Source: Arthrobacter sp. PAMC25564 (lineage in GTDB: Bacteria > Actinomycetota > Actinomycetes > Actinomycetales > Micrococcaceae). Taken from it: a DNA stretch of 64,000 bases. The notes below the pieces were generated by a model. That model saw only the letters and a program-made list of their open reading frames with translations, had not been told where the DNA came from and ran no database searches. The stretch spans positions 2,108,001 through 2,172,000 of the forward strand of contig NZ_CP039290.1 of the NCBI RefSeq assembly GCF_004798705.1, read 5' to 3'. Positions 1 through 64,000 of the stretch are shown piece by piece. Numbering within the stretch: position 1 is the first letter of the stretch; the number at the start of each line of letters is the position of its first letter. The position numbers were made by a program, and so were the translations under genes.

Positions 1-1
1 C

Positions 2-859
2 CGGGATCTGCAGCCGCTGCGGGCAGGGGATGAGACCAGTACCGGGCTGCGGATCCTCACCGCCCGGCGGGCGGACAAATCCGCGGACCGGGTCCGGGCG
101 ATCAACCGGCTGCAGGCCCAGCTGCTCGAATACTTCCCGGCGCTGGAGCGGGCCTTTGACTACAGCCGCTCCAAAGCAGCACTGCTGCTGCTCACCAGAC
201 ACCGCACCCCGGACGGGATCCGCCGCACCGGCCAGGCCAGGCTGCAGGCGTGGCTGAAGAAACAAGGGGCCCGATCCTCCGCCGCGGTCGCCCGGGCCGC
301 CGTGGACGCGGCGAAATCCCAGCACACCACCGTGCCCGCGCAGCACCTCGGGGAGCTGATCGTCGCCGCCCTCGCACAGGAGATCATCACCCTGGACAAG
401 GAACTGGCCGACCTCGATGCCCTGATCGGCGAGAAGGTCACCGAACACCGGCACACCGCGTCCCTGCTCAGCATGCCCGGCTTCGGACCCGTCCTGGTCG
501 CTGAGTTCCTCGGCGCCACCGGCGGAGACCTCGCCATCTTTCAAACCGCGGACCGCTTCGCCGGCGTCGCCGGACTCGCCCCGGCGCCCCGGGACTCCGG
601 CAGGATCACCGGCAACCACCACCGCCCCCGCCGCTACGACCGGCGGCTCCTGCGCGTGTTCTATTTGTCCGGGCTCTCCGCCCTGAAATCCTGCCCGGCC
701 TCCCGGAGGTACTACGACCGAAAACGCACCGAAGGCAAAACCCACATCCAGGCCATGCTGTCCCTGGCCCGGCGCCGCCTGAACGTCCTCTGGGCCATGC
801 TCCGCGACGGCACCACCTACACGCCGGTCCCGGCGACGGCAGCGCGGTTTGCCGCCTGA
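2..859 (+). CDS. IS110-family transposase, 5' end cut by window
   Basis: This is the C-terminal part of a transposase of the IS110/IS116/IS902 family. The frame is open from the first bases of the window, so the N-terminal DEDD catalytic region lies outside. The visible part ends with the conserved C-terminal domain: a helix-hairpin-helix-like stretch (LLSMPGFGPVLVAEFLG), the AGLAPAPRDSG motif and the RRYDRRLLRVFYLSGL segment, followed by a normal TGA stop. No disruption is seen in the visible part. IS110 elements lack long terminal inverted repeats, so the right boundary cannot be placed exactly. The next 120 bp hold nothing recognisable. Confidence 0.9.
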   Translation, partial: RDLQPLRAGDETSTGLRILTARRADKSADRVRAINRLQAQLLEYFPALERAFDYSRSKAALLLLTRHRTPDGIRRTGQARLQAWLKKQGARSSAAVARAAVDAAKSQHTTVPAQHLGELIVAALAQEIITLDKELADLDALIGEKVTEHRHTASLLSMPGFGPVLVAEFLGATGGDLAIFQTADRFAGVAGLAPAPRDSGRITGNHHRPRRYDRRLLRVFYLSGLSALKSCPASRRYYDRKRTEGKTHIQAMLSLARRRLNVLWAMLRDGTTYTPVPATAARFAA

Positions 860-980
860 TCCGCCTCGGGCAGCAAACGTCATCGGGGATCATCGGTGTT
901 CCGCGCTTCCGGGCTTCTTAGCGCTGCAGGGATGTTGCCGAGGTCTCCTGTGGGGACTGATGCTGGCGTCGGCTAAGGAA

Positions 981-1971
981 TCACGACTCTCGTGCGCTTG
1001 GTTTTTCCTCATCAAGGGCATAGAGGCTGACGACACGCCCTGTAAAGGGGACAAACCAGGAGGATAGATCGAGATTAGCCATACCAAGGTGTGCGTAGTC
1101 GGGGTCGCTGGCGATGCCGTCCAGCGACGGGTCGTAGAGCGTTTCATGATCTAAGTCCTCGAACAGAGAGTCCTCGGCCCAGGATCGCCAGTTACTAGCC
1201 AGAGGCAGTTCCGGGTACAGCTCGCCGAGCGTCTCGACGCCGTCGAGGACCAGTCGAAGGGCTATTTCCTGGGCAACGCAGGTTGGAGACCGGAAACCTG
1301 CAACGAAGGAAGTGCCAAGGTCCACGGTTACGGTCAGGAACTTCTGCGCGAAAAGTGCGTTGTAGCGGGTTCGGTACAACGGAGGGAGATCATCGATCCG
1401 AAGAGTCTCGCTGACCGAACCAGACTCCCGGAGTACGCAGATGTCATCGTACGCAGATGTCATCGAAAAGTTCGTCCACGAGCGTATTGCAGGCCCACGC
1501 CATGGCGCCGGCCAAGGCTGTTGCCTCACGAAGTGATCGGGCTCGCTGGTCGGGATGGGTTTCGCTTTCGTCGTACCCCAGTCGTTGAAGGCTTAGCCCG
1601 GGTACCTCGCTAAACGACTTAAGAATGTCCTGAATGATCTCGTCATCACTCCGAGGCGCCTCCTTTCGGGAGGCAGCTATTGTCGGGACCACCCCGTCCG
1701 TTTCCGCAGAATCGGGGACTTCTTCCGCCCACCACGTGGCTCCGGTTGCGACAATCCCGGGGATGTCATCGACGAGCCTGTCGGGGTCTACTACCAACTG
1801 CAAGGCAGGGGCGGCACCCTCTCCTGCCTGCGAAAGAGACTCGGAAGCTTCATCTGGATCGTCTGCGAAGTTCTCTCTGACCCAGTCCTGGACGTAGGCA
1901 TCGAGCTTCCGTGGATCCTCAATCTCTATGTCCAGCTCGACGTGTAGCTTCACTTCGCGTTGATCCGTCAT
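981..1971 (-). pseudogene. Hypothetical gene split by a 16-bp tandem duplication
   Basis: Two minus-strand frames lie end to end: 1971 down to 1444 (175 aa, acidic, starting MTDQREVKLHVEL) and 1463 down to 981 (160 aa from MTSAYDDICVLRE). They meet exactly at a perfect 16-bp tandem repeat (1433-1464). Removing one copy joins the frames into a single protein of about 324 aa, reading through DELFDDIC then VLRESGS at the junction. The gene therefore looks like a recently broken single ORF. I do not recognise the family. It has no signal peptide or obvious membrane segment. It lies between an IS110 gene and the outer transposon, so it may be a remnant of accessory DNA. It could also be two short proteins, but the exact repeat at the junction argues for breakage. 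Confidence 0.75.
1433..1464. repeat. Perfect 16-bp tandem duplication
   Basis: The unit GTACGCAGATGTCATC occurs twice in direct succession (1433-1448 and 1449-1464). Because 16 is not a multiple of three, it shifts the minus-strand frame of the hypothetical gene that spans it. Confidence 0.95.
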
Positions 1972-2043
1972 GAGGACAACCTACCTGCACACCCGCCCAC
2001 AGGATCAGTACCAAGGCAGAAGTAGAGAAACCACCTGACGGGT

Positions 2044-2073
2044 TGTCTCGAAAAGCAACAGCTTTCTAAGACA
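2044..2073. other. 30-bp res-like palindrome left of the outer transposon
   Basis: The 30-bp imperfect palindrome has the outer arms TGTCTCGAAAAGC and GCTTTCTAAGACA. It matches, in length and in its TGTCT...AGACA arms, the palindrome at 13169-13198 beside the outer resolvase region. The form fits a serine-resolvase crossover site. The outer transposon begins 41 bp to its right. Binding by a resolvase is inferred. Confidence 0.5.
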
Positions 2074-2099
2074 CTGATCTATGGTCAAATGAGCCGGCC

Positions 2100-2114
2100 G
2101 TGTTGTCATTTTCC
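2100..2114. repeat. 15-bp direct repeat, left flank of outer transposon
   Basis: GTGTTGTCATTTTCC abuts the left terminal inverted repeat. An exact copy abuts the right terminal inverted repeat at 18182-18196. The boundaries were set independently by aligning the transposon ends, so the coincidence is strong. It is longer than the short target duplication usual for this transposon family, so its origin as a simple target duplication is uncertain. Confidence 0.7.
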
Positions 2115-2164
2115 TGTAATTCTCCGCGGTATTTGGCGTGTATTTCGCGGCGTTATATGGCGCG
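2115..2164. repeat. Left terminal inverted repeat of outer transposon
   Basis: The 50 bp align without gaps to the right end read from 18181 (35 of 50 identical). A GGCG motif sits at bases 21-24 and further TTTGGCG/TATGGCG half-sites sit inside, as expected for a series of transposase-binding sites. The same register is seen at the ends of the inner element. The stop of the AAA helper gene lies just inside. Confidence 0.7.
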
Positions 2165-2165
2165 G

Positions 2166-3072
2166 TCAGGTGCCGATGAGCAGGGTTTCGCGGGCTGCTT
2201 CTACGACTTCCTTGGTGATGCTGTTGAGCTGGTTGATGTCGCGGATGCGCGTGATTTGGGTGAAGAGGCGCTGGATGAGCCGGAAGTTGCCGTTGGTGAT
2301 TCGGGCGACAGCGGCGATGGCTTCGGCGTCGGTGAAGTCCTGGGGGTCGATACTTAGGCCGAGTTCCTGCCAGCGGTTCGTGAGGACGAAGGTGAGTTCC
2401 TCGGTGCCGAGGGTTCGGTAATGGTGGGCGAAGCCGATGCGGCTGTAGAGCTGGGGGTAGCGGGCGAGGCGTTTTTCGATGCCGGGCATGCCGATAAGGA
2501 TGACGCCCATGGTGTGGCGGTCGTAGTAGTCCCGGACTTGCTCGAGGGCCGGGGGTTTGAGCCGGTCGGCCTCGTCGATGATGAGGAAGTTCGGTCAGGC
2601 CGGATGCCCGGGAGTCGCGGTGCTCGAAGACGTCGATGTTGCCTTCCCGGGCGTATTCGGCTGCCCAGGAGATTCTTTGGCAGATCCGGGGTAGTTGCCG
2701 GTCGATCTCTCGGGGGCTGATGGTCACGGTGGGGGTCCAGAATGCTGTTCTGGCTTCGATCACGCAGGCAGGGACGGGCTCGGTGTTGGTTTGACCGGTC
2801 CGCTGCCATTGTTCCCATTCGGTCGCGCCGGCGTAGGCGCGTGCGGAGAGGGTTTTACCGACGCCGGGCGGTCCGTAGCAGACGCCGATGTGGCGGTTGG
2901 TGCGTACTGCGGTGGCGAATTCGGTGAAGCGCCGGTGCTCCTTGGTGATGAGAAATGCAGGCGTGTCGGGCGGGACCGGTGGCGGGGCGGCGGAAATCTC
3001 GCCGAGATTGTTGAAGAGGAAGCGGCGTCCGTCGTCATTCTCATCCTTGGCGGTCATGGGCGTTCCTCTCAT
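2166..3072 (-). pseudogene. TniB/TnpB-like AAA+ transposition helper, frameshifted
   Basis: This is the ATP-binding helper of a Tn552/Tn402-type transposase. The first frame (from 3072, or more likely the ATG at 3057 with GAGAGGAA upstream) encodes the conserved ITKEHRRFTEFATAV start and Walker A GPPGVGKT. It loses frame near 2590-2600, after the residues RASGLTEL. The Walker B stretch FLIIDEAD and everything down to the stop at 2166 (including MGVILIGMPGIEKRL) are in another frame. The spacing needs one base removed or two added to restore the protein. The intact homologue at 11489-12301 reads straight through this point. It follows the transposase gene by a few bases in one operon. A programmed shift is possible but no slippery sequence stands out. 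Confidence 0.85.
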
Positions 3073-3075
3073 GGG

Positions 3076-4527
3076 TCAGTCTTCGGCGTAGGTGCGGAGC
3101 CGGTGCTGTTTGGGATCCGCGGATTGCCCGCCGGTTTCTGCAGGTTCGGCGGGTGCCGGCGGCGCGTAGCGGTCGTCGGCGGGGAGGGCATCGGCGAGGC
3201 TGAGTTTGGTGCGCAGCTGTTTCTTCAGTTCGTTCCGGCGTGCTGATCTGGCCGCCTTGAGCTGCTTGAAGGTGACAGAACCGGCGGCGAGTTCCGGGGC
3301 GATGGCGCGGCAGAGGAACGTGTCCTGGTGCCAGACGCGGATCTCGGCCATGTCCCGGGGGTCGTAGCGGATGGTGACGGTCTCGCCGACGTAGGCGGAG
3401 AGTGTGAGGTCCAGGTAGCGCAGGCCGTTGAAGTGGATGCCGTCGCGGTGGACGATGCGCTGGTGTGCGACGGTCAGGAGCAGGAGGTCAAGGTCCTCGG
3501 GTCGGACGGGCATTCTGGGGATCCAGCCGCCGGCCTGCCAGCGTGCGGCGGGGACCTCTCCGGTTTCGGAGTGCGTGCGTTGGTTGTATTCGTCAACGAT
3601 GAACTGCTCGAGCGCGGCGTCGAGCTGCTCGAGGGTCATCGTCGGTGCCGTCACCGGCGTCCCGCGGGTGCCGTGCGGGATGAAACCGGGCAGATGCGGC
3701 AGGAGTTCGTCGGTGATGGTGCGGTAGAACCGCTCTATCTTTCCGCGGCCCTGCGGCACGCCTGGGAGGGAATGGATGAGGCGGATGTGGGTGTCTAGGC
3801 AGACCCGTTCAAGGTGGGTGCTGGTGAAATCTGCGCCGTGATCGCTGTAGAGGAGATCGGGCAGACCCATGACGGGCCAGGCCGGATGCTTCTTGCGCTG
3901 CACGGCCTGGTGAAGGGCCAGTGCCGTCTGGAGCGCGGTCGGCGCACCGGTGAAGACGGTGTAGCCGGCGATGGCGCGGGAGTAGTCATCGAGTACGACG
4001 GTCAGCCACGGGCGTGCGCGGGCGCCGGCGGCGTCGACGATCTCGATGTCCAGCTCGGTGTGGTCGCACTGCCATTGCTCGTTCGCGCGGCTGGCTGTGC
4101 GCCGGTAGACCAGCTCGAACCGGTCCCGGTACGCGGCGTCGCCTTCGAGGGCGATGGTGCGCAGTCCGGGATCGATGGCGGAAACGATCGCCCGGACCGT
4201 CGAGTAGCCGGGGGCCGGGATGCCGCGGTCGATCGCGACGTCACAGATCCGCCGGTGGATGAACGCGATAGTCGGCGCCGGCCGGCGGAGCGCGAGGCCT
4301 TCGATCGCACCCACGATTTCGGGCGGGAGCGAATGGCTCCCGCGGTCCGAGCGTGGCTGGCGGCCAAGGTCCGCGACCGAGCCGCCGGCGCGGAATCCTG
4401 CCGTCCACCGTTGCAGGGTGCGGAGGGGGATGCCGGCCTGGCCGGAGATCCTGGCGAGGGGAACACCGTCATCGAGGTGCTGCCGGAGCAGTGCCGCCCG
4501 GTCGTCGGCCGACAGCCGATGCTTCAT
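3076..4527 (-). CDS. DDE transposase of Tn552/TniA type (rve core, Mu-like C-terminus)
   Basis: The 483-aa protein catalyses DNA strand transfer of the outer transposon. An N-terminal helix-turn-helix (residues about 15-45, GIPLRTLQRW) is followed by an integrase core with the catalytic triad visible as Asp155 (CDHTELD), Asp229 (YSDHGADF) and Glu265 (GRGKIERFY). A beta-barrel Mu-type C-terminal region follows (residues 330-420, with IVHRDGIHFNGLRY). The start ATG overlaps the resolvase stop in an ATGA, and the stop lies just before the AAA helper gene, so the three form one operon. The sequence is intact, unlike the homologous gene of the inner element. Confidence 0.9.
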   Translation of the reverse strand: MKHRLSADDRAALLRQHLDDGVPLARISGQAGIPLRTLQRWTAGFRAGGSVADLGRQPRSDRGSHSLPPEIVGAIEGLALRRPAPTIAFIHRRICDVAIDRGIPAPGYSTVRAIVSAIDPGLRTIALEGDAAYRDRFELVYRRTASRANEQWQCDHTELDIEIVDAAGARARPWLTVVLDDYSRAIAGYTVFTGAPTALQTALALHQAVQRKKHPAWPVMGLPDLLYSDHGADFTSTHLERVCLDTHIRLIHSLPGVPQGRGKIERFYRTITDELLPHLPGFIPHGTRGTPVTAPTMTLEQLDAALEQFIVDEYNQRTHSETGEVPAARWQAGGWIPRMPVRPEDLDLLLLTVAHQRIVHRDGIHFNGLRYLDLTLSAYVGETVTIRYDPRDMAEIRVWHQDTFLCRAIAPELAAGSVTFKQLKAARSARRNELKKQLRTKLSLADALPADDRYAPPAPAEPAETGGQSADPKQHRLRTYAED

Positions 4528-5111
4528 GACCGGCGGTCTTCGGCCGCCTGCCGGTGGCGGTAGAGCGTCGCGCGGCTCCAGCCGACGAGCCGGGCCGCGT
4601 CCTCAGCGGTGCGTCCCTTCGAGCGGGCGTCCGACGCGATCGCGAGCTTGTCGGCGATGACGAGCGGGTCGGACAAGGGTCGGCCGAAGCGGGTTCCGCC
4701 CTGCCGAGCCGCGGCGATGCCCGCGTTCACGCGTTCGACGATCAACTCCCGCTCATACTCGGCAAGGGTCGCGAGCATGTTGAGCATCAGGCGGCCCGAC
4801 GTTGTTGTGGGGTCAATGCCGTCCGAAATGGACCTCAGGAGCACACCGCGCTCCCGCAGCAGGTTCACCGTGTTCAACACATCGATCAAGGACCGGCCGA
4901 GCCGGTCCACCCGCCACACGACGACGGTGTCACCCGGCTCAACATACGCGAGGAGCTTTTTCATCCCGGGCCGCTCAATAGCGGCCTTGCTCCCGGAAGT
5001 GACGTCGGCGAACACATCGCGTTTCTGAACCCCGGCATCGACCAGTGCATCGAGCTGCAACTTCGCGTCCTGGCCCGACGTACTCACGCGCGTATACCCG
5101 AGATGTCTCAC
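4524..5111 (-). CDS. Serine resolvase of the outer transposon
   Basis: This 195-aa small serine recombinase resolves transposition cointegrates at a res site. The start is the GTG at 5111, giving VRHLGYTRVSTSGQ with the nucleophile Ser10. The catalytic domain shows VVWRVDRLGRS and LATLAEYERELIVERV, and a C-terminal helix-turn-helix (AARLVGWSRATLYRHR) ends the protein. The frame continues upstream only through non-homologous sequence. The gene leads the operon resolvase, transposase, AAA helper. About 115 bp upstream the inner transposon has inserted, moving the likely res palindrome away to 13169-13198. Confidence 0.9.
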   Translation of the reverse strand: MRHLGYTRVSTSGQDAKLQLDALVDAGVQKRDVFADVTSGSKAAIERPGMKKLLAYVEPGDTVVVWRVDRLGRSLIDVLNTVNLLRERGVLLRSISDGIDPTTTSGRLMLNMLATLAEYERELIVERVNAGIAAARQGGTRFGRPLSDPLVIADKLAIASDARSKGRTAEDAARLVGWSRATLYRHRQAAEDRRS

Positions 5112-5226
5112 CCGGCCATTGTGCCTCAGAAACCCCCGGACGGCACCCGCCTGAGACGATCCACGGTGAGACACCTTTACAAGACACAGGGCGGCCCGGC
5201 AGGACGCCGATTCCTTCGACCCTCCC

Positions 5227-5280
5227 TGTGACTGTTCGTTCGGAATGGCGGTTTTTTCACAGCTCGGTTTGGCGGTTTGG
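5227..5280. repeat. Left terminal inverted repeat of inner transposon (CCTCCC at 5221-5226)
   Basis: The end starts TGTGACTGTT and holds two transposase-site-like blocks, AATGGCGGTT (5244-5253) and CGGTTTGGCGGT (5265-5276). The GGCG of the first block falls at bases 21-24, as in the other ends of this family in the window. Confidence 0.85.
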
Positions 5281-5397
5281 CTGGGGCTGAACGGCGAGGG
5301 TGGAGCGGGCTGGTTCGAGAGGTTTCCTCGAGTATTGGGAGTGGAATGGGGTATGTTCGCCGGAGAGCGGTAGTACCGCGTGAACGAGGGGGATCGT

Positions 5398-6543
5398 ATG
5401 CCGGAGCCCGGTGTCGAGGTTGTATGGGGCGCTCTGGAGCGGGCCTTACGGAAGGCCGGGCACGACGAGCTGTGGCTCCAGTTCCGACCCCGCGGTTCGA
5501 AGGATGTCTTTGACGCGGTCCAAGCCGCGGTCCAAGTTGCCAACCAGGAGGTCGAGGACGCCGGGTGGGGCGATGAAGTGTTCACCGAGGGAGTCTCGGA
5601 CTCCGACGCCGGACCGGTGGCGCTGATGAGCAGGGTGGGCACCGAGGAGGGCGTGCGCGCCTGGTTTGCTGTCTTCGCCCGGCATTTACAGGCCCTGGGG
5701 CTGTCCGGGAAGGTCACCGCCGCGCCGACGGCGTTTTTCCCGGACTGGCTGAGCGGCGAAGTCCGGCTGCCGAGGCAGCTTACGGCCTTTGTTTCCTACC
5801 AGACCAACGATCTGGCTCTGCTGGATGCAGACGAAGAGCGGCGTGCCTGGCATGTCCCGGCCGCACTGACGGCGAAGGTGGCCGATGCCGCCACGGCGTG
5901 GGGCCGCTTCAACGGCGCGGATGTGTACCTGCAGCGCTACATTCACCAGACCCGATCGAAGAACCCGGACGTGGGGTCTGCCCTGGCGGGCGCGGCCGCG
6001 AAATTCGCCATGGCTCGTGTGACCTACCTGCGGTCTCAGCCCCGCCGGCTGGCCTGGGCGTCGCTGGGCACCCTGGGCCGGACCTGTTACGGGGTCATGG
6101 ACGACACGGTGTCCTGGCAGGTCCGGCTGGCCCAGGTCACCCGGGCCATGGCCGCGTTCCCCGCGGACACCGATCTGGCGTTCGTGCAGTACAGCAATCC
6201 CCTCACCAGTAGTTGGCAGGCACTTTCCACCGCCAGGCCAGCGCCGCCCTACGTGAAGGAAAGCGACATCCGCTACAACAGGCACCTGAATAAGCAGTAC
6301 ATCCCTGACGCGCACGGGCTGCAGCTCCTCACCGACGCACACCTGGCAAACGCGAACAATCTCTCCGACTGGATCATCGAGCCTCTCGGCGAAGGAAAGC
6401 ACCTCGTGCAGGCCAAAGACCTGGAGTCCTGGTACGCCACCATCGACCCGGACCCCGAAACACTGGCAAAGGCGCGCGCCGACTTCGGAGGCATGATCCT
6501 GACCCCGGAGATCATCGCGGCCAACCCGCCACCCTGGCGCTGA
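5398..6543 (+). CDS. Hypothetical protein, first of a tandem paralogous pair
   Basis: I do not recognise this 381-aa protein. The ATG at 5398 follows a GGGGGA Shine-Dalgarno run, and the second copy begins in identical context. It has no signal peptide or membrane segment and ends in a proline-rich NPPPWR tail. The copies share clear conserved blocks: ELWLQFRPRGSKD near residue 25, AFFPDWLSG, NKQYIPDAHGLQLLTDAHL, LSDWIIEPLGEGKHLVQAKDLE and WYATIDPDPETLAKARADFGGMILTPEIIA. The conserved C-terminal half suggests the functional core. The gene is cargo of the inner transposon, transcribed toward the resolvase and transposase genes. Base composition is like its neighbours. Confidence 0.85.
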   Translation: MPEPGVEVVWGALERALRKAGHDELWLQFRPRGSKDVFDAVQAAVQVANQEVEDAGWGDEVFTEGVSDSDAGPVALMSRVGTEEGVRAWFAVFARHLQALGLSGKVTAAPTAFFPDWLSGEVRLPRQLTAFVSYQTNDLALLDADEERRAWHVPAALTAKVADAATAWGRFNGADVYLQRYIHQTRSKNPDVGSALAGAAAKFAMARVTYLRSQPRRLAWASLGTLGRTCYGVMDDTVSWQVRLAQVTRAMAAFPADTDLAFVQYSNPLTSSWQALSTARPAPPYVKESDIRYNRHLNKQYIPDAHGLQLLTDAHLANANNLSDWIIEPLGEGKHLVQAKDLESWYATIDPDPETLAKARADFGGMILTPEIIAANPPPWR

Positions 6544-6595
6544 CCAATGGCCACGGCTCAATATCGATAGCACCGCGTGAACGAAGGGGGATCGT

Positions 6596-7738
6596 ATGCC
6601 GGAGCCCAGTGTCGAGGTTGTGTGGGGCGCGTTGTCGAGGGCGTGGCGGAAGGCCCAGTACGAGGAACTGTGGCTGCAGTTCCGGCCCCGCGGTTCGAAG
6701 GATGCCTTTGACGCCGTCGCGGCTGCGGTCCAGGTCGCGAACCAGGAAGTCGAGGATGCCGGGTGGGGCGCCGAAGTCTTCACGGGGGGGCTCTCGGATT
6801 CCGATGCCGGACCGGTGGCGCTGATGAGCAGGGCCGGCCCCAAGGAGGGTGTGCGGGCCTGGTTTGATGCCTTCGCCCGGCATTTGCAGGTCCTGGGGAT
6901 GTCCGGGAAGGTCACGGCGGCGCCGCAGGCGTTTTTCCCGGACTGGCTGAGCGGCAAAGTCGAACTGCCCCGACAGCTCACCGCGTTCGTGGCCTACCGG
7001 ACTGATGATCTGGCGCTGCTGAATGAGCAGGAGCGCAGAAGGAGCTGGTACGTCCCGTCCGAACTGACGGCCAAGATCGCTGACGCCGGCGCGGCGTGGG
7101 GCCGCTTTGACGGTGCCGACGTCTATTTGCTGCGCAACATCCATCGGGTCCGGACGAAGAATCCGGACGTTGGGCCGCCGCTGGCGGACGGCGTGGCGAA
7201 GTTCGGACAGGCTGGTGTGACCTACCTGCGGTCCGAGCCGCGCCGGATGGTTTCGATGTCGTTGGGCACTCAGGGCCGGGCCTGCTATCAGGTCATGGAC
7301 GACACGGTGCCCTGGCCGGACCGGCTGGCCCAGGTTGTCCGGGCCCTGGTCGCGTTCCCCGGGGACACCGATCTGGCGTTCATACAGCACAGCCACGTCT
7401 ACCCCTATTGGAGCGATCTTTCCACCGGCAGGCCCCTGCTCCCCTACGTGGACGAAACCCAGATCTTCTACAACAGGCACCTGTATGCGCAGTACATTCC
7501 CGACGCGCACGGGCTGCAGCTCCTCACCGACGCCCACCTGACACACGCAAACGACCTGTCCGACTGGATCATCGAACCTCTCGGGGCAGGAAAGCACCTC
7601 GTGCAGGCCAAAGACCTGGAGCCCTGGTACGCCACCATCGACCCGGACCCGGACACACTGGCAAAGGCGCGCGCCGACTTCGGAGGAATGATCCTCACGC
7701 CCGAGATCATCGCGAACAACCCGCCGCCCTGGCGCTGA
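6596..7738 (+). CDS. Hypothetical protein, second of a tandem paralogous pair
   Basis: This 380-aa protein is closely similar to the preceding one over its whole length and has the same length, the same start context and the same NPPPWR end. The roughly 35 bp before both ATGs are nearly identical (ACCGCGTGAACGA then GGGGGATCGT), showing that the duplicated unit included the ribosome-binding region. The copies differ most around residues 140-200 and 265-290, the region one might expect to set specificity. No family is recognised. Only 52 bp separate the genes, so they probably share a transcript. Confidence 0.85.
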   Translation: MPEPSVEVVWGALSRAWRKAQYEELWLQFRPRGSKDAFDAVAAAVQVANQEVEDAGWGAEVFTGGLSDSDAGPVALMSRAGPKEGVRAWFDAFARHLQVLGMSGKVTAAPQAFFPDWLSGKVELPRQLTAFVAYRTDDLALLNEQERRRSWYVPSELTAKIADAGAAWGRFDGADVYLLRNIHRVRTKNPDVGPPLADGVAKFGQAGVTYLRSEPRRMVSMSLGTQGRACYQVMDDTVPWPDRLAQVVRALVAFPGDTDLAFIQHSHVYPYWSDLSTGRPLLPYVDETQIFYNRHLYAQYIPDAHGLQLLTDAHLTHANDLSDWIIEPLGAGKHLVQAKDLEPWYATIDPDPDTLAKARADFGGMILTPEIIANNPPPWR

Positions 7739-7976
7739 CGAATAGCCGAAGCTGCGATCCCTCAGACCTGGCTGAGGCAGCTTCAGAATCAGCGGAAGCT
7801 CGTTGGCGAGTGCCTGGTCGGGACTTTCTCGGTGTGCGGGAAACGACCGTTTCCGCTACAAACCGACAGTTACTTCCAAAAGATTCGATGCACCCCGATT
7901 TTTTGTAGCTAAACCCAGTGCCGTTTTCTATGTGCCGGTTCTTCCCCCGGTCGACGGGTATTGGTACGTTTGGCGC
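7739..7976. other. Region before the second resolvase gene, with a perfect palindrome
   Basis: No gene is seen. GGAAACG and CGTTTCC form a perfect inverted repeat at 7839-7854, a plausible part of a res site or resolvase operator for the gene that follows. The resolvase frame extends upstream through this stretch but without resemblance to the family. Confidence 0.4.
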
Positions 7977-8588
7977 ATGGGTCATCTTCTGGGCTATGCC
8001 CGTGTGTCGACCGGGGACCAAGACGCGGCCCTTCAACAGGACGCGTTGAAGGCTGCCGGCTGTTACCGCATTTTCGCCGACACGGCTTCCGGGTCCCTGG
8101 AGTCCCGTCCCGAACTGACGAAGGTCCTGGATCAGCTCCGACCCGGAGACACCTTGGTCGTGTGGCGGCTTGACCGGCTCGGCAGGTCCATCCGGCATCT
8201 GATCGACCAGCTGGCCGACCTCCAGGAGCGGGGCATCGGATTCCGTTCCCTTCAAGAAGCGATCGACACGACCTCATCGGGCGGCCGGCTGGTCTTTCAC
8301 GTTTTCGCGGCGCTGGCGGAGTTCGAACGGGACCTGATCCGGGAGCGAACGAACGCCGGTCTTCAGGCGGCCAGGGCACGAGGACGCGTCGGCGGCCGGC
8401 CTGCGCTGCTGACCAAGGACAAGCTCCGGACCGCCCGCCGGATGTATGAGCAGAAGGACATGACGGTGGCCAAGATTGGCGAGGTTCTCGGCGTCAGCCG
8501 CACCACCGTCTACCGGGCACTGCGGCGCGAACCGGCCCCTGCTGCGGGACGGCGGCAGTCAACCGCAACCAAGAAGACCGTCCGGTGA
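7977..8588 (+). CDS. Serine resolvase of the inner transposon
   Basis: The 203-aa small serine recombinase starts at the ATG at 7977 (MGHLLGYARVSTGDQ, nucleophile Ser11). It shows VVWRLDRLGRSIRHLI, FAALAEFERDLIRERT and a C-terminal helix-turn-helix (IGEVLGVSRTTVYRAL). Its stop overlaps a GTG that begins the transposase frame (GTGA), mirroring the ATGA overlap in the outer element. It would resolve cointegrates made by the inner element. Confidence 0.9.
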   Translation: MGHLLGYARVSTGDQDAALQQDALKAAGCYRIFADTASGSLESRPELTKVLDQLRPGDTLVVWRLDRLGRSIRHLIDQLADLQERGIGFRSLQEAIDTTSSGGRLVFHVFAALAEFERDLIRERTNAGLQAARARGRVGGRPALLTKDKLRTARRMYEQKDMTVAKIGEVLGVSRTTVYRALRREPAPAAGRRQSTATKKTVR

Positions 8589-8803
8589 CAGGCGGAGGCA
8601 GCACCCCGAACGGTGACGCTGCCTCCATGCCTGAACACACGGCGTTCTTGCGCTGGCAGATTTTGCGCCGGCATGTCGAAGACGGTGTGCCGTTGAAAAC
8701 CCTCGCGGCGCACGAAGGCATAGGACTTCGGACGCTTCAGCGTTGGCATGCTGCCCATAAACGTCACGGCATCAACGGGCTGGCGGCAGCGGTTACGTCC
8801 CGC
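8585..8803 (+). pseudogene. Inner DDE transposase, 5' fragment
   Basis: This is the N-terminal 73 codons of the inner transposase, with the helix-turn-helix (GVPLKTLAAHEGIGLRTLQRW) that aligns with residues 20-41 of the outer transposase. Translation may start at the GTG overlapping the resolvase stop or at the ATG at 8627. An IS256-family insertion cuts the gene after AAAVTSR. Joining the codon ending at 8803 to the codon at 10209 restores one frame of about 500 aa. Confidence 0.85.
8789..8803. repeat. 15-bp inverted repeat flanking the IS256-family insertion
   Basis: GCGGTTACGTCCCGC here is the exact reverse complement of GCGGGACGTAACCGC at 10208-10222. In the uninterrupted gene these would form a near-perfect palindrome, so the insertion appears to have landed at its centre. 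Confidence 0.8.
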
Positions 8804-10206
8804 TGAGTGGTGGAGTTTTCTCGACACCGTGCAGGTCAGTTATTTGATTATGCTGCCGTGAGTTCGGGGAGCAAAATCGCCTCCTTTATCGGCGTGGCGG
8901 GTGTCGTGTTCATGGCCTTGAGTTCGGCCATGGAGGCCTCGGAGAGGTAGCGGCGGTCGCCGGCTTCCCATTCGTCGTGTTGCTCGACGAGGACCGCGCC
9001 GGCGAGCCGGAGAAGGGCTGCCGGGTTGGGGAAGACCCCGACGACGTCGGTGCGTCTTTTGATCTCTTTGTTGACTCGTTCCATGGGATTTGTGGACCAG
9101 ATCTGGCGCCAGTGTCTGGCCGGGAACCCGGTGAACGCGAGGACGTCGTCCCGGGCGTCGCCGAGCATCGCGGCGACCTTAGGGTGGGATTTGAGGAGCA
9201 TCCGGGTGACTTCGTCGAACTGGGTGTTCACGTGTCCGGCGTCGGGCTGGGCGAAGGCGGTGCGGATGATCGAGGCGACCATGTCCTGGGATCCCTTCGG
9301 CACGGTCGAGAGCACGTTTCTCATGAAATGCACGCGGCAGCGCTGCCACGCCGCGCCCTGGAATACCGTGCCGATGGCTTTCTTCAGCCCGCTGTGGGCG
9401 TCGGAGATCACCAGCTTCACCCCGTCCAGCCCGCGGGCCTTCAACGACCGCAGGAACGCGGTCCAGAACCCCTCGTTCTCGCTGTCGCCGACGTCGAAGC
9501 CCAGGACCTCCCGCCGCCCGTCCGCGGCCACGCCGAAGGCGACCACGACTGCCTGGGACACGACGCGGTGCCCGACGCGGGCCTTGCAGTAGGTGGCGTC
9601 CAGGAACACGTACGGGTAGTCCATGGCGGAGAGGTCGCGGTCCTTCGAACGCGCCGACCTCGTGGTCCAGATCCTCGCAGATCCGGGACACTTCAGACTT
9701 GGAGATCCCCGTGCCGGCACCGAGGGCCTTGACCAGGTCATCGACCTTGCGGGTGGAGACGCCATGCAGGTAGGCCTCCATCACGACCGCGTAGAGGGCC
9801 TGATCGACGCGGCGGCGGCGTTCCAGCAGCGCCGGGAAAAACGACCCGTTCCGCAGCTTGGGGATCTTCAGGTTCAGGTCCCCGGCGGTGGTCGTCAACG
9901 TCCGGGGCCGGGACCCGTTGCGTTGGGTAGTGCGCGTCTCGGAGCGTTCGAAGGGGGCGGCGCCGATGAACGCGGTCGCCTCGGCCTCGATGAGCTGCTG
10001 GTACAGCGTTTCGGTCGCGGAGCGGATCCGGTCGGAGACATCGGTGAGTTTCAGTTGGCCAAGCAGGTCAAGCAGGGCAGACTGGTCTAGAGCCATCGTG
10101 TGTTTGTGTCTTTCTGTGAGTGACTTTGATCGGTACTCACTGACCATCGCACGATGGCTCACTACGTTGCCGGAGCAACGCGCAACTGCGGAGATCTACA
10201 CCATTC
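8804..10206 (-). mobile_element. IS256-family insertion sequence
   Basis: The roughly 1.4-kb insertion interrupts the inner transposase gene. Its ends match imperfectly in inverted orientation (GAGTGGTGGAG on the left, and GAATGGTGTAG read from the right end). Boundaries are good to a few bases. A direct target duplication of the usual 8-9 bp is not evident; only CCGC is shared. Its transposase gene is on the minus strand and is frameshifted. Confidence 0.75.
8848..10096 (-). pseudogene. IS256-family (mutator-type) transposase, +1 frameshift
   Basis: The protein would be 415 aa, a normal family length. It starts MALDQSALLDLLGQL at 10096. The first frame runs to ICEDLDHEVGAF. The second resumes with DRDLSAMDYPYVFLDATYCKARVG and carries the DDE residues in DATYCK, ISDAHSG and NPMERVNKEIKRR. 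One extra C near 9646 (TTCGAAGGAC where TTCAAGGAC is expected on the coding strand) explains the shift. The enzyme is therefore probably dead. Confidence 0.9.
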
Positions 10207-10208
10207 CG

Positions 10209-11492
10209 CGGGACGTAACCGCGGCAGCAAAACGCCCGACCGCTCAGCGCAGGACCGACCCTGAACTGGTTGCGCTCATTGAGGGTCTGGCCCTGGTGAA
10301 ACCTGCCCTTCCGGTGGCCCTTATCGCCCGCAAGACCAACCGGGTCGCTGCCGGTCACGGATGGCGAGCCCCTTCGTACAGCACCGTCCGGTCCATCACC
10401 GCCGGCCTTGATCCCGGCATGAGAACGCTCGCCCAGCAGGGAACGGCCGCATACCGGGACACCTATGAACTGGTATGGCGGCACCGCGCCGAGCGGCCGA
10501 ATGCGATCTGGCAGGCAGACCACACCGAACTGGACATCCTCGTGCTGGACGCCAACCTGAAACCGGCCCGTCCTTGGCTCACCACGATCCTGGACGACTA
10601 CTCCCGCGCGATCTGCGGCTACACGATCTTCCTCGGGGCACCGTCGGCCATGAACACGGCCCTGGCGCTGCGGCAGGCCATCTGGCCCAAGGCCGGGGCT
10701 GGTTGGCCGATGTGCGGGATCCCTGACGTCCTTTACGTTGACCACGGATCTGACTTCACGAGCAGCCACCTGACCCAGACCGCGAAGGACCTTCACTTCG
10801 AAATCACCTACTCCACGGTCGCGAGGCCCCAGGGGCGGGGCAAGATCGAACGGTTTTACGGCACCGTAAATACGGAGCTGCTGGCCGAACTGCCCGGGCA
10901 CCTGATCCGCGGCCACACCCAGCCGCCACCGGCAATGACCTTGAAGGAACTCGATAAAGCCGTTGGCCGCTTCATCACGGAGGACTACCACCAGCGCGAG
11001 CACCCGGAGATCAAGGCGACCCCGCACCATGCCTGGACCGGCGACGGCTGGCTGCCCAGGCTGCCGGCGTCGATGGATGAACTCAACTTGCTTCTGCTGA
11101 CCGTGGCCAAACCCCGGATCGTCCACCGTGACGGCGTGCACTTCCAAGGACTCCGGTACGTCTCACCCCTGTTGGCCGCCTACGTTCGCGAACCCGTCAC
11201 CGTGCGCTACGACCCGCGGGACATCACCGAAATCCGGGTCTTCCACAAGAACCAGTTCATCTGCCGGGCCGTGGACCCTGACCACGAGACCTCAACGATC
11301 ACCCTCAAGGACATCCAGGCCGCACGATCGGCCCGCCGCCGCGAACTTCGCGGACAAATCAACCAGCGTATCGCCGTGGTCGCCAGGCATCTGCCTGACC
11401 TGGCACCCGTCAGACAGGGCCCGGCCCCCGAGGCGACGGAGCGGCCAGAGAAGCGTCCAAAGCTCCGCACCTATCTGGAGGACGACCGATGA
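10209..11492 (+). pseudogene. Inner DDE transposase, 3' fragment
   Basis: This fragment holds the catalytic and C-terminal parts of the inner transposase: ADHTELD, YVDHGSDF and GRGKIERFY supply the Asp-Asp-Glu triad, and IVHRDGVHFQGLRY marks the Mu-type C-terminal region. It is homologous to residues about 60-483 of the outer transposase. The frame is open upstream into the insertion sequence, so a fusion ORF exists from 9858, but the true gene is broken by the insertion. Its stop overlaps the AAA helper start (ATGA). Confidence 0.85.
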
Positions 11493-12301
11493 CAGGGCAA
11501 GGCTTCATCGCCACGAAGGAACACCGCAGATTCGTCGAGTTCGCCGACGCGGTGCGCCGGCAGCACACCATCGGGATCTGCTACGGTCAAGCCGGCATAG
11601 GCAAGACCCTCTCCGCCAGACGCTACGCCAACTGGCACAAGGCGCAGAAGCTCCTGGAGGAGTGGGGACCGCGGGAGGATTCCGACCACCTCGTCTATGC
11701 CGCACTCTCCCGCTCCCGAACCGTCTTCTACACCCCCGCCGTGCTCACTACACCCAAACAGATCCACGCCGACCTCGAGCACATCAGCACCCGCGTCTCG
11801 ATCTGCGTGGACCAGCATCTGGAGAAGATCGGCAAGAAGACCGGCTGCCCCGCCGGTATGAGCAAGCATGTGGAGCTGCTCATCATTGACGAATCCGAGC
11901 GGCTCAGCGCCACCGCCCTGGAACTATTGCGCGACCGCTACGACCGCGACAACTTAGCCCTGATCCTCATCGGCATGCCCGGCATCGAAAAATGGTTCAG
12001 CCGCTACCCCCAGCTCTACAGCAGGGTCGGATTCGCCCATGAATACCGTCCCCTCGAACAAGAAGAACTGCATTTCGTCCTGCAGCGCCGCTGGCACAAA
12101 CTCGGACACGCCCTGGACCCCGAAGACTTCACCGACGCTCAGGCCATTGCCGCGGTCGCCCGCATAACCAGGGGAAACTTCCGCCTCATCGACCGGCTCT
12201 TCACCCAGATCGACCGCGTGATGAAAATCAACGAGCTCAACATCATCACCGACGACGTCATCGAAGCCGCACGTTCAACACTTGTCATCGGCATCAGCTA
12301 A
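11489..12301 (+). CDS. TniB/TnpB-like AAA+ transposition helper, intact
   Basis: This 270-aa ATPase would activate the transposase and help choose targets. Walker A is GQAGIGKT (residues 33-40) and Walker B is LIIDE (131-135), followed by ILIGMPGIEKWFSRYPQLYSRVGF, typical of TniB/IstB-like proteins. The start overlaps the transposase stop in an ATGA. It is the only intact AAA helper in the pile-up and could serve both elements. An ACCGCCAAACCG motif like those in the terminal repeats overlaps its stop (12301-12312). Confidence 0.9.
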   Translation: MTGQGFIATKEHRRFVEFADAVRRQHTIGICYGQAGIGKTLSARRYANWHKAQKLLEEWGPREDSDHLVYAALSRSRTVFYTPAVLTTPKQIHADLEHISTRVSICVDQHLEKIGKKTGCPAGMSKHVELLIIDESERLSATALELLRDRYDRDNLALILIGMPGIEKWFSRYPQLYSRVGFAHEYRPLEQEELHFVLQRRWHKLGHALDPEDFTDAQAIAAVARITRGNFRLIDRLFTQIDRVMKINELNIITDDVIEAARSTLVIGIS

Positions 12302-12410
12302 CCGCCAAACCGCACCGGCATGCGCAGTACCGGCACCTGGTCCACCTCGAAGACGGACACGAGATCCGGAAACGTCAGAACCCAATTACTCATCCGACAA
12401 GCGGGGCGAT

Positions 12411-13040
12411 GTGGTAACCATTGGATATGTCAGGGTCAGCACTGCAGAGCAGACTGCCGAGCTTCAAACATCCGCGCTGAAGGAAGCCGGCTGTGACCGG
12501 ATTTTCGCAGATCATGATGTGAACGGCACACGGGCCGGCAGAGACGAGCTGGACAACATACTTGACCACTTGCGCCCCGGGGACGAGTTGGTGATCTGGA
12601 AGCTGGACCGGTTGGCTCGCTCCACGAAAAAGCTGCTCCCGTTCATCGAACTCCTGGACGCGAAGGGCGTGACATTCCGCTCCCTGACCGAGGGCATCAC
12701 CACCACTGGCCCAAACGGCAAGGCCATGCTGACGATCCTGACCGCTCTGGCACGGCTCGAACGTGACACGACAACCGAGCGGACCAAGGCAGGCATGGCC
12801 TTCGCGGCAGCCCATGGGCGCCACGGCGGACGACCTGCCATCACAGCGGAAAACGCGGCCGTGAAACGCGCCCACGAACTCAAAGCATCAGGGCTCAAAC
12901 CCGCCGACATCGGTAAGAAAATCGGGCTCAGCCGGGCGACAATCTACCGCTGCCTGAACATCGGACGCGACGAACAGGCCTCACCGCAGCTGAATTCACC
13001 ACCCCAATCTGAAGTCGATGCCGAGCAACGATTTCATTGA
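12411..13040 (+). CDS. Serine resolvase/invertase, third copy
   Basis: The 209-aa small serine recombinase starts at GTG 12411 (VVTIGYVRVSTAEQ, nucleophile Ser10). It shows VIWKLDRLARSTKKLLPFI, LTALARLERDTTTERTKAGM and a helix-turn-helix (DIGKKIGLSRATIYRCL). An extended in-frame N-terminus from 12282 shows no homology. It lies between the AAA helper gene and the right terminal repeat of the inner element, which already has a resolvase gene. It may be a captured gene or part of another remnant. Confidence 0.85.
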   Translation: MVTIGYVRVSTAEQTAELQTSALKEAGCDRIFADHDVNGTRAGRDELDNILDHLRPGDELVIWKLDRLARSTKKLLPFIELLDAKGVTFRSLTEGITTTGPNGKAMLTILTALARLERDTTTERTKAGMAFAAAHGRHGGRPAITAENAAVKRAHELKASGLKPADIGKKIGLSRATIYRCLNIGRDEQASPQLNSPPQSEVDAEQRFH

Positions 13041-13094
13041 CTGGCCAGGCCGACGACTCGAGCTTCGACCGTCCTAATGACGCCAATCGAACCT

Positions 13095-13148
13095 CGAAAC
13101 CGCCATCTTGAACTGCGATTTAACCGCCATTCTGCGCTAACAGTCACA
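13095..13148. repeat. Right terminal inverted repeat of inner transposon (CCTCCC at 13149-13154)
   Basis: Read leftward from 13148 the end is TGTGACTGTT, then two blocks with ATGGCGGTT (complement at 13122-13131 and about 13097-13107), in the same register as the left end. CCTCCC follows directly, repeating 5221-5226. Confidence 0.85.
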
Positions 13149-13168
13149 CCTCCCCGACACGAAGTCCG

Positions 13169-13198
13169 TGTCTCGAAAAACTGTTGGTTTTTGAGACA
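13169..13198. other. Probable res crossover site of the outer transposon
   Basis: The 30-bp near-perfect palindrome has arms TGTCTCGAAAAAC and GTTTTTGAGACA around TGTTG. A second palindrome, GACACG...CGTGTC (13157-13173), overlaps its left edge. Before the inner element inserted, this site lay about 135 bp upstream of the outer resolvase gene, the expected place for res. Resolvase binding is inferred. Confidence 0.55.
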
Positions 13199-13324
13199 AG
13201 GTATTGGCGCATCTCACGTGCAGGTCAGTGAGGCAAGCCGTGCACTCCGTCTTCTGTAAGGGCGGGGCTTTCGCCGGCAAGTAGCAGTCGGTTCTGAAAC
13301 TCTGCATGGAGGTAGCTGCGGTGC

Positions 13325-13795
13325 TCATGATTCCTGTTCGAGTTCTGCCAGTCGGGCCCGCACCTGGTCGCCGAGCCCGCAGATCAAGTCGAGCTGCTCC
13401 GGGGTGAGGTGGTCGATCAGAACCTTGCGCACGTCCATCACGTGCGGCGCGGCGGCAGCCTCGATGACCTCGCGACCTTGCGGTGTGATGACCACGACGG
13501 CGCCGCGCTGGTCCGCCGCGCAGCGTTCACGGCCCACGAGACCGCGCTTTTCCATCCGGGTCAGATGCTGCGAGAGCCGGCTCTTCTCCCAGCGCAGAAC
13601 GTCGCCTAGCGCAAACGCCCGCAGCCGCCCGTCCGGCGCCTCCGACAGGTGGGCCAGCACCTCGTAATCGGCGCTCGACAGACCGCTGCGCTGGCGCAGC
13701 TGCCGCTCGATGTACTGGGACAGATCGGCCTGCATCGTCATCAGGCTGCGCCAGGCACGCTGCTCCCGGTCGTCCAGCCAACGTTGATCACTCAT
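13325..13795 (-). CDS. MarR-family transcriptional regulator
   Basis: This 156-aa winged-helix regulator starts at ATG 13795 (MSDQRWLDDREQRAW). The DNA-binding domain is clear: LSSADYEVLAHLSEAPDGRLRAFALGDVLRWEKSRLSQHLTRMEKRGLVGRERCAADQRGAVVVITPQG. It is divergent from the DoxX gene, with a promoter and a palindrome between them (13813-13832), so it probably controls itself and the oxidoreductase genes to its right. The inducer is unknown; the cargo suggests a quinone, flavin-reactive or thiol-reactive compound. It belongs to the cargo of the outer transposon. Confidence 0.85.
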   Translation of the reverse strand: MSDQRWLDDREQRAWRSLMTMQADLSQYIERQLRQRSGLSSADYEVLAHLSEAPDGRLRAFALGDVLRWEKSRLSQHLTRMEKRGLVGRERCAADQRGAVVVITPQGREVIEAAAAPHVMDVRKVLIDHLTPEQLDLICGLGDQVRARLAELEQES

Positions 13796-13812
13796 ATCTG
13801 TCACGTTACCCC

Positions 13813-13856
13813 ATGGTTGACATGTTAACCATTCAACGCCTACGATTTGGTTAACA
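13813..13856 (+). promoter_or_regulatory. Promoter and MarR operator before the DoxX gene
   Basis: TTGACA (13817-13822) and TACGAT (13841-13846), 18 bp apart, resemble a housekeeping promoter reading right. The inverted repeat ATGGTT...AACCAT (13813-13832) overlaps the -35 region, and a further GGTTAACA half-site follows at 13849. This layout fits repression by the divergent MarR protein. Binding is inferred. Confidence 0.6.
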
Positions 13857-13880
13857 CATAAACTACCTGGAGGTTTTGCC

Positions 13881-14252
13881 GTGACCATCACAGCCATCGT
13901 TCTCAGCGCTCTGCTGGCCCTCGCCGCACTGGGCGCGGGCATCCCGAAGATCAGGCTCAAGGGCGATATCCCGCGCCAACTGCAGGAACACATGGGCGCC
14001 AGCGCCTCCCTCACCCGGTTCATCGGCCTGGCCGAGGCCGCCGCGGCGATCGGACTGGCGGTCGGAGTCTTCTGGCACCCGCTCGGTATCGCGGCCGCTG
14101 CCGGCCTGGCCGTCGTGTTCGCCGGAGCGATCGCCTACCACCGCCGCGCCGGCGACTACGCCAACCCCAAGACCCGGGGCCCGGCGATGGCCCCGGCCGT
14201 CCTGGGCCTGGTCTCCGTGGCAACCGTGGCCGCCTTGTCCCTGACTGCATAA
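13881..14252 (+). CDS. DoxX-family small membrane protein
   Basis: The 123-aa protein starts at GTG 13881 after GGAGG. It has four hydrophobic segments (about residues 2-18, 44-62, 68-85 and 102-120) with the family motif around GAGIPKIRLKGD. DoxX/DoxD-like proteins are membrane partners of redox enzymes and of thiol or quinone metabolism, but the exact role of this branch is unknown. It is the first gene of the right-facing oxidoreductase array in the outer transposon. Confidence 0.75.
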   Translation: MTITAIVLSALLALAALGAGIPKIRLKGDIPRQLQEHMGASASLTRFIGLAEAAAAIGLAVGVFWHPLGIAAAAGLAVVFAGAIAYHRRAGDYANPKTRGPAMAPAVLGLVSVATVAALSLTA

Positions 14253-14416
14253 GCCACGCGCCCAGCCGAACCCGCGCCTGTCGCAGGCGCAGGTTGCCAG
14301 GCCGGGAGGCAGATCGCTCCGCCGCCCGGCCCGCCCCGCTCCACACAGAGCCCCTCACCCTGAACCAGCACCGTCCGCCCGGACGCGTGCCTCACCAAGC
14401 AGCACCAGGAGACGCC

Positions 14417-14986
14417 ATGTCAATCCACATCCTTGCCCTCGTCGGTTCCGTACGCGCCGGATCACACAACGGCCAGCTCGCCCAGGCCGCCGCCAAGCTC
14501 ACGCCTGAGGGAGTCGAGCTGTCCATACAGGAAAACCTGGATCAGGTGCCCTTCTATAACGAGGACCTCGACAGCGAGGGGAGCATCCCGCAGCACGCCG
14601 CAGCGCTTCGGGAGTCCGCCGCGCGTGCCGATGCCCTCCTGCTCTTCGTCCCCGAGTACAACGGCACCATGTCCGCCGTTCTGAAGAACGCCATCGACTG
14701 GCTCTCCCGCCCCTACGGAGCCGGCGCCCTCTCCGGAAAGCCCGTCGCCGTCATCGGCGCCTCGGGCGGCCAGTACGGCGGCGTCTGGGCACACCAAGAT
14801 GCCCGGAAGGCAGCAACAGCTGCGCAGGCCAACGTGCTTGAGGACATCACCCTCTCCATTCCCGACTCGCTGACACGGTTCGCCGACACCCACCCGCTCG
14901 ACGACAGCGAGATCGCCACCGAACTCAAGTCCGTCGTCGTCCGCCTTGCCCAGGCGGCCGAACGCGCTACCGCAGCGCACGTCTGA
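14417..14986 (+). CDS. NADPH-dependent FMN reductase family protein
   Basis: This 189-aa flavodoxin-fold reductase starts at ATG 14417 after AGGAGA. LVGSVRAGSHNGQLA near the N-terminus is the phosphate-binding loop, and LLFVPEYNGTMSAVLKNAIDWLSRP and VAVIGASGGQYGG are the usual FMN-site motifs. It probably reduces flavin or quinones with NAD(P)H, and could feed reduced flavin to the LLM oxidoreductase at 16892. The frame upstream of the ATG is not conserved. Confidence 0.85.
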   Translation: MSIHILALVGSVRAGSHNGQLAQAAAKLTPEGVELSIQENLDQVPFYNEDLDSEGSIPQHAAALRESAARADALLLFVPEYNGTMSAVLKNAIDWLSRPYGAGALSGKPVAVIGASGGQYGGVWAHQDARKAATAAQANVLEDITLSIPDSLTRFADTHPLDDSEIATELKSVVVRLAQAAERATAAHV

Positions 14987-15043
14987 CCGACTCCCACCCC
15001 GTTACACAACTTCAGCTTCGACTATGAAAAGCAGGCACACATC

Positions 15044-15676
15044 ATGAGCAGCATCAGTATCATCGGTCTCGGAACCATGGCCCGAATTCTCGGCACCCGG
15101 GCGGTCGCTGCCGGCCACAGCGTCCAGGTCGTCGGCCGTGACGGTACCAAGGCCGCCGCCCTGGCCGGGGAACTCGGCGGCAACGCCACAGCAGGGACGA
15201 TCGCAAGCGTCGCGCTCACCGGTGACATCGTCATCCTGGCTGTGCCGTACGCCAGCGCCTCATCCATTGTCAGCCAGTACGGGGACGCGCTGACCGGCAA
15301 GGTCATCGTCGACATCACCAACCCCTTCGATCTCACCACGTTCACCGCGCTCGTCACCCCCGACGACAGCTCGGCCGCACAGGAGATCGCCAAGGCCGCC
15401 CCTGCGGGCGCGCATGTCGTCAAGGCGTTCAACACGCTCTTCGGCGGCGTCCTCGCGTCCGGTGAGGTCGAGGGCCGCCCCCTCGATGTGCTCATCGCCG
15501 GTGACGACGCCAACGCCAAGGCGTCCGTGTCCTCGTTCGTCGAGAGCCTCGGACTGCGCCCGCTGGACACCGGTAACCTAAAGACCGCGCACTGGTTGGA
15601 AGGAGCGGGTCTGCTGCTTCTCGGTCAGGCCCAGCGGCAGAAGAACTTCTCCCTCAGCATTAAGTTTCTCGGCTGA
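15044..15676 (+). CDS. NADP/F420-type dinucleotide-binding reductase
   Basis: The 210-aa protein has an N-terminal Rossmann fold (ISIIGLGTMARILGTRAVAAGH) and the VILAVPYAS, GKVIVDITNPF and HVVKAFNTLFG motifs of the NADPH-dependent F420 reductase-like family. Many actinobacterial members act without proven F420 use, so the substrate is open. It is the first of two such genes in this array. A strong hairpin follows at 15773. Confidence 0.75.
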   Translation: MSSISIIGLGTMARILGTRAVAAGHSVQVVGRDGTKAAALAGELGGNATAGTIASVALTGDIVILAVPYASASSIVSQYGDALTGKVIVDITNPFDLTTFTALVTPDDSSAAQEIAKAAPAGAHVVKAFNTLFGGVLASGEVEGRPLDVLIAGDDANAKASVSSFVESLGLRPLDTGNLKTAHWLEGAGLLLLGQAQRQKNFSLSIKFLG

Positions 15677-15988
15677 ACGCACGTCAAAGCGCCGCTCCCG
15701 ATCCGGATCGGCCGAGACAACAAGGGAGTAACGGGCCCGCGGGACCAGATGGACCAATCCGGCGACCGGTGCGGGGACTCGATCTCTAAGATCGAGTCCC
15801 CGCAAGCCCCACCCCTCGACCCGATGCCGCACAGGCGGCGAGTGACGCAACCGCTCACAAGGCGGGCTCCCGGCCAGGCCCCCGGCCTTCTGCGACACAG
15901 ATCACACGCTCATATGCCGACTCACCGCCCCCCGGCACGCACGGATGGCGGTGGGCCGGGCAGCCCCAACCAGCGAAGGAACAAGCCC
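15677..15988. other. Intergenic stretch between two reductase genes
   Basis: Apart from the hairpin at 15773-15801 nothing is recognised. The following gene has GAAGGA a few bases before its ATG. Confidence 0.5.
15773..15801 (+). terminator. Strong hairpin, probable terminator
   Basis: GGGGACTCGATC and GATCGAGTCCCC form a perfect 12-bp stem with a 5-nt loop. There is no clear U-run after it, which is common in high-GC actinobacteria. It could also be a processing site between the two reductase genes. Confidence 0.6.
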
Positions 15989-16588
15989 ATGAAGTTCGGA
16001 ATGGTAGGTGCGGGAACGCTCTCCCGCGCCATAGCCGGTCACGTAGTGAAGGCCGGTCACGACGTGGTCTTCAGCAACAGCCGAGGCCCCGAGACGCTCA
16101 AGGACGTTGTGGACGCCTTCGGGCCGCACGCCTCCGCCGGCACCATAGCAGAAGCGGGTGCCGCTGATTTCGTCGTCCTCGCCGTCCCCTGGACAAAGGT
16201 CCGGGAGGTGGTGGGTAACTTACCTGCCCGCGAGGGGCGGATCGTCATCGATGCCACCAACCAATGGGCGAGTCTGACCCCCACGTTTGTCGCGGACAAG
16301 CTCGACATCGGAGGCAGCGAACTCGTCGCCTCACTGATCCCCGGGGCGCACGTCATCAAGGCTTTCGACAACATGTATGGCCCCTATGTTGCCGCCGACC
16401 CCATCACCGCAGCCGGCCGCCGGATCCTTTTTTACGCGGGCGACGACCAGAACTCCAAGAAGCTCTTCCGCTCCGTCGTCGAGGGCTTCGGGTTCGCCCC
16501 CGTCGACCTCGGCCCGCTACCGATGGGCCGCCTGATGCAAGTGGACGGCGGACCCCTGACCGGCCTGCACGCCATCCGGGAGGGCTGA
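15989..16588 (+). CDS. NADP/F420-type dinucleotide-binding reductase, second copy
   Basis: The 199-aa protein starts at ATG 15989. It has MVGAGTLSRAIAGHVVKAGH at the dinucleotide site and the family motifs VVLAVPWTKVREV, RIVIDATNQW and HVIKAFDNMYG. It is a distant paralogue of the gene at 15044 rather than a recent copy. With the FMN reductase and the LLM enzyme it suggests a deazaflavin or flavin-linked reduction pathway. The longer frame upstream of 15989 is not conserved. Confidence 0.75.
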   Translation: MKFGMVGAGTLSRAIAGHVVKAGHDVVFSNSRGPETLKDVVDAFGPHASAGTIAEAGAADFVVLAVPWTKVREVVGNLPAREGRIVIDATNQWASLTPTFVADKLDIGGSELVASLIPGAHVIKAFDNMYGPYVAADPITAAGRRILFYAGDDQNSKKLFRSVVEGFGFAPVDLGPLPMGRLMQVDGGPLTGLHAIREG

Positions 16589-16602
16589 CAGCGAGTACGA
16601 CA

Positions 16603-16635
16603 CCCGCTCCGGAACGCCTCACATTCCGGAGCGGG
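16603..16635 (+). terminator. Strong hairpin after the second reductase gene
   Basis: CCCGCTCCGGAA and TTCCGGAGCGGG form a perfect 12-bp stem around a 9-nt loop, 15 bp after the stop at 16588. Confidence 0.7.
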
Positions 16636-16891
16636 TCAAGTATCTTCCGGCAGGAATTTGCCGAAATCAACCATCCCTGGGCCGGTTCCGAATTCCTTGC
16701 CCGGATTGAGGTTACTTGTTGATGCGGGTCCGCTCGCAGCCGGACTCGTCGTCCAGTTGGGCACCGCGATTTTCAACGGCAGCCGCGCGGCGGAGCAGTT
16801 GCGCTCCGCCTGGCTGCGGACCGGGAACCTGCCGCGCCTGAACTAACGCTCAAGCGACCTCACAGCACTGCACTGCAATCAGGAGAAAATC
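16636..16891 (+). other. Intergenic stretch before the LLM gene, with a doubtful short ORF
   Basis: A 62-codon frame (16658-16846) could encode a short peptide, but it has no recognised homology and no good ribosome-binding site. It may be the tail of a lost gene. The LLM gene has AGGAGA before its ATG. Confidence 0.3.
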
Positions 16892-17935
16892 ATGGAACTC
16901 GGCGCTTACAGCTTCGGCGACACCCCACGCAATCCCGACGGGACGCTCCGTCCCAACGCCGAGGCGATCGGCAACCTCTTCGAGGCAATCGTCCTGGCCG
17001 ACCAGGCAGGCCTGGACTACTTCGGGGTGGGCGAACACCACACCCTGGACATGCCCGCCTCCTCGCCGGGGACCGTGATCGCCGCGGCGGCTGCAGCGAC
17101 GAAGCAGATCAAGCTCGGCAGCGGTGCGAACATCATCAGCACGGACGACCCGGTGCGGGTGTTCCAGCAGTTCGCCACCGCCGATGCCGTCTCCGGCGGC
17201 GGCAGGGTGGAAATTACCGCCGGCCGCGGATCCTCGGTGGAGACCTTTCCGCTCTTCGGTTACGACCTGAATGACTACGACCGGCTCTACGCCGAAAAGC
17301 TGGACCTTCTGATGACCATCAACAACAGCAAAACCGAAAACGTGACCTGGTCCGGGACGGTCCGGCCCGCGCTACAGGAGCTGGCCATCGTACCCCGGCC
17401 GGTCAACGGCAGGCTGCCACTTTGGCTCGCAACCGGGGGCAGCGCCCCGTCTTCGGTCCGCGCCGGAAAGCTAGGCCTACCCGTCTCCTACGGCATTCTC
17501 GGCGGGGCCCCGGCAAGGTTCGCCCCGCTGGCAGAGCTGTATCGGCAGACCGCCGCTCAGGCAGGACACACCGGCGAGGACATCAAAGTCTCCGTGGCGG
17601 CCCTCGGCCTGATCGCCCCCACGAAGAAGGAAGCACTCGAGCGCTTCTACCCCGGCTGGTACAACCTGAACATCGAAATGGGCAAACTCCGCGGCTGGCC
17701 CGCACCGGACAAGCGCCAGTTCCTGTCACAGGCGGACATCTCCGGCGCGTACTACGTCGGAGATCCGGATGAAATCGCCGAGCGCATCGTGGACCTGCAC
17801 AACCACATGGGACACATGCGCCACTTCCTGCAGATGGACATCGGGGGCCTGCCCCAGGAACACTTCCTTGAATCCCTCACCCTGCTCGCCACCGAGGTCA
17901 AGCCCCGCGTCGAACGCCTCCTGGCCGGCAAATAG
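16892..17935 (+). CDS. LLM-class flavin-dependent oxidoreductase
   Basis: This 347-aa luciferase-like monooxygenase family enzyme starts at ATG 16892 after AGGAG. The family features are the N-terminal beta strand MELGAYSFGD, QAGLDYFGVGEHH, IKLGSGANIISTDDPVRVFQQFATADAVSGGGRVEITAGRGS and a late FYPGWYNLN region. It probably oxidises a small organic substrate with reduced FMN (or F420), supplied by the reductases upstream. It is the last cargo gene before the right end of the outer transposon. Confidence 0.85.
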   Translation: MELGAYSFGDTPRNPDGTLRPNAEAIGNLFEAIVLADQAGLDYFGVGEHHTLDMPASSPGTVIAAAAAATKQIKLGSGANIISTDDPVRVFQQFATADAVSGGGRVEITAGRGSSVETFPLFGYDLNDYDRLYAEKLDLLMTINNSKTENVTWSGTVRPALQELAIVPRPVNGRLPLWLATGGSAPSSVRAGKLGLPVSYGILGGAPARFAPLAELYRQTAAQAGHTGEDIKVSVAALGLIAPTKKEALERFYPGWYNLNIEMGKLRGWPAPDKRQFLSQADISGAYYVGDPDEIAERIVDLHNHMGHMRHFLQMDIGGLPQEHFLESLTLLATEVKPRVERLLAGK

Positions 17936-18007
17936 ACCACGCACGCACACCACGCATCATTCCCCGGCTTCTCAACAGTGCCTGGCCGACGACGTCGCAA
18001 GTTCAAC

Positions 18008-18037
18008 ACCGCCAAACCGGGCTCGGAAACCGCCATT
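18008..18037. repeat. Orphan transposase-site pair resembling the inner element's end
   Basis: ACCGCCAAACCG (18008-18019) and AAACCGCCATT (18027-18037) repeat, in opposite orientation, the two blocks in the left terminal repeat of the inner element (5244-5276). No TGT/ACA terminus is found at the expected distance, so this is a decayed end or an inner binding site of the outer element. Confidence 0.5.
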
Positions 18038-18131
18038 GTGAATCTCCGCACCTCGGCTTCCTGCGGTCGTCGATGCTCGAAGTCCTATGCACGGTGAAGG
18101 ATCCGCTAACGGGACGTGGGGACTGGACTAA

Positions 18132-18181
18132 GGTGCCAAATAGCGCCGCAAGAAACGTGCCAAATAACTCTGAAAGTCACA
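18132..18181. repeat. Right terminal inverted repeat of outer transposon
   Basis: Read leftward from 18181 it begins TGTGACTTTC and carries two TATTTGGCAC blocks in the register of the left end. The 15-bp flanking repeat starts at the next base. Confidence 0.7.
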
Positions 18182-18196
18182 GTGTTGTCATTTTCC
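18182..18196. repeat. 15-bp direct repeat, right flank of outer transposon
   Basis: GTGTTGTCATTTTCC is an exact copy of 2100-2114. Confidence 0.7.
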
Positions 18197-18214
18197 TCTA
18201 AGTCGTCTGCACTG
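18186..18214 (+). repeat. Tn402/Tn5053-type terminal sequence
   Basis: TGTCATTTTC followed after a few bases by GTCGTCTGCACTG resembles the 25-bp inverted repeat of the Tn402/Tn5053 family. It faces right, toward a resolvase relic, and marks an older element that the outer transposon entered. Confidence 0.45.
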
Positions 18215-18369
18215 GATCCTGCGGAAGTGCGGGGTGGTGCAGGCGGCTCCGGACATGGAAGAGCTCGAAGTCGCCCGGACCAACCGCGATAGTGATCGAA
18301 AGTCGTCGGCACCACTCAACATCGGCCCGGGAGCCGTTCTCTTGGGCGTTCCGTTGGCTCTGCGCGGTC

Positions 18370-18456
18370 AGCGTCTCTGGTGGGCGGGGCGGCAGGTGGC
18401 GGTAGAGGCTGGATCGGGTGATGCCCGTGGCTTGCACAATCTCCGAGAGGGGAACC
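18370..18456 (-). pseudogene. C-terminal relic of a serine resolvase gene
   Basis: The minus strand reads PLSEIVQATGITRSSLYRHL, the DNA-binding helix-turn-helix of small serine recombinases, without the catalytic domain. A stop lies upstream in frame. It sits just outside the right end of the outer transposon and, with the Tn402-like end at 18186, points to an older element. Nothing else is recognised in 18215-18557. Confidence 0.7.
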
Positions 18457-18557
18457 CTTGGTCACTTCCAGCCAAAGTCCCGGACCCCAGGCTCACGGTT
18501 CGGGTTGAATCCCACGCGCCGCAAGGTCCCGGCGGGTCTTGGTGTGGCTCCGTGTTC

Positions 18558-19397
18558 CTAGCTTGGGCCGTCTTGTTCTGCGCCTTTGGGCGGACGTCCG
18601 CCCAGGCGCGTGGTGACCCGGTGTGCTGCGGCTGCGCATGCTTCGCCCAGGTTCTGCAGTCTGTCCTGTGAGACGCGGAACCGGGGTGCCGGGATCAGGA
18701 TGGCGGCCACGATGTCGCCGCGGTGGTCGTAGACGGGTGCTGCCACGCCTACCTCGTCGATGGAGGATTCGCCGTAGTTGATGGCCCAGCCACGACGGGT
18801 CACGTCCTTAAGTCTGATCTGGTAGGCCTCGAGGCTGGTGTCGTCGAGTCCCGGATAGGTGATGGCTCCGCTGCGGAGCAGGGTACGGACCCGTTCGGCG
18901 GGTTCGGCGGAGAGGAAGACCTGTATGGAGGAGCTCATGGCGTCCTTGTAGCTCGCGCCGAGCGGGGTGGTGTGTTTGATCTTGTGGTGGCTGGCGATCT
19001 GTTCCACGCATATCGATTCGGTGCCGTTCCATACCATGAGGGCGCTGGTTTCTCCGGTCTGTTCGGTGAGTTCACGCAGGACGGGGTAGGCTACGCGCCG
19101 TTCTTCCAGTTCGGCCAGCAGTGGTCCGGCGACGGCGATCAGCCCCAGGCCCAGGCGGAATCGGCGTGTTTCCGGGTCCCGTTCCACCAGGTGTTCCTGT
19201 TCGAAGGTGGCCAGGATCCGGGAAACGGTGCTTTTGTGCAGGCCGATCCGGTTGGCGATCTCGGTGACTCCGAGCAGCGGCTCGTCTGCGCTGAAGGTCC
19301 GCAGCACGGCGATGGCGTTGACGATGACGGAGGTGCCCTTGGTGTCGCCGTTTCCGTTGGTCTCGGGAGTTTCTGCTGGGGTCATAGTGTTTACCAT
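18558..19397 (-). CDS. IclR-family regulator of the creatine/sarcosine genes
   Basis: This regulator of about 279 aa has an N-terminal winged helix (VTEIANRIGLHKSTVSRILATFEQEHLVERD) and a C-terminal effector-binding domain (MVWNGTESICVEQIASHHKIKHTTPLGASYKDA). The start may be the ATG at 19397 or at 19385; neither has a strong ribosome-binding site. It is the last gene of the unit transporter, creatinase, regulator. It probably binds the two palindromic boxes in the divergent promoter region at 22217 and 22359, with creatine, sarcosine or a breakdown product as effector. Regulation is inferred from context. Confidence 0.85.
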   Translation of the reverse strand: MVNTMTPAETPETNGNGDTKGTSVIVNAIAVLRTFSADEPLLGVTEIANRIGLHKSTVSRILATFEQEHLVERDPETRRFRLGLGLIAVAGPLLAELEERRVAYPVLRELTEQTGETSALMVWNGTESICVEQIASHHKIKHTTPLGASYKDAMSSSIQVFLSAEPAERVRTLLRSGAITYPGLDDTSLEAYQIRLKDVTRRGWAINYGESSIDEVGVAAPVYDHRGDIVAAILIPAPRFRVSQDRLQNLGEACAAAAHRVTTRLGGRPPKGAEQDGPS

Positions 19398-19479
19398 CAT
19401 TCCGTATGGGAGCCGAAAAGCGGCGCCACGGTGGACGTGGCGCCGCTTCCTTGCGGTTATGCTTCCGGGCCGCGGGGTG

Positions 19480-20736
19480 TCAGGCGCTGATGATGTTGTG
19501 TTCCGGGCCGAAGGGGAATTTGGTGATGTTTTCGGCGCCGTCGTCGCCGACCACGAGGATGTCGTGCTCGCGGTAGCCGCCGGCGCCGGGCGCACCGTCC
19601 AGGACGGTGATCATCGGTTCCATGGAGACGACCATGCCCGGTTCCAGCACGGTGTCGATGTCCTCGCGGAGCTCCAGGCCGGCTTCCCGGCCGTAGTAGT
19701 GGCTCAGGACGCCGAAGGAGTGCCCGTAGCCGAAGGTCCGGTTCGCCAGCAGCCCGTGGGAGACGTAGATCTCGTTGAGTTCGGCGGCGATGTCCTTGCA
19801 GACCGCGCCGGGTTTGATCAGTTCCAGGCCGCGCTTGTGGACCTCGACGTTGATGTTCCACAGTTCCAGGGAGCGGGCGTCGGGCTCGCCCAGGAACAGG
19901 GTCCGTTCCAGCGCGGTGTAGTAGCCGGAGGTCATCGGGAAGCAGTTCAGCGACAGGATGTCGTGTTCCTGGAGCTTGCGGGTGGTGGCCCAGTTGTGGG
20001 CGCCGTCGGTGTTGATGCCGGACTGGAACCAGACCCAGGTGTCGCGGATTTCGGAGTCCGGGAAGGTCCGGGCAATCTCGTGGACCATCGCTTCGGTGCC
20101 GATCAGGGCGACTTCGTATTCGGTGATGCCGGTGGTGATGGCGTTGCGGATGGCTTCCCCGCCCAGGTCGCCGATGCGTGCGCCGTGTTTGATGACGGCG
20201 ATTTCTTCGGCGGACTTGATCATGCGCTGGCGCATGGCGGCCTGGGCGACGTCGACGAGGGTGGCGCCGTCGAACGCGGCCTGGATCTTGTTGCGGTTGT
20301 CCAGCGGGAGCGAATCGTCTTCGACGCCCAGGCGGCGGGGGTTGATGCCGCGGGTGCGCAGGGCTTCCTGGATGGCGAAGATGTAGTTGTCCCGGCGCCA
20401 GTCGGTGTAGACCACGTTGTCGCCGTAGCTGCGGCGCCACGGCATGCCGGCGTCGATGTTGGCGGTGACGGTCACGGTGTCGTCTTTGGTGACCACCATG
20501 GCGTAGGAACGGCCGAAGTATGTGAAGAGGAAATCGGAGTAGTACTTGATGGAGTGGTAGCTGGTCAGCACAACGGCGTCCAGGTCCTTCGCTGCCATGA
20601 TCGACCGCAGTCCGCTGAGCCGGCGCTCAAATTCGGCGTTGGAGAAGGTCAGCTTTTCCTTCTGCCCGTTGTGCAGGACCTTCAGGCGCTCCAGTTCAGA
20701 GACGTTCGAGGCGTTCGTTGATGCTGTGGTGGTCAT
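19480..20736 (-). CDS. Creatinase (creatine amidinohydrolase)
   Basis: This 418-aa cytoplasmic enzyme hydrolyses creatine to sarcosine and urea (EC 3.5.3.3). It has the pita-bread fold of the M24 family, but the creatinase-type motifs are clear: TSYHSIKYYSDFLFTYFGRSYA, VVYTDWRRDNY, WFQSGINTDGAHN, LNCFPMTSGYYTALERTLFLG and FGYGHSFGVLSHYYGREAGLELREDIDTVLEPGMVVSMEP. These closely follow the Pseudomonas enzyme as I recall it, and the length fits. It starts at ATG 20736 after GAAGGA. It is downstream of a probable creatine transporter and divergent from the sarcosine oxidase operon that would consume its product. Confidence 0.9.
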   Translation of the reverse strand: MTTTASTNASNVSELERLKVLHNGQKEKLTFSNAEFERRLSGLRSIMAAKDLDAVVLTSYHSIKYYSDFLFTYFGRSYAMVVTKDDTVTVTANIDAGMPWRRSYGDNVVYTDWRRDNYIFAIQEALRTRGINPRRLGVEDDSLPLDNRNKIQAAFDGATLVDVAQAAMRQRMIKSAEEIAVIKHGARIGDLGGEAIRNAITTGITEYEVALIGTEAMVHEIARTFPDSEIRDTWVWFQSGINTDGAHNWATTRKLQEHDILSLNCFPMTSGYYTALERTLFLGEPDARSLELWNINVEVHKRGLELIKPGAVCKDIAAELNEIYVSHGLLANRTFGYGHSFGVLSHYYGREAGLELREDIDTVLEPGMVVSMEPMITVLDGAPGAGGYREHDILVVGDDGAENITKFPFGPEHNIISA

Positions 20737-20796
20737 GATGGTGATGTCCTTCTTTGGTGCTGTTCTTATGGGTGGGGAAAGTTGGGGCGGGCCGGA

Positions 20797-22194
20797 CTAT
20801 TCGTGGCGCAGTGGTTCTTTGCTGGTTTCGCGGGAGAGTGCGACGGCGATCAGGGAGATGACTGCGGCTGCGGCCAGGTACCAGGCCGGGGCCAGATTGT
20901 TGTGCGTGGCGGCGATCAGGAGGGTGGCCACGAAGGGGGCTGTGCCGCCGAAGAGCGCGTTGGAGAGGTTGAAGCTGACGGCGAAGCCGCTGTAGCGGAC
21001 GCGGGTCGGGAACATTTCGGCCAGGAAGCTGGGCAGCGTGCCGTCATTGAGGGTGAGCATTGCGCCGAGCAGGATCTGGACCAGGACGATGATCAGGAAG
21101 TTTCCGGTGCCCAGCAGGGCGAAGGCCGGCACGGTCAGCACGATGAAGGTGATGGATGCTGCGATGAGTACCTTCTTGCGGCCGAAGCGGTCCGAGAGCA
21201 TTCCGGTCAGGAAGATGAACCCGATGTACGTCACCAGGGCGATCGTGGTGGCCAGGAAGGATTCGGCTTTTCCGAGACCCAGTTCCGAGGACAGGTACGT
21301 GGGCATGTAGCTGAGGATCACGTAGAAGCCGACGGCGTTGAGCAGCACTGCTCCGACCGCCTTCAGCAGCAGGCGCCAGTGGTTCCGGAACAGGCTGGAT
21401 ACCGGTGCCTTGATGGCATGGTCCTCGGCTGCCAGTTCGCGGAACACCGGGGTGTCTTCGAGCTTGGTGCGGATGTAACGTCCGATCAGGCCCATCGGGG
21501 CCGCCAGCAGGAACGGAAGACGCCACCCCCAGCTTTGCATTGCATCGGAGCTGAGCAGGACTGTCAGCAGGCCCGCGAGCAGGGAGCCGAGGAGCAGGCC
21601 GGCGGCCGTGCTGGCGGGGACGACCGCGGCGTACAGGCCGCGCTTGTTGGCCGGGGCGTACTCCACCAGGAACGCGGACGCTCCGGCGTATTCACCGGAA
21701 GCGGAGAAGCCCTGGGCGACCCGGACGACCAGGAGCAGGATGGGGGCCCAGATGCCGATCGAGTTGAACCCCGGTATCAGGGCGATGCAGAACGTCGCTC
21801 CGGACATGATCAGGATTGACAGGGAAAGTGCGGTCCGGCGCCCGACCTTGTCGCCGATGTGGCCCCAGACGAAACCGCCGAGCGGCCGCACCAGGAACGA
21901 GATGGCAAACAGCGCGAACGTCAGCAGAAGCCCGGTCTGGGGATTGGATTCGGGGAAGAAGACCGTGGCGATTGTTGCGGCCAGGTAGCCGTACACCGCG
22001 TAGTCAAACCATTCAACGAAGTTACCGATGAAGCTGGCAGCAATCACCCGCCGGCGGGTTTCCCTGCTGACCACGGGGTGTCCTCCGTCAGGGCCGGACC
22101 CGCCGGCCGTGGAAGGGTGAGGGGACGCGGGGGCGGGATCCCGCCGGGACTTCTTGTCCGGGAGGGTTGCCGCTGGGTTTGGTTCGTTACTCAT
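20797..22194 (-). CDS. MHS-family MFS transporter, probably for creatine or sarcosine
   Basis: This 465-aa integral membrane protein belongs to the metabolite:H+ symporter branch of the major facilitator superfamily. It has RRVIAASFIGNFVEWFDYAVYGYLA in helix 1, RPLGGFVWGHIGDKVGRR in loop 2-3, and RVAQGFSASGEYAGASAFLVEYAP in helix 4-5, like ProP and KgtP. Twelve hydrophobic segments are expected. It leads the minus-strand unit with creatinase and the IclR regulator, so creatine, creatinine-derived compounds or sarcosine are the likely substrates. This is inference from context. Confidence 0.85.
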   Translation of the reverse strand: MSNEPNPAATLPDKKSRRDPAPASPHPSTAGGSGPDGGHPVVSRETRRRVIAASFIGNFVEWFDYAVYGYLAATIATVFFPESNPQTGLLLTFALFAISFLVRPLGGFVWGHIGDKVGRRTALSLSILIMSGATFCIALIPGFNSIGIWAPILLLVVRVAQGFSASGEYAGASAFLVEYAPANKRGLYAAVVPASTAAGLLLGSLLAGLLTVLLSSDAMQSWGWRLPFLLAAPMGLIGRYIRTKLEDTPVFRELAAEDHAIKAPVSSLFRNHWRLLLKAVGAVLLNAVGFYVILSYMPTYLSSELGLGKAESFLATTIALVTYIGFIFLTGMLSDRFGRKKVLIAASITFIVLTVPAFALLGTGNFLIIVLVQILLGAMLTLNDGTLPSFLAEMFPTRVRYSGFAVSFNLSNALFGGTAPFVATLLIAATHNNLAPAWYLAAAAVISLIAVALSRETSKEPLRHE

Positions 22195-22216
22195 ATGTCC
22201 ACCAATGAAAATTTGG

Positions 22217-22243
22217 GTTGCATTGAACGCAACGCTGTTGCAT
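22217..22243. promoter_or_regulatory. Palindromic box 1, probable IclR operator
   Basis: GTTGCATTGAACGCAAC (a 17-bp imperfect palindrome) is followed by two bases and TGTTGCAT. The same 27-bp arrangement recurs at 22359-22385 in the same orientation. It lies just upstream of the transporter gene, on the promoter side. Confidence 0.6.
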
Positions 22244-22331
22244 CAGATTATCCGTGAGCTGAAACACAGTCAAGGGTTTATGGATGGCCTCAAAAGAAAT
22301 ATGTTTACACCGGGCAAGAGGCGTGAAGTGA

Positions 22332-22385
22332 TTGACGCAACACCGTTTGCGTCTTAGAGTTGCATTCAACGCAACAGTGTTGCAT
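22332..22385 (+). promoter_or_regulatory. glyA-sox promoter with palindromic box 2
   Basis: TTGACG (22332) and TAGAGT (22355), 17 bp apart, form a plausible promoter. The inverted repeat GACGCAA...TTGCGTC (22334-22353) fills the spacer. The box GTTGCATTCAACGCAAC plus TGTTGCAT (22359-22385) overlaps the -10 element and the start region, a repressor-like position. Confidence 0.6.
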
Positions 22386-22422
22386 AAGTCTATAAGTTTC
22401 CTTAGTAACGAAAGAGGCCGCC

Positions 22423-23733
22423 ATGACGGGCACCCTGAACGAATCACTGGCCAGCGTCGACGCCGAGGTCGACGCGGCCATTGCCCGGGAGCTGGACCGC
22501 CAGCAGTCGACGCTGGAAATGATCGCTTCGGAAAACTTTGCCCCCACGGCCGTGATGACGGCCCAGGGTTCCGTGCTGACCAACAAGTACGCCGAGGGGT
22601 ACCCGGGCAAGCGGTACTACGGTGGCTGCGAACACGTTGATGTGATCGAGCAGCTCGCCATCGACCGGGTCAAGGCACTTTTCGGCGCCGAACACGCCAA
22701 TGTCCAGCCGCACTCCGGCGCGCAGGCCAACGCTGCGGCGATGTTCGCGCTGCTGGATCCGGGGGACACCATCATGGGCCTGGACCTGGCCCACGGCGGG
22801 CACCTGACCCACGGCATGAAGATCAACTTCTCCGGCAAGCTGTACAACGTCGTGCCGTACCATGTGCGCGAATCAGACATGACCGTGGACATGGCCGAGG
22901 TGGAGGCGCTGGCGCTGGAACACCGGCCCAGGCTGATCGTGGCCGGCTGGTCCGCTTACACCCGGCAGCTGGATTTTGCCCAGTTCCGCCGGATCGCGGA
23001 CCTGGTGGGCGCCTACCTCATGGTGGATATGGCCCACTTTGCCGGCCTGGTGGCCGCGGGGCTGCACCCGAACCCGGTGCCGTACGCCGACGTCGTCACC
23101 ACCACCACGCACAAGACCCTGGGCGGCCCGCGCGGCGGCGTCATCCTCAGCCGCGGGTCCCTGGCCCGCAAGATCAACTCCGCTGTTTTCCCCGGCCAGC
23201 AGGGCGGACCGCTGGAACATGTGATCGCGGCTAAGGCCGTGTCCTTCAAGATCGCCGCAAGCGAGGACTTCAAGGACCGCCAGCAGCGCACCCTGGAAGG
23301 GGCCAGGATCCTGGCCGGGCGCCTGCTCGCCCCGGACGTCGCCGAATACGGGATCTCCGTGGTGGGCGGCGGCACCGACGTCCACCTGGTCCTGGTGGAC
23401 CTGCGCAACTCCGAGCTGGACGGCCAGCAGGGCGAGGACCGCCTGCACCGGATCGGTATCACCGTGAACCGCAACGCGGTCCCGTTTGACCCCCGCCCGC
23501 CGATGGTCTCTTCCGGGCTTCGGATCGGCACCCCGGCGCTGGCCACCCGGGGCTTCGGCCCGGCCGAATTCACCGAGGTTGCCGACATCATCGCCGAGGC
23601 CATCAAGGGCGAACTCAGCGAAGAGTCCGCCGTGCTGCTCCGCGACCGGGTCACGGTCCTGGCCGAGAAATTTCCGCTTTACCCGAATCTTTCCGGCACT
23701 GCCGGAACCTCCCCGAACGGAGTTGCACAGTGA
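22423..23733 (+). CDS. glyA: Serine hydroxymethyltransferase
   Basis: This 436-aa PLP enzyme interconverts glycine plus 5,10-methylene-THF with serine plus THF. The family features are intact: EMIASENF near residue 33, [40 protein letters not shown] and the PLP lysine in [14 protein letters not shown] (Lys231). Here it probably works in the serine direction, using both products of sarcosine oxidase. It leads the plus-strand operon, and its stop overlaps the soxB start (GTGA). A housekeeping glyA probably exists elsewhere in the genome. Confidence 0.95.
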
Positions 23734-24950
23734 CGACCGAACACCTGCCGGAGCACCCCGAGTTCCTGTGGCACAATCCGGACCCGAAGAAGTCCTACGA
23801 CGCCGTGATTGTCGGCGGCGGCGGACACGGGCTGGCGACGGCGTACTACCTGGCCAAGAACCATGGCATGACCAATATCGCCGTGCTGGAAAAGGGCTGG
23901 CTCGCCGGCGGCAACATGGCCCGGAACACCACGATCATCCGCTCCAACTACCTCTGGGACGAGAGCGCGGCGATCTATGAGCACGCGCTGAAGCTGTGGG
24001 AGATCCTGCCGGAAGAACTGGACTACGACTTCCTGTTCAGCCAGCGCGGCGTGATGAACCTTGCCCACACCCTGGGCGATGTCCGCGAAAGCATCCGCCG
24101 GGTCGGAGCGAACAAGCTCAACGGCGTCGACGCCGAGTGGCTGGACCCGGCCCAGGTCAAGGAACTCTGCCCCATCCTGAACATCAGCGACAACATCCGC
24201 TACCCCGTCATGGGCGCCACCTACCAGCCGCGCGCAGGCATCGCCAAGCACGACCACGTCGCCTGGGCCTTCGCGCGCAAGTGCGACGAACTCGGCGTGG
24301 ACATCATCCAGAACTGCGAAGTCACCGGCTTTATCAAGGACGGCAACCGCGTGGTGGGCGTCAAGACCAGCCGCGGCACCATCAACACCGAAAAGGTCGG
24401 CCTCTGCGCTGCCGGACACAGCAGCGTCCTGGCCGAAATGGCCGGCTTCCGCCTGCCGATCCAGTCCCACCCGCTCCAGGCGCTCGTGTCAGAACTGCAC
24501 GAACCCGTCCACCCCACGGTGGTCATGTCCAACCACGTCCACGTCTACGTCTCCCAGGCGCACAAGGGCGAACTGGTCATGGGCGCCGGCGTGGACTCCT
24601 ACAACGGCTACGGACAGCGCGGCTCCTTCCATGTCATCGAGGAGCAGATGGCGGCCGCCGTGGAGCTCTTCCCGATCTTCGCCCGGGCCCATGTGCTCCG
24701 GACCTGGGGCGGGATCGTGGACACCACCATGGACGCCTCGCCGATCGTGGGCACCACCCCGGTCGAGAACATGTTCGTCAACTGCGGCTGGGGCACCGGA
24801 GGATTCAAGGGCACCCCCGCGGCCGGCCTGACCTTCGCCCACACCATCGCCACCGGTGCCCCGCACCAGCTCAACAAGCCCTTCGCACTGGAACGCTTCG
24901 AAACCGGTGCCCTGATCGACGAACACGGCGCCGCCGCCGTCGCCCACTAG
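23730..24950 (+). CDS. soxB: Sarcosine oxidase, beta subunit
   Basis: This 406-aa subunit of heterotetrameric sarcosine oxidase carries the site where sarcosine is oxidised. It has an FAD-binding GGGGHG near residues 29-34 ([21 protein letters not shown]) and the [17 protein letters not shown] region typical of SoxB. The GTG start at 23730 overlaps the glyA stop. The whole complex converts sarcosine, THF and O2 into glycine, 5,10-methylene-THF and H2O2. The next gene encodes the small delta subunit. Confidence 0.95.
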
Positions 24951-24964
24951 AAAGAGGTAAGGAC

Positions 24965-25294
24965 ATGCTCCTGATTTCATGCCCCAACTGCGGGGCACGC
25001 GACGAAACTGAATTCCACTACGGCGGCCAGGCCCATGTGGCCTACCCGGAAAGCCCTGACGCCCTGAGCGACCGGGAATGGGCCGAATACCTGTTCTACC
25101 GCGACAACACCAAGGGTGCCTTCGCCGAACGCTGGGTCCACAGCACCGGCTGCCGGCAATGGTTCAACATGCTCCGGGACACCGTGAGCTACGAAATCCA
25201 GGCCATTTACAAGATGGGCGAAAAGCGCCCCGACGTGGGACCTGCAGCCTCTGCAGCAACCACCGCCATCTCCCCGGAAGGAGCCCAGAAGTGA
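24965..25294 (+). CDS. soxD: Sarcosine oxidase, delta subunit
   Basis: The 109-aa subunit starts at ATG 24965 after GAGGTAAGG. The zinc ligands of the family are in place: Cys6 and Cys9 ([13 protein letters not shown]), His59 and Cys63 ([12 protein letters not shown]). The tail after residue 90 is alanine-rich and probably disordered. Its stop overlaps the soxA start (GTGA). Confidence 0.95.
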
Positions 25295-28233
25295 CCAGCC
25301 AGAACGCCCGCCTCGCCACCGGCGGCCGCATCGACCGCAGCATCACCTGGCGGTTCACCGTGGACGGCCAGGAATTCACCGGCCACCCCGGCGATACCAT
25401 CGCCTCGGCACTCCTGGCCAACGGCCGGATCAGCGCCGGCAACTCCCTTTACGAGGGCCGCCCCCGCGGCATCATGGCCGCCGGCGTCGAGGAACCCAAT
25501 GCCCTCGTGAAGGTCGCCGCCCGGTTCCCGGGGCACGTGGCCGAGTCCATGCTCCAGGCCACCACGGTGTCCCTCGTGGACGGACTCGCCGCCGAGCTGC
25601 TCAACGGACTTGGCAAGCTGGATCCGGACGAGGACCAGGCCGAATACGACAAGAAGTACGTCCACACCGACGTCCTGGTGGTGGGCGGCGGCGTTTCCGG
25701 CCTGGCCGCGGCCCGTGAAGCAGTCCGCACCGGTGCCCGCGTCATCCTGATCGATGACCAGCCCGAGCTCGGCGGCTCACTGCTTTCCGGCTCCACGGCC
25801 CCGGCGCTGCAGGACACCGTCGAGGGCAAGCCTGCCCTGGAATGGATCGCCGATGTGGAGGCGGAGCTGGTCTCCGCCGCCGAATGCACCGTGCTCAACC
25901 GCACCACGGCCTTCGGTTCCTACGACTCGAACTACTTCATCGCCGCGCAGAACCGCACGGACCACCTCTCCGGCCCCGCGGCGCCCGGTGTGTCCCGCCA
26001 GCGCATCTGGCACATCCGTGCCAAGCAGGTTGTGCTGGCCCCCGGCGCCCACGAGCGCCCGCTGGTCTTCGAAAACAACGACCGCCCCGGCATCATGCTC
26101 GCCTCCGCCGTCCGCAGCTACCTCAACCGCTACGCCGTGGCAGCCGGATCGAAGGTGGTCATCAGCACCACCAACGACTCCGCCTACGCACTCGCAGCGG
26201 ACCTGTTAGCAGCCGGGGTCACCGTGGCCGCCGTCGTGGACGCCCGTCCGCAGCTAAGCGAAACGGCAGCCGCCGCCGGCGCAGCAGGCATCCGGGTCCT
26301 GATCGGTGCCGCCGTTGCCGACACCGCCGGGGACAGCACCGGCCGCCTCGCCGGCGTCACCGTCCGCAGCATCAACGACGACGGCGAACTCACCTCCGGC
26401 GTCGAGCAGCTCGCCTGCGACCTGCTCGCCGTATCCGGCGGCTGGAGCCCGGTAGTCCACCTCCACTCCCAGCGCCAGGGCAAGCTCCGCTGGGACGAGG
26501 AACTCGCCGCCTTCGTGCCGGCCGCCGCGGTCAAGGACCAGCAGGTCGTGGGATCCGGCCGCGGCAGCTACGCACTGACGGACTGCCTGGCCGAGGGCAC
26601 CTCCGCCGGCGCAGCAGCCGCCATCGCCGCGGGCTTCACCTCCGCCGTCGTCCCCGCCGGGCCCAAGGCACCGGTGGCCTCCGCCCCGATCCGCCAGCTC
26701 TGGCTGGTCCCCGGCCAGGAAGGCACCCCCGGGCAGTGGCACCACCACTTCGTGGACTTCCAGCGCGACCAGTCCGTCGCCGACGTGATCCGCTCCACCG
26801 GGGCCGGGATGCGCTCCGTGGAACACGTCAAGCGCTACACCTCGATCAGCACCGCCAACGACCAGGGCAAGACCTCGGGCGTCAACGCCATCGGCGTCAT
26901 CGCAGCGGCGCTGAAGTCCGGCGGCGCGGAAACGGCCGGCATCGGCGGGATCGGCACCACGGCCTACCGTGCACCGTTCACCCCGGTGGCCTTCGCAGCC
27001 CTGGCCGGACGCCAGCGCGGGGAACTCTTCGACCCGGCCCGCAAAACGTCCGTCCACCCGTGGCACGTCGCCCAGGGAGCCTTGTTCGAGGACGTCGGAC
27101 AGTGGAAGCGCCCCTGGTACTACCCGCAGTCCGGCGAGGACATGGACACCGCGGTGCTGCGTGAATGCGCCGCCGTCCGCGACTCCGTGGGCTTCATGGA
27201 CGCCACCACGCTGGGCAAGATCGAGATCCGGGGCAAGGACGCCGGCGAATTCCTGAACCGCATCTACACCAACGCGTTCAAGAAGCTCGCCCCGGGCTCG
27301 GCCCGCTACGGCGTCATGTGCACCCCGGACGGCATGATCTTCGACGACGGCGTCACCTTGCGCCTGGACGAGGACCGCTTCTTCATGACCACCACCACCG
27401 GCGGCGCCGCCAAGGTCCTGGACTGGCTGGAGGAATGGCACCAGACCGAATGGCCCGAACTGGATGTGCACTGCACCTCCGTGACGGAACAGTGGACCAC
27501 CATCGCCGTCGTCGGCCCGAAGTCCCGTGCCGTGATCGCCAAGCTCGCCCCGCAGCTGGCCGCCGACGGCGGCCTGGACGCCGAGGCATTCCCGTTCATG
27601 ACCTTCCGGGAGACCACGCTGGCCTCCGGGGTGCAGGCGCGCATCTGCCGCATCTCCTTCTCCGGCGAACTGGCCTACGAGATCAACGTGCCGTCCTGGT
27701 ACGGGCTCAACACCTGGGAGTCCGTGGCCGCCGCCGGGGCAGAGTTCAACATCACCCCGTACGGCACCGAAACCATGCACGTGCTGCGCGCCGAAAAGGG
27801 TTACCCGATCGTCGGGCAGGACACCGACGGCACGGTCACCCCGCAGGATGCCGGCATGGAATGGGTCGTGTCCAAGGCCAAGGACTTCATCGGCAAGCGT
27901 TCCTACAACCGCAAGGACGCCGCCCGCACCGACCGCAAGCACCTGGTCAGCGTCCTCCCGGTGGACGGAACGATCCGCCTGCCTGAAGGAACGCAGCTCG
28001 TGGAAAAGGGCATCACCGTCAACCCCGCCTACGGCCCCGTGCCCATGCAGGGGTTCGTGACCTCCAGCTACCACAGTGCCGCGCTGGGCCGGTCCTTCGG
28101 CCTGGCCTTGATCCACAACGGCCGCAACCGCATCGGTGAGACCCTCGTGGCCTCAGTCGGAGACCAACTGGTCGACGTGGTTGTTGGCGAAACCGTACTT
28201 TTCGACGCTGAAGGGACCCGCAAAGATGGCTGA
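25291..28233 (+). CDS. soxA: Sarcosine oxidase, alpha subunit
   Basis: This 980-aa subunit starts at GTG 25291 behind GGAAGGAG. An N-terminal ferredoxin-like region ([25 protein letters not shown]) is followed by a pyridine-nucleotide oxidoreductase domain with [13 protein letters not shown] and [22 protein letters not shown]-terminal GcvT-like folate-binding domain (from about residue 600) carries [38 protein letters not shown]. The C-terminal domain binds THF, which captures the formaldehyde-level carbon. Length and order match the family. It overlaps soxG by 8 bp. Confidence 0.95.
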
Positions 28234-28873
28234 GACAACCGCACCAGCAGAAGCACACGTCAACGGACTCCGGGCTGCCCGACGCAGCCCGGCCTCGCAC
28301 CTCGCCGAGGCCTTCGCGGCCGGCTCCGTGCCGGGTACCGTGGAGCTGAAGGAAATCCCGTACCAGACGATGGTGGGGATCCGCGTTGAGCGAGGTTCCG
28401 ACGCCGGGACGCGCATCGCATCCGTGACCGGCGGGCTGCCGGCCTCCTGCGGCGACGTCAACGGGGCTGCGGTCAACGGCGCTGCCGTTTTGTGGCTCGG
28501 ACCCACAGAGTTCATGGTCGTCGCCCCGGAGGAGTCGCACGACTCCCTCGGCGGATCGCTGGTCAGCGATCTCACGGCGGCACTGGGCACCGGCGAAGGC
28601 CAGGTCGTGGACCTCTCCGCCAACCGCACCACCTTCGAACTCGCCGGCCCCCGGGCCCGTGCAGTACTCGAGAAGAGCTGCTCGCTGGACCTCCACCCGT
28701 CGGTGTTCAAGACCGGGACCGCCCTGGCCACGGAAATCGGACACATACCGGCCGTGCTCTGGAAGACCGCGGAGGAGACCTACCGGATCTTACCGAGGGC
28801 CTCGTTCGCCGAGTTCCTGGGGCGCTGGCTCCTGGACTCCATGCGGGAGTACGCCTCACCAGAGGTCCCCTAA
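28226..28873 (+). CDS. soxG: Sarcosine oxidase, gamma subunit
   Basis: The 215-aa subunit starts at ATG 28226, inside the end of soxA. It is a GcvT-like protein with the SoxG motifs [48 protein letters not shown] and the C-terminal [24 protein letters not shown]. It completes the heterotetramer. The next gene, sdaA, starts at the base after its stop. Confidence 0.95.
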
Positions 28874-30265
28874 ATGGCCCTGAGCGTGCTCGACCTGTTT
28901 TCTGTTGGCATCGGGCCCTCGTCCTCACACACGGTCGGCCCGATGCGGGCAGCGAAGCAGTTCACGGACGGTCTTGAATCGTCCGGCCAGCTTGCGGCCA
29001 CGGTACGCGTCCAGGCCGAGCTTTTCGGCTCCCTGGGCGCCACCGGCCGCGGCCACGGCTCGGACAAGGCCGTGGTGCTGGGGCTGCAGGGACAGTCCCC
29101 GGAAACCGTGGACACCCGCACCGCCGACGACCAGGTTGCCGCTGCCGCCCTCGACGCCGAGCTGCGCCTGGGCGGCAGCCACCGGGTGGACTTCAACTGG
29201 GACGAGGACGTGGTCCTGCACCGCCGCAAGTCCCTGCCGGCCCATCCGAACGGCATGACCTTCCGCGCGCTGGACCACACCGGGGAGGTGCTGGCCGAAC
29301 GCAGCTACTACTCCATCGGCGGCGGCTTCGTCGTGGCCGGCGACGCCGCCGGCACGGACAAGGTTGTCGCCGACACCACCGTGCTCCCCTACCCCTTCAC
29401 CACGGCGGATGAGCTCCTGGCGACCTGCGCCCGCGAAGGCAAGTCCATCTCCGACATCATGCTCGCCAACGAACTCGTCTGGCGCAGCGAAGCCGAACTC
29501 CGGGAGAAACTGCTGGCGCTCTGGGCGGTCATGCGCGAATGCGTCGACAACGGCTGCGCCGCCGAGGGCATCCTGCCGGGCGGGCTGAACGTCAGGCGGC
29601 GGGCGCCGTCGCTGTTCAGGACGCTCTCGGCCACCGACGCGGAACTGGACGGCTCGGCCTCGGCCGACCCGCTGCTCGCGATGGAGTGGGTAAACCTGTT
29701 CGCCCTGGCCGTGAACGAGGAAAACGCCGCGGGCGGCCGGATCGTCACCGCGCCCACCAACGGTGCGGCGGGGATCGTGCCGGCGGTCCTGCACTACTAC
29801 ACGAAGTTTGTGCCGGGCGCCAACGACGACGGGGTCATCCGCTTCCTGCTGGCCGCGGCCGCCGTCGGAATCCTGTTCAAGATCAACGCCTCCATCTCCG
29901 GGGCCGAGGTCGGCTGCCAGGGCGAAGTCGGATCGGCCTGCTCCATGGCGGCCGCCGGGCTCTGCGAAGTCCTCGGCGGCACCCCGGCGCAGGTGGAAAA
30001 CGCCGCCGAAGTCGGCATCGAACACAACCTGGGCCTGACCTGCGACCCGGTGGGCGGGCTCGTGCAGATCCCCTGCATCGAACGCAACGCCATCGCCAGC
30101 GTCAAAGCCATCAACGCCGCCCGGCTGTCCCTGCACGGCGACGGCAGCCACAAAGTATCCCTCGACAAAGCCATCAAAACCATGCGCGAGACAGGAGCAG
30201 ACATGAAAACCAAATACAAGGAAACCTCCCGCGGAGGCCTCGCCGTGAACGTGATCGAGTGCTGA
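28874..30265 (+). CDS. sdaA: L-serine dehydratase (iron-sulfur, single chain)
   Basis: This 463-aa enzyme converts L-serine to pyruvate and ammonia with a [4Fe-4S] cluster. [27 protein letters not shown] is the standard N-terminal beta-domain start. Later motifs are [42 protein letters not shown] and [18 protein letters not shown] with cluster cysteines. It follows soxG directly and would feed the serine made by GlyA into central metabolism. A degraded copy of its 3' end lies at 30964-31212. Confidence 0.95.
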
Positions 30266-30426
30266 ACCATGACAGCCATCCAGACTGAAACCAAGCCTCG
30301 GACGGCACCCGCGCAGGCGCGCGGCGTGGAGGGCACAAATCCGTCCCGGCGTGCGTCGGTGCCACGTGACACGCGGAGCCCTTTCCGGGACACCACTTCG
30401 GACCAACAACTTTGCGAGGACTCCCC

Positions 30427-30912
30427 ATGACCGCTCTGCACTCCATTCAACTCACCCTCATCGACGGCACGGAAACTGACTTCGGCCGCTTCAAGGGGGA
30501 GGTGGTGCTGGTGGTGAACGTCGCGTCCCAGTGCGGATTCACGCCGCAGTATGCAGGGCTCGAGGCACTCCACAACAAGTTCCGGGAGCAGGGCTTCGCG
30601 GTGCTGGGGGTGCCGTGCAACCAGTTCGCCGGGCAGGAGCCGGGGGCTGACGCCGAGATCGCCGAGTTCTGCGAACGCAACTTCGGCGTGACTTTTCCGC
30701 TGACCGCCAAGGCGGACGTCCATGGCGAGGACCAGCACCCGCTCTACGCAGAGCTGACCAAGTTCAAGAACGCCGATCTTCCCGACCAGGTGCAGTGGAA
30801 TTTCGAGAAGTTCCTGGTGAACCGAGACGGCGGGGTTGTAGCGCGCTTTACCCCTGCCGTGGAGCCTGACTCGCCCGAGGTCATTGACGCCGTCCAGGCA
30901 GCCCTCGCATGA
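30427..30912 (+). CDS. Glutathione-peroxidase-like thiol peroxidase
   Basis: The 161-aa thioredoxin-fold peroxidase starts at ATG 30427. The peroxidatic Cys36 lies in [12 protein letters not shown], so it is a cysteine rather than selenocysteine form. [14 protein letters not shown] and [18 protein letters not shown] are the usual catalytic segments. Many bacterial members use thioredoxin or mycothiol rather than glutathione. Its place inside the sarcosine oxidase operon suggests removal of the H2O2 formed there. It separates sdaA from the sdaA relic, so it entered after an sdaA duplication or brought one with it. A 53-codon frame at 30269-30430 between sdaA and this gene has no support. Confidence 0.9.
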
Positions 30913-30963
30913 TCCTGGCAGGACCAGAGACAAGGCCCCGGACCTATTCCTAAGTATGCTTAC

Positions 30964-31212
30964 TCCGGCGCAGGTGGAGAACGCCGCCGAAGTCGGAATC
31001 GAGCACAACCTGGGGCTGACCTGCGACCCCGTGGGCGGGCTGGTGCAGATCCCTGCATCGAACGCAATGCGATCGCCAGCGTCAAAGCAATCAACGCCAA
31101 AGTGTGGCCCGACAAAGCCATCAAGACCATGCGCGAGACAGGAGCAGACATGAAAGCCAAATACAAGGAGACCTCCCGCGGAGGCCTTGCCATGAACGTG
31201 ATCGAGTGCTGA
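30964..31212 (+). pseudogene. Degraded 3' fragment of sdaA
   Basis: The fragment repeats the last roughly 280 bp of sdaA (from 29985), including [31 protein letters not shown] and the terminal [20 protein letters not shown]. It lacks one C in the ATCCCCTGC stretch, which shifts the frame, and about 35 bp corresponding to [11 protein letters not shown]. Many silent differences show it is not a fresh duplicate. It ends GTGCTGAACC just before purU, as the intact gene ends at 30266-30275. Confidence 0.9.
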
Positions 31213-31215
31213 ACC

Positions 31216-32100
31216 GTGGATACCTTCAATAGCAGCGCCGCTGAATACGTTCTGAGCCTTGATTGCCCGGAAACACGGGGAATCGTCCACGCCGTGTCCG
31301 GATTCCTGCTGGAACAGGGCTGCGACATCCTGGAGAGCAAGCAATTCGACTCCCAGCCGGACCGCCACTTCTTCATGCGGATCCATTTTGCTTCAGCCGG
31401 GGACTCCCGCGGCGGACCGGCCACCCTCGATTCGCTCCGGCGGGCCTTCGTGCCCGTGGTCGAAAAATTCGGCATGCACTGGCACCTTCGCGCACACGGG
31501 GAGAAACACCGGGTCCTGATCATGGTCTCCAAATTCGAGCACTGCCTCAACGACCTGCTGTTCCGCGCCCGCATCGGCGAACTGCCCATCGACATCGTCG
31601 GGGTCGTCTCGAACCATCCCGACCACCGGGGGATCGTCGAATGGCACGGCATCCCCTTCTTCCACGTGCCGGTCACGGCAGACACCAAGCCCGAGGCCGA
31701 GGCCCGCCTCCTGGAACTGGTGGACGAGTTCGATGTGGAGCTTGTGGTGTTGGCCCGTTACATGCAGGTCCTCAGCGACAACCTGACCCGCCGTCTGGAT
31801 GGCCGCGCCATCAACATCCATCACTCCTTCCTGCCCAGCTTCAAAGGTGCGAAGCCCTACCACCAGGCGCACGCCCGCGGCGTGAAGACCGTCGGCGCCA
31901 CCGCCCACTACGTCAACGCGGACCTCGACGAAGGGCCCATCATCTCCCAGCAGGTGGTGGAGGTGGACCACACCTACTCCGCCGAGGACCTTGTGGCCGC
32001 CGGACGCGACACCGAGCGCAAAGCACTCTCCAACGCTGTCCGCTGGCACTGCGAGGGACGCGTCTTCCTCCAAGGTAACCGGACCGTCGTACTGAAATAG
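31216..32100 (+). CDS. purU: Formyltetrahydrofolate deformylase
   Basis: This 294-aa enzyme hydrolyses 10-formyl-THF to formate and THF. It has an N-terminal ACT domain (YVLSLDCPETRGIVHAVSGFLLEQGCDI) and a C-terminal formyltransferase-like domain with VVSNHPDH, ARYMQVLS and NIHHSFLPSFKGAKPYHQA. It starts at GTG 31216, directly after the sdaA relic. In this operon it would regenerate THF for sarcosine oxidase when methylene-THF is in excess. Confidence 0.95.
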   Translation: MDTFNSSAAEYVLSLDCPETRGIVHAVSGFLLEQGCDILESKQFDSQPDRHFFMRIHFASAGDSRGGPATLDSLRRAFVPVVEKFGMHWHLRAHGEKHRVLIMVSKFEHCLNDLLFRARIGELPIDIVGVVSNHPDHRGIVEWHGIPFFHVPVTADTKPEAEARLLELVDEFDVELVVLARYMQVLSDNLTRRLDGRAINIHHSFLPSFKGAKPYHQAHARGVKTVGATAHYVNADLDEGPIISQQVVEVDHTYSAEDLVAAGRDTERKALSNAVRWHCEGRVFLQGNRTVVLK

Positions 32101-32181
32101 CTTCGGATCCAACCAGGAGTCCGGCGGGAGCCGTGTCACCCCGGCGCTTGTCACCACCCACAACAACGAAAGAGACATCCA

Positions 32182-33081
32182 GTGAATCAGTCACTTCCCC
32201 GGGTCACGGGCAGCAGCCGCGTCAAGCGCGGCATGGCGGAGATGCTCAAGGGCGGCGTCATCATGGACGTCGTCAACGTCGAGCAGGCCCGCATCGCCGA
32301 GGATGCCGGTGCCGTGGCCGTCATGGCGCTGGAACGCGTTCCCGCCGATATCCGCGCCCAGGGCGGCGTGTCCCGCATGTCGGATCCGGACATGATCGAT
32401 GCGATCATCGCCGCCGTCTCCGTCCCGGTCATGGCGAAGGCCCGGATCGGCCACTTCGTCGAGGCCCAGGTCCTGCAGTCCCTCGGCGTGGACTACATCG
32501 ACGAGTCCGAGGTGCTGACCCCGGCCGACTACACCAACCACATCGACAAGTGGAACTTCACGGTTCCCTTCGTCTGTGGCGCCACCAACCTGGGTGAGGC
32601 GCTGCGCCGCATCAACGAGGGCGCGGCGATGATCCGCTCCAAGGGCGAGGCCGGCACCGGGGACGTCTCCAACGCCACCACCCACATGCGCCAGATCCGC
32701 GCGGAGATCAAGAAGCTTGCCGGCATGGCCGAGGATGAGCTCTACGTCGCCGCCAAGGAACTGCAGGCACCGTACGAACTGGTCAAGGAAGTTGCCGCCA
32801 CCGGCAAGCTCCCCGTCGTCCTCTTCACCGCCGGCGGCATCGCCACCCCGGCCGACGCGGCGATGATGATGCAGCTTGGCGCCGACGGCGTGTTCGTCGG
32901 CTCGGGCATCTTCAAGTCCGGCAACCCGGCCCAGCGTGCCGCCGCCGTCGTGAAGGCCACCACCTTCTTCGACGACCCGGACGAGATCGCCAAGGCCTCC
33001 CGCGGTCTGGGCGAAGCGATGGTCGGCATCAACGTGGACGAAATCCCGCAGCCGCACCGCCTCGCCGAGCGCGGCTGGTAG
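32182..33081 (+). CDS. pdxS: Pyridoxal 5'-phosphate synthase lyase subunit
   Basis: This 299-aa (beta/alpha)8 protein makes PLP from ribose 5-phosphate, glyceraldehyde 3-phosphate and ammonia, with PdxT as glutaminase. Highly conserved motifs are [62 protein letters not shown] and [30 protein letters not shown]. No pdxT follows in this window. It may supply PLP for GlyA, or be the main copy that happens to lie here. Confidence 0.95.
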
Positions 33082-33106
33082 CAACACCACTCTGAAAGGA
33101 ACCGCC

Positions 33107-33316
33107 TTGATAATCCGCCATGACGACTGGTCCCGCCTGATCGGGGCAACAGTCGAAATCCGGCGCCAGGGAGACCCCGTCCGCACCGGCCGCGTTGACC
33201 ACGCCACAAAAGACTCCAACATCCTCTGGCTCGCCCAGGAAGGTAACAACCCACGGAAAATGATCGACAAAGCCCAAGGCTACGAAGCATGGGCCGTCTC
33301 CGCGTTGATTCGCTGA
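33107..33316 (+). CDS. Small hypothetical protein
   Basis: The 69-aa protein starts 26 bp after pdxS behind GAAAGGA. It is mostly beta-like (LIGATVEIRRQGDPVRTGRVDHATKDSNILWLAQEG) and resembles a small SH3-like or regulatory fold, though no family is recognised. The spacing suggests it ends the sox operon. Confidence 0.65.
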   Translation: MIIRHDDWSRLIGATVEIRRQGDPVRTGRVDHATKDSNILWLAQEGNNPRKMIDKAQGYEAWAVSALIR

Positions 33317-33511
33317 CTTTGGGCAAGCGCGGGAAAGCAGCGCATCCCTTCCCCGGATGAACGTCCGGCGCTAACCGCCGTCGTGCTTGCGTCAAGGATG
33401 CCGCGTGACCTGTTGCCTCTGCCTGGCTGTAACTTTAGTTGGAAATGGCGGTTCCCACGTTGCGGGATGGGTCTATCAGCGGGCGCGTCAACGTCGTCGG
33501 TGCCCAGACGT
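33317..33511. other. Intergenic stretch with an orphan transposon end
   Basis: TGTAACTTT (33428) followed by AAATGGCGGTT (33443-33453) matches the left end of the inner transposon in layout (TGTGACTGTT then GAATGGCGGTT), one base shorter. No partner end is found to the right. It marks a third, decayed element next to the resolvase fragments. Confidence 0.5.
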
Positions 33512-33793
33512 TTACCGGGACAGCAGCTTTTCGCCGTCCGGACGCAGTTCCCCGGTGGGTGATACGTGCCGGTACAGCGTTTGGCGGGTGATGCCCAGCT
33601 TCTGGCAGAGTTCGCTCACTTTTGTATTGGGCTTGCCCATGGAGGCCATGGCGAGCCGGAGTTTCGCCGGGGTCTCTTGTAGGGGCGTCCGCCGTTGCGG
33701 GCGCGGGCGGAGGCGAGGCCGGCGATAGTTCGTTCGGAGATGAGTTCGCGTTCGAACTCGGCGAGGGCAGCGAAGATCCCGAAGACCAGTTTG
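33512..33793 (-). pseudogene. C-terminal half of a serine resolvase gene, frameshifted
   Basis: The minus strand reads KLVFGIFAALAEFERELISERTIAGLASARARNGGRPYKR from 33793, then loses frame near 33680. The helix-turn-helix part (MASMGKPNTKVSELCQKLGITRQTLYRH) continues in another frame to the stop at 33512. The catalytic serine half is missing. A fragment of a resolvase N-terminal half lies head-to-head with it on the plus strand. Confidence 0.85.
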
Positions 33794-33813
33794 GGCCGGA
33801 AAGCAGGCTCCCT

Positions 33814-33906
33814 GCGTCCCAGCTGCAACGGGACGCGTTGGTCGCTGCCGGCGTACAGAAACGCGACGTCTTCGCCGACGTGACTTCCGGAAGCAAGACG
33901 GCCATC
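33814..33906 (+). pseudogene. N-terminal-half fragment of a serine resolvase gene
   Basis: The plus strand reads QLQRDALVAAGVQKRDVFADVTSGSKTAI, nearly identical to the matching part of the outer resolvase at 4524-5111 (QLDALVDAGVQKRDVFADVTSGSKAAI). Neither the serine-bearing start nor the rest follows. It begins about 20 bp from the opposite-strand C-terminal fragment. Confidence 0.8.
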
Positions 33907-34224
33907 CGAGTTGCGTCCACTGACCTCGCTGCGCTCGGGCAGTACAAGCGCTTTTTTCTTTTCTTTTTTGCTGGTGTCCTGCGGATCGTACGTGCCCGCT
34001 CCACCGGTTCAACCGTCCTGCGGACGGCCGCGCACCGGATGCCTTGGGTCGGCGCTGCGCTTATTTCCTCCCACAATCCATCCGCTGCTTGCCCTTCGGG
34101 TTGCGCCGGCTCCGTCGGGCACAGCTACGCGATGCTCCGCCAGCAGGCAAAAAACATGGTGGGGGAGAGGGATAGCCGGTATGCCAGGCACCCGCCCCGC
34201 CCGAGCGAAACGGAGCATCACCTC
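33907..34224. other. Non-coding stretch after the resolvase fragments
   Basis: Nothing is recognised apart from a pyrimidine-rich run (TTTTTTCTTTTCTTTTTT at 33951-33968). It may hold the promoter of the gene that follows. Confidence 0.4.
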
Positions 34225-34653
34225 ATGAGCACACAAACCGTGACCCAGACAGCCACAGCCGACACGGCGGAACGGGTCACTGCCCCGGTTCTTCCCGCCG
34301 ATGACAGGGCAGGGGACGGGTACGACTGGATGGACACCCTCGACGGCACCGCCTGGTCGGTCCTGCCGAACTGGGGCAGCGAAGGCTGGGACGCCGGATG
34401 CTGGCCCTACATCATCTTCGCCGTTGCCCGCAGCCGTGACGTGAGCGGGGAACTGTTCGGCTATGGAACCTGCGTCGAGGGTGACACCTCGACCTGCTGG
34501 TTCCGGTCCCAGGGCGCCTGCTTCGAAGCGATCACCGCCGAGGTTTTCCTCCATTGGGCCTCCGGCCGGTCCGACGGCCCGGACAGCCTCCCCGCCACAG
34601 CCGCGGAACTGCCTGACCAGGACCGCAGGCCGTATCCGGGCTGGACCAGCTAA
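34225..34653 (+). CDS. Hypothetical protein
   Basis: The 142-aa protein is taken to start at ATG 34225. The first 35 residues are Thr/Ala-rich and probably disordered. The rest is tryptophan-rich (YDWMDTLDGTAWSVLPNWGSEGWDAGCWPY) with paired cysteines (YGTCVEGDTSTCWFRSQGAC), and then ITAEVFLHWASG. No family is recognised. It stands alone between resolvase debris and a perfect 28-bp palindrome, so it may be accessory DNA from the lost element. Confidence 0.6.
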   Translation: MSTQTVTQTATADTAERVTAPVLPADDRAGDGYDWMDTLDGTAWSVLPNWGSEGWDAGCWPYIIFAVARSRDVSGELFGYGTCVEGDTSTCWFRSQGACFEAITAEVFLHWASGRSDGPDSLPATAAELPDQDRRPYPGWTS

Positions 34654-34662
34654 AAGCCCTTG

Positions 34663-34690
34663 GTGTCCCGGCCAGCGCTGGCCGGGACAC
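34663..34690 (+). terminator. Perfect 28-bp palindrome, probable terminator
   Basis: GTGTCCCGGCCAGC and GCTGGCCGGGACAC are exact reverse complements with no spacer, 10 bp after the stop of the hypothetical gene. Confidence 0.6.
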
Positions 34691-34735
34691 AGGAGCGGCA
34701 CACAGATACCCGTTGACAACATCATTGAGATTCCT

Positions 34736-35052
34736 TCGGGATCAACGGCCTGGGCGCCACCCTCATGATTGTGATGTTCTCGATGACGGCCGGGCTCACG
34801 GGCCTCGAAATCGGCGTCGCGGGCGGGACCGCCGTCGTGGGGCAGCGGCTCCTCGATGCGGTGTTCGGCGAGGATGCCGTGCGCCGCCTGGCCAGGACCG
34901 CGCGGGAAGACCTGCACACCCGCTGCCAGGGCCTGCTCAGGGCCGAGCAGCAGCAGCGTTTCCTGGCCCGGCTCGACCGCTCCGGGGGCGTGCCGCCGGA
35001 TGTGCTCGCGGCGCACGCCACGGCGCTGCGCCGGCTGGCGGCATCCGCGTGA
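34736..35052 (+). pseudogene. C-terminal stump of a dynamin-like GTPase gene
   Basis: The frame opens inside the protein (INGLGATLMIVMFSMTAGLTGLEIGVAGGTAVVGQRLL) and ends AALRRLAASA. A hydrophobic segment followed by an alpha-helical tail (VRRLARTAREDLHTRCQGLL) is typical of the C-terminus of the dynamin-like or ABC-transporter-annotated protein that precedes the YfjP-type GTPase gene in related actinobacteria. The N-terminal GTPase part is missing, apparently replaced by the mobile-element scar to the left. The ATG at 34765 could start a 95-aa peptide. Its stop overlaps the next start (GTGA). Confidence 0.65.
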
Positions 35053-36683
35053 ACCGCCACGCAGCGGCCCGCGAAGCCTCGGCGCTGCACCGCGGGCTGG
35101 AAGCCCTCAACGACGCGCGGGAACTTTCCGCCGGTGCCCTGCCGCAGGAAGTCCTCGACGAGGTGCTGCAGGTACTGGACCGTGCCGGCTCGCGGCGCTC
35201 GCTCTCAGCCGACCACACCGTGGTGGGCTTCTTTGGCGCCACGGGCAGCGGCAAGTCCTCCCTGTTCAACGCCGTCAGCGGGGCGGAAATCGCGACGGCG
35301 GCCGCCCGGCGCCCGACCACCTCGGAACCGCTGGCCGGCATCTGGGGCGCCGACGGCAGCGCGGAGCTGCTGGACTGGCTGGAGGTCCGGAACCGCCACC
35401 ACGCAGCCCCGGTCCCCGGCTTCGCCGACGAGGGCACCGGCCTGATCCTGCTGGACCTGCCGGACTTCGACTCGACGCGGTCGGCCAACCGGGAGACCGT
35501 GCAGCGGATGGTCGGGCTCGTGGACGTGCTCGTCTGGGTGCTGGATCCGCAGAAATATGCCGATGCGGCCGTGCACAACGACTTCCTGGCGCCCCTCGCC
35601 TCCCATGGAGCCGTCACCCTGGTGGTGCTGAACCAGCTCGACCGGCTGCCCCATCACGAGGTCCGGCCCGTGCTGGACTCGTTGAGGGGCATCCTGGCGC
35701 GCGACGGACTGGGCCAGGTGCAGGTCCTGGGCGCCTCCGCCGTGGTCGGAACGGGGGGGGACAAGGTCCGCGCCGCCATCCGCCAGGCGGCGATGCAGCG
35801 GCAGGCCGTCTCCCGGAGGCTGGCCGCGGATGTCACCAGGGCGGCCGCCCGGCTCGCCGAGGCCTCGGGGGCCGGCGAGGCGGCCGGAGCCAGCGCCGCC
35901 CACAAGTCCAGGCTGGCCGAGGAACTGGCGGCGGCCGCCAATGTACCGCTCGTCGTCGATGCCGTGGTCCACTCCTACCGGCAGGAAGCCACCCGCCGCG
36001 CCGGCTGGCCCGCGACCCGCTGGCTGGTCCGGTTCCGGCCGGATCCGTTGCGTCGGCTGAACCTGCACAGGGACGGTGCCAGGCCGGAACTGAACCTCCT
36101 GCCGCCCGCCGGCGCGCCGGAACGGGCCAGGACCGATGCCGCCGTCCGGGAATTCGCGGAGGCGGCGTCCGCCGGCGCTCCGGGCCCCTGGCGCGCCGTC
36201 ATCCGCGGCGCCGCCCGCGAAGGCCGGGGCAGGCTCCCGGACGCGCTGGACCAGGCGATTGCGGCAACGGATTTGAAAGCCGGCAGGACGTCCTGGTGGT
36301 GGGCGGTGTTCAACGTCATCCAGTGGCTGGCGCTGCTGACGGCCCTCGGAGGATTCGGATGGCTCGGTGTGCTGGCGGCACTGGGCTACCTGCAACTGCC
36401 CGTCCCCGAGGTGCCGCGGGTGCAGGGCTGGCCTATCCCCACCGTCATGATCGCCGGGGGGAGTGCTGTTGGGCATTGTCCTGGCGGTCGCGGCGAAGTT
36501 CATTGCCGGCGCCGCGGCACGCTCCCGCGGCACGCTCCCGCGGCACGCTCCCGCGGGGCGGCGGCCCGGAAACGGCTCAAGTCCGCCATCGCCGGCGTGG
36601 CCGCGGAGCTCGTGGTGGAGCCGGTGGAGCTTGAGGTCAGCCGCCTGGAGTCCTTCAACCGGGCCCTGGCCGCGGCGCGATAG
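35049..36683 (+). CDS. YfjP-type membrane GTPase, second membrane segment scrambled
   Basis: The 544-aa GTPase starts at GTG 35049. It has G1 FGATGSGKSS, G2 near RRPTTSEPLAG, G3 LDLPDFDST and G4 LNQLD. A membrane segment lies near residues 415-445 (WWWAVFNVIQWLALLTALGGFGWLGVLAALGYL). The expected second hydrophobic segment (GGVLLGIVLAVAAKFIAG) is encoded in another frame at 36458-36515. An extra G in a G-run near 36456-36461 shifts the frame. Two extra copies of a 13-bp repeat (36518-36556) bring it back, so the tail ARKRLKSAIAGVAAELVVEPVELEVSRLESFN is read correctly. The result is about 30 altered residues. Sequencing error is possible. Confidence 0.75.
   Translation: MNRHAAAREASALHRGLEALNDARELSAGALPQEVLDEVLQVLDRAGSRRSLSADHTVVGFFGATGSGKSSLFNAVSGAEIATAAARRPTTSEPLAGIWGADGSAELLDWLEVRNRHHAAPVPGFADEGTGLILLDLPDFDSTRSANRETVQRMVGLVDVLVWVLDPQKYADAAVHNDFLAPLASHGAVTLVVLNQLDRLPHHEVRPVLDSLRGILARDGLGQVQVLGASAVVGTGGDKVRAAIRQAAMQRQAVSRRLAADVTRAAARLAEASGAGEAAGASAAHKSRLAEELAAAANVPLVVDAVVHSYRQEATRRAGWPATRWLVRFRPDPLRRLNLHRDGARPELNLLPPAGAPERARTDAAVREFAEAASAGAPGPWRAVIRGAAREGRGRLPDALDQAIAATDLKAGRTSWWWAVFNVIQWLALLTALGGFGWLGVLAALGYLQLPVPEVPRVQGWPIPTVMIAGGSAVGHCPGGRGEVHCRRRGTLPRHAPAARSRGAAARKRLKSAIAGVAAELVVEPVELEVSRLESFNRALAAAR
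36518..36556. repeat. Three tandem copies of a 13-bp unit
   Basis: CACGCTCCCGCGG occurs three times in a row. A single copy fits the expected GTPase reading frame; the two extra copies (+26) offset a +1 in the G-run upstream. Confidence 0.9.
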
Positions 36684-36797
36684 GGGCCGGCCCGCCCACA
36701 GCACATGCCCCACGCAGGGGCCGGCGCAAGGACATATTCCGGTTATGCCCGGTCCCCGGCGCGAGGACTGGGCATGTCCCCCTGCGCGGCGGCCGGC

Positions 36798-37334
36798 TTA
36801 CAGCAACGCCGCGGCGTCGCGGACCTTGATCATGGTGCGCAGGTTCCGGGTGGTGGTGGCCGCCTTGTACTTCGGCTTCGAAGAGATTTTGCTGAACGGG
36901 CTGTCCAGCGTTCCGCCGACGGGTGCCAGCCAGGCCATGGCTTCGGGGCCGAGGAGGGTCAGCTCCGTTCCGTCCAGCGCGCATCCGGCCTCGAAGAGCG
37001 CCGTGAGCACGGCCGGGTCCGAGGCGAGGGTCAGGTAGGTGTGCGTGGTGGCATCATCGGGCGGGTATGGGCAGGCGGCCACAAGTTCGGCCACGCGGCC
37101 GGCAGCCAGCACCACCACCCAGGCGTCGTAGCCGAAGGTTTCCCGGAGGCACGCCTCGAATTCCTTCTTGACGCCGGCCGGATCCAGCCCGCTTGAGAGC
37201 ACAACGTTGCCGCTGGCCAGCAGGGTCTTCACGCCGGAAAATGGCCGGGACGCCAGGGCTTGCTTCAGTTCGGCCATCTTGATGGTGATGCCGCCGACGT
37301 TGACCCCGCGCAGAAATACCGCATAACCGCTCAT
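36798..37334 (-). CDS. DUF1697 protein
   Basis: The 178-aa protein has the DUF1697 start YAVFLRGVNVGGITIKMAELKQAL, then FSGVKTLLASGNVVLSSG and the C-terminal MIKVRDAAALL. The function is unknown; it is a common soluble actinobacterial protein. It converges with the GTPase gene. Confidence 0.9.
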   Translation of the reverse strand: MSGYAVFLRGVNVGGITIKMAELKQALASRPFSGVKTLLASGNVVLSSGLDPAGVKKEFEACLRETFGYDAWVVVLAAGRVAELVAACPYPPDDATTHTYLTLASDPAVLTALFEAGCALDGTELTLLGPEAMAWLAPVGGTLDSPFSKISSKPKYKAATTTRNLRTMIKVRDAAALL

Positions 37335-37351
37335 GCGGACAGCCTATGCCG

Positions 37352-38071
37352 CTAGTCGTTGGTCTTGCGCAGCGCCTCGGTCAGGACCCGGCCGGCGTTG
37401 CAGACCACCTCGGCGTGCAGGCGGCCCGGCTGGCGGGTCAGCCGTTCGATCGGACCCGAGATCGACACGGCGGCGATCACGCGGCCGGACGGGCCGCGGA
37501 CGGGGGCCGAAACGGAGGCGACCCCTGGCTCACGTTCACCGAGGCTCTGGCCCCAGCCCCGGCGTCGGACTCCGGCCAGGACGGTGGGGGTGAAGCGGGC
37601 GGACTGCAGCCCCTCGAGGAGCCGGTCGTGGTCCTCCCAGGCCAACAGCACCTGGGCGGCGGAGCCGGCCTTCATGGACAGCTGGGTGCCGACCGGGATG
37701 GTGTCACGCAGCCCGATCGGGCGTTCGGCGGAGGCGACGCAGACCCGCCAGTCGCCCTGGCGGCGGAAGATCTGGGCGCTCTCGCCGGTGGCGTCACGCA
37801 GCTGCATGAGCACGGGCCCGGCGGAGGCGATCAGCCGGTCCTCGCCGGCGGCCGAGGCCAGCTCCACAAGGCGGCTGCCGAGCACGAACCGGCCCTGGAT
37901 ATCCCGGCTGACCAGCCGGTGGTGGACCAGCGCCAGCGCCAGCCGGTGTACGGTGGGCCGCGCCAGCCCCGTGGCAGCAACCAGCTGCGCGAGGGTGGTG
38001 GGGCCGGCCTCAAGTGCGTCAAGCACATGGGCCGCTTTATCGATGACACCGACTCCACTAGAATTGTCCAT
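37352..38071 (-). CDS. ltbR: IclR-type regulator of leucine biosynthesis (LtbR/NdgR)
   Basis: This 239-aa regulator starts at ATG 38071 (MDNSSGVGVIDKAAHVLDALEAGPTTLAQLVAATGLARPTVHRLALAL). The IclR effector domain follows (GESAQIFRRQGDWRVCVASAERPIGLRDTIPVG). Its divergent position before leuCD is the conserved arrangement of LtbR/NdgR in actinobacteria, which represses leuCD and affects leucine and tryptophan pathways. A palindrome lies between the genes at 38087-38101. Confidence 0.85.
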   Translation of the reverse strand: MDNSSGVGVIDKAAHVLDALEAGPTTLAQLVAATGLARPTVHRLALALVHHRLVSRDIQGRFVLGSRLVELASAAGEDRLIASAGPVLMQLRDATGESAQIFRRQGDWRVCVASAERPIGLRDTIPVGTQLSMKAGSAAQVLLAWEDHDRLLEGLQSARFTPTVLAGVRRRGWGQSLGEREPGVASVSAPVRGPSGRVIAAVSISGPIERLTRQPGRLHAEVVCNAGRVLTEALRKTND

Positions 38072-38086
38072 GTAATGATATTGCCG

Positions 38087-38101
38087 TCTCATTATCTGAG
38101 A
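38087..38101. promoter_or_regulatory. Probable LtbR operator
   Basis: TCTCA, five bases, TGAGA form a perfect 5-bp-arm palindrome in the ltbR-leuC intergenic region. Binding is inferred from position. Confidence 0.5.
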
Positions 38102-38194
38102 TGCAAATCATTTCGCTGGCGCATTCAGCGGGAGTGCTGATTCAGTGGAGACAACAGTCCGCAGGAACAAGTACAGCAGTGAAGGGAGCAGGCC

Positions 38195-39649
38195 GTGGCA
38201 AAGACACTGGCCGAGAAGGTCTGGGACGCGCACGTGGTGCGCAAGGGCGAAGGCGAAGGAGCCAACGCCCAGCCGGACCTCCTCTACATCGACCTTCACC
38301 TGGTGCACGAGGTTACCTCCCCGCAGGCCTTCGAAGGCCTGCGCCTGGCCGGCCGCAAGCTGCGCCGGCCGGACCTCACCATCGCCACCGAAGACCACAA
38401 CACGCCCACGCTTGACATCGACAAGCCAATCGCCGATCTGACCAGCCGCACCCAGATCCAGACGCTGCGCAACAACTGCCAGGAGTTCGGCGTCCGGCTG
38501 CACTCCCTCGGCGATGCCGAGCAGGGGATCGTCCACGTGGTCGGCCCGCAGCTGGGCCTCACCCAGCCCGGCATGACCGTGGTCTGCGGCGACTCGCACA
38601 CTTCCACGCACGGAGCCTTCGGTGCCCTCGCGATGGGCATCGGAACCTCCGAGGTGGAGCACGTCATGGCCACCCAGACGCTGTCCCTGAAACCGTTCAA
38701 GACCATGGCCATCAACGTCGAGGGCACCCTGCGCCCCGGCGTTTCCGCCAAGGACATCATCCTGGCCGTCATCGCCAAGATCGGCACCGGCGGCGGCCAG
38801 GGCTACGTGCTCGAATACCGCGGCTCCGCGATCCGCGCGCTGTCCATGGAAGCCCGGATGACCATCTGCAACATGTCCATCGAGGCCGGCGCGCGTGCCG
38901 GCCTGGTTGCCCCGGACCAGACCACGTACGACTACATGTACGGCCGGCCGCACGCGCCGCAGGGCGCGGAGTGGGACGCCGCCGTCGAATACTGGAACAC
39001 GCTGCTCACCGACGAGGACGCCACGTTCGACGTCGAGGTGGACCTCGACGCCGACACGCTGGAACCCTTCGTGACCTGGGGGACCAACCCGGGCCAGGGT
39101 GTATCGCTGTCCGCCACGGTTCCCTCGCCCGAAGACTTCGGCGACGAGAATGCCAAGGCCGCGGCCGAGCGCGCCCTGCAATACATGGGCCTCGAGGCCG
39201 GCACGCCGATGAAGGACATCCGGGTGGACACCGTCTTCCTGGGGTCCTGCACCAACTCCCGGATGGAGGACCTCCGGGCCGCCGCGGACATCATCCGCGG
39301 ACGCCGCAAGGACCCGAACGTCCGGATGCTTGTGGTTCCCGGATCCGCCCGCGTGCGCCTCGAGGCAGAAGCCGAGGGACTGGACAAGGTCTTCAAGGAC
39401 TTCGGGGCTGAATGGCGCTTCGCCGGCTGCTCCATGTGCCTGGGCATGAACCCGGACCAGCTGGAACCGGGGGAGCGCTGCGCCTCCACGTCCAACCGCA
39501 ACTTCGAGGGACGCCAGGGCAAGGGCGGCCGCACGCACCTGGTCTCGCCCGTGGTCGCCGCCGCCACCGCCGTGCGCGGCACCCTGAGCTCGCCGTCGGA
39601 CCTGGAGCCCGCTCCGGAGTCCGCCGCCATCCGCATCGACGCAGCGTAA
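38195..39649 (+). CDS. leuC: 3-isopropylmalate dehydratase, large subunit
   Basis: This 484-aa aconitase-family enzyme isomerises 2- to 3-isopropylmalate in leucine biosynthesis, with LeuD. It starts at GTG 38195 after AAGGGAG. The [4Fe-4S] ligands lie in [14 protein letters not shown] and [10 protein letters not shown], and [26 protein letters not shown] is the aconitase signature. Length is normal. It is divergent from ltbR and 26 bp upstream of leuD. Confidence 0.97.
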
Positions 39650-39675
39650 CTGCCCACAGCCTAGAAGGATCCGCC

Positions 39676-40278
39676 ATGGAAAAGTTCACCACCCACACCG
39701 GAATCGGCGTCCCGCTGCGTCAGAGCAACGTCGACACCGACCAGATCATCCCCGCTGTCTACCTCAAGCGCATCACCCGGACGGGCTTCGAAGACGCCCT
39801 GTTCGCGGCCTGGCGCAAGGACCCGGCGTTCATCCTGAACCAGGAACCCTTCAATGCCGGCTCCGTGCTCGTCGCCGGCCCCGACTTCGGCACCGGATCA
39901 TCCCGCGAACACGCCGTCTGGGCACTCAAGGACTACGGCTTCAAGACCGTACTGTCCTCGCGCTTCGCGGACATCTTCCGCGGCAACTCCGGCAAACAGG
40001 GGCTGCTGGCTGCCGAACTGGCCCAGGACGACATTGAACTCATCTGGAAAGAGCTGGAAAACGCCCCCGGTACCGCGGTCACGGTGGACCTTGTCTCCAA
40101 GACGGTCCGGTGCGGCAACCTCGTGGCGCCGTTCGAGATCGATGACTACACCCGCTGGCGCCTGCTGGAGGGCCTCGACGACATCGGACTGACCCTCAAG
40201 CACGAGGAAGACATCACCGCCTTTGAGGCCACCAGGGCCGCCTTCAAGCCCACGACGCTGCCCGCCCGGCTGTCCTGA
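39676..40278 (+). CDS. leuD: 3-isopropylmalate dehydratase, small subunit
   Basis: The 200-aa swivel-domain subunit starts at ATG 39676 after AGAAGGA. Motifs [33 protein letters not shown] and [15 protein letters not shown] are typical. It pairs with LeuC. Confidence 0.97.
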
Positions 40279-40410
40279 AACTCCTCCCGCCCAGGTCCGC
40301 TCCTGCACGCCCCCAAGCACCCCGTATTTCAGATCGGTAACGCTAGCTCCTATGCTTAGCTGGAGCCTTTGTAAGGATTTGGGGGCGAGTCGTCGTGAGG
40401 AAACCGGTAT

Positions 40411-41736
40411 ATGAGTAGTGTTCTGACAATCCGCGGAGGTGTCCCGCTGACTGGCCGTGTCACCGTCCGCGGAGCCAAGAATCTTGTCCCCAAGGCTATG
40501 GTTGCCGCCCTGCTGGGCAACGAGCCCTCGGTGCTCCGCAACGTCCCCGAAATCAAGGACGTCGAGGTTGTCACCAGCCTGCTCCAGATCCACGGTGTCA
40601 CCGTGGACAAGGACCCCGTCACGGGGGACCTCACCCTCGATCCGACGGGCGCCAGGACTGCCTCCAGCACGGCCATCGATGCCCACGCCGGCGATTCCCG
40701 CATCCCGATCCTGCTGTGCGGACCGTTGATCCACGCCATCGGTGAGGCCTTCATCCCGGACCTCGGCGGCTGCAAAATCGGCGACCGGCCGATCGATTAC
40801 CACCTCAACGTCCTTCGCCAGTTCGGCGCCGTCGTGGAAAAGCGCCCCGGCGGCATCCACATCTCCGCACCCAACGGGCTCAAGGGCGCCAAGATCGCTC
40901 TGCCGTATCCGTCCGTCGGCGCGACGGAGCAGGTGCTGCTGAGCGCCACCCGGGCCGAGGGCATCACCGAGCTCTCCGGCGCGGCGACCGAACCGGAAAT
41001 CGTCGACCTGATTGCCGTGCTGCAGAAGATGGGCGCGATCATCAGCGTCCAGACCGACCGCACCATCAGGATCGAAGGCGTCCAGGACCTCGGCGGCTAC
41101 AACCACCGCGCCCTCTCCGACCGCAACGAATCGGCCTCCTGGGCCTCCGCTGCGCTGGTCACCCGCGGTGACATCTTCGTGGAGGGCGCCACCCAGCGCG
41201 ACATGATGACGTTCCTGAACACCTACCGCAAGGTCGGCGGCGGCATGGACATCGGCGACGACGGCATCCGCTTCTACCACCGCGGCGGCAAGCTCAATCC
41301 GCTGGTCCTCGAAACGGACGTCCACCCCGGGTTCATGACGGACTGGCAGCAGCCGCTGATCGTCGCCCTGACCCAGGCCGAGGGTGTCTCGATCGTCCAC
41401 GAGACCGTCTACGAGAACCGCTTCGGCTTCACCGAGGCCCTGATCCGGATGGGCGCCAACATCCAGGTCCACCGCGAATGCCTCGGCAGCGTGCCCTGCC
41501 GCTTTGGCCAGCGCAACTTCCTGCATTCGGCCGTGATCTCCGGGCCGATGCAGCTCAAGGGCACCGACATCGACGTGCCCGACCTGCGCGGCGGCTTCAG
41601 CCACCTGATCGCGGCACTCGCCGCCACCGGCACCTCACGGGTGACCGGAATCGACATCATCAACCGCGGCTATGAGCGCTTCACGGAGAAGCTCGCGGGC
41701 CTGGGCGCCGATTTCGACATCACTTCGGCCAAGTAG
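40411..41736 (+). CDS. murA: UDP-N-acetylglucosamine 1-carboxyvinyltransferase
   Basis: This 441-aa enzyme makes the first committed step of peptidoglycan synthesis, transferring enolpyruvate from PEP to UDP-GlcNAc. GAKNLVPKAMVAALL is the N-terminal substrate loop. The catalytic cysteine is Cys121 in GGCKIGDRPID, so the fosfomycin-sensitive form is expected. LNTYRKVGGGMDI and DLRGGFSHLIAALAA follow. It starts at ATG 40411; 132 bp separate it from leuD, with a possible TATGCT -10 box in between. Confidence 0.93.
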   Translation: MSSVLTIRGGVPLTGRVTVRGAKNLVPKAMVAALLGNEPSVLRNVPEIKDVEVVTSLLQIHGVTVDKDPVTGDLTLDPTGARTASSTAIDAHAGDSRIPILLCGPLIHAIGEAFIPDLGGCKIGDRPIDYHLNVLRQFGAVVEKRPGGIHISAPNGLKGAKIALPYPSVGATEQVLLSATRAEGITELSGAATEPEIVDLIAVLQKMGAIISVQTDRTIRIEGVQDLGGYNHRALSDRNESASWASAALVTRGDIFVEGATQRDMMTFLNTYRKVGGGMDIGDDGIRFYHRGGKLNPLVLETDVHPGFMTDWQQPLIVALTQAEGVSIVHETVYENRFGFTEALIRMGANIQVHRECLGSVPCRFGQRNFLHSAVISGPMQLKGTDIDVPDLRGGFSHLIAALAATGTSRVTGIDIINRGYERFTEKLAGLGADFDITSAK

Positions 41737-41746
41737 CGGGGACCTT

Positions 41747-42535
41747 GTGAAGGAAACGGCCACAAGCCACATTGCTTTTGTCATTGCCGCCGGCATCGTC
41801 CGGCCGGTGATGAACCTGCTGATGAACAAGAAGTGGGAAGGCCTCGAGAAGCTCCCGGCGGGAGGCTTCATCGCCGTACCCAACCACTGCACCGAGATCG
41901 ACCCGTTGGTGGTGGGACACCTGCTCTACAACCAGAAGCGGATGCCGCACTTCCTGGCCAAGGCCGGACTCTTCAAGGTGCCGGTCCTCGGGGCCGTGCT
42001 GCGCGCCACCAAGCAGATCCCGGTGGAACGCTCCTCGGGGGGCGCCAACCGTTCGCTGCAGCTCGCCAAGCAAGTGGTGGATGAGGGTGGTGCCATCGTC
42101 ATCTATCCCGAGGGGACGCTGACCCGGGACCCGGAGCTGTGGCCGATGAAAGGCCACACCGGCGCCGCCCGGATGGCACTCGAGAGCGGCATCCCCGTGG
42201 TCCCGATGGCCCACTGGGGAGCCCACGAGGTGCTGCCCCGCTACGCCAAACGGCTCCACGCCTTCCCGCGCAAGACCTCCCGCGTGATCGTGGGAGCCCC
42301 GGTCGACCTCAGTGCCTTTGCCGGCCGCCCGCTGGACAAGGCGACGCTTACCGAGGCCACCAACGTCATCATGGACGCCATCACCGGTCTGCTCGCAACC
42401 TTGCGCGGCGAACAGCCGCCGGCGGTCCGCTGGGATCCCGCGGCCCACAACCAGTCCACGCATGGCCGCTTCATCGAACGCGACGGCGGTCCCGCCGCTG
42501 GCGACAACGGAGCCGGCGTTGAGGACGCCACATGA
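41747..42535 (+). CDS. plsC: 1-acyl-sn-glycerol-3-phosphate acyltransferase family
   Basis: The 262-aa protein starts at GTG 41747 (VKETATSHIAFVIAAGIVRPVMNLL). It shows the four acyltransferase motifs: NHCTEIDP (NHX4D), KQIPVERSSG, YPEGTLTRD and PVVPMAHWG. It would acylate lysophosphatidate to phosphatidate at the membrane. It overlaps gpsA by 4 bp (ATGA), so the two form a phospholipid unit downstream of murA. Confidence 0.9.
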   Translation: MKETATSHIAFVIAAGIVRPVMNLLMNKKWEGLEKLPAGGFIAVPNHCTEIDPLVVGHLLYNQKRMPHFLAKAGLFKVPVLGAVLRATKQIPVERSSGGANRSLQLAKQVVDEGGAIVIYPEGTLTRDPELWPMKGHTGAARMALESGIPVVPMAHWGAHEVLPRYAKRLHAFPRKTSRVIVGAPVDLSAFAGRPLDKATLTEATNVIMDAITGLLATLRGEQPPAVRWDPAAHNQSTHGRFIERDGGPAAGDNGAGVEDAT

Positions 42536-43584
42536 CGCCGGACTTCGGCGGTTCCGGATCGGCTGCCACGGTTGCCGTCCTCGGAGCAGGATCCTGGGGG
42601 ACGACCTTCGCGAAGATCCTCGCCGATGCGGCGATCGCGTCCGGGGTCGAGCGGAGCATCCGGCTCTGGGGCCGCCGTCGGGAAGTCGTGGAGCAGATCA
42701 ACACACTGCACCGGAACGAGCAGTACCTCAAGGACGTTGCCCTCCCGGCCAGCATCACCGCCTCGATGGACGTCGCTGGAGTCTTCGCCGGGGCCGAGCT
42801 GGTGGTGCTGGCCGTCCCGGCGCAGACCCTGCGGCCGCAGCTGCGCGAATGGAAGCACCTTCTGGCCCCGGGCGCCCTCGTGGTGTCCCTCATGAAAGGC
42901 CTCGAGCTGCACTCCGACTCCCGGATGAGCGAAGTCATCTGCGCGGAGCTGGGGATTCCGGCAAGCCGTGTGGCCGTGGTCTCAGGGCCCAACCTGGCCA
43001 TGGAGATCGCCCGCGAGGAACCGACCGCCTCCGTGGTGGCGTGCGCCGACTCCGCGGCCGCGGGCTGGATCGCCCGCAGCTGCACCGCACCCTACTTCCG
43101 CCCGTACACCACCACCGATGTGGTCGGCGTCGAAATCGGCGGCATCGTCAAGAACATCATTGCACTGGCCGTCGGCATCTGCGAGGGAAAGCAGATGGGC
43201 GACAACACCAAGGCCTCCGTCATCACCCGCGGTCTGGCCGAGACCTCGCGGCTGTCCCTCGCCCTAGGCGGCGAGGCGCGGACAATGGCGGGACTTGCCG
43301 GCCTCGGGGACCTCGTGGCGACATGCTCCTCGCCGCTGTCCAGGAACCACACGGCCGGACGGCTGCTGGGCAAGGGACTGACCCTCGACCAGGTCAGCGC
43401 GGAAATGACGCAGACGGCCGAGGGGATTAAATCGGCCCCGGCCGTGCACGAGCTGGCCGGAAAACTCGGCGTCGAAATGCCCATCACCGCGGCCGTCGTC
43501 GCCGTGCTGGCCGGAAAACTGTCCGTAGACGAACTGGGACCGCTGCTGTTGTCCCGGGACTTGAAACCTGAAGGCGATTACTGA
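42532..43584 (+). CDS. gpsA: NAD(P)H-dependent glycerol-3-phosphate dehydrogenase
   Basis: This 350-aa enzyme reduces dihydroxyacetone phosphate to glycerol 3-phosphate for phospholipids. It has VAVLGAGSWGTTFAKILA for the dinucleotide, VSGPNLAMEIA, and the catalytic lysine in EIGGIVKNIIALAVGICEGKQMGDNTKAS. GLGDLVATCSSPLSRNHTAG is also conserved. It begins in the plsC stop and is followed within 3 bp by ddl. Confidence 0.96.
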   Translation: MTPDFGGSGSAATVAVLGAGSWGTTFAKILADAAIASGVERSIRLWGRRREVVEQINTLHRNEQYLKDVALPASITASMDVAGVFAGAELVVLAVPAQTLRPQLREWKHLLAPGALVVSLMKGLELHSDSRMSEVICAELGIPASRVAVVSGPNLAMEIAREEPTASVVACADSAAAGWIARSCTAPYFRPYTTTDVVGVEIGGIVKNIIALAVGICEGKQMGDNTKASVITRGLAETSRLSLALGGEARTMAGLAGLGDLVATCSSPLSRNHTAGRLLGKGLTLDQVSAEMTQTAEGIKSAPAVHELAGKLGVEMPITAAVVAVLAGKLSVDELGPLLLSRDLKPEGDY

Positions 43585-43586
43585 GA

Positions 43587-44747
43587 GTGTCAGAAAATTA
43601 CGTGACCACGAACGTGACCACAGAGGGCCGCTCCGGCCAGTCCAGGCCCCGGGTGGCGGTGCTCTTCGGCGGCCGCTCCAGCGAACACGCCGTCAGCTGC
43701 GTCACCGCGGCCGGTGTGCTCGGGGCGATCGACAGGGACAAGTACGAGGTGATCCCCATCGGCATCGCCAAGACCGGCCAATGGGTGCTGGCCTCCGGCG
43801 ACACCCGCGACTGGTCCCTCTCCGCCTCCTCGCTGCCCGAGGTGGAATCCTCGGCGCAGACCGTCACCCTTGCCGAAATCGGCGGCGAACACCAGCTGAT
43901 CGTGGCCTCGCCGAACGAGGTCCCGCTGGAACTCGGCGCCGTCGACGTTGTCTTCCCGCTGCTGCACGGGCCGTTCGGCGAGGACGGGACCATCCAGGGC
44001 TTCCTGGAGCTCTCCGACACCCGCTACGTCGGTGCCGGCGTGCTGGCCTCCGCCGTCGGTATGGACAAGCACTTCATGAAGGTTGTCTTTGAATCCGCCG
44101 GGCTCCACGTGGGGCCGTACATCGCCGTGACGGACCGGCAGTGGCTCAATGATCCTGAGACCGTCCGCAAGCGTGTGGACCGGCTCGGCTTCCCCGTGTT
44201 CGTGAAGCCGGCCCGGGCCGGATCTTCCATGGGCATCTCCAAGGTCGACTCCATGGAGGGCCTGGACGGCGCGATCGAGGCTGCCCGCCAGCACGATCCC
44301 AAGCTGGTCATCGAGGCCGGCATCACGGGCCGCGAGATTGAATGCGCCGTGCTGGAAGGCCGGGGGACCGACGCTCCCCGGACCTCCATGCCGGGCGAGA
44401 TCTCCGTGGCCGGCCGAGGGCACGAGTTCTACGACTTCAACGCCAAGTACGTGGAGGACAACGCCGCCGCGCTCAGCTGCCCGGCCGACCTCCCCGAGGA
44501 AGCCATCGCCCGGGTCCGCGAACTGGCCGCCGTCGCGTTCGACGCCGTCGGTGCCGAGGGCCTGAGCCGGGTCGACTTCTTCTACACACCCGGGGGAGAG
44601 CTGATCATCAACGAGATCAACACGATGCCCGGGTTCACACCGAAGAGCATGTACCCGCAGATGTGGAAGGCCTCAGGGCTGGGCTACCCGGAGCTGATCG
44701 ACGAGCTCATCTACCTCGCGCTGCACCGCAAGACCGGGCTGCGGTAG
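43587..44747 (+). CDS. ddl: D-alanine--D-alanine ligase
   Basis: This 386-aa ATP-grasp enzyme joins two D-alanines for peptidoglycan. RVAVLFGGRSSEHAVSCVTA is the N-terminal signature, with FPVFVKPARAGSSMGISKV, EAGITGREIECAVLEG and INEINTMPGFTPKSMYPQMW in the ATP-grasp core. The GTG at 43587 gives an N-terminal extension of about 20 residues. Confidence 0.96.
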   Translation: MSENYVTTNVTTEGRSGQSRPRVAVLFGGRSSEHAVSCVTAAGVLGAIDRDKYEVIPIGIAKTGQWVLASGDTRDWSLSASSLPEVESSAQTVTLAEIGGEHQLIVASPNEVPLELGAVDVVFPLLHGPFGEDGTIQGFLELSDTRYVGAGVLASAVGMDKHFMKVVFESAGLHVGPYIAVTDRQWLNDPETVRKRVDRLGFPVFVKPARAGSSMGISKVDSMEGLDGAIEAARQHDPKLVIEAGITGREIECAVLEGRGTDAPRTSMPGEISVAGRGHEFYDFNAKYVEDNAAALSCPADLPEEAIARVRELAAVAFDAVGAEGLSRVDFFYTPGGELIINEINTMPGFTPKSMYPQMWKASGLGYPELIDELIYLALHRKTGLR

Positions 44748-44768
44748 GGCGTACCGACGCCCCGGACG

Positions 44769-45269
44769 CTACTTGGTGGAGGGCAGGTTCTGCAGGTCTT
44801 CCTGGCCCACGCAGTTCCGGGTTGCCTTGATCTTCTGGGCGGAGACGGCGAGGTCTGCCAGCACGGTGGCGGAACTGATCTTGTCCGGATCCATCAGGAT
44901 CTCCGTGGCCGGTTCGCGCCCGTAGGTGGTCAGCGTCCACACCGGGTCGCCTTCCTTGATGACCCAGTCGACGCCGTTCACCGTGACGCAGCGGTCGGTG
45001 GTGGGCCCGGGGACGTTGACGCCGCAGCGCAGGACCACGAGCGAGGGGTCACCCCACGCCGACGTCGCCTGGCTGTTGGTCTTCCGCAGCCTGGCCTCGC
45101 CGATCACGTCAGGCAAGGCCAGCATCATCGGCGCGCAGGCAGCATTCGCCGCATCCTTCGCCGGGGCCACATCCACGACCGGCGAGCAACCGCTCAGCAC
45201 CAGCCCGGCGGCGGCTGCAGCCAGGATCAGGAGCGGACGGACGGAACCCTGGGTGCGGAGCTGGTGCAT
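44769..45269 (-). CDS. DUF3515 lipoprotein
   Basis: The 166-aa protein has a lipoprotein signal peptide (LLILAAAAAGLVLSGC, lipobox cysteine at residue 28) and the DUF3515 body with LPDVIGEARLRKTNSQATSAWGDPSLVVLRCGV and TYGREPATEILMDPDKIS. It is exported and of unknown role. It commonly lies between ddl and thiL in actinobacteria, on the opposite strand here. Confidence 0.85.
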   Translation of the reverse strand: MHQLRTQGSVRPLLILAAAAAGLVLSGCSPVVDVAPAKDAANAACAPMMLALPDVIGEARLRKTNSQATSAWGDPSLVVLRCGVNVPGPTTDRCVTVNGVDWVIKEGDPVWTLTTYGREPATEILMDPDKISSATVLADLAVSAQKIKATRNCVGQEDLQNLPSTK

Positions 45270-45360
45270 TCCTTAAGCCTATCCCGGCGACAGGGCGCCT
45301 CCGGACGCCGCGACCGGCACCGGAGACCGCGTTGTCGCCCCCTCGCGGTAGCGTTGGACT

Positions 45361-46425
45361 GTGCCTGAAACTGCTGTGCCTGACGCCCCCCTAAACAATA
45401 TGATCGAAAAACCCCTGACCGTAGCCGGGCTCTCCGAGTCCGGGCTCCTTGAACGGATCTTCCCCCGCCTCAACCGCGCCTCCGACGGCAACAGGACTGT
45501 GCTGCTGGGCCCCGGTGACGACGCCGCCATCGTGGCTGCCCCGGATGGCCGGACGGTGCTCAGCATCGACACCCAGGTGGCGGACCAGGACTTCCGGCTC
45601 CAGTGGAACAACGGCTACCGGACGTCCGGGTACGACGTCGGCTGGAAGGCCGCGGCGCAGAACCTGAGTGACATCAACGCCATGGGCGCCCGCGCCACCT
45701 CCATGGTCGTGAGCCTGACCATGCCGCCGGAGACCCCCGTCTCCTGGGTGGAGGATTTCGCGGACGGACTCACCGCCGGAATCCGCGGACTTGGCGCACC
45801 GGACTGCGCGGTGGCCGGCGGGGACCTCGGCCGGGGGCGCGAACTCGCCGTCACCGTTGCCGTCCTCGGGACCCTCGACGGCAAGGAGCCGGTGCTGCGC
45901 TCCGGCGCCCGCCCGGGGGATACCCTGGCCCTGGCCGGCACCGTCGGCCGCGCCGCCGCCGGGCTCGCCCTGCTGGAGTCGGCCACCAGCGTCGACACCC
46001 TGGGTGCGGAGCTGCGCGGGCTGATGGACACCCAATGCAGGCCGCAGCCGCCGCTCGCTGCCGGGCCGCTGGCCAGGGACGCCGGCGCCACGGCCATGAT
46101 GGACATCTCCGACGGCCTGGTCCGGGACGGCAACCGGCTTGCCGCGGCGAGCCACGCCGTGCTCAACCTGGACACCGCCGCCCTGAAGGAACTCGCCGTC
46201 CCGCTCCGGCCGGCCTCGGACCTGCTGGGAACCGACCCGATGGCATGGGTCCTCGGCGGCGGCGAAGACCACGGCCTGCTCGCCACATTCCCGGCAGACG
46301 TTCAGCTACCTCCCGGTTTCACTGCGATAGGCTCGGTAGAAGCCCCTGCAGCAACGGAAAGCACGGGCGTCAAGATAGCGGGCAGGCCCGCTGACACTGT
46401 GGGATGGGATCACTTTGCAGACTAA
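45361..46425 (+). CDS. thiL: Thiamine-monophosphate kinase
   Basis: This 354-aa kinase phosphorylates thiamine monophosphate to the diphosphate. LLGPGDDAAIVAAPDGRTVLSIDTQVADQDF, GWKAAAQNLSDINAMGA, VAGGDLGRGRE and MMDISDGLVRDGNRLAAAS are the ThiL/PurM-like motifs. The GTG at 45361 or the ATG at 45400 may be the start. It overlaps the next gene by 11 bp. Confidence 0.93.
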   Translation: MPETAVPDAPLNNMIEKPLTVAGLSESGLLERIFPRLNRASDGNRTVLLGPGDDAAIVAAPDGRTVLSIDTQVADQDFRLQWNNGYRTSGYDVGWKAAAQNLSDINAMGARATSMVVSLTMPPETPVSWVEDFADGLTAGIRGLGAPDCAVAGGDLGRGRELAVTVAVLGTLDGKEPVLRSGARPGDTLALAGTVGRAAAGLALLESATSVDTLGAELRGLMDTQCRPQPPLAAGPLARDAGATAMMDISDGLVRDGNRLAAASHAVLNLDTAALKELAVPLRPASDLLGTDPMAWVLGGGEDHGLLATFPADVQLPPGFTAIGSVEAPAATESTGVKIAGRPADTVGWDHFAD

Positions 46426-47527
46426 AATTGCCGCCAACGCGCAAGCGATGAAGCGGTGGTTGGGCAAGGCAGAAACAACGCTAGGGAACCACAGCGACCG
46501 CCTGAACGCCATCAACATCTTCCCCGTCGCCGACGGCGACACCGGCACCAACCTCTACCTGACGGTCCGCGCCGCGGCCCACGCCACGCACAAGACTGTC
46601 CCGGCGGCGGACATCCGCGGCCCGGAGGACCTCCCGCAGCACGTCTTCGGACCACCCGATCCGGCGCAGAACGACGTCGGCGCGGTCCTGGCGCAGGCGG
46701 GCCAGGCAGCGATGGAACAGGCCCGCGGCAACTCCGGGACACTTTTCGCCGTCTTCCTCTGCGCCGCCGCCGAACCGTTGGCCGGCCACACCCGGCTGAG
46801 CGCCCCGCTGCTCGCCGCTGCCCTGAACCGGGCCCAGCTCCGGGCCTGGTCCGCGCTGAGCGACCCGGTGCCCGGAACCATGCTCTCCGTCATGGAGGCG
46901 GCCGCCCGGGCTGCCGCGGCCGTGGACTCGGCCCACGACGGCGACGACAGCAACCACACGCTCGGCCTGGCGCTGGACGCCGCCGTCGAGGCTGCACTCG
47001 AAGCCGTAGTCCGCACCGAAGACCAGCTCGCTGCCCTGCATACCGCGCATGTGGTGGATGCTGGCGGGGTGGGGATGCTGCTGATCCTCGACTGCCTGCG
47101 GTCCGCCGTGCTGGGCGAGGAACTCCAGAGCGAACTCCTCGATGGCCTGCACGGCTACGACGTCCAGGACCCCCACATCCACGCCGACATGCCGCGCGAC
47201 CAGGGCGTGGAAGTCATGTGCACCATCGAACTCTCGCCGCTGGATGCTGCCATGCTGCGCCAGCGGCTCGACGAAATGGGCGACTCTGTGATCATGAGCC
47301 AGGTGGGTGGCGCGGCGGACTCGTCCGGCCACTACCGCTGGCGCGTCCATGTCCACGTCCTTGACGCCGGCCCTGCCGTGGCCCTGATCCGGTCCCTCGG
47401 CGAACCCTCCGACATTTCCGTGAGCGAGCTCGCCGTGCCGCGGGACCCGGATGAAGGGCTGTCCAGCGTTCCGGCAGCCAGCGTGGCCGCACCCGAAACC
47501 CGGGACTTCGACGGACATGACCGCTGA
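46415..47527 (+). CDS. DAK2/DhaL-domain protein
   Basis: The 370-aa protein has an N-terminal DhaL domain (LNAINIFPVADGDTGTNLYLTVRAAA, ARGNSGTLFAVFL, HVVDAGGVGMLLILD) and a C-terminal domain like that of fatty-acid kinase-type proteins. It binds ATP-Mg in the DhaL fold; the substrate is unknown, with fatty acids a candidate by analogy with FakA. It starts at TTG 46415 behind GGGATGGGA, inside the thiL end. An ATG at 46449 is an alternative. It overlaps recG. Confidence 0.85.
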   Translation: MQTKIAANAQAMKRWLGKAETTLGNHSDRLNAINIFPVADGDTGTNLYLTVRAAAHATHKTVPAADIRGPEDLPQHVFGPPDPAQNDVGAVLAQAGQAAMEQARGNSGTLFAVFLCAAAEPLAGHTRLSAPLLAAALNRAQLRAWSALSDPVPGTMLSVMEAAARAAAAVDSAHDGDDSNHTLGLALDAAVEAALEAVVRTEDQLAALHTAHVVDAGGVGMLLILDCLRSAVLGEELQSELLDGLHGYDVQDPHIHADMPRDQGVEVMCTIELSPLDAAMLRQRLDEMGDSVIMSQVGGAADSSGHYRWRVHVHVLDAGPAVALIRSLGEPSDISVSELAVPRDPDEGLSSVPAASVAAPETRDFDGHDR

Positions 47528-49772
47528 ACTTGGACTGGGCCTGGAACGCAGGATCGGAAAACGCTCGGCCGCGGTCATTGAAAAACACCTCGGCATCACC
47601 ACCGTCGGCGGCCTGCTGAACTACTTCCCGCGCCGCTACCTCAGCCGTGGCGAGCTCACCCCTATCAGCGAGGTCCCGCTCGACGAGGAAGTGACCCTCA
47701 TCGCCCGGGTGGTTTCCAACAGCACCCGTCCCATGCGCGCCCGGCGGGGTTCCCTCACCGACGTCGTGATTTCCGACGACGCCGGGGCCGCCGGGGGCGT
47801 CCGGTCCCCGGGGGCCGGGATGCCGGGCACCCTGAAGGTGAGCTTCTTCAACGGCTTCCGGGCCAAGGCCGAGCTCCAGCCCGGCCGCCGTGCCATGTTC
47901 TCGGGCAAGGTGACCCGTTACGGCGGCTCGCTGGGCCTGACCAACCCCGACTTCCTGCTGCTGGACGAGGATCCTGACGCTCCGGGAATGGATCCGGAGA
48001 AGCTGGCCGTCATGCCCATCCCGGTGTACCCGGCCACCGCAAAGCTCACCAGCTGGTCCATCCAGAAGGTCATCTCCACGCTAGTGGACACCATTGAGCT
48101 GGACACCCTGGGCGACCCGCTGCCGGCGGACATCACGGCCCGGGAGAAGTTCCTGCCGGTCGCAGAGGCCTACCGGCTGATCCACGCCCCGCAGGCCCCG
48201 GCCGACTGGAATCGGGCCCGGGACCGCTTCCGATACCAGGAAGCCCTCGTGCTCCAGTCAGCCCTCGCCCGGCGCCGCGCCCAGCTCGCCGCCGAGGAAG
48301 CCACGGCCCGCCGGCCGCTCGGCGGGGGGCTGCTGGCCTCCTTCGACCGCCAGTTGCCGTTCACCCTGACCGCCGGCCAGTCCGCCGTCGGCAAGACGCT
48401 CGCCGGGGAACTCGCCCAGGACTCGCCGATGAACCGGCTGCTGCAGGGCGAGGTCGGCTCCGGCAAGACCATCGTGGCCCTGCGCGCCATGCTGCAGGTG
48501 GTCGACGCCGGGGGACAGGCGGCCCTGCTGGCGCCCACCGAGGTCCTCGCCGCCCAGCACTTCGAATCCATCCGCCGCACCCTCGGCCCGCTGTCCCGGG
48601 ACGGGATGCTCGGCGGCTTCGGGCCGGACGCCGTCCAGGTCACGCTGCTCACCGGATCCATGCCCACCGCCGCCCGGAAGCAGGCCATGCTCGACGCCGC
48701 CTCCGGCACGGCCGGGATCGTGATCGGAACCCACGCCCTGCTCAGCGACAATGTCTCCTTCTATGACCTCGGGCTGATCGTCGTGGACGAACAGCACCGC
48801 TTCGGCGTCGAACAGCGCGACGCGCTGCGCTCCAAGGCCACCAAACCGCCGCACCTGCTGGTCATGACCGCCACGCCCATCCCCAGGACCGTGGCGATGA
48901 CGGTGTTCGGCGACCTCGAAACCTCCGTGCTGGATGAACTGCCGGCCGGACGTGCACCCATTTCCACCCACGTGGTGGGCCTCGCCGAACACCCCGCGTG
49001 GGCCACCCGGATCTGGACCCGCTCCCGGGAAGAGATCGACGCCGGCCACCAGGTGTACGTCGTCTGCCCCAAGATCGGCGCGGACGACGACGGCGACTTC
49101 AGCCCCGGCGAGGCCGAACCGTCGGCCGCGGACCTGGAAGGGGACAACGGTTCCCGGGAACTGGCGTCCGTGACCGGCGTCGTCGACTACCTCCGGGACG
49201 AGCCGGCGCTCGCCGGGGTGCCGCTGGCGCCCCTCCACGGCCGCCAGGACCCCGTCCTCAAGTCCGGGACCATGGCCGCGTTCACCGCCAACGAGACCAA
49301 ACTCCTGGTCTCCACCACCGTGATCGAAGTCGGCGTGGACGTCCACAACGCGACCCTCATGGTGATCCTCGACGCCGACAGGTTCGGCATCTCCCAGCTC
49401 CACCAGCTCCGCGGCCGGGTGGGCCGTGGCGGGCTGCCCGGTACCTGCCTGCTGGTGACCACGCTGGAACCCGGCCATCCCAGCCGTCGCCGCCTCGACG
49501 CGGTCGCCGCCACCACGGACGGCTTCGCGCTTTCGCAGGAGGACCTCAAGCTGCGCCGGGAAGGGGACATCCTGGGGGCCTCGCAGTCGGGCGGCCGTTC
49601 CACGCTGAAGCTGCTGCGGGTGCTCGAACACGAGGACGTGATCGCCCGGGCCAGGCAGGACGCGCAGCGGATCGTCGGCGCCGATCCGTCCCTGGCGGCC
49701 CACCCCGAACTCGCCGAGGCGATTGACGAATACCTGAACCCGGAGAAGGAGGCGTTCCTTGAACGCGGCTAG
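47517..49772 (+). CDS. recG: ATP-dependent DNA helicase RecG
   Basis: This 751-aa helicase remodels stalled forks and Holliday junctions. The wedge/OB domain occupies about residues 50-170, with Walker A GEVGSGKT, DEQHRFGVEQR, TATPIPRT and the RecG-specific DADRFGISQLHQLRGRVGRG near the C-terminus. ATG 47517 is chosen because homology starts there (MTAELGLGLERRIGKRSA) and it overlaps the preceding gene by 11 bp. Confidence 0.95.
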   Translation: MTAELGLGLERRIGKRSAAVIEKHLGITTVGGLLNYFPRRYLSRGELTPISEVPLDEEVTLIARVVSNSTRPMRARRGSLTDVVISDDAGAAGGVRSPGAGMPGTLKVSFFNGFRAKAELQPGRRAMFSGKVTRYGGSLGLTNPDFLLLDEDPDAPGMDPEKLAVMPIPVYPATAKLTSWSIQKVISTLVDTIELDTLGDPLPADITAREKFLPVAEAYRLIHAPQAPADWNRARDRFRYQEALVLQSALARRRAQLAAEEATARRPLGGGLLASFDRQLPFTLTAGQSAVGKTLAGELAQDSPMNRLLQGEVGSGKTIVALRAMLQVVDAGGQAALLAPTEVLAAQHFESIRRTLGPLSRDGMLGGFGPDAVQVTLLTGSMPTAARKQAMLDAASGTAGIVIGTHALLSDNVSFYDLGLIVVDEQHRFGVEQRDALRSKATKPPHLLVMTATPIPRTVAMTVFGDLETSVLDELPAGRAPISTHVVGLAEHPAWATRIWTRSREEIDAGHQVYVVCPKIGADDDGDFSPGEAEPSAADLEGDNGSRELASVTGVVDYLRDEPALAGVPLAPLHGRQDPVLKSGTMAAFTANETKLLVSTTVIEVGVDVHNATLMVILDADRFGISQLHQLRGRVGRGGLPGTCLLVTTLEPGHPSRRRLDAVAATTDGFALSQEDLKLRREGDILGASQSGGRSTLKLLRVLEHEDVIARARQDAQRIVGADPSLAAHPELAEAIDEYLNPEKEAFLERG

Positions 49773-49796
49773 GACACCATACACAGGGCTGCGCCC

Positions 49797-50438
49797 ATGA
49801 GCCGGATCATTTCCGGTGCCGCCGGCGGAACCACGCTGGTCAGCGTGCCCGGCTCACTGACCCGTCCCACCACCGACCGGGTCAAGGAGGCGCTCTTCTC
49901 CCGCCTGGACGCCTTTGAGGTCATTGCCGACGCCCGGGTGCTGGATCTCTACGCCGGATCGGGCTCGCTCGGCGTGGAGAGTGCCAGCCGGGGCGCGGTG
50001 TCGGTGGACCTCGTGGAATTCGATGCCAAGGCCAGCGGGGTGTGCCAGCGGAACGCCGACCTGGTCAACACGGCCGCGGGCCGCAAGGTGGTCTCCGTGC
50101 ACCGCTCCAAGGTCGAATCGTTCCTGGACCGGAGCACGGAAGCTGTCCGCTGGGACCTCGTTTTCCTCGACCCGCCCTACCCGCTGGAAGAACCCGCGCT
50201 GGCCGGGGTGCTGGCCAAACTCGCACCGCACCTCGCGGCCGGCGCCGTCGTCGTGGTGGAACGCTCCTCACGGACCCCGGAACCGGCCTGGCCGGACGGG
50301 ATGGAACGGTTTGCGGAGCGGAAATACGGCGAGACCCGGCTGTGGTTCGCGGAGCCGGGTCCGGAAGAAGCGCCTGACGACGCGGCAGAAAATGCAATTG
50401 ATGACGCCCAGGACGCCGGATTGCAGGACGGCAGCTAG
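49797..50438 (+). CDS. rsmD: 16S rRNA (guanine966-N2)-methyltransferase
   Basis: This 213-aa methyltransferase methylates G966 of 16S rRNA. It has RIISGAAGGTTL near the N-terminus, the SAM-binding VLDLYAGSGSLGVESASRGA and the catalytic DPPY (residues 125-128). The acidic tail after residue 190 is likely disordered. It converges with the spermidine-synthase-like gene; the stops overlap. Confidence 0.94.
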   Translation: MSRIISGAAGGTTLVSVPGSLTRPTTDRVKEALFSRLDAFEVIADARVLDLYAGSGSLGVESASRGAVSVDLVEFDAKASGVCQRNADLVNTAAGRKVVSVHRSKVESFLDRSTEAVRWDLVFLDPPYPLEEPALAGVLAKLAPHLAAGAVVVVERSSRTPEPAWPDGMERFAERKYGETRLWFAEPGPEEAPDDAAENAIDDAQDAGLQDGS

Positions 50439-51214
50439 GCCGAGAGCACGTCCAGTCCAACGCCGGAGAGCACCTTGGCCGGATGCGGGCCCCGTGCCGT
50501 GAGCGCCGCGGTCCACACCTCGGGCCACGGCCCCTGCGTCCCGGTCAGGATAATGTTCCCGGGATACCGGCCGGTGAACATGCCGGCTTCGGCGAAGGCG
50601 GAGACGTCGGCCATGGCCCGGCGCAGCGCGGCCATCTGGCTCCGCACGAGGGTCAGCCCGGGCTCGTCGCCGACGTTGACGACCAGCACGCCACGGGCGG
50701 TCAGCTTCGCGGCCGCCTCCTGGTAGAACGCGGTGCAGGCAAGGTGTTCCGGGGCCTCGGGTCCGGAGAAGATGTCCAGGATCACGACGTCGAAGCGGAG
50801 ATCCGGCGGCAGCTCGGCCAGGGCGGCGCGGGCGTCGCCGATCACGGGGTGCAGCTGCGTGCCCTCGGGCAGCGGCAGCTGCGCCAGCACGAAGTCCAGC
50901 AGCTCCCGTTCCAGCTCCACGGCGTACTGCACGGAGCCGGGCCGGGTCGCCTGGATGTAGCGGGCCAGCGTCAGGGCGCCGGCTCCGAGGTGGAGGGCGC
51001 TGACCGGTTCGCCCCATGGCGCCGCGAGATCCACCACGTGGCCGATCCGGCGCAGGTATTCGTAGAAGATATCCGAGGGGTCCGCCAGGTTCACGTGCGA
51101 CTGTTCGGCCCCGCCGATGCTGAGCACATAGCCGCCCTCAGTGAAGGCATCCGGCTCGATCGTGGCATGCTGGCCCGTGGTCCGCAGGAACCGCGACGCC
51201 GGTGTCGCGCCCAT
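50435..51214 (-). CDS. Spermidine synthase-like methyltransferase-fold protein
   Basis: The 259-aa protein has a Rossmann-like core with SALHLGAGALTLARYIQATRPGS, YAVELERELLDFV, VIGDARAAL and RFDVVILDIFSGPEAPEHL. These match the spermine/spermidine synthase superfamily. A polyamine role is uncertain. The DIFSG motif retains the acidic residue expected for aminopropyl transfer. Confidence 0.8.
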   Translation of the reverse strand: MGATPASRFLRTTGQHATIEPDAFTEGGYVLSIGGAEQSHVNLADPSDIFYEYLRRIGHVVDLAAPWGEPVSALHLGAGALTLARYIQATRPGSVQYAVELERELLDFVLAQLPLPEGTQLHPVIGDARAALAELPPDLRFDVVILDIFSGPEAPEHLACTAFYQEAAAKLTARGVLVVNVGDEPGLTLVRSQMAALRRAMADVSAFAEAGMFTGRYPGNIILTGTQGPWPEVWTAALTARGPHPAKVLSGVGLDVLSA

Positions 51215-51216
51215 CC

Positions 51217-52425
51217 TCAGATCCTGTCGCGCAGGGTCGCGAGCCGCCCGGCGGCTTCTTGCAGGACATCGATCCGCTTGCAGAACGCGAAGCGCAGCAG
51301 GCTGCGGGTGCGCTCGGCACCTTCGGGATGGCAGAAAACCGGCACCGGAATAGCCGCGACCCCCACCAGCTCCGGGAGCCGCCGGGCCAGGTCCACGGAA
51401 TCCGTGATGCCCAGCGGCGCGGTGTCGACGTTGACGAAGTACGTGCCCTCAGGGGTGAAAACGTCGAACCCCGCCGCGCGGAGGCCCTCGCTGAGGATGT
51501 CGCGTTTGAGCCGGAGGGTATCGGCGATCCCGGCGTAAAACTCCTCCGGCAGCCCCAGCCCCACGGCGATGGCGCCCTGGAATGGGGTGCCGGAGCTGTA
51601 GCTCAGGAACTGCTTGACCGTCCGGGCGGCGGCGACGAGGTGTTCCGGGCCGCTGAGCCAGCCGATCTTCCAGCCGGTGAAGGAGAACGTCTTCCCGGCC
51701 GAGGAGATGGTCAGGGTGCGTTCCGCTGCTCCCGGCAGGGTGGCCACCGGGATGTGCCGGGCACCGAAGGTGAGGTGTTCGTAGACCTCGTCGGTGATGA
51801 TGACGGCGTCGTGCCTGGCGGCGAGTTCGACGACGCGTTCCAACACCTCGCGGGGGAACACCGCACCGGTCGGGTTGTGCGGGTTGTTCACCAGCACCAC
51901 CTTGGTGCGGCTGCTGAACGCCGCTTCGAGGGCGTCCAGGTCCGGCATGAAGTCAGGGGCCAGCAGGGGGGCCGTGACGTGGCGGGCGCCGGACAGGCCG
52001 ATGATGGCCCCGTAGGAATCGTAGAACGGTTCGAAGGTGAGGACCTCGTCGCCGGGGCCCACGAGGGCGAGCAGCGAGGCGGCAATGGCCTCGGTGGCGC
52101 CGGTGGTGACGATGATTTCCGTCTGCGGGTCCGGGGTCAGCCCATAGAAGCGCTCCTGGTGCAGGGAGATTGCCTCGCGCAGTTCAATGATGCCCTTGCC
52201 CGGGGCGTACTGGTTGTAGCCCGCCGCGATGGCGGACTGCGCGGCCGCCTTGATCTCGGCCGGACCGTCCTCGTCAGGGAAGCCCTGGCCGAGGTTGATG
52301 GCGCCGCTCCTGAGCGCGAGCGTGGTCATTTCCTCGAAGATAGTGACACCCAGGGTGCCGTCGGGGGACAGCAGGTTGGCGCCGGTCGCGGCACGCTGCC
52401 AGGGGAACTGGAGTGCGGCGGTCAC
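51217..52425 (-). CDS. PLP-dependent class I/II aminotransferase
   Basis: The 402-aa fold-type I aminotransferase shows INLGQGFPDEDGP, YNQYAPGKGIIELREAI, NNPHNPTGAVF, DEVYEHLTF and the PLP lysine in SSAGKTFSFTGWKIGW. It resembles the YbdL/kynurenine aminotransferase and DapC-like branch, so methionine, aromatic or N-succinyl-diaminopimelate substrates are possible. It overlaps the SDR gene by 4 bp. Confidence 0.85.
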   Translation of the reverse strand: MTAALQFPWQRAATGANLLSPDGTLGVTIFEEMTTLALRSGAINLGQGFPDEDGPAEIKAAAQSAIAAGYNQYAPGKGIIELREAISLHQERFYGLTPDPQTEIIVTTGATEAIAASLLALVGPGDEVLTFEPFYDSYGAIIGLSGARHVTAPLLAPDFMPDLDALEAAFSSRTKVVLVNNPHNPTGAVFPREVLERVVELAARHDAVIITDEVYEHLTFGARHIPVATLPGAAERTLTISSAGKTFSFTGWKIGWLSGPEHLVAAARTVKQFLSYSSGTPFQGAIAVGLGLPEEFYAGIADTLRLKRDILSEGLRAAGFDVFTPEGTYFVNVDTAPLGITDSVDLARRLPELVGVAAIPVPVFCHPEGAERTRSLLRFAFCKRIDVLQEAAGRLATLRDRI

Positions 52426-53282
52426 CGGGAGCCTGCCTTACCGGCGGCGCGGCCGGTGAACCTGTCCATCGTGGAGTAGATTCCGAAGACCTTCCCGCCC
52501 ACAAAATCCCAGGCCCGCACCGGCAGGATGCCGCGCAGGACCTTGCCCAGCCTGGCCATGGCGGGGGCGATCAGTTGCGGCTGCCCGGCGGCGGTGGCAC
52601 GCCAGGCCCGGCCCACCGCGTCCTCGGGGGTCATCAGCGGGGTCAGCAGGGGACCCCGGGCGCCCTCGAACATGCCGGTGGAGATATAGCTGGGGCAGAA
52701 CGTGGTCACCCTGAGGTGGCGGTAGCCCCGCTGCTCGAGTTCCAGCCTGAGCGAGTCGCTCCAGCCGATGACCGCCCATTTGGAGGCCGCGTACACGCTC
52801 ATCCGGGGATTGGACACGGTACCCGCCGCCGAGGCGACGTTCAGGATCCGGCGGGGACGGCCGGCGTCGGCCATCATGTCCGGCAGGAACGCATGGGTGG
52901 TGTACATCGGAGCCAGCGCGTTGACGTCCATGGTCAGGGCGATGTCTCGCTCCGGAGAGTGGTCCCAGAAATATGCGCCGCGGACGATCCCGGCGTTGTT
53001 GACCAGCAGCGCCAGCGGCCCCTCGGCCCTGGCCTCCGCGGCGGCGTCGGCGATTGACCGGCGGTCGGCCAGGTCCACCACCCGGGTGACGGCGCGCGCC
53101 CCGAGCGCGGCTACCTCGGCGGCGGTGCGCGCCAGTCCGTCCGCGTCGAGGTCCCAAAGCAGGACGACGGCGGCGCCCTCTCGGGCCGCGCGGAGGGCGT
53201 AGAGCCGGCCCATGCCCATGGCGGCTCCGGTCACGAGGACCACGCCTCCGGCCACGGTGAAAGGATTGCTGGATGCTGACAT
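52422..53282 (-). CDS. Short-chain dehydrogenase/reductase
   Basis: The 286-aa SDR has the cofactor loop VTGAAMGMGRLYALRAA, NNAG (LLVNNAGIVRGAYFWD) and the catalytic YAASK (MSVYAASKWAVIGW) with a preceding serine in NVASAAG. A C-terminal region after residue 230 may attach to the membrane. The substrate is unknown; similar proteins act on steroid- or lipid-like alcohols. It runs toward the aminotransferase gene. Confidence 0.87.
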   Translation of the reverse strand: MSASSNPFTVAGGVVLVTGAAMGMGRLYALRAAREGAAVVLLWDLDADGLARTAAEVAALGARAVTRVVDLADRRSIADAAAEARAEGPLALLVNNAGIVRGAYFWDHSPERDIALTMDVNALAPMYTTHAFLPDMMADAGRPRRILNVASAAGTVSNPRMSVYAASKWAVIGWSDSLRLELEQRGYRHLRVTTFCPSYISTGMFEGARGPLLTPLMTPEDAVGRAWRATAAGQPQLIAPAMARLGKVLRGILPVRAWDFVGGKVFGIYSTMDRFTGRAAGKAGSR

Positions 53283-53330
53283 CCAGTCATGTTATCCCGG
53301 TCCGTGCCGCGGATACGGTAGGTTCGGAGG

Positions 53331-53831
53331 ATGAGACGCGCCGTATGCCCTGGCTCCTTCGACCCCATCCATCATGGACACCTGGAAGTGATTGCCCGGG
53401 CCGCCGGACTCTTTGACGAGGTCATCGTGGCCGTGTCCACGAACTACGCCAAGACATACCGCTTCAGCCTCGAGGAGCGGATCGACATGGCCAAGGAAAC
53501 GCTCGCCTCGCTGCGCGGCATCGTGGTGGAGCCGGTGGGGGAGGGCCTGCTGGCCGAGTACTGCCGCCAGCGCGGGGTGTCCGCCATCGTCAAGGGCCTC
53601 CGCTCGTCCTCGGACTTTGACTACGAGCTGCCCATGGCCACCATGAACCGCCAGCTCACCGGCGTCGAAACTGTCTTCCTGCCCGCGGAAAGCCGCTACC
53701 TGCACCTGTCCTCCACCCTGATCAAGGAAGTGTTCACGCTCGGCGGGGATGTCTCGGACTTTGTGCCCAAGTCCGTGCTGAAACGGCTGAACTCCGGCGA
53801 GCCGGACCGGGACCAGCCGCGCAGAGGGTAA
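53331..53831 (+). CDS. coaD: Phosphopantetheine adenylyltransferase
   Basis: This 166-aa enzyme makes dephospho-CoA from 4'-phosphopantetheine and ATP. CPGSFDPIHHGHLEVI holds the HxGH nucleotidyltransferase motif (residues 14-17), with AIVKGLRSSSDFDYELPMATMN and YLHLSSTLIKEV also conserved. Length is normal. Confidence 0.96.
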   Translation: MRRAVCPGSFDPIHHGHLEVIARAAGLFDEVIVAVSTNYAKTYRFSLEERIDMAKETLASLRGIVVEPVGEGLLAEYCRQRGVSAIVKGLRSSSDFDYELPMATMNRQLTGVETVFLPAESRYLHLSSTLIKEVFTLGGDVSDFVPKSVLKRLNSGEPDRDQPRRG

Positions 53832-53982
53832 GCTTGATCGGTACTCGGCGGCCTGCTGCCGGTTGCGCGGCGCTTATCCACAAGCTGGTCGTGGTGTGAA
53901 CCATGGGCCTGCCCCCGGTTTGAGTCCGCCCGGAAGTTCAGGCTAAGATGGTACGTCGGTCATATGTTCAACAGGAGTTCTC
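53832..53982 (+). promoter_or_regulatory. Promoter of yceD-rpmF
   Basis: TTGAGT (53920) and TAAGAT (53944), 18 bp apart, form a good housekeeping promoter. AGGAG (53973-53977) stands five bases before the ATT codon at 53983. Confidence 0.65.
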
Positions 53983-54531
53983 ATTAAACGAGATGCTAGT
54001 TCGCCCCTTGCGTTCGACGTCAAGGATCTCGGACGCAGTCCGGGAAGCATGCGGACGCTGAAGGAACATGTACCCGCACCGGGTGATCTCGGTGTGGCGC
54101 TCATTGGCGTGCAGGAAGGCTCGGATGTCGGGCTGGATCTGCGGCTCGAGGCCGTACACGAAGGAATCCTGGTATCAGGAACCGCAAGCGTCCATGTAAC
54201 GGGCGAATGCGGACGATGCCTGGATCCCCTTGCGTATGACCAAGAGGTCGATGTGCAAGAACTTTTCTTCTACGAGGACGCTGTGTTCTCCGACGAGGAA
54301 GACGAAGAAGAGCAATATCGAATCGAGCACGATCTGATCGATCTTGAGCCGGTGTTGCGGGACGCAGTTGTAACCATGCTGCCGTTCCAGCCGGTGTGCC
54401 GGGAAGACTGCCAGGGCCTTTGCTCCGAATGTGGAGTTCGCCTGGAAGACGAGCCGGGGCATCACCACGAGATCGTAGATCCTCGCTGGGCCGCCCTAGC
54501 TGACTTGGCTAAGCCTGACCGGCAAAACTGA
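53983..54531 (+). CDS. yceD: YceD/DUF177 protein, apparently starting at ATT
   Basis: This DUF177 protein, paired with ribosomal protein L32, affects 23S rRNA accumulation. The family's conserved N-terminus is encoded here as SPLAFDVKDLGRSPGSMRTL, which begins upstream of the first ATG (54049). Reading back, no ATG, GTG or TTG occurs in frame before the stop at 53944. The ATT at 53983 has AGGAG at ideal spacing and is the best start, giving 182 aa. Cysteines occur in CGRCLDP and CREDCQGLCSECG. Starting at 54049 would remove conserved residues. Confidence 0.8.
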   Translation: MKRDASSPLAFDVKDLGRSPGSMRTLKEHVPAPGDLGVALIGVQEGSDVGLDLRLEAVHEGILVSGTASVHVTGECGRCLDPLAYDQEVDVQELFFYEDAVFSDEEDEEEQYRIEHDLIDLEPVLRDAVVTMLPFQPVCREDCQGLCSECGVRLEDEPGHHHEIVDPRWAALADLAKPDRQN

Positions 54532-54567
54532 TTTGTAAGTGTTTGACTAGAGAGAAATGAGTTAGCC

Positions 54568-54771
54568 GTGGCTGTCCCGAAGCGGAAAATGTCTCGCTCG
54601 AATACCCGCGCCCGCCGCTCCCAGTGGAAGGCAACTGCCCCCCACCTGGTGAAGACTGTCGAAAACGGCCAGGTGTCCTACAGCCTGCCGCACCAGGCAA
54701 AGGTCGTTACCGACTCGGCTGGCACCGCGCTGTTCCTTGAATACAAGGGCCGCAAGGTCGCAGACGTCTAA
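54568..54771 (+). CDS. rpmF: 50S ribosomal protein L32
   Basis: The 67-aa basic protein starts at GTG 54568 behind [33 protein letters not shown] is the standard L32 start. The C-terminal part lacks the zinc-ribbon cysteines, so this is the Cys-minus form. It is co-transcribed with yceD and followed by rnc. Confidence 0.96.
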
Positions 54772-54792
54772 TCCGCCACCAGGCTGAAAAAG

Positions 54793-55524
54793 ATGTCTTC
54801 AACTGAAGAGCTTCTGAAGCGTCTCGGTGTCAATATTGACGCCGGGACGCTTCGTCTTGCGCTCACCCACCGTTCCTACGCCTACGAAAACGGCGGCATC
54901 CCCACGAATGAACGGCTCGAGTTCCTGGGCGACTCCATTCTGGGGTTCTCCGTAACCGACGCGCTGTACCGTGACAACCCCTCCCTGCCCGAAGGGGACC
55001 TGGCCAAGCGGCGCTCCGCCGTCGTCAGCACCCGGGCACTGGCAGGCATCGGCCGCAGCATCGGCCTCGGCGACTACATCTACCTCGGACAGGGCGAGAA
55101 GCTCACCGAAGGCAAGAACAAGGCGTCCATCCTGGCGGACACCATGGAGGCGCTGATCGGCGCCACCTACATCTCCAACGACATCGAGACGGCCCGCCAG
55201 CTGGTCATGCGGCTGATCGGGCCTCTGCTCCAGGACGCCGGCGCGCTTGGCGCCGGAACCGACTGGAAGACCAGCATCCAGGAGCTCGCCGCCAGCCGCC
55301 AGCTGGGCACCATCAACTACGCCGTGGACGGCTCCGGTCCGGACCACGCCCGGACCTTCGAAGCCATCCTGCGCATCGGCGGCACGGACTACGGCACCGG
55401 CTCGGGCAACTCGAAGAAGGAAGCCGAGCAGGAAGCTGCCGCTGACGCCTGGCGCAGGCTGACCGCGCCGGCTCCGGACCCCCAGCAGATGCAGACCGAG
55501 CCGCAGACCCCGACCGGCAGCTAG
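54793..55524 (+). CDS. rnc: Ribonuclease III
   Basis: This 243-aa double-strand RNase processes rRNA and mRNA. The catalytic signature NERLEFLGDS spans residues 39-48, ILADTMEALIGATYI carries the second acidic pair, and a C-terminal dsRNA-binding domain (WKTSIQELAASRQLG, GSGNSKKEAEQEAA) follows. It lies 21 bp after rpmF. Confidence 0.96.
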   Translation: MSSTEELLKRLGVNIDAGTLRLALTHRSYAYENGGIPTNERLEFLGDSILGFSVTDALYRDNPSLPEGDLAKRRSAVVSTRALAGIGRSIGLGDYIYLGQGEKLTEGKNKASILADTMEALIGATYISNDIETARQLVMRLIGPLLQDAGALGAGTDWKTSIQELAASRQLGTINYAVDGSGPDHARTFEAILRIGGTDYGTGSGNSKKEAEQEAAADAWRRLTAPAPDPQQMQTEPQTPTGS

Positions 55525-55533
55525 GCAGCGGCA

Positions 55534-56505
55534 TTGCCTGAACTTCCCGAAGTCGAGGTGGTCCGGCGCGGGCTCGTAAGCTGGGTCCGGGGCCGAACCA
55601 TCACGTCGGTCGACGTGCTGGATCCGCGCTCCATCCGCCGCCACGCCCTGGGCCCCGAGGACTTCGCCGGCAACCTTGAAGGCGCGCGGGTGCTGGACGT
55701 GGTCCGCCGCGGCAAGTTCCTGTGGCTGCCGCTGGCGGACACCCCTGAAGCGTCCGGAGATCCAGCCCAGGCCGGAGATCCGGCCCCCCGCGTCGCGCTG
55801 ATGGCCCACCTGGGCATGTCGGGACAGCTGCTCATGCAGGATCCCGGCGTTCCGGATGAAAAACACCTGAAGGTCAGGCTGCGCCTCAGCCCGGCCGGGG
55901 GCATGCCGGAGCAGCTCCGGTTCGTGGACCAGCGCATCTTCGGCGGCTTGTTCCTCACCTCGCTGATCCCCACCGACGACGGCGGCCCGGGCGGCCTCGC
56001 CGAAACGCCGCTGCCGCTCATCGCCGAGGAAGCCGCGCACATTGCCCGGGACCCGCTGGATCCGTGCTTTTCCTTCGACGACTTCTACCGGCGCCTCCGG
56101 GCCCGGAAGACCGGGCTCAAGCGGGCGCTGCTGGACCAGGGACTGGTCTCCGGGATCGGCAACATCTACGCGGACGAGGCCCTCTGGAAGGCGCGGCTGC
56201 ACTATGCCCGGCCCACAGACACCCTGCGCCGCGCCGAGGCGCTGCGGGTGCTTGACGCGGCCCGCGAGGTCATGACGGAGGCCTTGGCCGCCGGCGGCAC
56301 GAGCTTCGATTCCCTCTACGTCAACGTCAACGGAGCCTCCGGGTACTTCGACCGCTCGTTGAATGCCTATGGCCGCGAGGGCGAGGCCTGCAGCCGCTGC
56401 GCCGCTGCCGGCCTCGCCAGCCGGATGAGGCGGGAGCAGTTCATGAACCGTTCCTCCTACACCTGCCCCGTCTGCCAGCCCCGGCCCCGCAACGGCCGCT
56501 GGTGA
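55534..56505 (+). CDS. mutM: Formamidopyrimidine-DNA glycosylase
   Basis: This 323-aa glycosylase/AP lyase removes 8-oxoguanine. It starts at TTG 55534, so that after Met removal the catalytic Pro and Glu of [13 protein letters not shown] are N-terminal. [12 protein letters not shown] and the C-terminal zinc finger (CSRCAAAG...YTCPVCQ) are intact. Insertions near residues 70-80 and 150-160 make it longer than the E. coli enzyme, as is common in this group. Confidence 0.96.
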
Positions 56506-56666
56506 GCCACAGGGTATTTGAGGCCAGAAACAAGTAGCCCTACTCTTCCGAACCGTTCATCCCGCTGACAGACTGTGGCGGTGGGAGCCGGGGCCCAGCA
56601 GTCCGTCGATGGCGGATGGTGGGTGCGCGGGCGGCCACAACTTGGAAACGAGAGAAGAGGCCGCCC

Positions 56667-57956
56667 ATGTACATCTCGATGGCTGACCGCACCGGCGGCA
56701 AGAAGGACGCCGCCACGGCGGCTGCCCTGTCGGTTCCGGACGCAGCCTTCCGGTTGTCGCCCGTCATTCTCTGGCTCGGCATTGTCAGCATGCTCACCGA
56801 TATTTCGTCCGAATCCGTGGCGGCCGTCCTTCCGCTGTACGTGACGGGCTTCCTGGGGCTCTCCACTATCGCCTTCGGGTTTATTGACGGTCTCAACCAG
56901 GGAGCCAGCGCCATCGTGCGCATTGCTGCCGGCTGGGCGTCCGACCGCACGGGACACCCGAAACGGGTGGCCGTGGCCGGCTACGGGCTGTCCATGCTGG
57001 CCCGCATCGGCCTCCTGTTCGCCGGCGGATTCGTCTCGCTGATCGGCATCATCGCCGGGGACCGCATCGGCAAGGGCATCCGCACCGCGCCCCGGGACGC
57101 CCTGATCTCGGCGGTTGCGCAGCCGCAGTATCTAGCCAGGTCCTTCGGGGTGCACCGCATGCTGGACAACATCGGCGCCGCCACGGGCCCGCTCCTGGCC
57201 TTCCTCATCCTCCTGCTCATCCCGAACGGGTTCGGTACCGTCTTTGTGGTTTCGCTCGCCTTCGCCGTGATCGGCGTAGCCGTGCTGGTGCTCGTTGTGC
57301 CGGACCGGAAGACGCCGCGGGCCACGGAGCGGCCGAAAAAGCTGCGCCACCCCTTCACCTGGAGCCAGCTGAAGGACCCCGGACTCACCCGGCTGCTCGT
57401 CACCGCGGGGATCCTGGCCTTGCTGACCGTCGGGGACGGCTTCATCTACCTCGTTTTGCAGGCCCGGGATTCCTTCGCCGTGCAATGGTTCCCGCTGCTC
57501 TATGTCGGAACCAACGTCATCTATCTCGTCCTGGCGGTTCCGCTGGGGCGGCTCGCGGACCGCTGGGGCCGGGTCAGGGTGTTCCTCGGCGGCCACCTGG
57601 CCCTGCTGGCGTGTTACCTGCTGGCGGCAGCCCCCTTCGGCGGGCTGGGCATCACCGTGGCCTGCCTGATGCTGCTTGGGCTGTTCTACGCCGCTACCGA
57701 CGGCGTGCTGGCAGCGCTGGCCAGCCGGCTGGTCAGCCCGGAGAAGGTGGCAACCGGCATTGGGGCCGCCCAGACCGTGGTGGCGCTGTGCCGGATGGCG
57801 GCGTCCGCGGGCTTCGGCATCCTCTGGTTCTCCATCGGAGCCGCACCGGCCATGCTGGCAGCAGCCGTCGCGCTGGCTGTGGCGCTGGCGGCCACGGCCG
57901 TGATGATGGGGGCCTCGCAAAAACGCACCCCGCACAACCAGGGATCCCGCGCATGA
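56667..57956 (+). CDS. MFS transporter
   Basis: The 429-aa protein starts at ATG 56667 behind GAGAGAAGAGG. It has about twelve hydrophobic segments, with DRTGHPKRVAVAGY in loop 2-3, DRIGKGIRTAPRDALI and a cytoplasmic middle loop near residues 205-225. It resembles the family of uncharacterised MFS proteins with the GKGIRTAPRDA motif; the substrate is unknown. Its stop overlaps the next start (ATGA), linking it with the TolB-like exported protein. Confidence 0.87.
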   Translation: MYISMADRTGGKKDAATAAALSVPDAAFRLSPVILWLGIVSMLTDISSESVAAVLPLYVTGFLGLSTIAFGFIDGLNQGASAIVRIAAGWASDRTGHPKRVAVAGYGLSMLARIGLLFAGGFVSLIGIIAGDRIGKGIRTAPRDALISAVAQPQYLARSFGVHRMLDNIGAATGPLLAFLILLLIPNGFGTVFVVSLAFAVIGVAVLVLVVPDRKTPRATERPKKLRHPFTWSQLKDPGLTRLLVTAGILALLTVGDGFIYLVLQARDSFAVQWFPLLYVGTNVIYLVLAVPLGRLADRWGRVRVFLGGHLALLACYLLAAAPFGGLGITVACLMLLGLFYAATDGVLAALASRLVSPEKVATGIGAAQTVVALCRMAASAGFGILWFSIGAAPAMLAAAVALAVALAATAVMMGASQKRTPHNQGSRA

Positions 57957-58984
57957 CGGCCCTGCGCATGACCAGCCGGCGGCGCATCATGCTGCTGCTG
58001 CTCATCACCGTGGCCGTCATCGCGGCGGCGGGAATCTACGCCGCGACGGCTTTCCAGGATGCCCAGGCCAGCCAAAGCGCGCGGCCCCCCGTCAACGTCA
58101 CCACCTCCGAAACCCTGCCGTCGGCCCCCTACGTCCTTTTCCGCAATACCGCGCCCGGGCAGGGCTTCGGTGAAGCCGCGACCGTGCCGCTTGCGGATCC
58201 CGGCGGCCAGCGGGCCCTGAGCGGCAAAAGCTGCGACCGCGTCTATGGCAGCAACACGCTGTCGTTCTGCCTGCAGACCAACCGCGGGCTGGCCACGAAC
58301 TTCCAGGCCACGGTGTACGACGGCGGCTGGAAGGAGACAGCCAGTTGGCCGCTTCCGGGCATCCCCAGCAGGGCACGGACCAATGCGGACGGCTCGCTGC
58401 TGGCCAGCACGGTCTTCGTCTCGGGCCACGCCTACTCCGGTGCCGGCTTTTCCACCGAAACTGTCATCCGGGACCAGTCCGGGACGGGCACGGGGAGCCT
58501 TGAGGGATTTGCCCTGATCCTGGACGGAACCCGGATAAAGGCCACCGACAGGAACATCTGGGGGGTCACCTTCGTCCCTGGCCAACCCGATGCCTTCTAC
58601 GCCACCGCTTCATCCCAGGGAAAAATCTGGCTGGTCCAGGGAAGCATCGCCGGCCGGACGCTCACCGTGGTCCGCAACGGGATTGAATGCCCTTCAATTT
58701 CTCCGGACGGCACCCGCCTCGCCTACAAGAAGAGCGACACCGGCACCTTGACAGGGCACCGCAGCATCGCGGTCCTGGACCTTGCCAGCGGCACGGAATC
58801 CGTGCTGGCGGAGCAGCAGAGCATCGATGACCAGATTGAATGGCTGGACAACTCCACCCTGCTGTACGGACTTCCCCGTGACGGCTCCGAAGTGGACAGC
58901 GACATCTGGTCCATCAGGACCGATCCGTCCGCCCGGCCGGCCCTTTTCATCGAGCACGCCTGGTCCCCGTCGGTCGTACGGTAG
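57953..58984 (+). CDS. TolB-like beta-propeller protein, membrane-anchored
   Basis: The 343-aa protein has an N-terminal transmembrane segment (RRRIMLLLLITVAVIAAAGIYAATAF) and an exported domain with repeated propeller-like strands, the clearest being ECPSISPDGTRLAYKK and IEWLDNSTLLYG. Two cysteines (near residues 97 and 109) could pair. The function is unknown. It is translationally coupled to the MFS gene, so it may assist it or sense its substrate. Confidence 0.8.
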   Translation: MTALRMTSRRRIMLLLLITVAVIAAAGIYAATAFQDAQASQSARPPVNVTTSETLPSAPYVLFRNTAPGQGFGEAATVPLADPGGQRALSGKSCDRVYGSNTLSFCLQTNRGLATNFQATVYDGGWKETASWPLPGIPSRARTNADGSLLASTVFVSGHAYSGAGFSTETVIRDQSGTGTGSLEGFALILDGTRIKATDRNIWGVTFVPGQPDAFYATASSQGKIWLVQGSIAGRTLTVVRNGIECPSISPDGTRLAYKKSDTGTLTGHRSIAVLDLASGTESVLAEQQSIDDQIEWLDNSTLLYGLPRDGSEVDSDIWSIRTDPSARPALFIEHAWSPSVVR

Positions 58985-59024
58985 CGCGGCCGGCCCCGGC
59001 ATCCTCAGGAGCCGGCCGGCATCC

Positions 59025-60011
59025 TCAAGCGCCGCCGCGGCGACGGGAACCGTAGTGCTCGGCCAGCCTCGCCAGGCCGTCGTCAAGGGAGACGGCGGGA
59101 GTCCAGTCAAGGAGTTCGCGGGTCTCGCGCTGGTCGAACCAGTGGGCGGTGGAGAGCTGTTCGGCGAGGAACCTGGTCATCGGCGGCTCGCCGGCCCGTC
59201 CGGAACGGGCCCAGAGCCTCTCAACCACTGATCCGGCTGCCCGCGCGAGCCTGCCCGGCACCCGCCACGACGGTGCGGGGACGCCGCCCGCGGCACAGAT
59301 GCCGGCCAGCAGTTCGCCGACCGGGCGGGGCTCGCCGTTTGTGATGACCAGCGCCCGGCCGTGAATATGCTCCATGCGGTGCAGCGCGGCGACGATCGCC
59401 GAGGCCGCGTTGTCCACGTAGGTGGTGTCGATCAGGGCCGCCCCGGCGTCAAGCAGCGGCAGGCGGCCGCGGCCGGCACGTTCCAGCACCCGTTCCACCA
59501 GTTGCGTATCGCCCGGGCCCCAGACGATGTGCGGACGCACCGCCGCGACCCGGAGTTCCGGCGAATCCGCGGCCAGAGCCAGCAGTTCGGCCTCGGCCTT
59601 GGTGCGGGAATAGTCGCCGTGCGCGCGGGCCGGGTCCGCCGGCTCGGCGCCCAGTCCGGCGATGGCGACCCCGTAGTTCGCCACGGACGGGGAGGAGACG
59701 AACACCAGGTCCCGCACCCCGGCCTCGCGGGCCGCACGGAGCAGGCGGCGGGTGCCTTCGATATTCACCTCGTCGAAGTCCGCGGCGCGGCCGGTGAAGG
59801 AGACCTTCGCCGCCAGGTGGATGACGCCCTCGGCGCCGGCGACGGCGCGACGGACGGCGTCGTCGTCCGTGACGGATCCGGAGAGGTCCGCGGCGCCGTC
59901 GACGCCCGCGGGACGGCGCTGGAACGTGGTGACGGCGTGGCCTTGGCGTACCAGCAGCGTGGCCACAACACGACCGAGCAGGCCGCTCGCGCCGGTGACA
60001 AGGACCCTCAC
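59025..60011 (-). CDS. oleD: OleD: NADPH-dependent 2-alkyl-3-ketoacid reductase
   Basis: This 328-aa extended SDR of the 3-beta-HSD type starts at GTG 60011, overlapping the oleBC stop (GTGA). It has VLVTGASGLLGRVVATLL and YSRTKAEAELLALA (YxxxK), with VDNAASAIVAAL later. In the Ole pathway it reduces the 2-alkyl-3-ketoalkanoic acid made by OleA. Gene order oleA, oleBC, oleD supports the call. Confidence 0.88.
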   Translation of the reverse strand: MRVLVTGASGLLGRVVATLLVRQGHAVTTFQRRPAGVDGAADLSGSVTDDDAVRRAVAGAEGVIHLAAKVSFTGRAADFDEVNIEGTRRLLRAAREAGVRDLVFVSSPSVANYGVAIAGLGAEPADPARAHGDYSRTKAEAELLALAADSPELRVAAVRPHIVWGPGDTQLVERVLERAGRGRLPLLDAGAALIDTTYVDNAASAIVAALHRMEHIHGRALVITNGEPRPVGELLAGICAAGGVPAPSWRVPGRLARAAGSVVERLWARSGRAGEPPMTRFLAEQLSTAHWFDQRETRELLDWTPAVSLDDGLARLAEHYGSRRRGGA

Positions 60012-62710
60012 GGCGTGCCCGGACGGCCGCCGGCCAGTACCGCGGAAGCCCACCGGGCCAGGCGGGTCCTGTCGATCTTGGCGTTGTGGCGGATGTCGGT
60101 CGGTTGGGAGGGGACGACGAGCACGGCGGCAACGCTGACGCCTGCCTGCCGGGCCGCGTCACGCACGCGCCCGGCGAGCTGCGGCGCAGCCGGGCCGGCC
60201 CGGCGCACCGGCGGAACGGTTTCGACGACGGCGACGACGGCCTGCGTCCCGGACGGGCCGACCCCGACGACGGCGGCCAGCCCGACGTCGTCCAGGCGCT
60301 CGATAGCCTGTTCGGCGCCGATGGGCGTCACCACGGCGCCGGGCGCCGTCACGAGGTGCGCGAGGCGTCCCTCCACCCAGAGCCGGCCGGCGGCGTCAAA
60401 GTGCCCTACGTCGCCGGTGCGGTGCCATCCGGGCGTGCGGACGCTGTTCCGCTGGGTCAGCCAGAGCCTGTCGTAGGCCTCCTTCACATGCGGGGCGCTG
60501 ACGAGGATCTCGCCGGTCACGCCCGCCTCCGTGACTGCGTCCGTGACCGAGCCGGTCCCGTGCGCGCTGCCGTCCGCGGCGAGCCGGATGACGGCCACGC
60601 GGGCACCGTGCACCGGCAGGCCCACGCACACCCCGTTGCCCGCCCCCGCCATGTTTCCGGCGTCGGCCTCGGCGGCGCGGATCTGTTCGAGGCTGATGTC
60701 GGTGACGGGCAACGCCTCGGTCATCCCGTACGGGGTGTGCAGCGAGGCCCCGGGCAGCAGCCGCTGCACTTCTTCGAGGAGGGATTCGGGGACCGGCGCG
60801 CCGGCGGAGAGCAGCAGATCCACGCGCCCCAGGGCCTCGTGTCCGGCTGGGCCCAGGCCGCCCTTGGTCGCGAGGACGTTGCGCAGCGCCGCGGGCGAGG
60901 CGAAGACGACCGTGGCGTCGATGGCCGCGGCGGCGTCGGCCAGGGCGCGGGCAGTCAAGGTGCGGGGCGCGGTGACGTCCATGGCCGGCGTCACCGAAAC
61001 GGCACCGAGGGCCGGTCCCAGCAGGGCGAACGGCGCGAAGCCCGCCACCAGGCGCGCGCCCGGGCGGATCCCCAGCGTCGCGGCCACGGTATCCCGCATC
61101 GCGGCCAGTTGCCGGTGCGTGTAGAGCACGCCCTTGGCGGGGCCGGTGGAGCCGGAGGTGAAGAGTACTGCGGCGGGAGCTTCCGGAGCCGGCTCCGGGG
61201 CCAGGGCCGGACCCCGGCAAGGGAGTTCCGGACCGGGGCCGGCTCCGGGGCGGCCGAGGGCGGCGAGGGAGGTTTCGACGCCGAGGAGGCGGCGGCGGGC
61301 GGCCGGCAGGTCCCGCACACTGATCCGCCGTCCCGGCCAGCCAAGCACCGAGGCTGCCGCCAGTGCCTTGTCGATTCCGATCAGGAAATCCGGGGTGGCG
61401 CCCTTCACGGCGCGGCTCAGGCCGCGGGTGCCCAGCCCGGCGTCGGCCACGACGACCACCGCCCCGAGCCGCAGGCAGGCGTAGAGGACCACGGCCAAGT
61501 CCACGCCCGGCGGGACCATCAGGCTCACCCGGCTGCGGGGCCCGACACCGGCTTCCTGCAGGCCCGCGGCGAGGGCGGCGACGTTCTGCTCCAGCTCCCG
61601 CCAGCTGAGCGAGCGGGAGACGCCACCGTCCGTGGCCATTTCCGCGACGGCGGTTTCCCCGCCGGCGGGTCCTGCGGCCAGTTCGGTGAGCGGAGCCCAC
61701 AGGGGCCGGGTCGCGGCGTCGTCCTCCGGCACCGGGCCGCCGGCCATGACGTCCGGCCGACGACGACCGGGTCCGCTGTCCCGGCCGCGCGCGGCAAGCC
61801 ACTCGAAGACGGGAGCGGCGATGTCCCGGTCTTCGGCGACCAGGTGGCCGGCTCCCTCGAAACGGTGCACTTCGGCGTGCGGCAGCCGGCCGATGAGGTC
61901 CTTGAGGTACCGGTCGGAAAAGATCGGGTCCCGCGGGCCCCAGAGCATCAGGGCCGGAACGCCCAGTCCGCCCAGCCCGTCGGCGACGCGGCTGAGCACC
62001 GGGAAGCTGGGATGGGACGGGGCCGCTGGAATGTCCGCGACGAAGTTCCCCACGCCGGCGCGCCGCCCGGCGCCGCGGTAGGGGGCCATGAACGCGGCGC
62101 GGACATCCGGGGTCAACGGCGGGTGGGCCAGGGAGTGGGTCACCCGCAGGAAGGTCGCCGACGTCGTGGTTCCCCAGCGGTGCACGGCCGGGTGCAGGGC
62201 AAGCCGCAGCGCCGGCGGGATGCGGGTGCCGGAGGGCTGGTGGACGGCGGTGTTGGTCAGCACCACCCCGGCGAGCTGCTGCGGATGGGCCAGGGCCCAA
62301 CCGAGGCTGATCACGCCGCCCCAGTCGTGGCCGACCGTGACCACCGGGCCGCCCAGCCCGAGCGCGGCGGTGAGGTCGCCCAGGTCGTTGATCCGGTCCG
62401 CCAGGCGCCGGAACGTACCGGTGCGCTCGGAGAAGCCCATATCCAGCTGGTCCACGGCCACCACGCGCCACGGATGGGCGGAGTCGCTTCCGGCGGTCAG
62501 CAGGGTCCGCCACAGGTAGGACCAGGTCGGGTTGCCGTGCACGCACAGCAGGGTGCCGGCGGGAGCCAGGCCGCGGCGGGAGAGCTGGGCGCCGTTGTCG
62601 AGCAGGTGCCAGCGGCGGATCGTTCCCGGCTCATCCGCGGCGGAGGTGGACGCCACGTCGACTTCACGCGACCACTCCGGGTCCACGCCGGGCCAGCGGG
62701 CGCCTACCAT
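60008..62710 (-). CDS. oleBC: OleBC fusion: beta-lactone decarboxylase plus beta-lactone synthetase
   Basis: The 900-aa fusion starts at ATG 62710. The N-terminal 300 residues are an OleB alpha/beta-hydrolase of haloalkane-dehalogenase type, with the nucleophile in VGHDWGGVISLG and HGNPTWSYLWR at the oxyanion hole. After a linker (about residues 300-330) comes an OleC adenylate-forming domain with FTSGSTGPAKGVLYTH and YGMTEALPVTD. OleC closes the 3-hydroxy acid to a beta-lactone, and OleB decarboxylates it to the cis-olefin. Fused OleBC is known in Gram-positive actinobacteria. It overlaps the oleA end. Confidence 0.92.
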   Translation of the reverse strand: MVGARWPGVDPEWSREVDVASTSAADEPGTIRRWHLLDNGAQLSRRGLAPAGTLLCVHGNPTWSYLWRTLLTAGSDSAHPWRVVAVDQLDMGFSERTGTFRRLADRINDLGDLTAALGLGGPVVTVGHDWGGVISLGWALAHPQQLAGVVLTNTAVHQPSGTRIPPALRLALHPAVHRWGTTTSATFLRVTHSLAHPPLTPDVRAAFMAPYRGAGRRAGVGNFVADIPAAPSHPSFPVLSRVADGLGGLGVPALMLWGPRDPIFSDRYLKDLIGRLPHAEVHRFEGAGHLVAEDRDIAAPVFEWLAARGRDSGPGRRRPDVMAGGPVPEDDAATRPLWAPLTELAAGPAGGETAVAEMATDGGVSRSLSWRELEQNVAALAAGLQEAGVGPRSRVSLMVPPGVDLAVVLYACLRLGAVVVVADAGLGTRGLSRAVKGATPDFLIGIDKALAAASVLGWPGRRISVRDLPAARRRLLGVETSLAALGRPGAGPGPELPCRGPALAPEPAPEAPAAVLFTSGSTGPAKGVLYTHRQLAAMRDTVAATLGIRPGARLVAGFAPFALLGPALGAVSVTPAMDVTAPRTLTARALADAAAAIDATVVFASPAALRNVLATKGGLGPAGHEALGRVDLLLSAGAPVPESLLEEVQRLLPGASLHTPYGMTEALPVTDISLEQIRAAEADAGNMAGAGNGVCVGLPVHGARVAVIRLAADGSAHGTGSVTDAVTEAGVTGEILVSAPHVKEAYDRLWLTQRNSVRTPGWHRTGDVGHFDAAGRLWVEGRLAHLVTAPGAVVTPIGAEQAIERLDDVGLAAVVGVGPSGTQAVVAVVETVPPVRRAGPAAPQLAGRVRDAARQAGVSVAAVLVVPSQPTDIRHNAKIDRTRLARWASAVLAGGRPGTP

Positions 62711-63726
62711 ACGATTTCCACCATGGCGGTGTTCAGGCCGGAACCGACGCCCATGCACAGCACGCGGTCCCCGGGTCCCAGGCTCTGCGCTTCGGCGGCG
62801 AGGGTCATCGGGAGGGATGCCGGGCCCACGTTGCCCCAGTGCGGGAACGTGATCGGCACCTTGTCCGGGTCAAGGCCGATGGCGTCGATGATGGCCTGCG
62901 TGTAGGCATTGCTCACCTGGTGCGTGACGTACCGGTCCATCGAGGCCCAGTCCCAATCCGGCTGTGCCTCGTGCCAGGCGTCGACCACGAGCCGCAGGCC
63001 GCCCTCGAGCAGGCCCTTGGTGTCGGTGGCCATCCCGTCGATGCCGCCCACGCACAGTTCATGGTGCTCGGTGCCGGCGCGCATCACGCCGCCGACGATC
63101 CGATGCGCCCCGGGGTGCTGGTCCGCCGGGCCCAGGACCGCTGCGGCGGCTCCGGAACCCAGGGTGAGCGTGGCGAACTCGCGGTTGAAGTCAGCCCGGG
63201 TAGTCTCAGGCCGCTCCAGCCGGGCCAGGGTGGCCTCCTGCGTGGCCTGGGCGTCCTCGCCGTTGACGATCACCGCGTACTTGATCTGGCCGCTGTCGAT
63301 CATGTTGGCGGCCAGTGTCATGCCGTTGACGAATCCGAGGCACGCGTTGGCCAGGTCGAAGTTGATGGCCGAGGACGGCAGGCCAAGCCCGTGGTGGATC
63401 CTCACCGCGACGGACGGTTCGAGGCTGCGCCGCGTGACGGAGGTGTTGATCAGCAGGCCGACCTCGGACGCTTGGACGCCGGACTCGGCCAACGCCTTCG
63501 CGCCGGCCTCGATGGCGGCGTCGTCGAACGATGTCCCGGGGGCCCACCAGCGCCGGTGCGTGATGCCCGCGACCCGTTCGAGCAACTTCGGGGGGAACTT
63601 CAGCCGGCTCAGGGTCGGTGCCAGCCTGCGGTCGAAGTACGCGGAACTGACGATCTCCGGAGCTTCGACGCTGCTCACCGAAAGCAATGCGGTGTTGCCG
63701 TGCCGGAATGTTGCGTTCCCTACCAA
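62704..63726 (-). CDS. oleA: OleA: thiolase for head-to-head acyl condensation
   Basis: This 340-aa thiolase-fold enzyme condenses two acyl-CoAs to a 2-alkyl-3-ketoacid. The catalytic cysteine is Cys129 in FDLANACLGFVNGM, SLEPSVA holds the conserved glutamate, and FPHWGNVGPASLP the His/Asn region. It starts at TTG 63726. Products would be long-chain olefins around C25-C31, as in Micrococcus and some Arthrobacter. It leads the minus-strand ole operon. Confidence 0.92.
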   Translation of the reverse strand: MVGNATFRHGNTALLSVSSVEAPEIVSSAYFDRRLAPTLSRLKFPPKLLERVAGITHRRWWAPGTSFDDAAIEAGAKALAESGVQASEVGLLINTSVTRRSLEPSVAVRIHHGLGLPSSAINFDLANACLGFVNGMTLAANMIDSGQIKYAVIVNGEDAQATQEATLARLERPETTRADFNREFATLTLGSGAAAAVLGPADQHPGAHRIVGGVMRAGTEHHELCVGGIDGMATDTKGLLEGGLRLVVDAWHEAQPDWDWASMDRYVTHQVSNAYTQAIIDAIGLDPDKVPITFPHWGNVGPASLPMTLAAEAQSLGPGDRVLCMGVGSGLNTAMVEIVW

Positions 63727-64000
63727 GTCAAGCCCCTGTTCGTGTCTGTACTGCGCTCAGGCGGTTGACCGCACCTTCAAGCACAGGCCCAAGGGCTTAA
63801 CTATGCCCGGTGCAGGCCTGTTCCCGCATGCCCAGACCGCCCCGACCGCGGTTTCGCGCGGGTTTTGCGCGGAATTGTCGCAGCTTCGCAGTAGATTGTA
63901 GGTACCCGGGGCCGTCCAGAACACCCGCACCAGAAAACACCCGCACCGGAAAACAGCAGCCCGATTCATGCCTGCATCGAACAGCGTGCCCAGTCCGCCA
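63727..64000. other. Upstream region of the ole operon
   Basis: No gene is supported in 63727-63967; it should hold the ole promoter. A short direct repeat (AACACCCGCACC..GAAAA, about 63919-63953) is visible. An ATG at 63968 opens a plus-strand frame that runs off the window (MPASNSVPSPP), too short to judge. Confidence 0.4.

Follow-up and report, generated by a model that had tools for sequence, protein, structure and literature searches.

Transposons that insert at the res sites of serine resolvases are already known, the habit having been described for Tn552, a distant relative of the element reported here, and for Tn5053/Tn402. Tn552 of Staphylococcus is reported to insert into the res sites of sin/res resolvases, to be bounded by 6-bp repeats and to encode p271, p480 and a resolvase (PMC3276174). 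Tn5053 and Tn402 are characterized as res-site hunters that occur at res and are also found nested in the res sites of carrier transposons (excerpts of PMC7765201). The spacer separating boxes I and II is reported to hold most targets of such hunters; In104 of SGI1, for instance, is placed in its box I-II spacer, 71 bp from its resolvase gene (excerpts of PMC12217951). Complete relatives from Arthrobacter are also in print: ISArsp9 and ISArsp14, found on Arthrobacter plasmids and filed under ISNCY, are full-length elements whose direct repeats measure 10 and 7 bp (excerpts of PMC6305408). A preliminary description of the locus studied here presented it as a type specimen for a poorly described branch of the Tn552 family, which these two published elements make an overstatement.

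Here we describe two nested Tn552-like transposons in a 64,000-nucleotide window (bases 2,108,001-2,172,000) of the 4.17-Mb single-contig genome of Arthrobacter sp. PAMC25564. We think it likely that serine-resolvase res sites are the preferred targets of the inner one, element 2, a Tn552-like transposon of the Arthrobacter group of Actinobacteria that encodes a DDE transposase and an AAA ATPase; this copy is itself nested, split by an insertion sequence (IS) and equipped with a second resolvase that was probably captured. Like Tn552, it has two transposition genes of similar size (p480 and p271 in Tn552), a serine resolvase, a 6-bp duplication and an apparent insertion at res; unlike Tn552, it carries different cargo and a second resolvase in an actinobacterial host, and its ends match over about 52-54 bp where Tn552 has inverted repeats of about 120 bp, a difference that sets it apart by the description of Tn552. 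It shares insertion at res and nesting in the res of a carrier transposon with Tn5053/Tn402, but those elements have TniQ and a preferred orientation, with ends of 25 bp and duplications of 5 bp; no tniQ match was found among the ORFs scanned, a set that covers part of the short ORFs. Because its ends are shorter than those of Tn552 and the orientation rule of Tn5053/Tn402 does not hold in this group (see below), element 2 is filed only as Tn552-like. Judged by their published description, ISArsp9 and ISArsp14 share the TGTGA... ends and the spacing of TGGC within them, but neither res targeting nor a second resolvase appears in the excerpts of that description (PMC6305408). Neither feature was found for this branch in the literature searched, mainly by title and the opening of the abstract, and outside ISfinder, TnCentral and most subscription journals.

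Results

Element 2 spans positions 5227..13148 on the plus strand (7,922 bp). Both of its ends open with TGTGACTGTT, at 5227 and at 13148, share GGCGGTT blocks and match each other in inverted orientation at 40 of 54 bases; against the left end, 100,000 stretches drawn at random from the window gave a mean of 13.5 matches and a maximum of 28. The target duplication CCTCCC can be read from the sequence directly outside both ends, at 5221..5226 on the left and 13149..13154 on the right. Its 6 bp are the length typical of the Tn552 family, and duplications run from 5 to 9 bp across the 16 elements (window included) surveyed below. The similar starts, the 40-of-54 match with its common blocks and the flanking CCTCCC had all been claimed in the preliminary description and hold, as does its reading of the locus as a Tn552-like transposon that duplicated 6 bp of its target, which an empty site in relatives also supports. 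Its span of 5221-13154 had real ends, with both duplications wrongly taken in. Its view of the element as complete does not stand, with tnpA split by an IS and an end arrangement that is chimeric relative to canonical relatives.

The gene content of element 2, all on the plus strand, includes the features of the Tn552 family: a transposase gene with rve and Mu-C domains (here split by the IS), an adjacent AAA ATPase gene of about 270 codons, and two serine resolvase genes. Resolvase 1 (7977..8588; serine recombinase, PF00239, 1.3e-45) is the usual resolvase of the lineage, judging from the loci of relatives. It is followed by the 5' part of tnpA (8627..8790; HTH_23, 4.9e-8 for 8627-8806), the 3' part of tnpA with the rve and Mu transposase C domains (10221..11492; PF00665, PF09299), tnpB, which encodes the AAA ATPase of 270 aa (11489..12301; PF13401), and resolvase 2 (12411..13040; PF00239, 1.2e-40), which is 47% identical to resolvase 1. 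A resolvase, the DDE transposase and the AAA gene had been recognized before, while the second resolvase and the IS were overlooked, as were the swapped end types and the other transposon in the flanks, both described below. Upstream of resolvase 1 lie two cargo genes (5404..6543 and 6596..7738) that had been listed as unknown, and indeed neither matches any family in Pfam, NCBIfam or PADLOC; what had been missed is that they are tandem paralogues with 76% identity. The structure of the second is predicted with high confidence (mean pLDDT 94.3), and a profile of the cargo family searched against solved structures gave a best E of 0.13. The family is present in 7 of 206 genus genomes (E 1e-30). 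We considered the cargo genes as a signature of the transposon and rejected the idea, as none of eight other cargo loci had TGTGA.T together with GGCGG in the roughly 1.5 kb of flank scanned.

The IS that interrupts tnpA belongs to the IS256 family and lies on the minus strand at 8791..10220 (1,430 bp; inverted repeat GGTTACGTCCCGC), with copies of the duplication GCGGCAGC on either side (8783-8790 and 10221-10228). The transposase of the IS is itself spread over two frames. A second copy elsewhere in the genome, 99% identical, has a different 8-bp duplication, and the two, which align over 1,433 bases without a gap, differ by 14 substitutions (one of them just outside the IS); since they differ only by substitutions, both copies have the two-frame layout. 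With tnpA split by the IS, element 2 is not expected to transpose autonomously, even though both ends are preserved.

The ends of element 2 are swapped in type. Compared with chosen reference sets of eight right and five left ends from relatives, the left end (5227..5280, plus strand) is of the canonical right-end type, agreeing with the right ends at 46-50 of 54 positions and with the left ends at 33-43. The right end (13095..13148, minus strand) is nearer the left ends, at 44, 34, 42, 42 and 45 of 54 (42-45 for four of them, and 34 for the divergent left end of L189), than the canonical right ends, at 36-39. Directly after tnpB, at 12300..12312, lies a relic of a canonical right end, the inner repeat AACCGCCAAACCG, which is kept at this old right-end place in the window and in L014. 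Among 16 loci chosen for tabulation, the right end lies 50-55 bp past tnpB in 11, and the remaining five have it on the far side of a resolvase; in the window, L003, L014, L007 and L030 the distance is 707-852 bp, with the resolvase in between. L174, L147 and L005 have a different resolvase just outside the right end, at the place that resolvase 2 occupies in the window. The most likely reading is that resolvase 2 was once the resolvase of a target and became internal, the ends having been exchanged with neighbouring elements, and that the resulting hybrid later transposed as a whole, because it has a duplication of its own. Given its chimeric ends, element 2 did not arise through a single clean insertion of a canonical transposon. 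It is also conceivable that the interior was inverted by the element's own resolvases, rather than that ends were captured from neighbours; such an event would account for a right-type left end facing a right end nearer the left type, and element 2 does hold two resolvases. We consider inversion unlikely: L014 has the relic and a right end of the same kind as the window, but its left end, at 4183, is left-type on visual inspection, so that the two end swaps look like separate steps, and there is no tnpB match next to the left end of element 2.

The host of element 2 is a second Tn552-like transposon, element 1, on the minus strand at 2115..18181 (16,067 bp including element 2), whose ends match at 36 of 54 bases; immediately outside them, the direct repeat GTGTTGTCATTTTCC, of 15 bp, occupies 2100-2114 and 18182-18196. 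We had considered TGTCTC palindromes (2044-2073 and 13169-13198) as the ends of element 1 and rejected them; relatives have TGTGACTTTC-type ends after tnpB, and the ends were therefore set at 2115 and 18181. The tnpB (AAA) gene of element 1 is frameshifted, its two frames (tblastn pieces 2588-2172 and 2955-2656) lying in an ORF at 2005..3072 (minus strand) that extends beyond the end of the element at 2115. The transposase (3076..4527, minus strand), of 483 aa, has an unbroken frame; the closest solved transposase by sequence is TnsB (PDB 7svw, 8ea3 and 8rdu; 1.2e-47), and in contrast to those systems no CRISPR parts were seen here. Next to it lies the resolvase gene (4524..5111, minus strand; PF00239, 4.2e-43) whose res site is the apparent target of element 2. 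Further genes in element 1 are of MarR, DoxX, FMN-reductase, F420-oxidoreductase-like and luciferase-like types. PF00239 has five matches in the 4.17-Mb genome, three inside the nest and two partial.

Element 2 is located between the start of the element 1 resolvase gene, at 5111, and the palindrome TGTCTCGAAAAACTGTTGGTTTTTGAGACA at 13169..13198 (minus strand). When the flanks of element 2 were joined and compared with the 206 genus genomes, 39 matched (source genome included, E <=1e-3), many in part only. The best empty site, in G041, aligns at 92% identity without interruption across joined positions 1-171, the junction falling at 126. In an alignment of the flanks that omits the window itself (L115) and a one-sided match (L131) and counts two pairs of rows as one place each, the junction is crossed without a break in 19 of 22 distinct places; of the exceptions, L129 does not reach the junction, and only the palindrome side is shared by L144 and L149. 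Conserved in this alignment are motifs at 5100-5129 and 5151-5175 and a CCTCCC in the spacer, and the genomes diverge past the palindrome. From this pattern of conservation, the two motifs are probably the accessory subsites (minus strand) and the palindrome the crossover site I, at the far side, of a single res site; element 2 would then sit inside the res site of element 1, in the spacer between the crossover palindrome and the accessory subsites, 14 bp from the putative site I. The preliminary description had looked to an empty site in other genomes, which relatives do provide, and regarded a larger conserved unit with no such site as contrary evidence; a larger unit exists, but it has empty relatives.

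The targets of two other family members have the same geometry as in the window. That of L143 is empty in G172 (82%, positions 9-228, junction at 160) and in other genomes, that of L145 in G068 (97%, positions 1-229, junction at 160) and in others, and these matches likewise stop at a palindrome. For the target of L003 there is one junction-spanning match only, of 77 bases at 83%. Across relatives, we located ends, duplications and resolvase genes, merging duplicate loci to 71 rows that each have a scored end; ends were identified with a profile trained on members already recognized, and elements were selected by a duplication of at least 5 bp. Both ends and a 5-9 bp duplication are present in 16 elements, window included and L006 (whose contig ends at its inverted repeats) excluded, and the duplications differ in sequence. 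With resolvase starts extrapolated from alignments, 7 of the 16 (window, L003, L143, L184, L047, L145 and L058), or 6 of 15 without the window, have a foreign resolvase gene that begins no more than 150 bp off and is directed away from the element. Random positions in the same loci gave an expectation of 0.10, and none of 1,000,000 runs reached seven. No resolvase was detected within 150 bp of the other nine (L030, L181, L011, L008, L013, L040, L044, L031 and L154), of which L011 and L013 have short flanks. Low scores attach to the end pairs of L154 and of L058, the latter among the seven positives, and to the left end of L181. Resolvase adjacency also holds for four one-ended cases (L174, L005, L147 and L160), and L176 fits by its annotated resolvase start, at 102 bp, although the alignment puts it at 312 bp. 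Across the 12 cases the resolvase is faced by the right end in five and by the left end in seven, so there is no fixed orientation of the kind preferred by Tn5053/Tn402. A separate test for palindromes at the target was weakly positive, a score of at least 9/11 being reached by 11 of 71 flanks and by 54 of 732 control stretches (L006, L094, L092, L183, low-scoring ends and rows below 51% transposase identity omitted); we set it aside as too weak to serve as evidence for target choice.

Insertion of an ordinary Tn552-like element at random, with a resolvase nearby through coincidence or transposon-rich surroundings, would accommodate the nine elements with no resolvase close by and the varied sequences of the duplications. 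We regard it as very improbable, because seven elements were found where control positions from the same loci predict 0.10, and because three different targets each lie beside a palindrome at which conservation stops and each have empty sites. That the nearby resolvases are modules travelling with the transposon family, and not targets, is likewise very improbable: a second resolvase does lie inside the right end in the window, L003, L014, L007 and L030, but other members have the resolvase outside the duplicated target, and the target regions of the window, L143 and L145 are uninterrupted in other genomes.

Discussion

The empty site, the flank alignment and the count of adjacent resolvases all agree with the res insertion typical of the Tn552 family, and we favor a history in which element 2 targeted the res site of its host. 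Element 2 would have entered the spacer between site I and the accessory sites of element 1, duplicating CCTCCC, and resolvase 1 would have resolved the cointegrate. What is recognized may be res bound by its resolvase, by analogy with Tn5053/Tn402 and Tn552. The resolvase of an earlier target would have become resolvase 2 once an outer end had replaced the lost original right end, of which the repeat at 12300-12312 is the relic. The IS256-family IS would have split tnpA later.

More tentatively, we speculate that these steps could form a ratchet, whereby res-hunting elements repeatedly internalise the resolvases of their targets by way of an outer end, and the branch collects resolvases, mixes end types and generates nested chimeras that are still mobile as units. 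This extension is possible, if on the doubtful side. Should the preference for res sites proposed here be correct, res targeting, as known from Gram-negative Tn5053/Tn402 and staphylococcal Tn552, would extend to a soil-actinobacterial branch, and natural empty and filled sites would be available for three resolvase systems. It would also suggest how Tn552-like transposons acquire second resolvases, and why nesting occurs.

Cargo genes and a relic of transposon ends

The two tandem cargo paralogues of element 2 (window 5404-7738) belong to a family of proteins of about 380 aa, with a further member at G000:C1:2302070-2303212 (G-handles denote genus genomes). The source genome holds three copies, the family is present in 7 of the 206 genus genomes, and the predicted structure model of the cargo protein has a pLDDT of 94.3. 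A piece of about 165 bp at G000:C1:486995-487160 (locus L002, 1500-1665) carries two transposon-type ends, GTGGCTGTTGG..GGCGG and AACAGTCAC, both pointing inward. It is a MITE-like relic, and no target duplication was seen around it by eye.

Res-like sequences and element ends

At L005, the locus of a relative, 12133-13479 reads right end, resolvase, second right end, another resolvase, an array that looks like serial nesting or capture. By eye, a res-like sequence (CTCATAACTAATGATTAGTACG...) is common to the right flanks of L005 and locus L175, whose two related elements appear to have entered it from opposite sides. Within element 1, window 18008-18045 (ACCGCCAAACCGGG...ACCGCCA) looks like a fragment of a right end of the element-2 type, judged by eye, with the inner part present and the terminus absent. 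The direct repeat that flanks element 1 (2100-2114 and 18182-18196) measures 15 bp and so exceeds the target duplications of the 16 duplication-confirmed elements, which span 5-9 bp. A second site-I-like palindrome (TGTCTCGAAAAGCAACAGCTTTCTAAGACA, 2044-2073) lies 41 bp beyond the end of element 1, which may itself have inserted into a res site.
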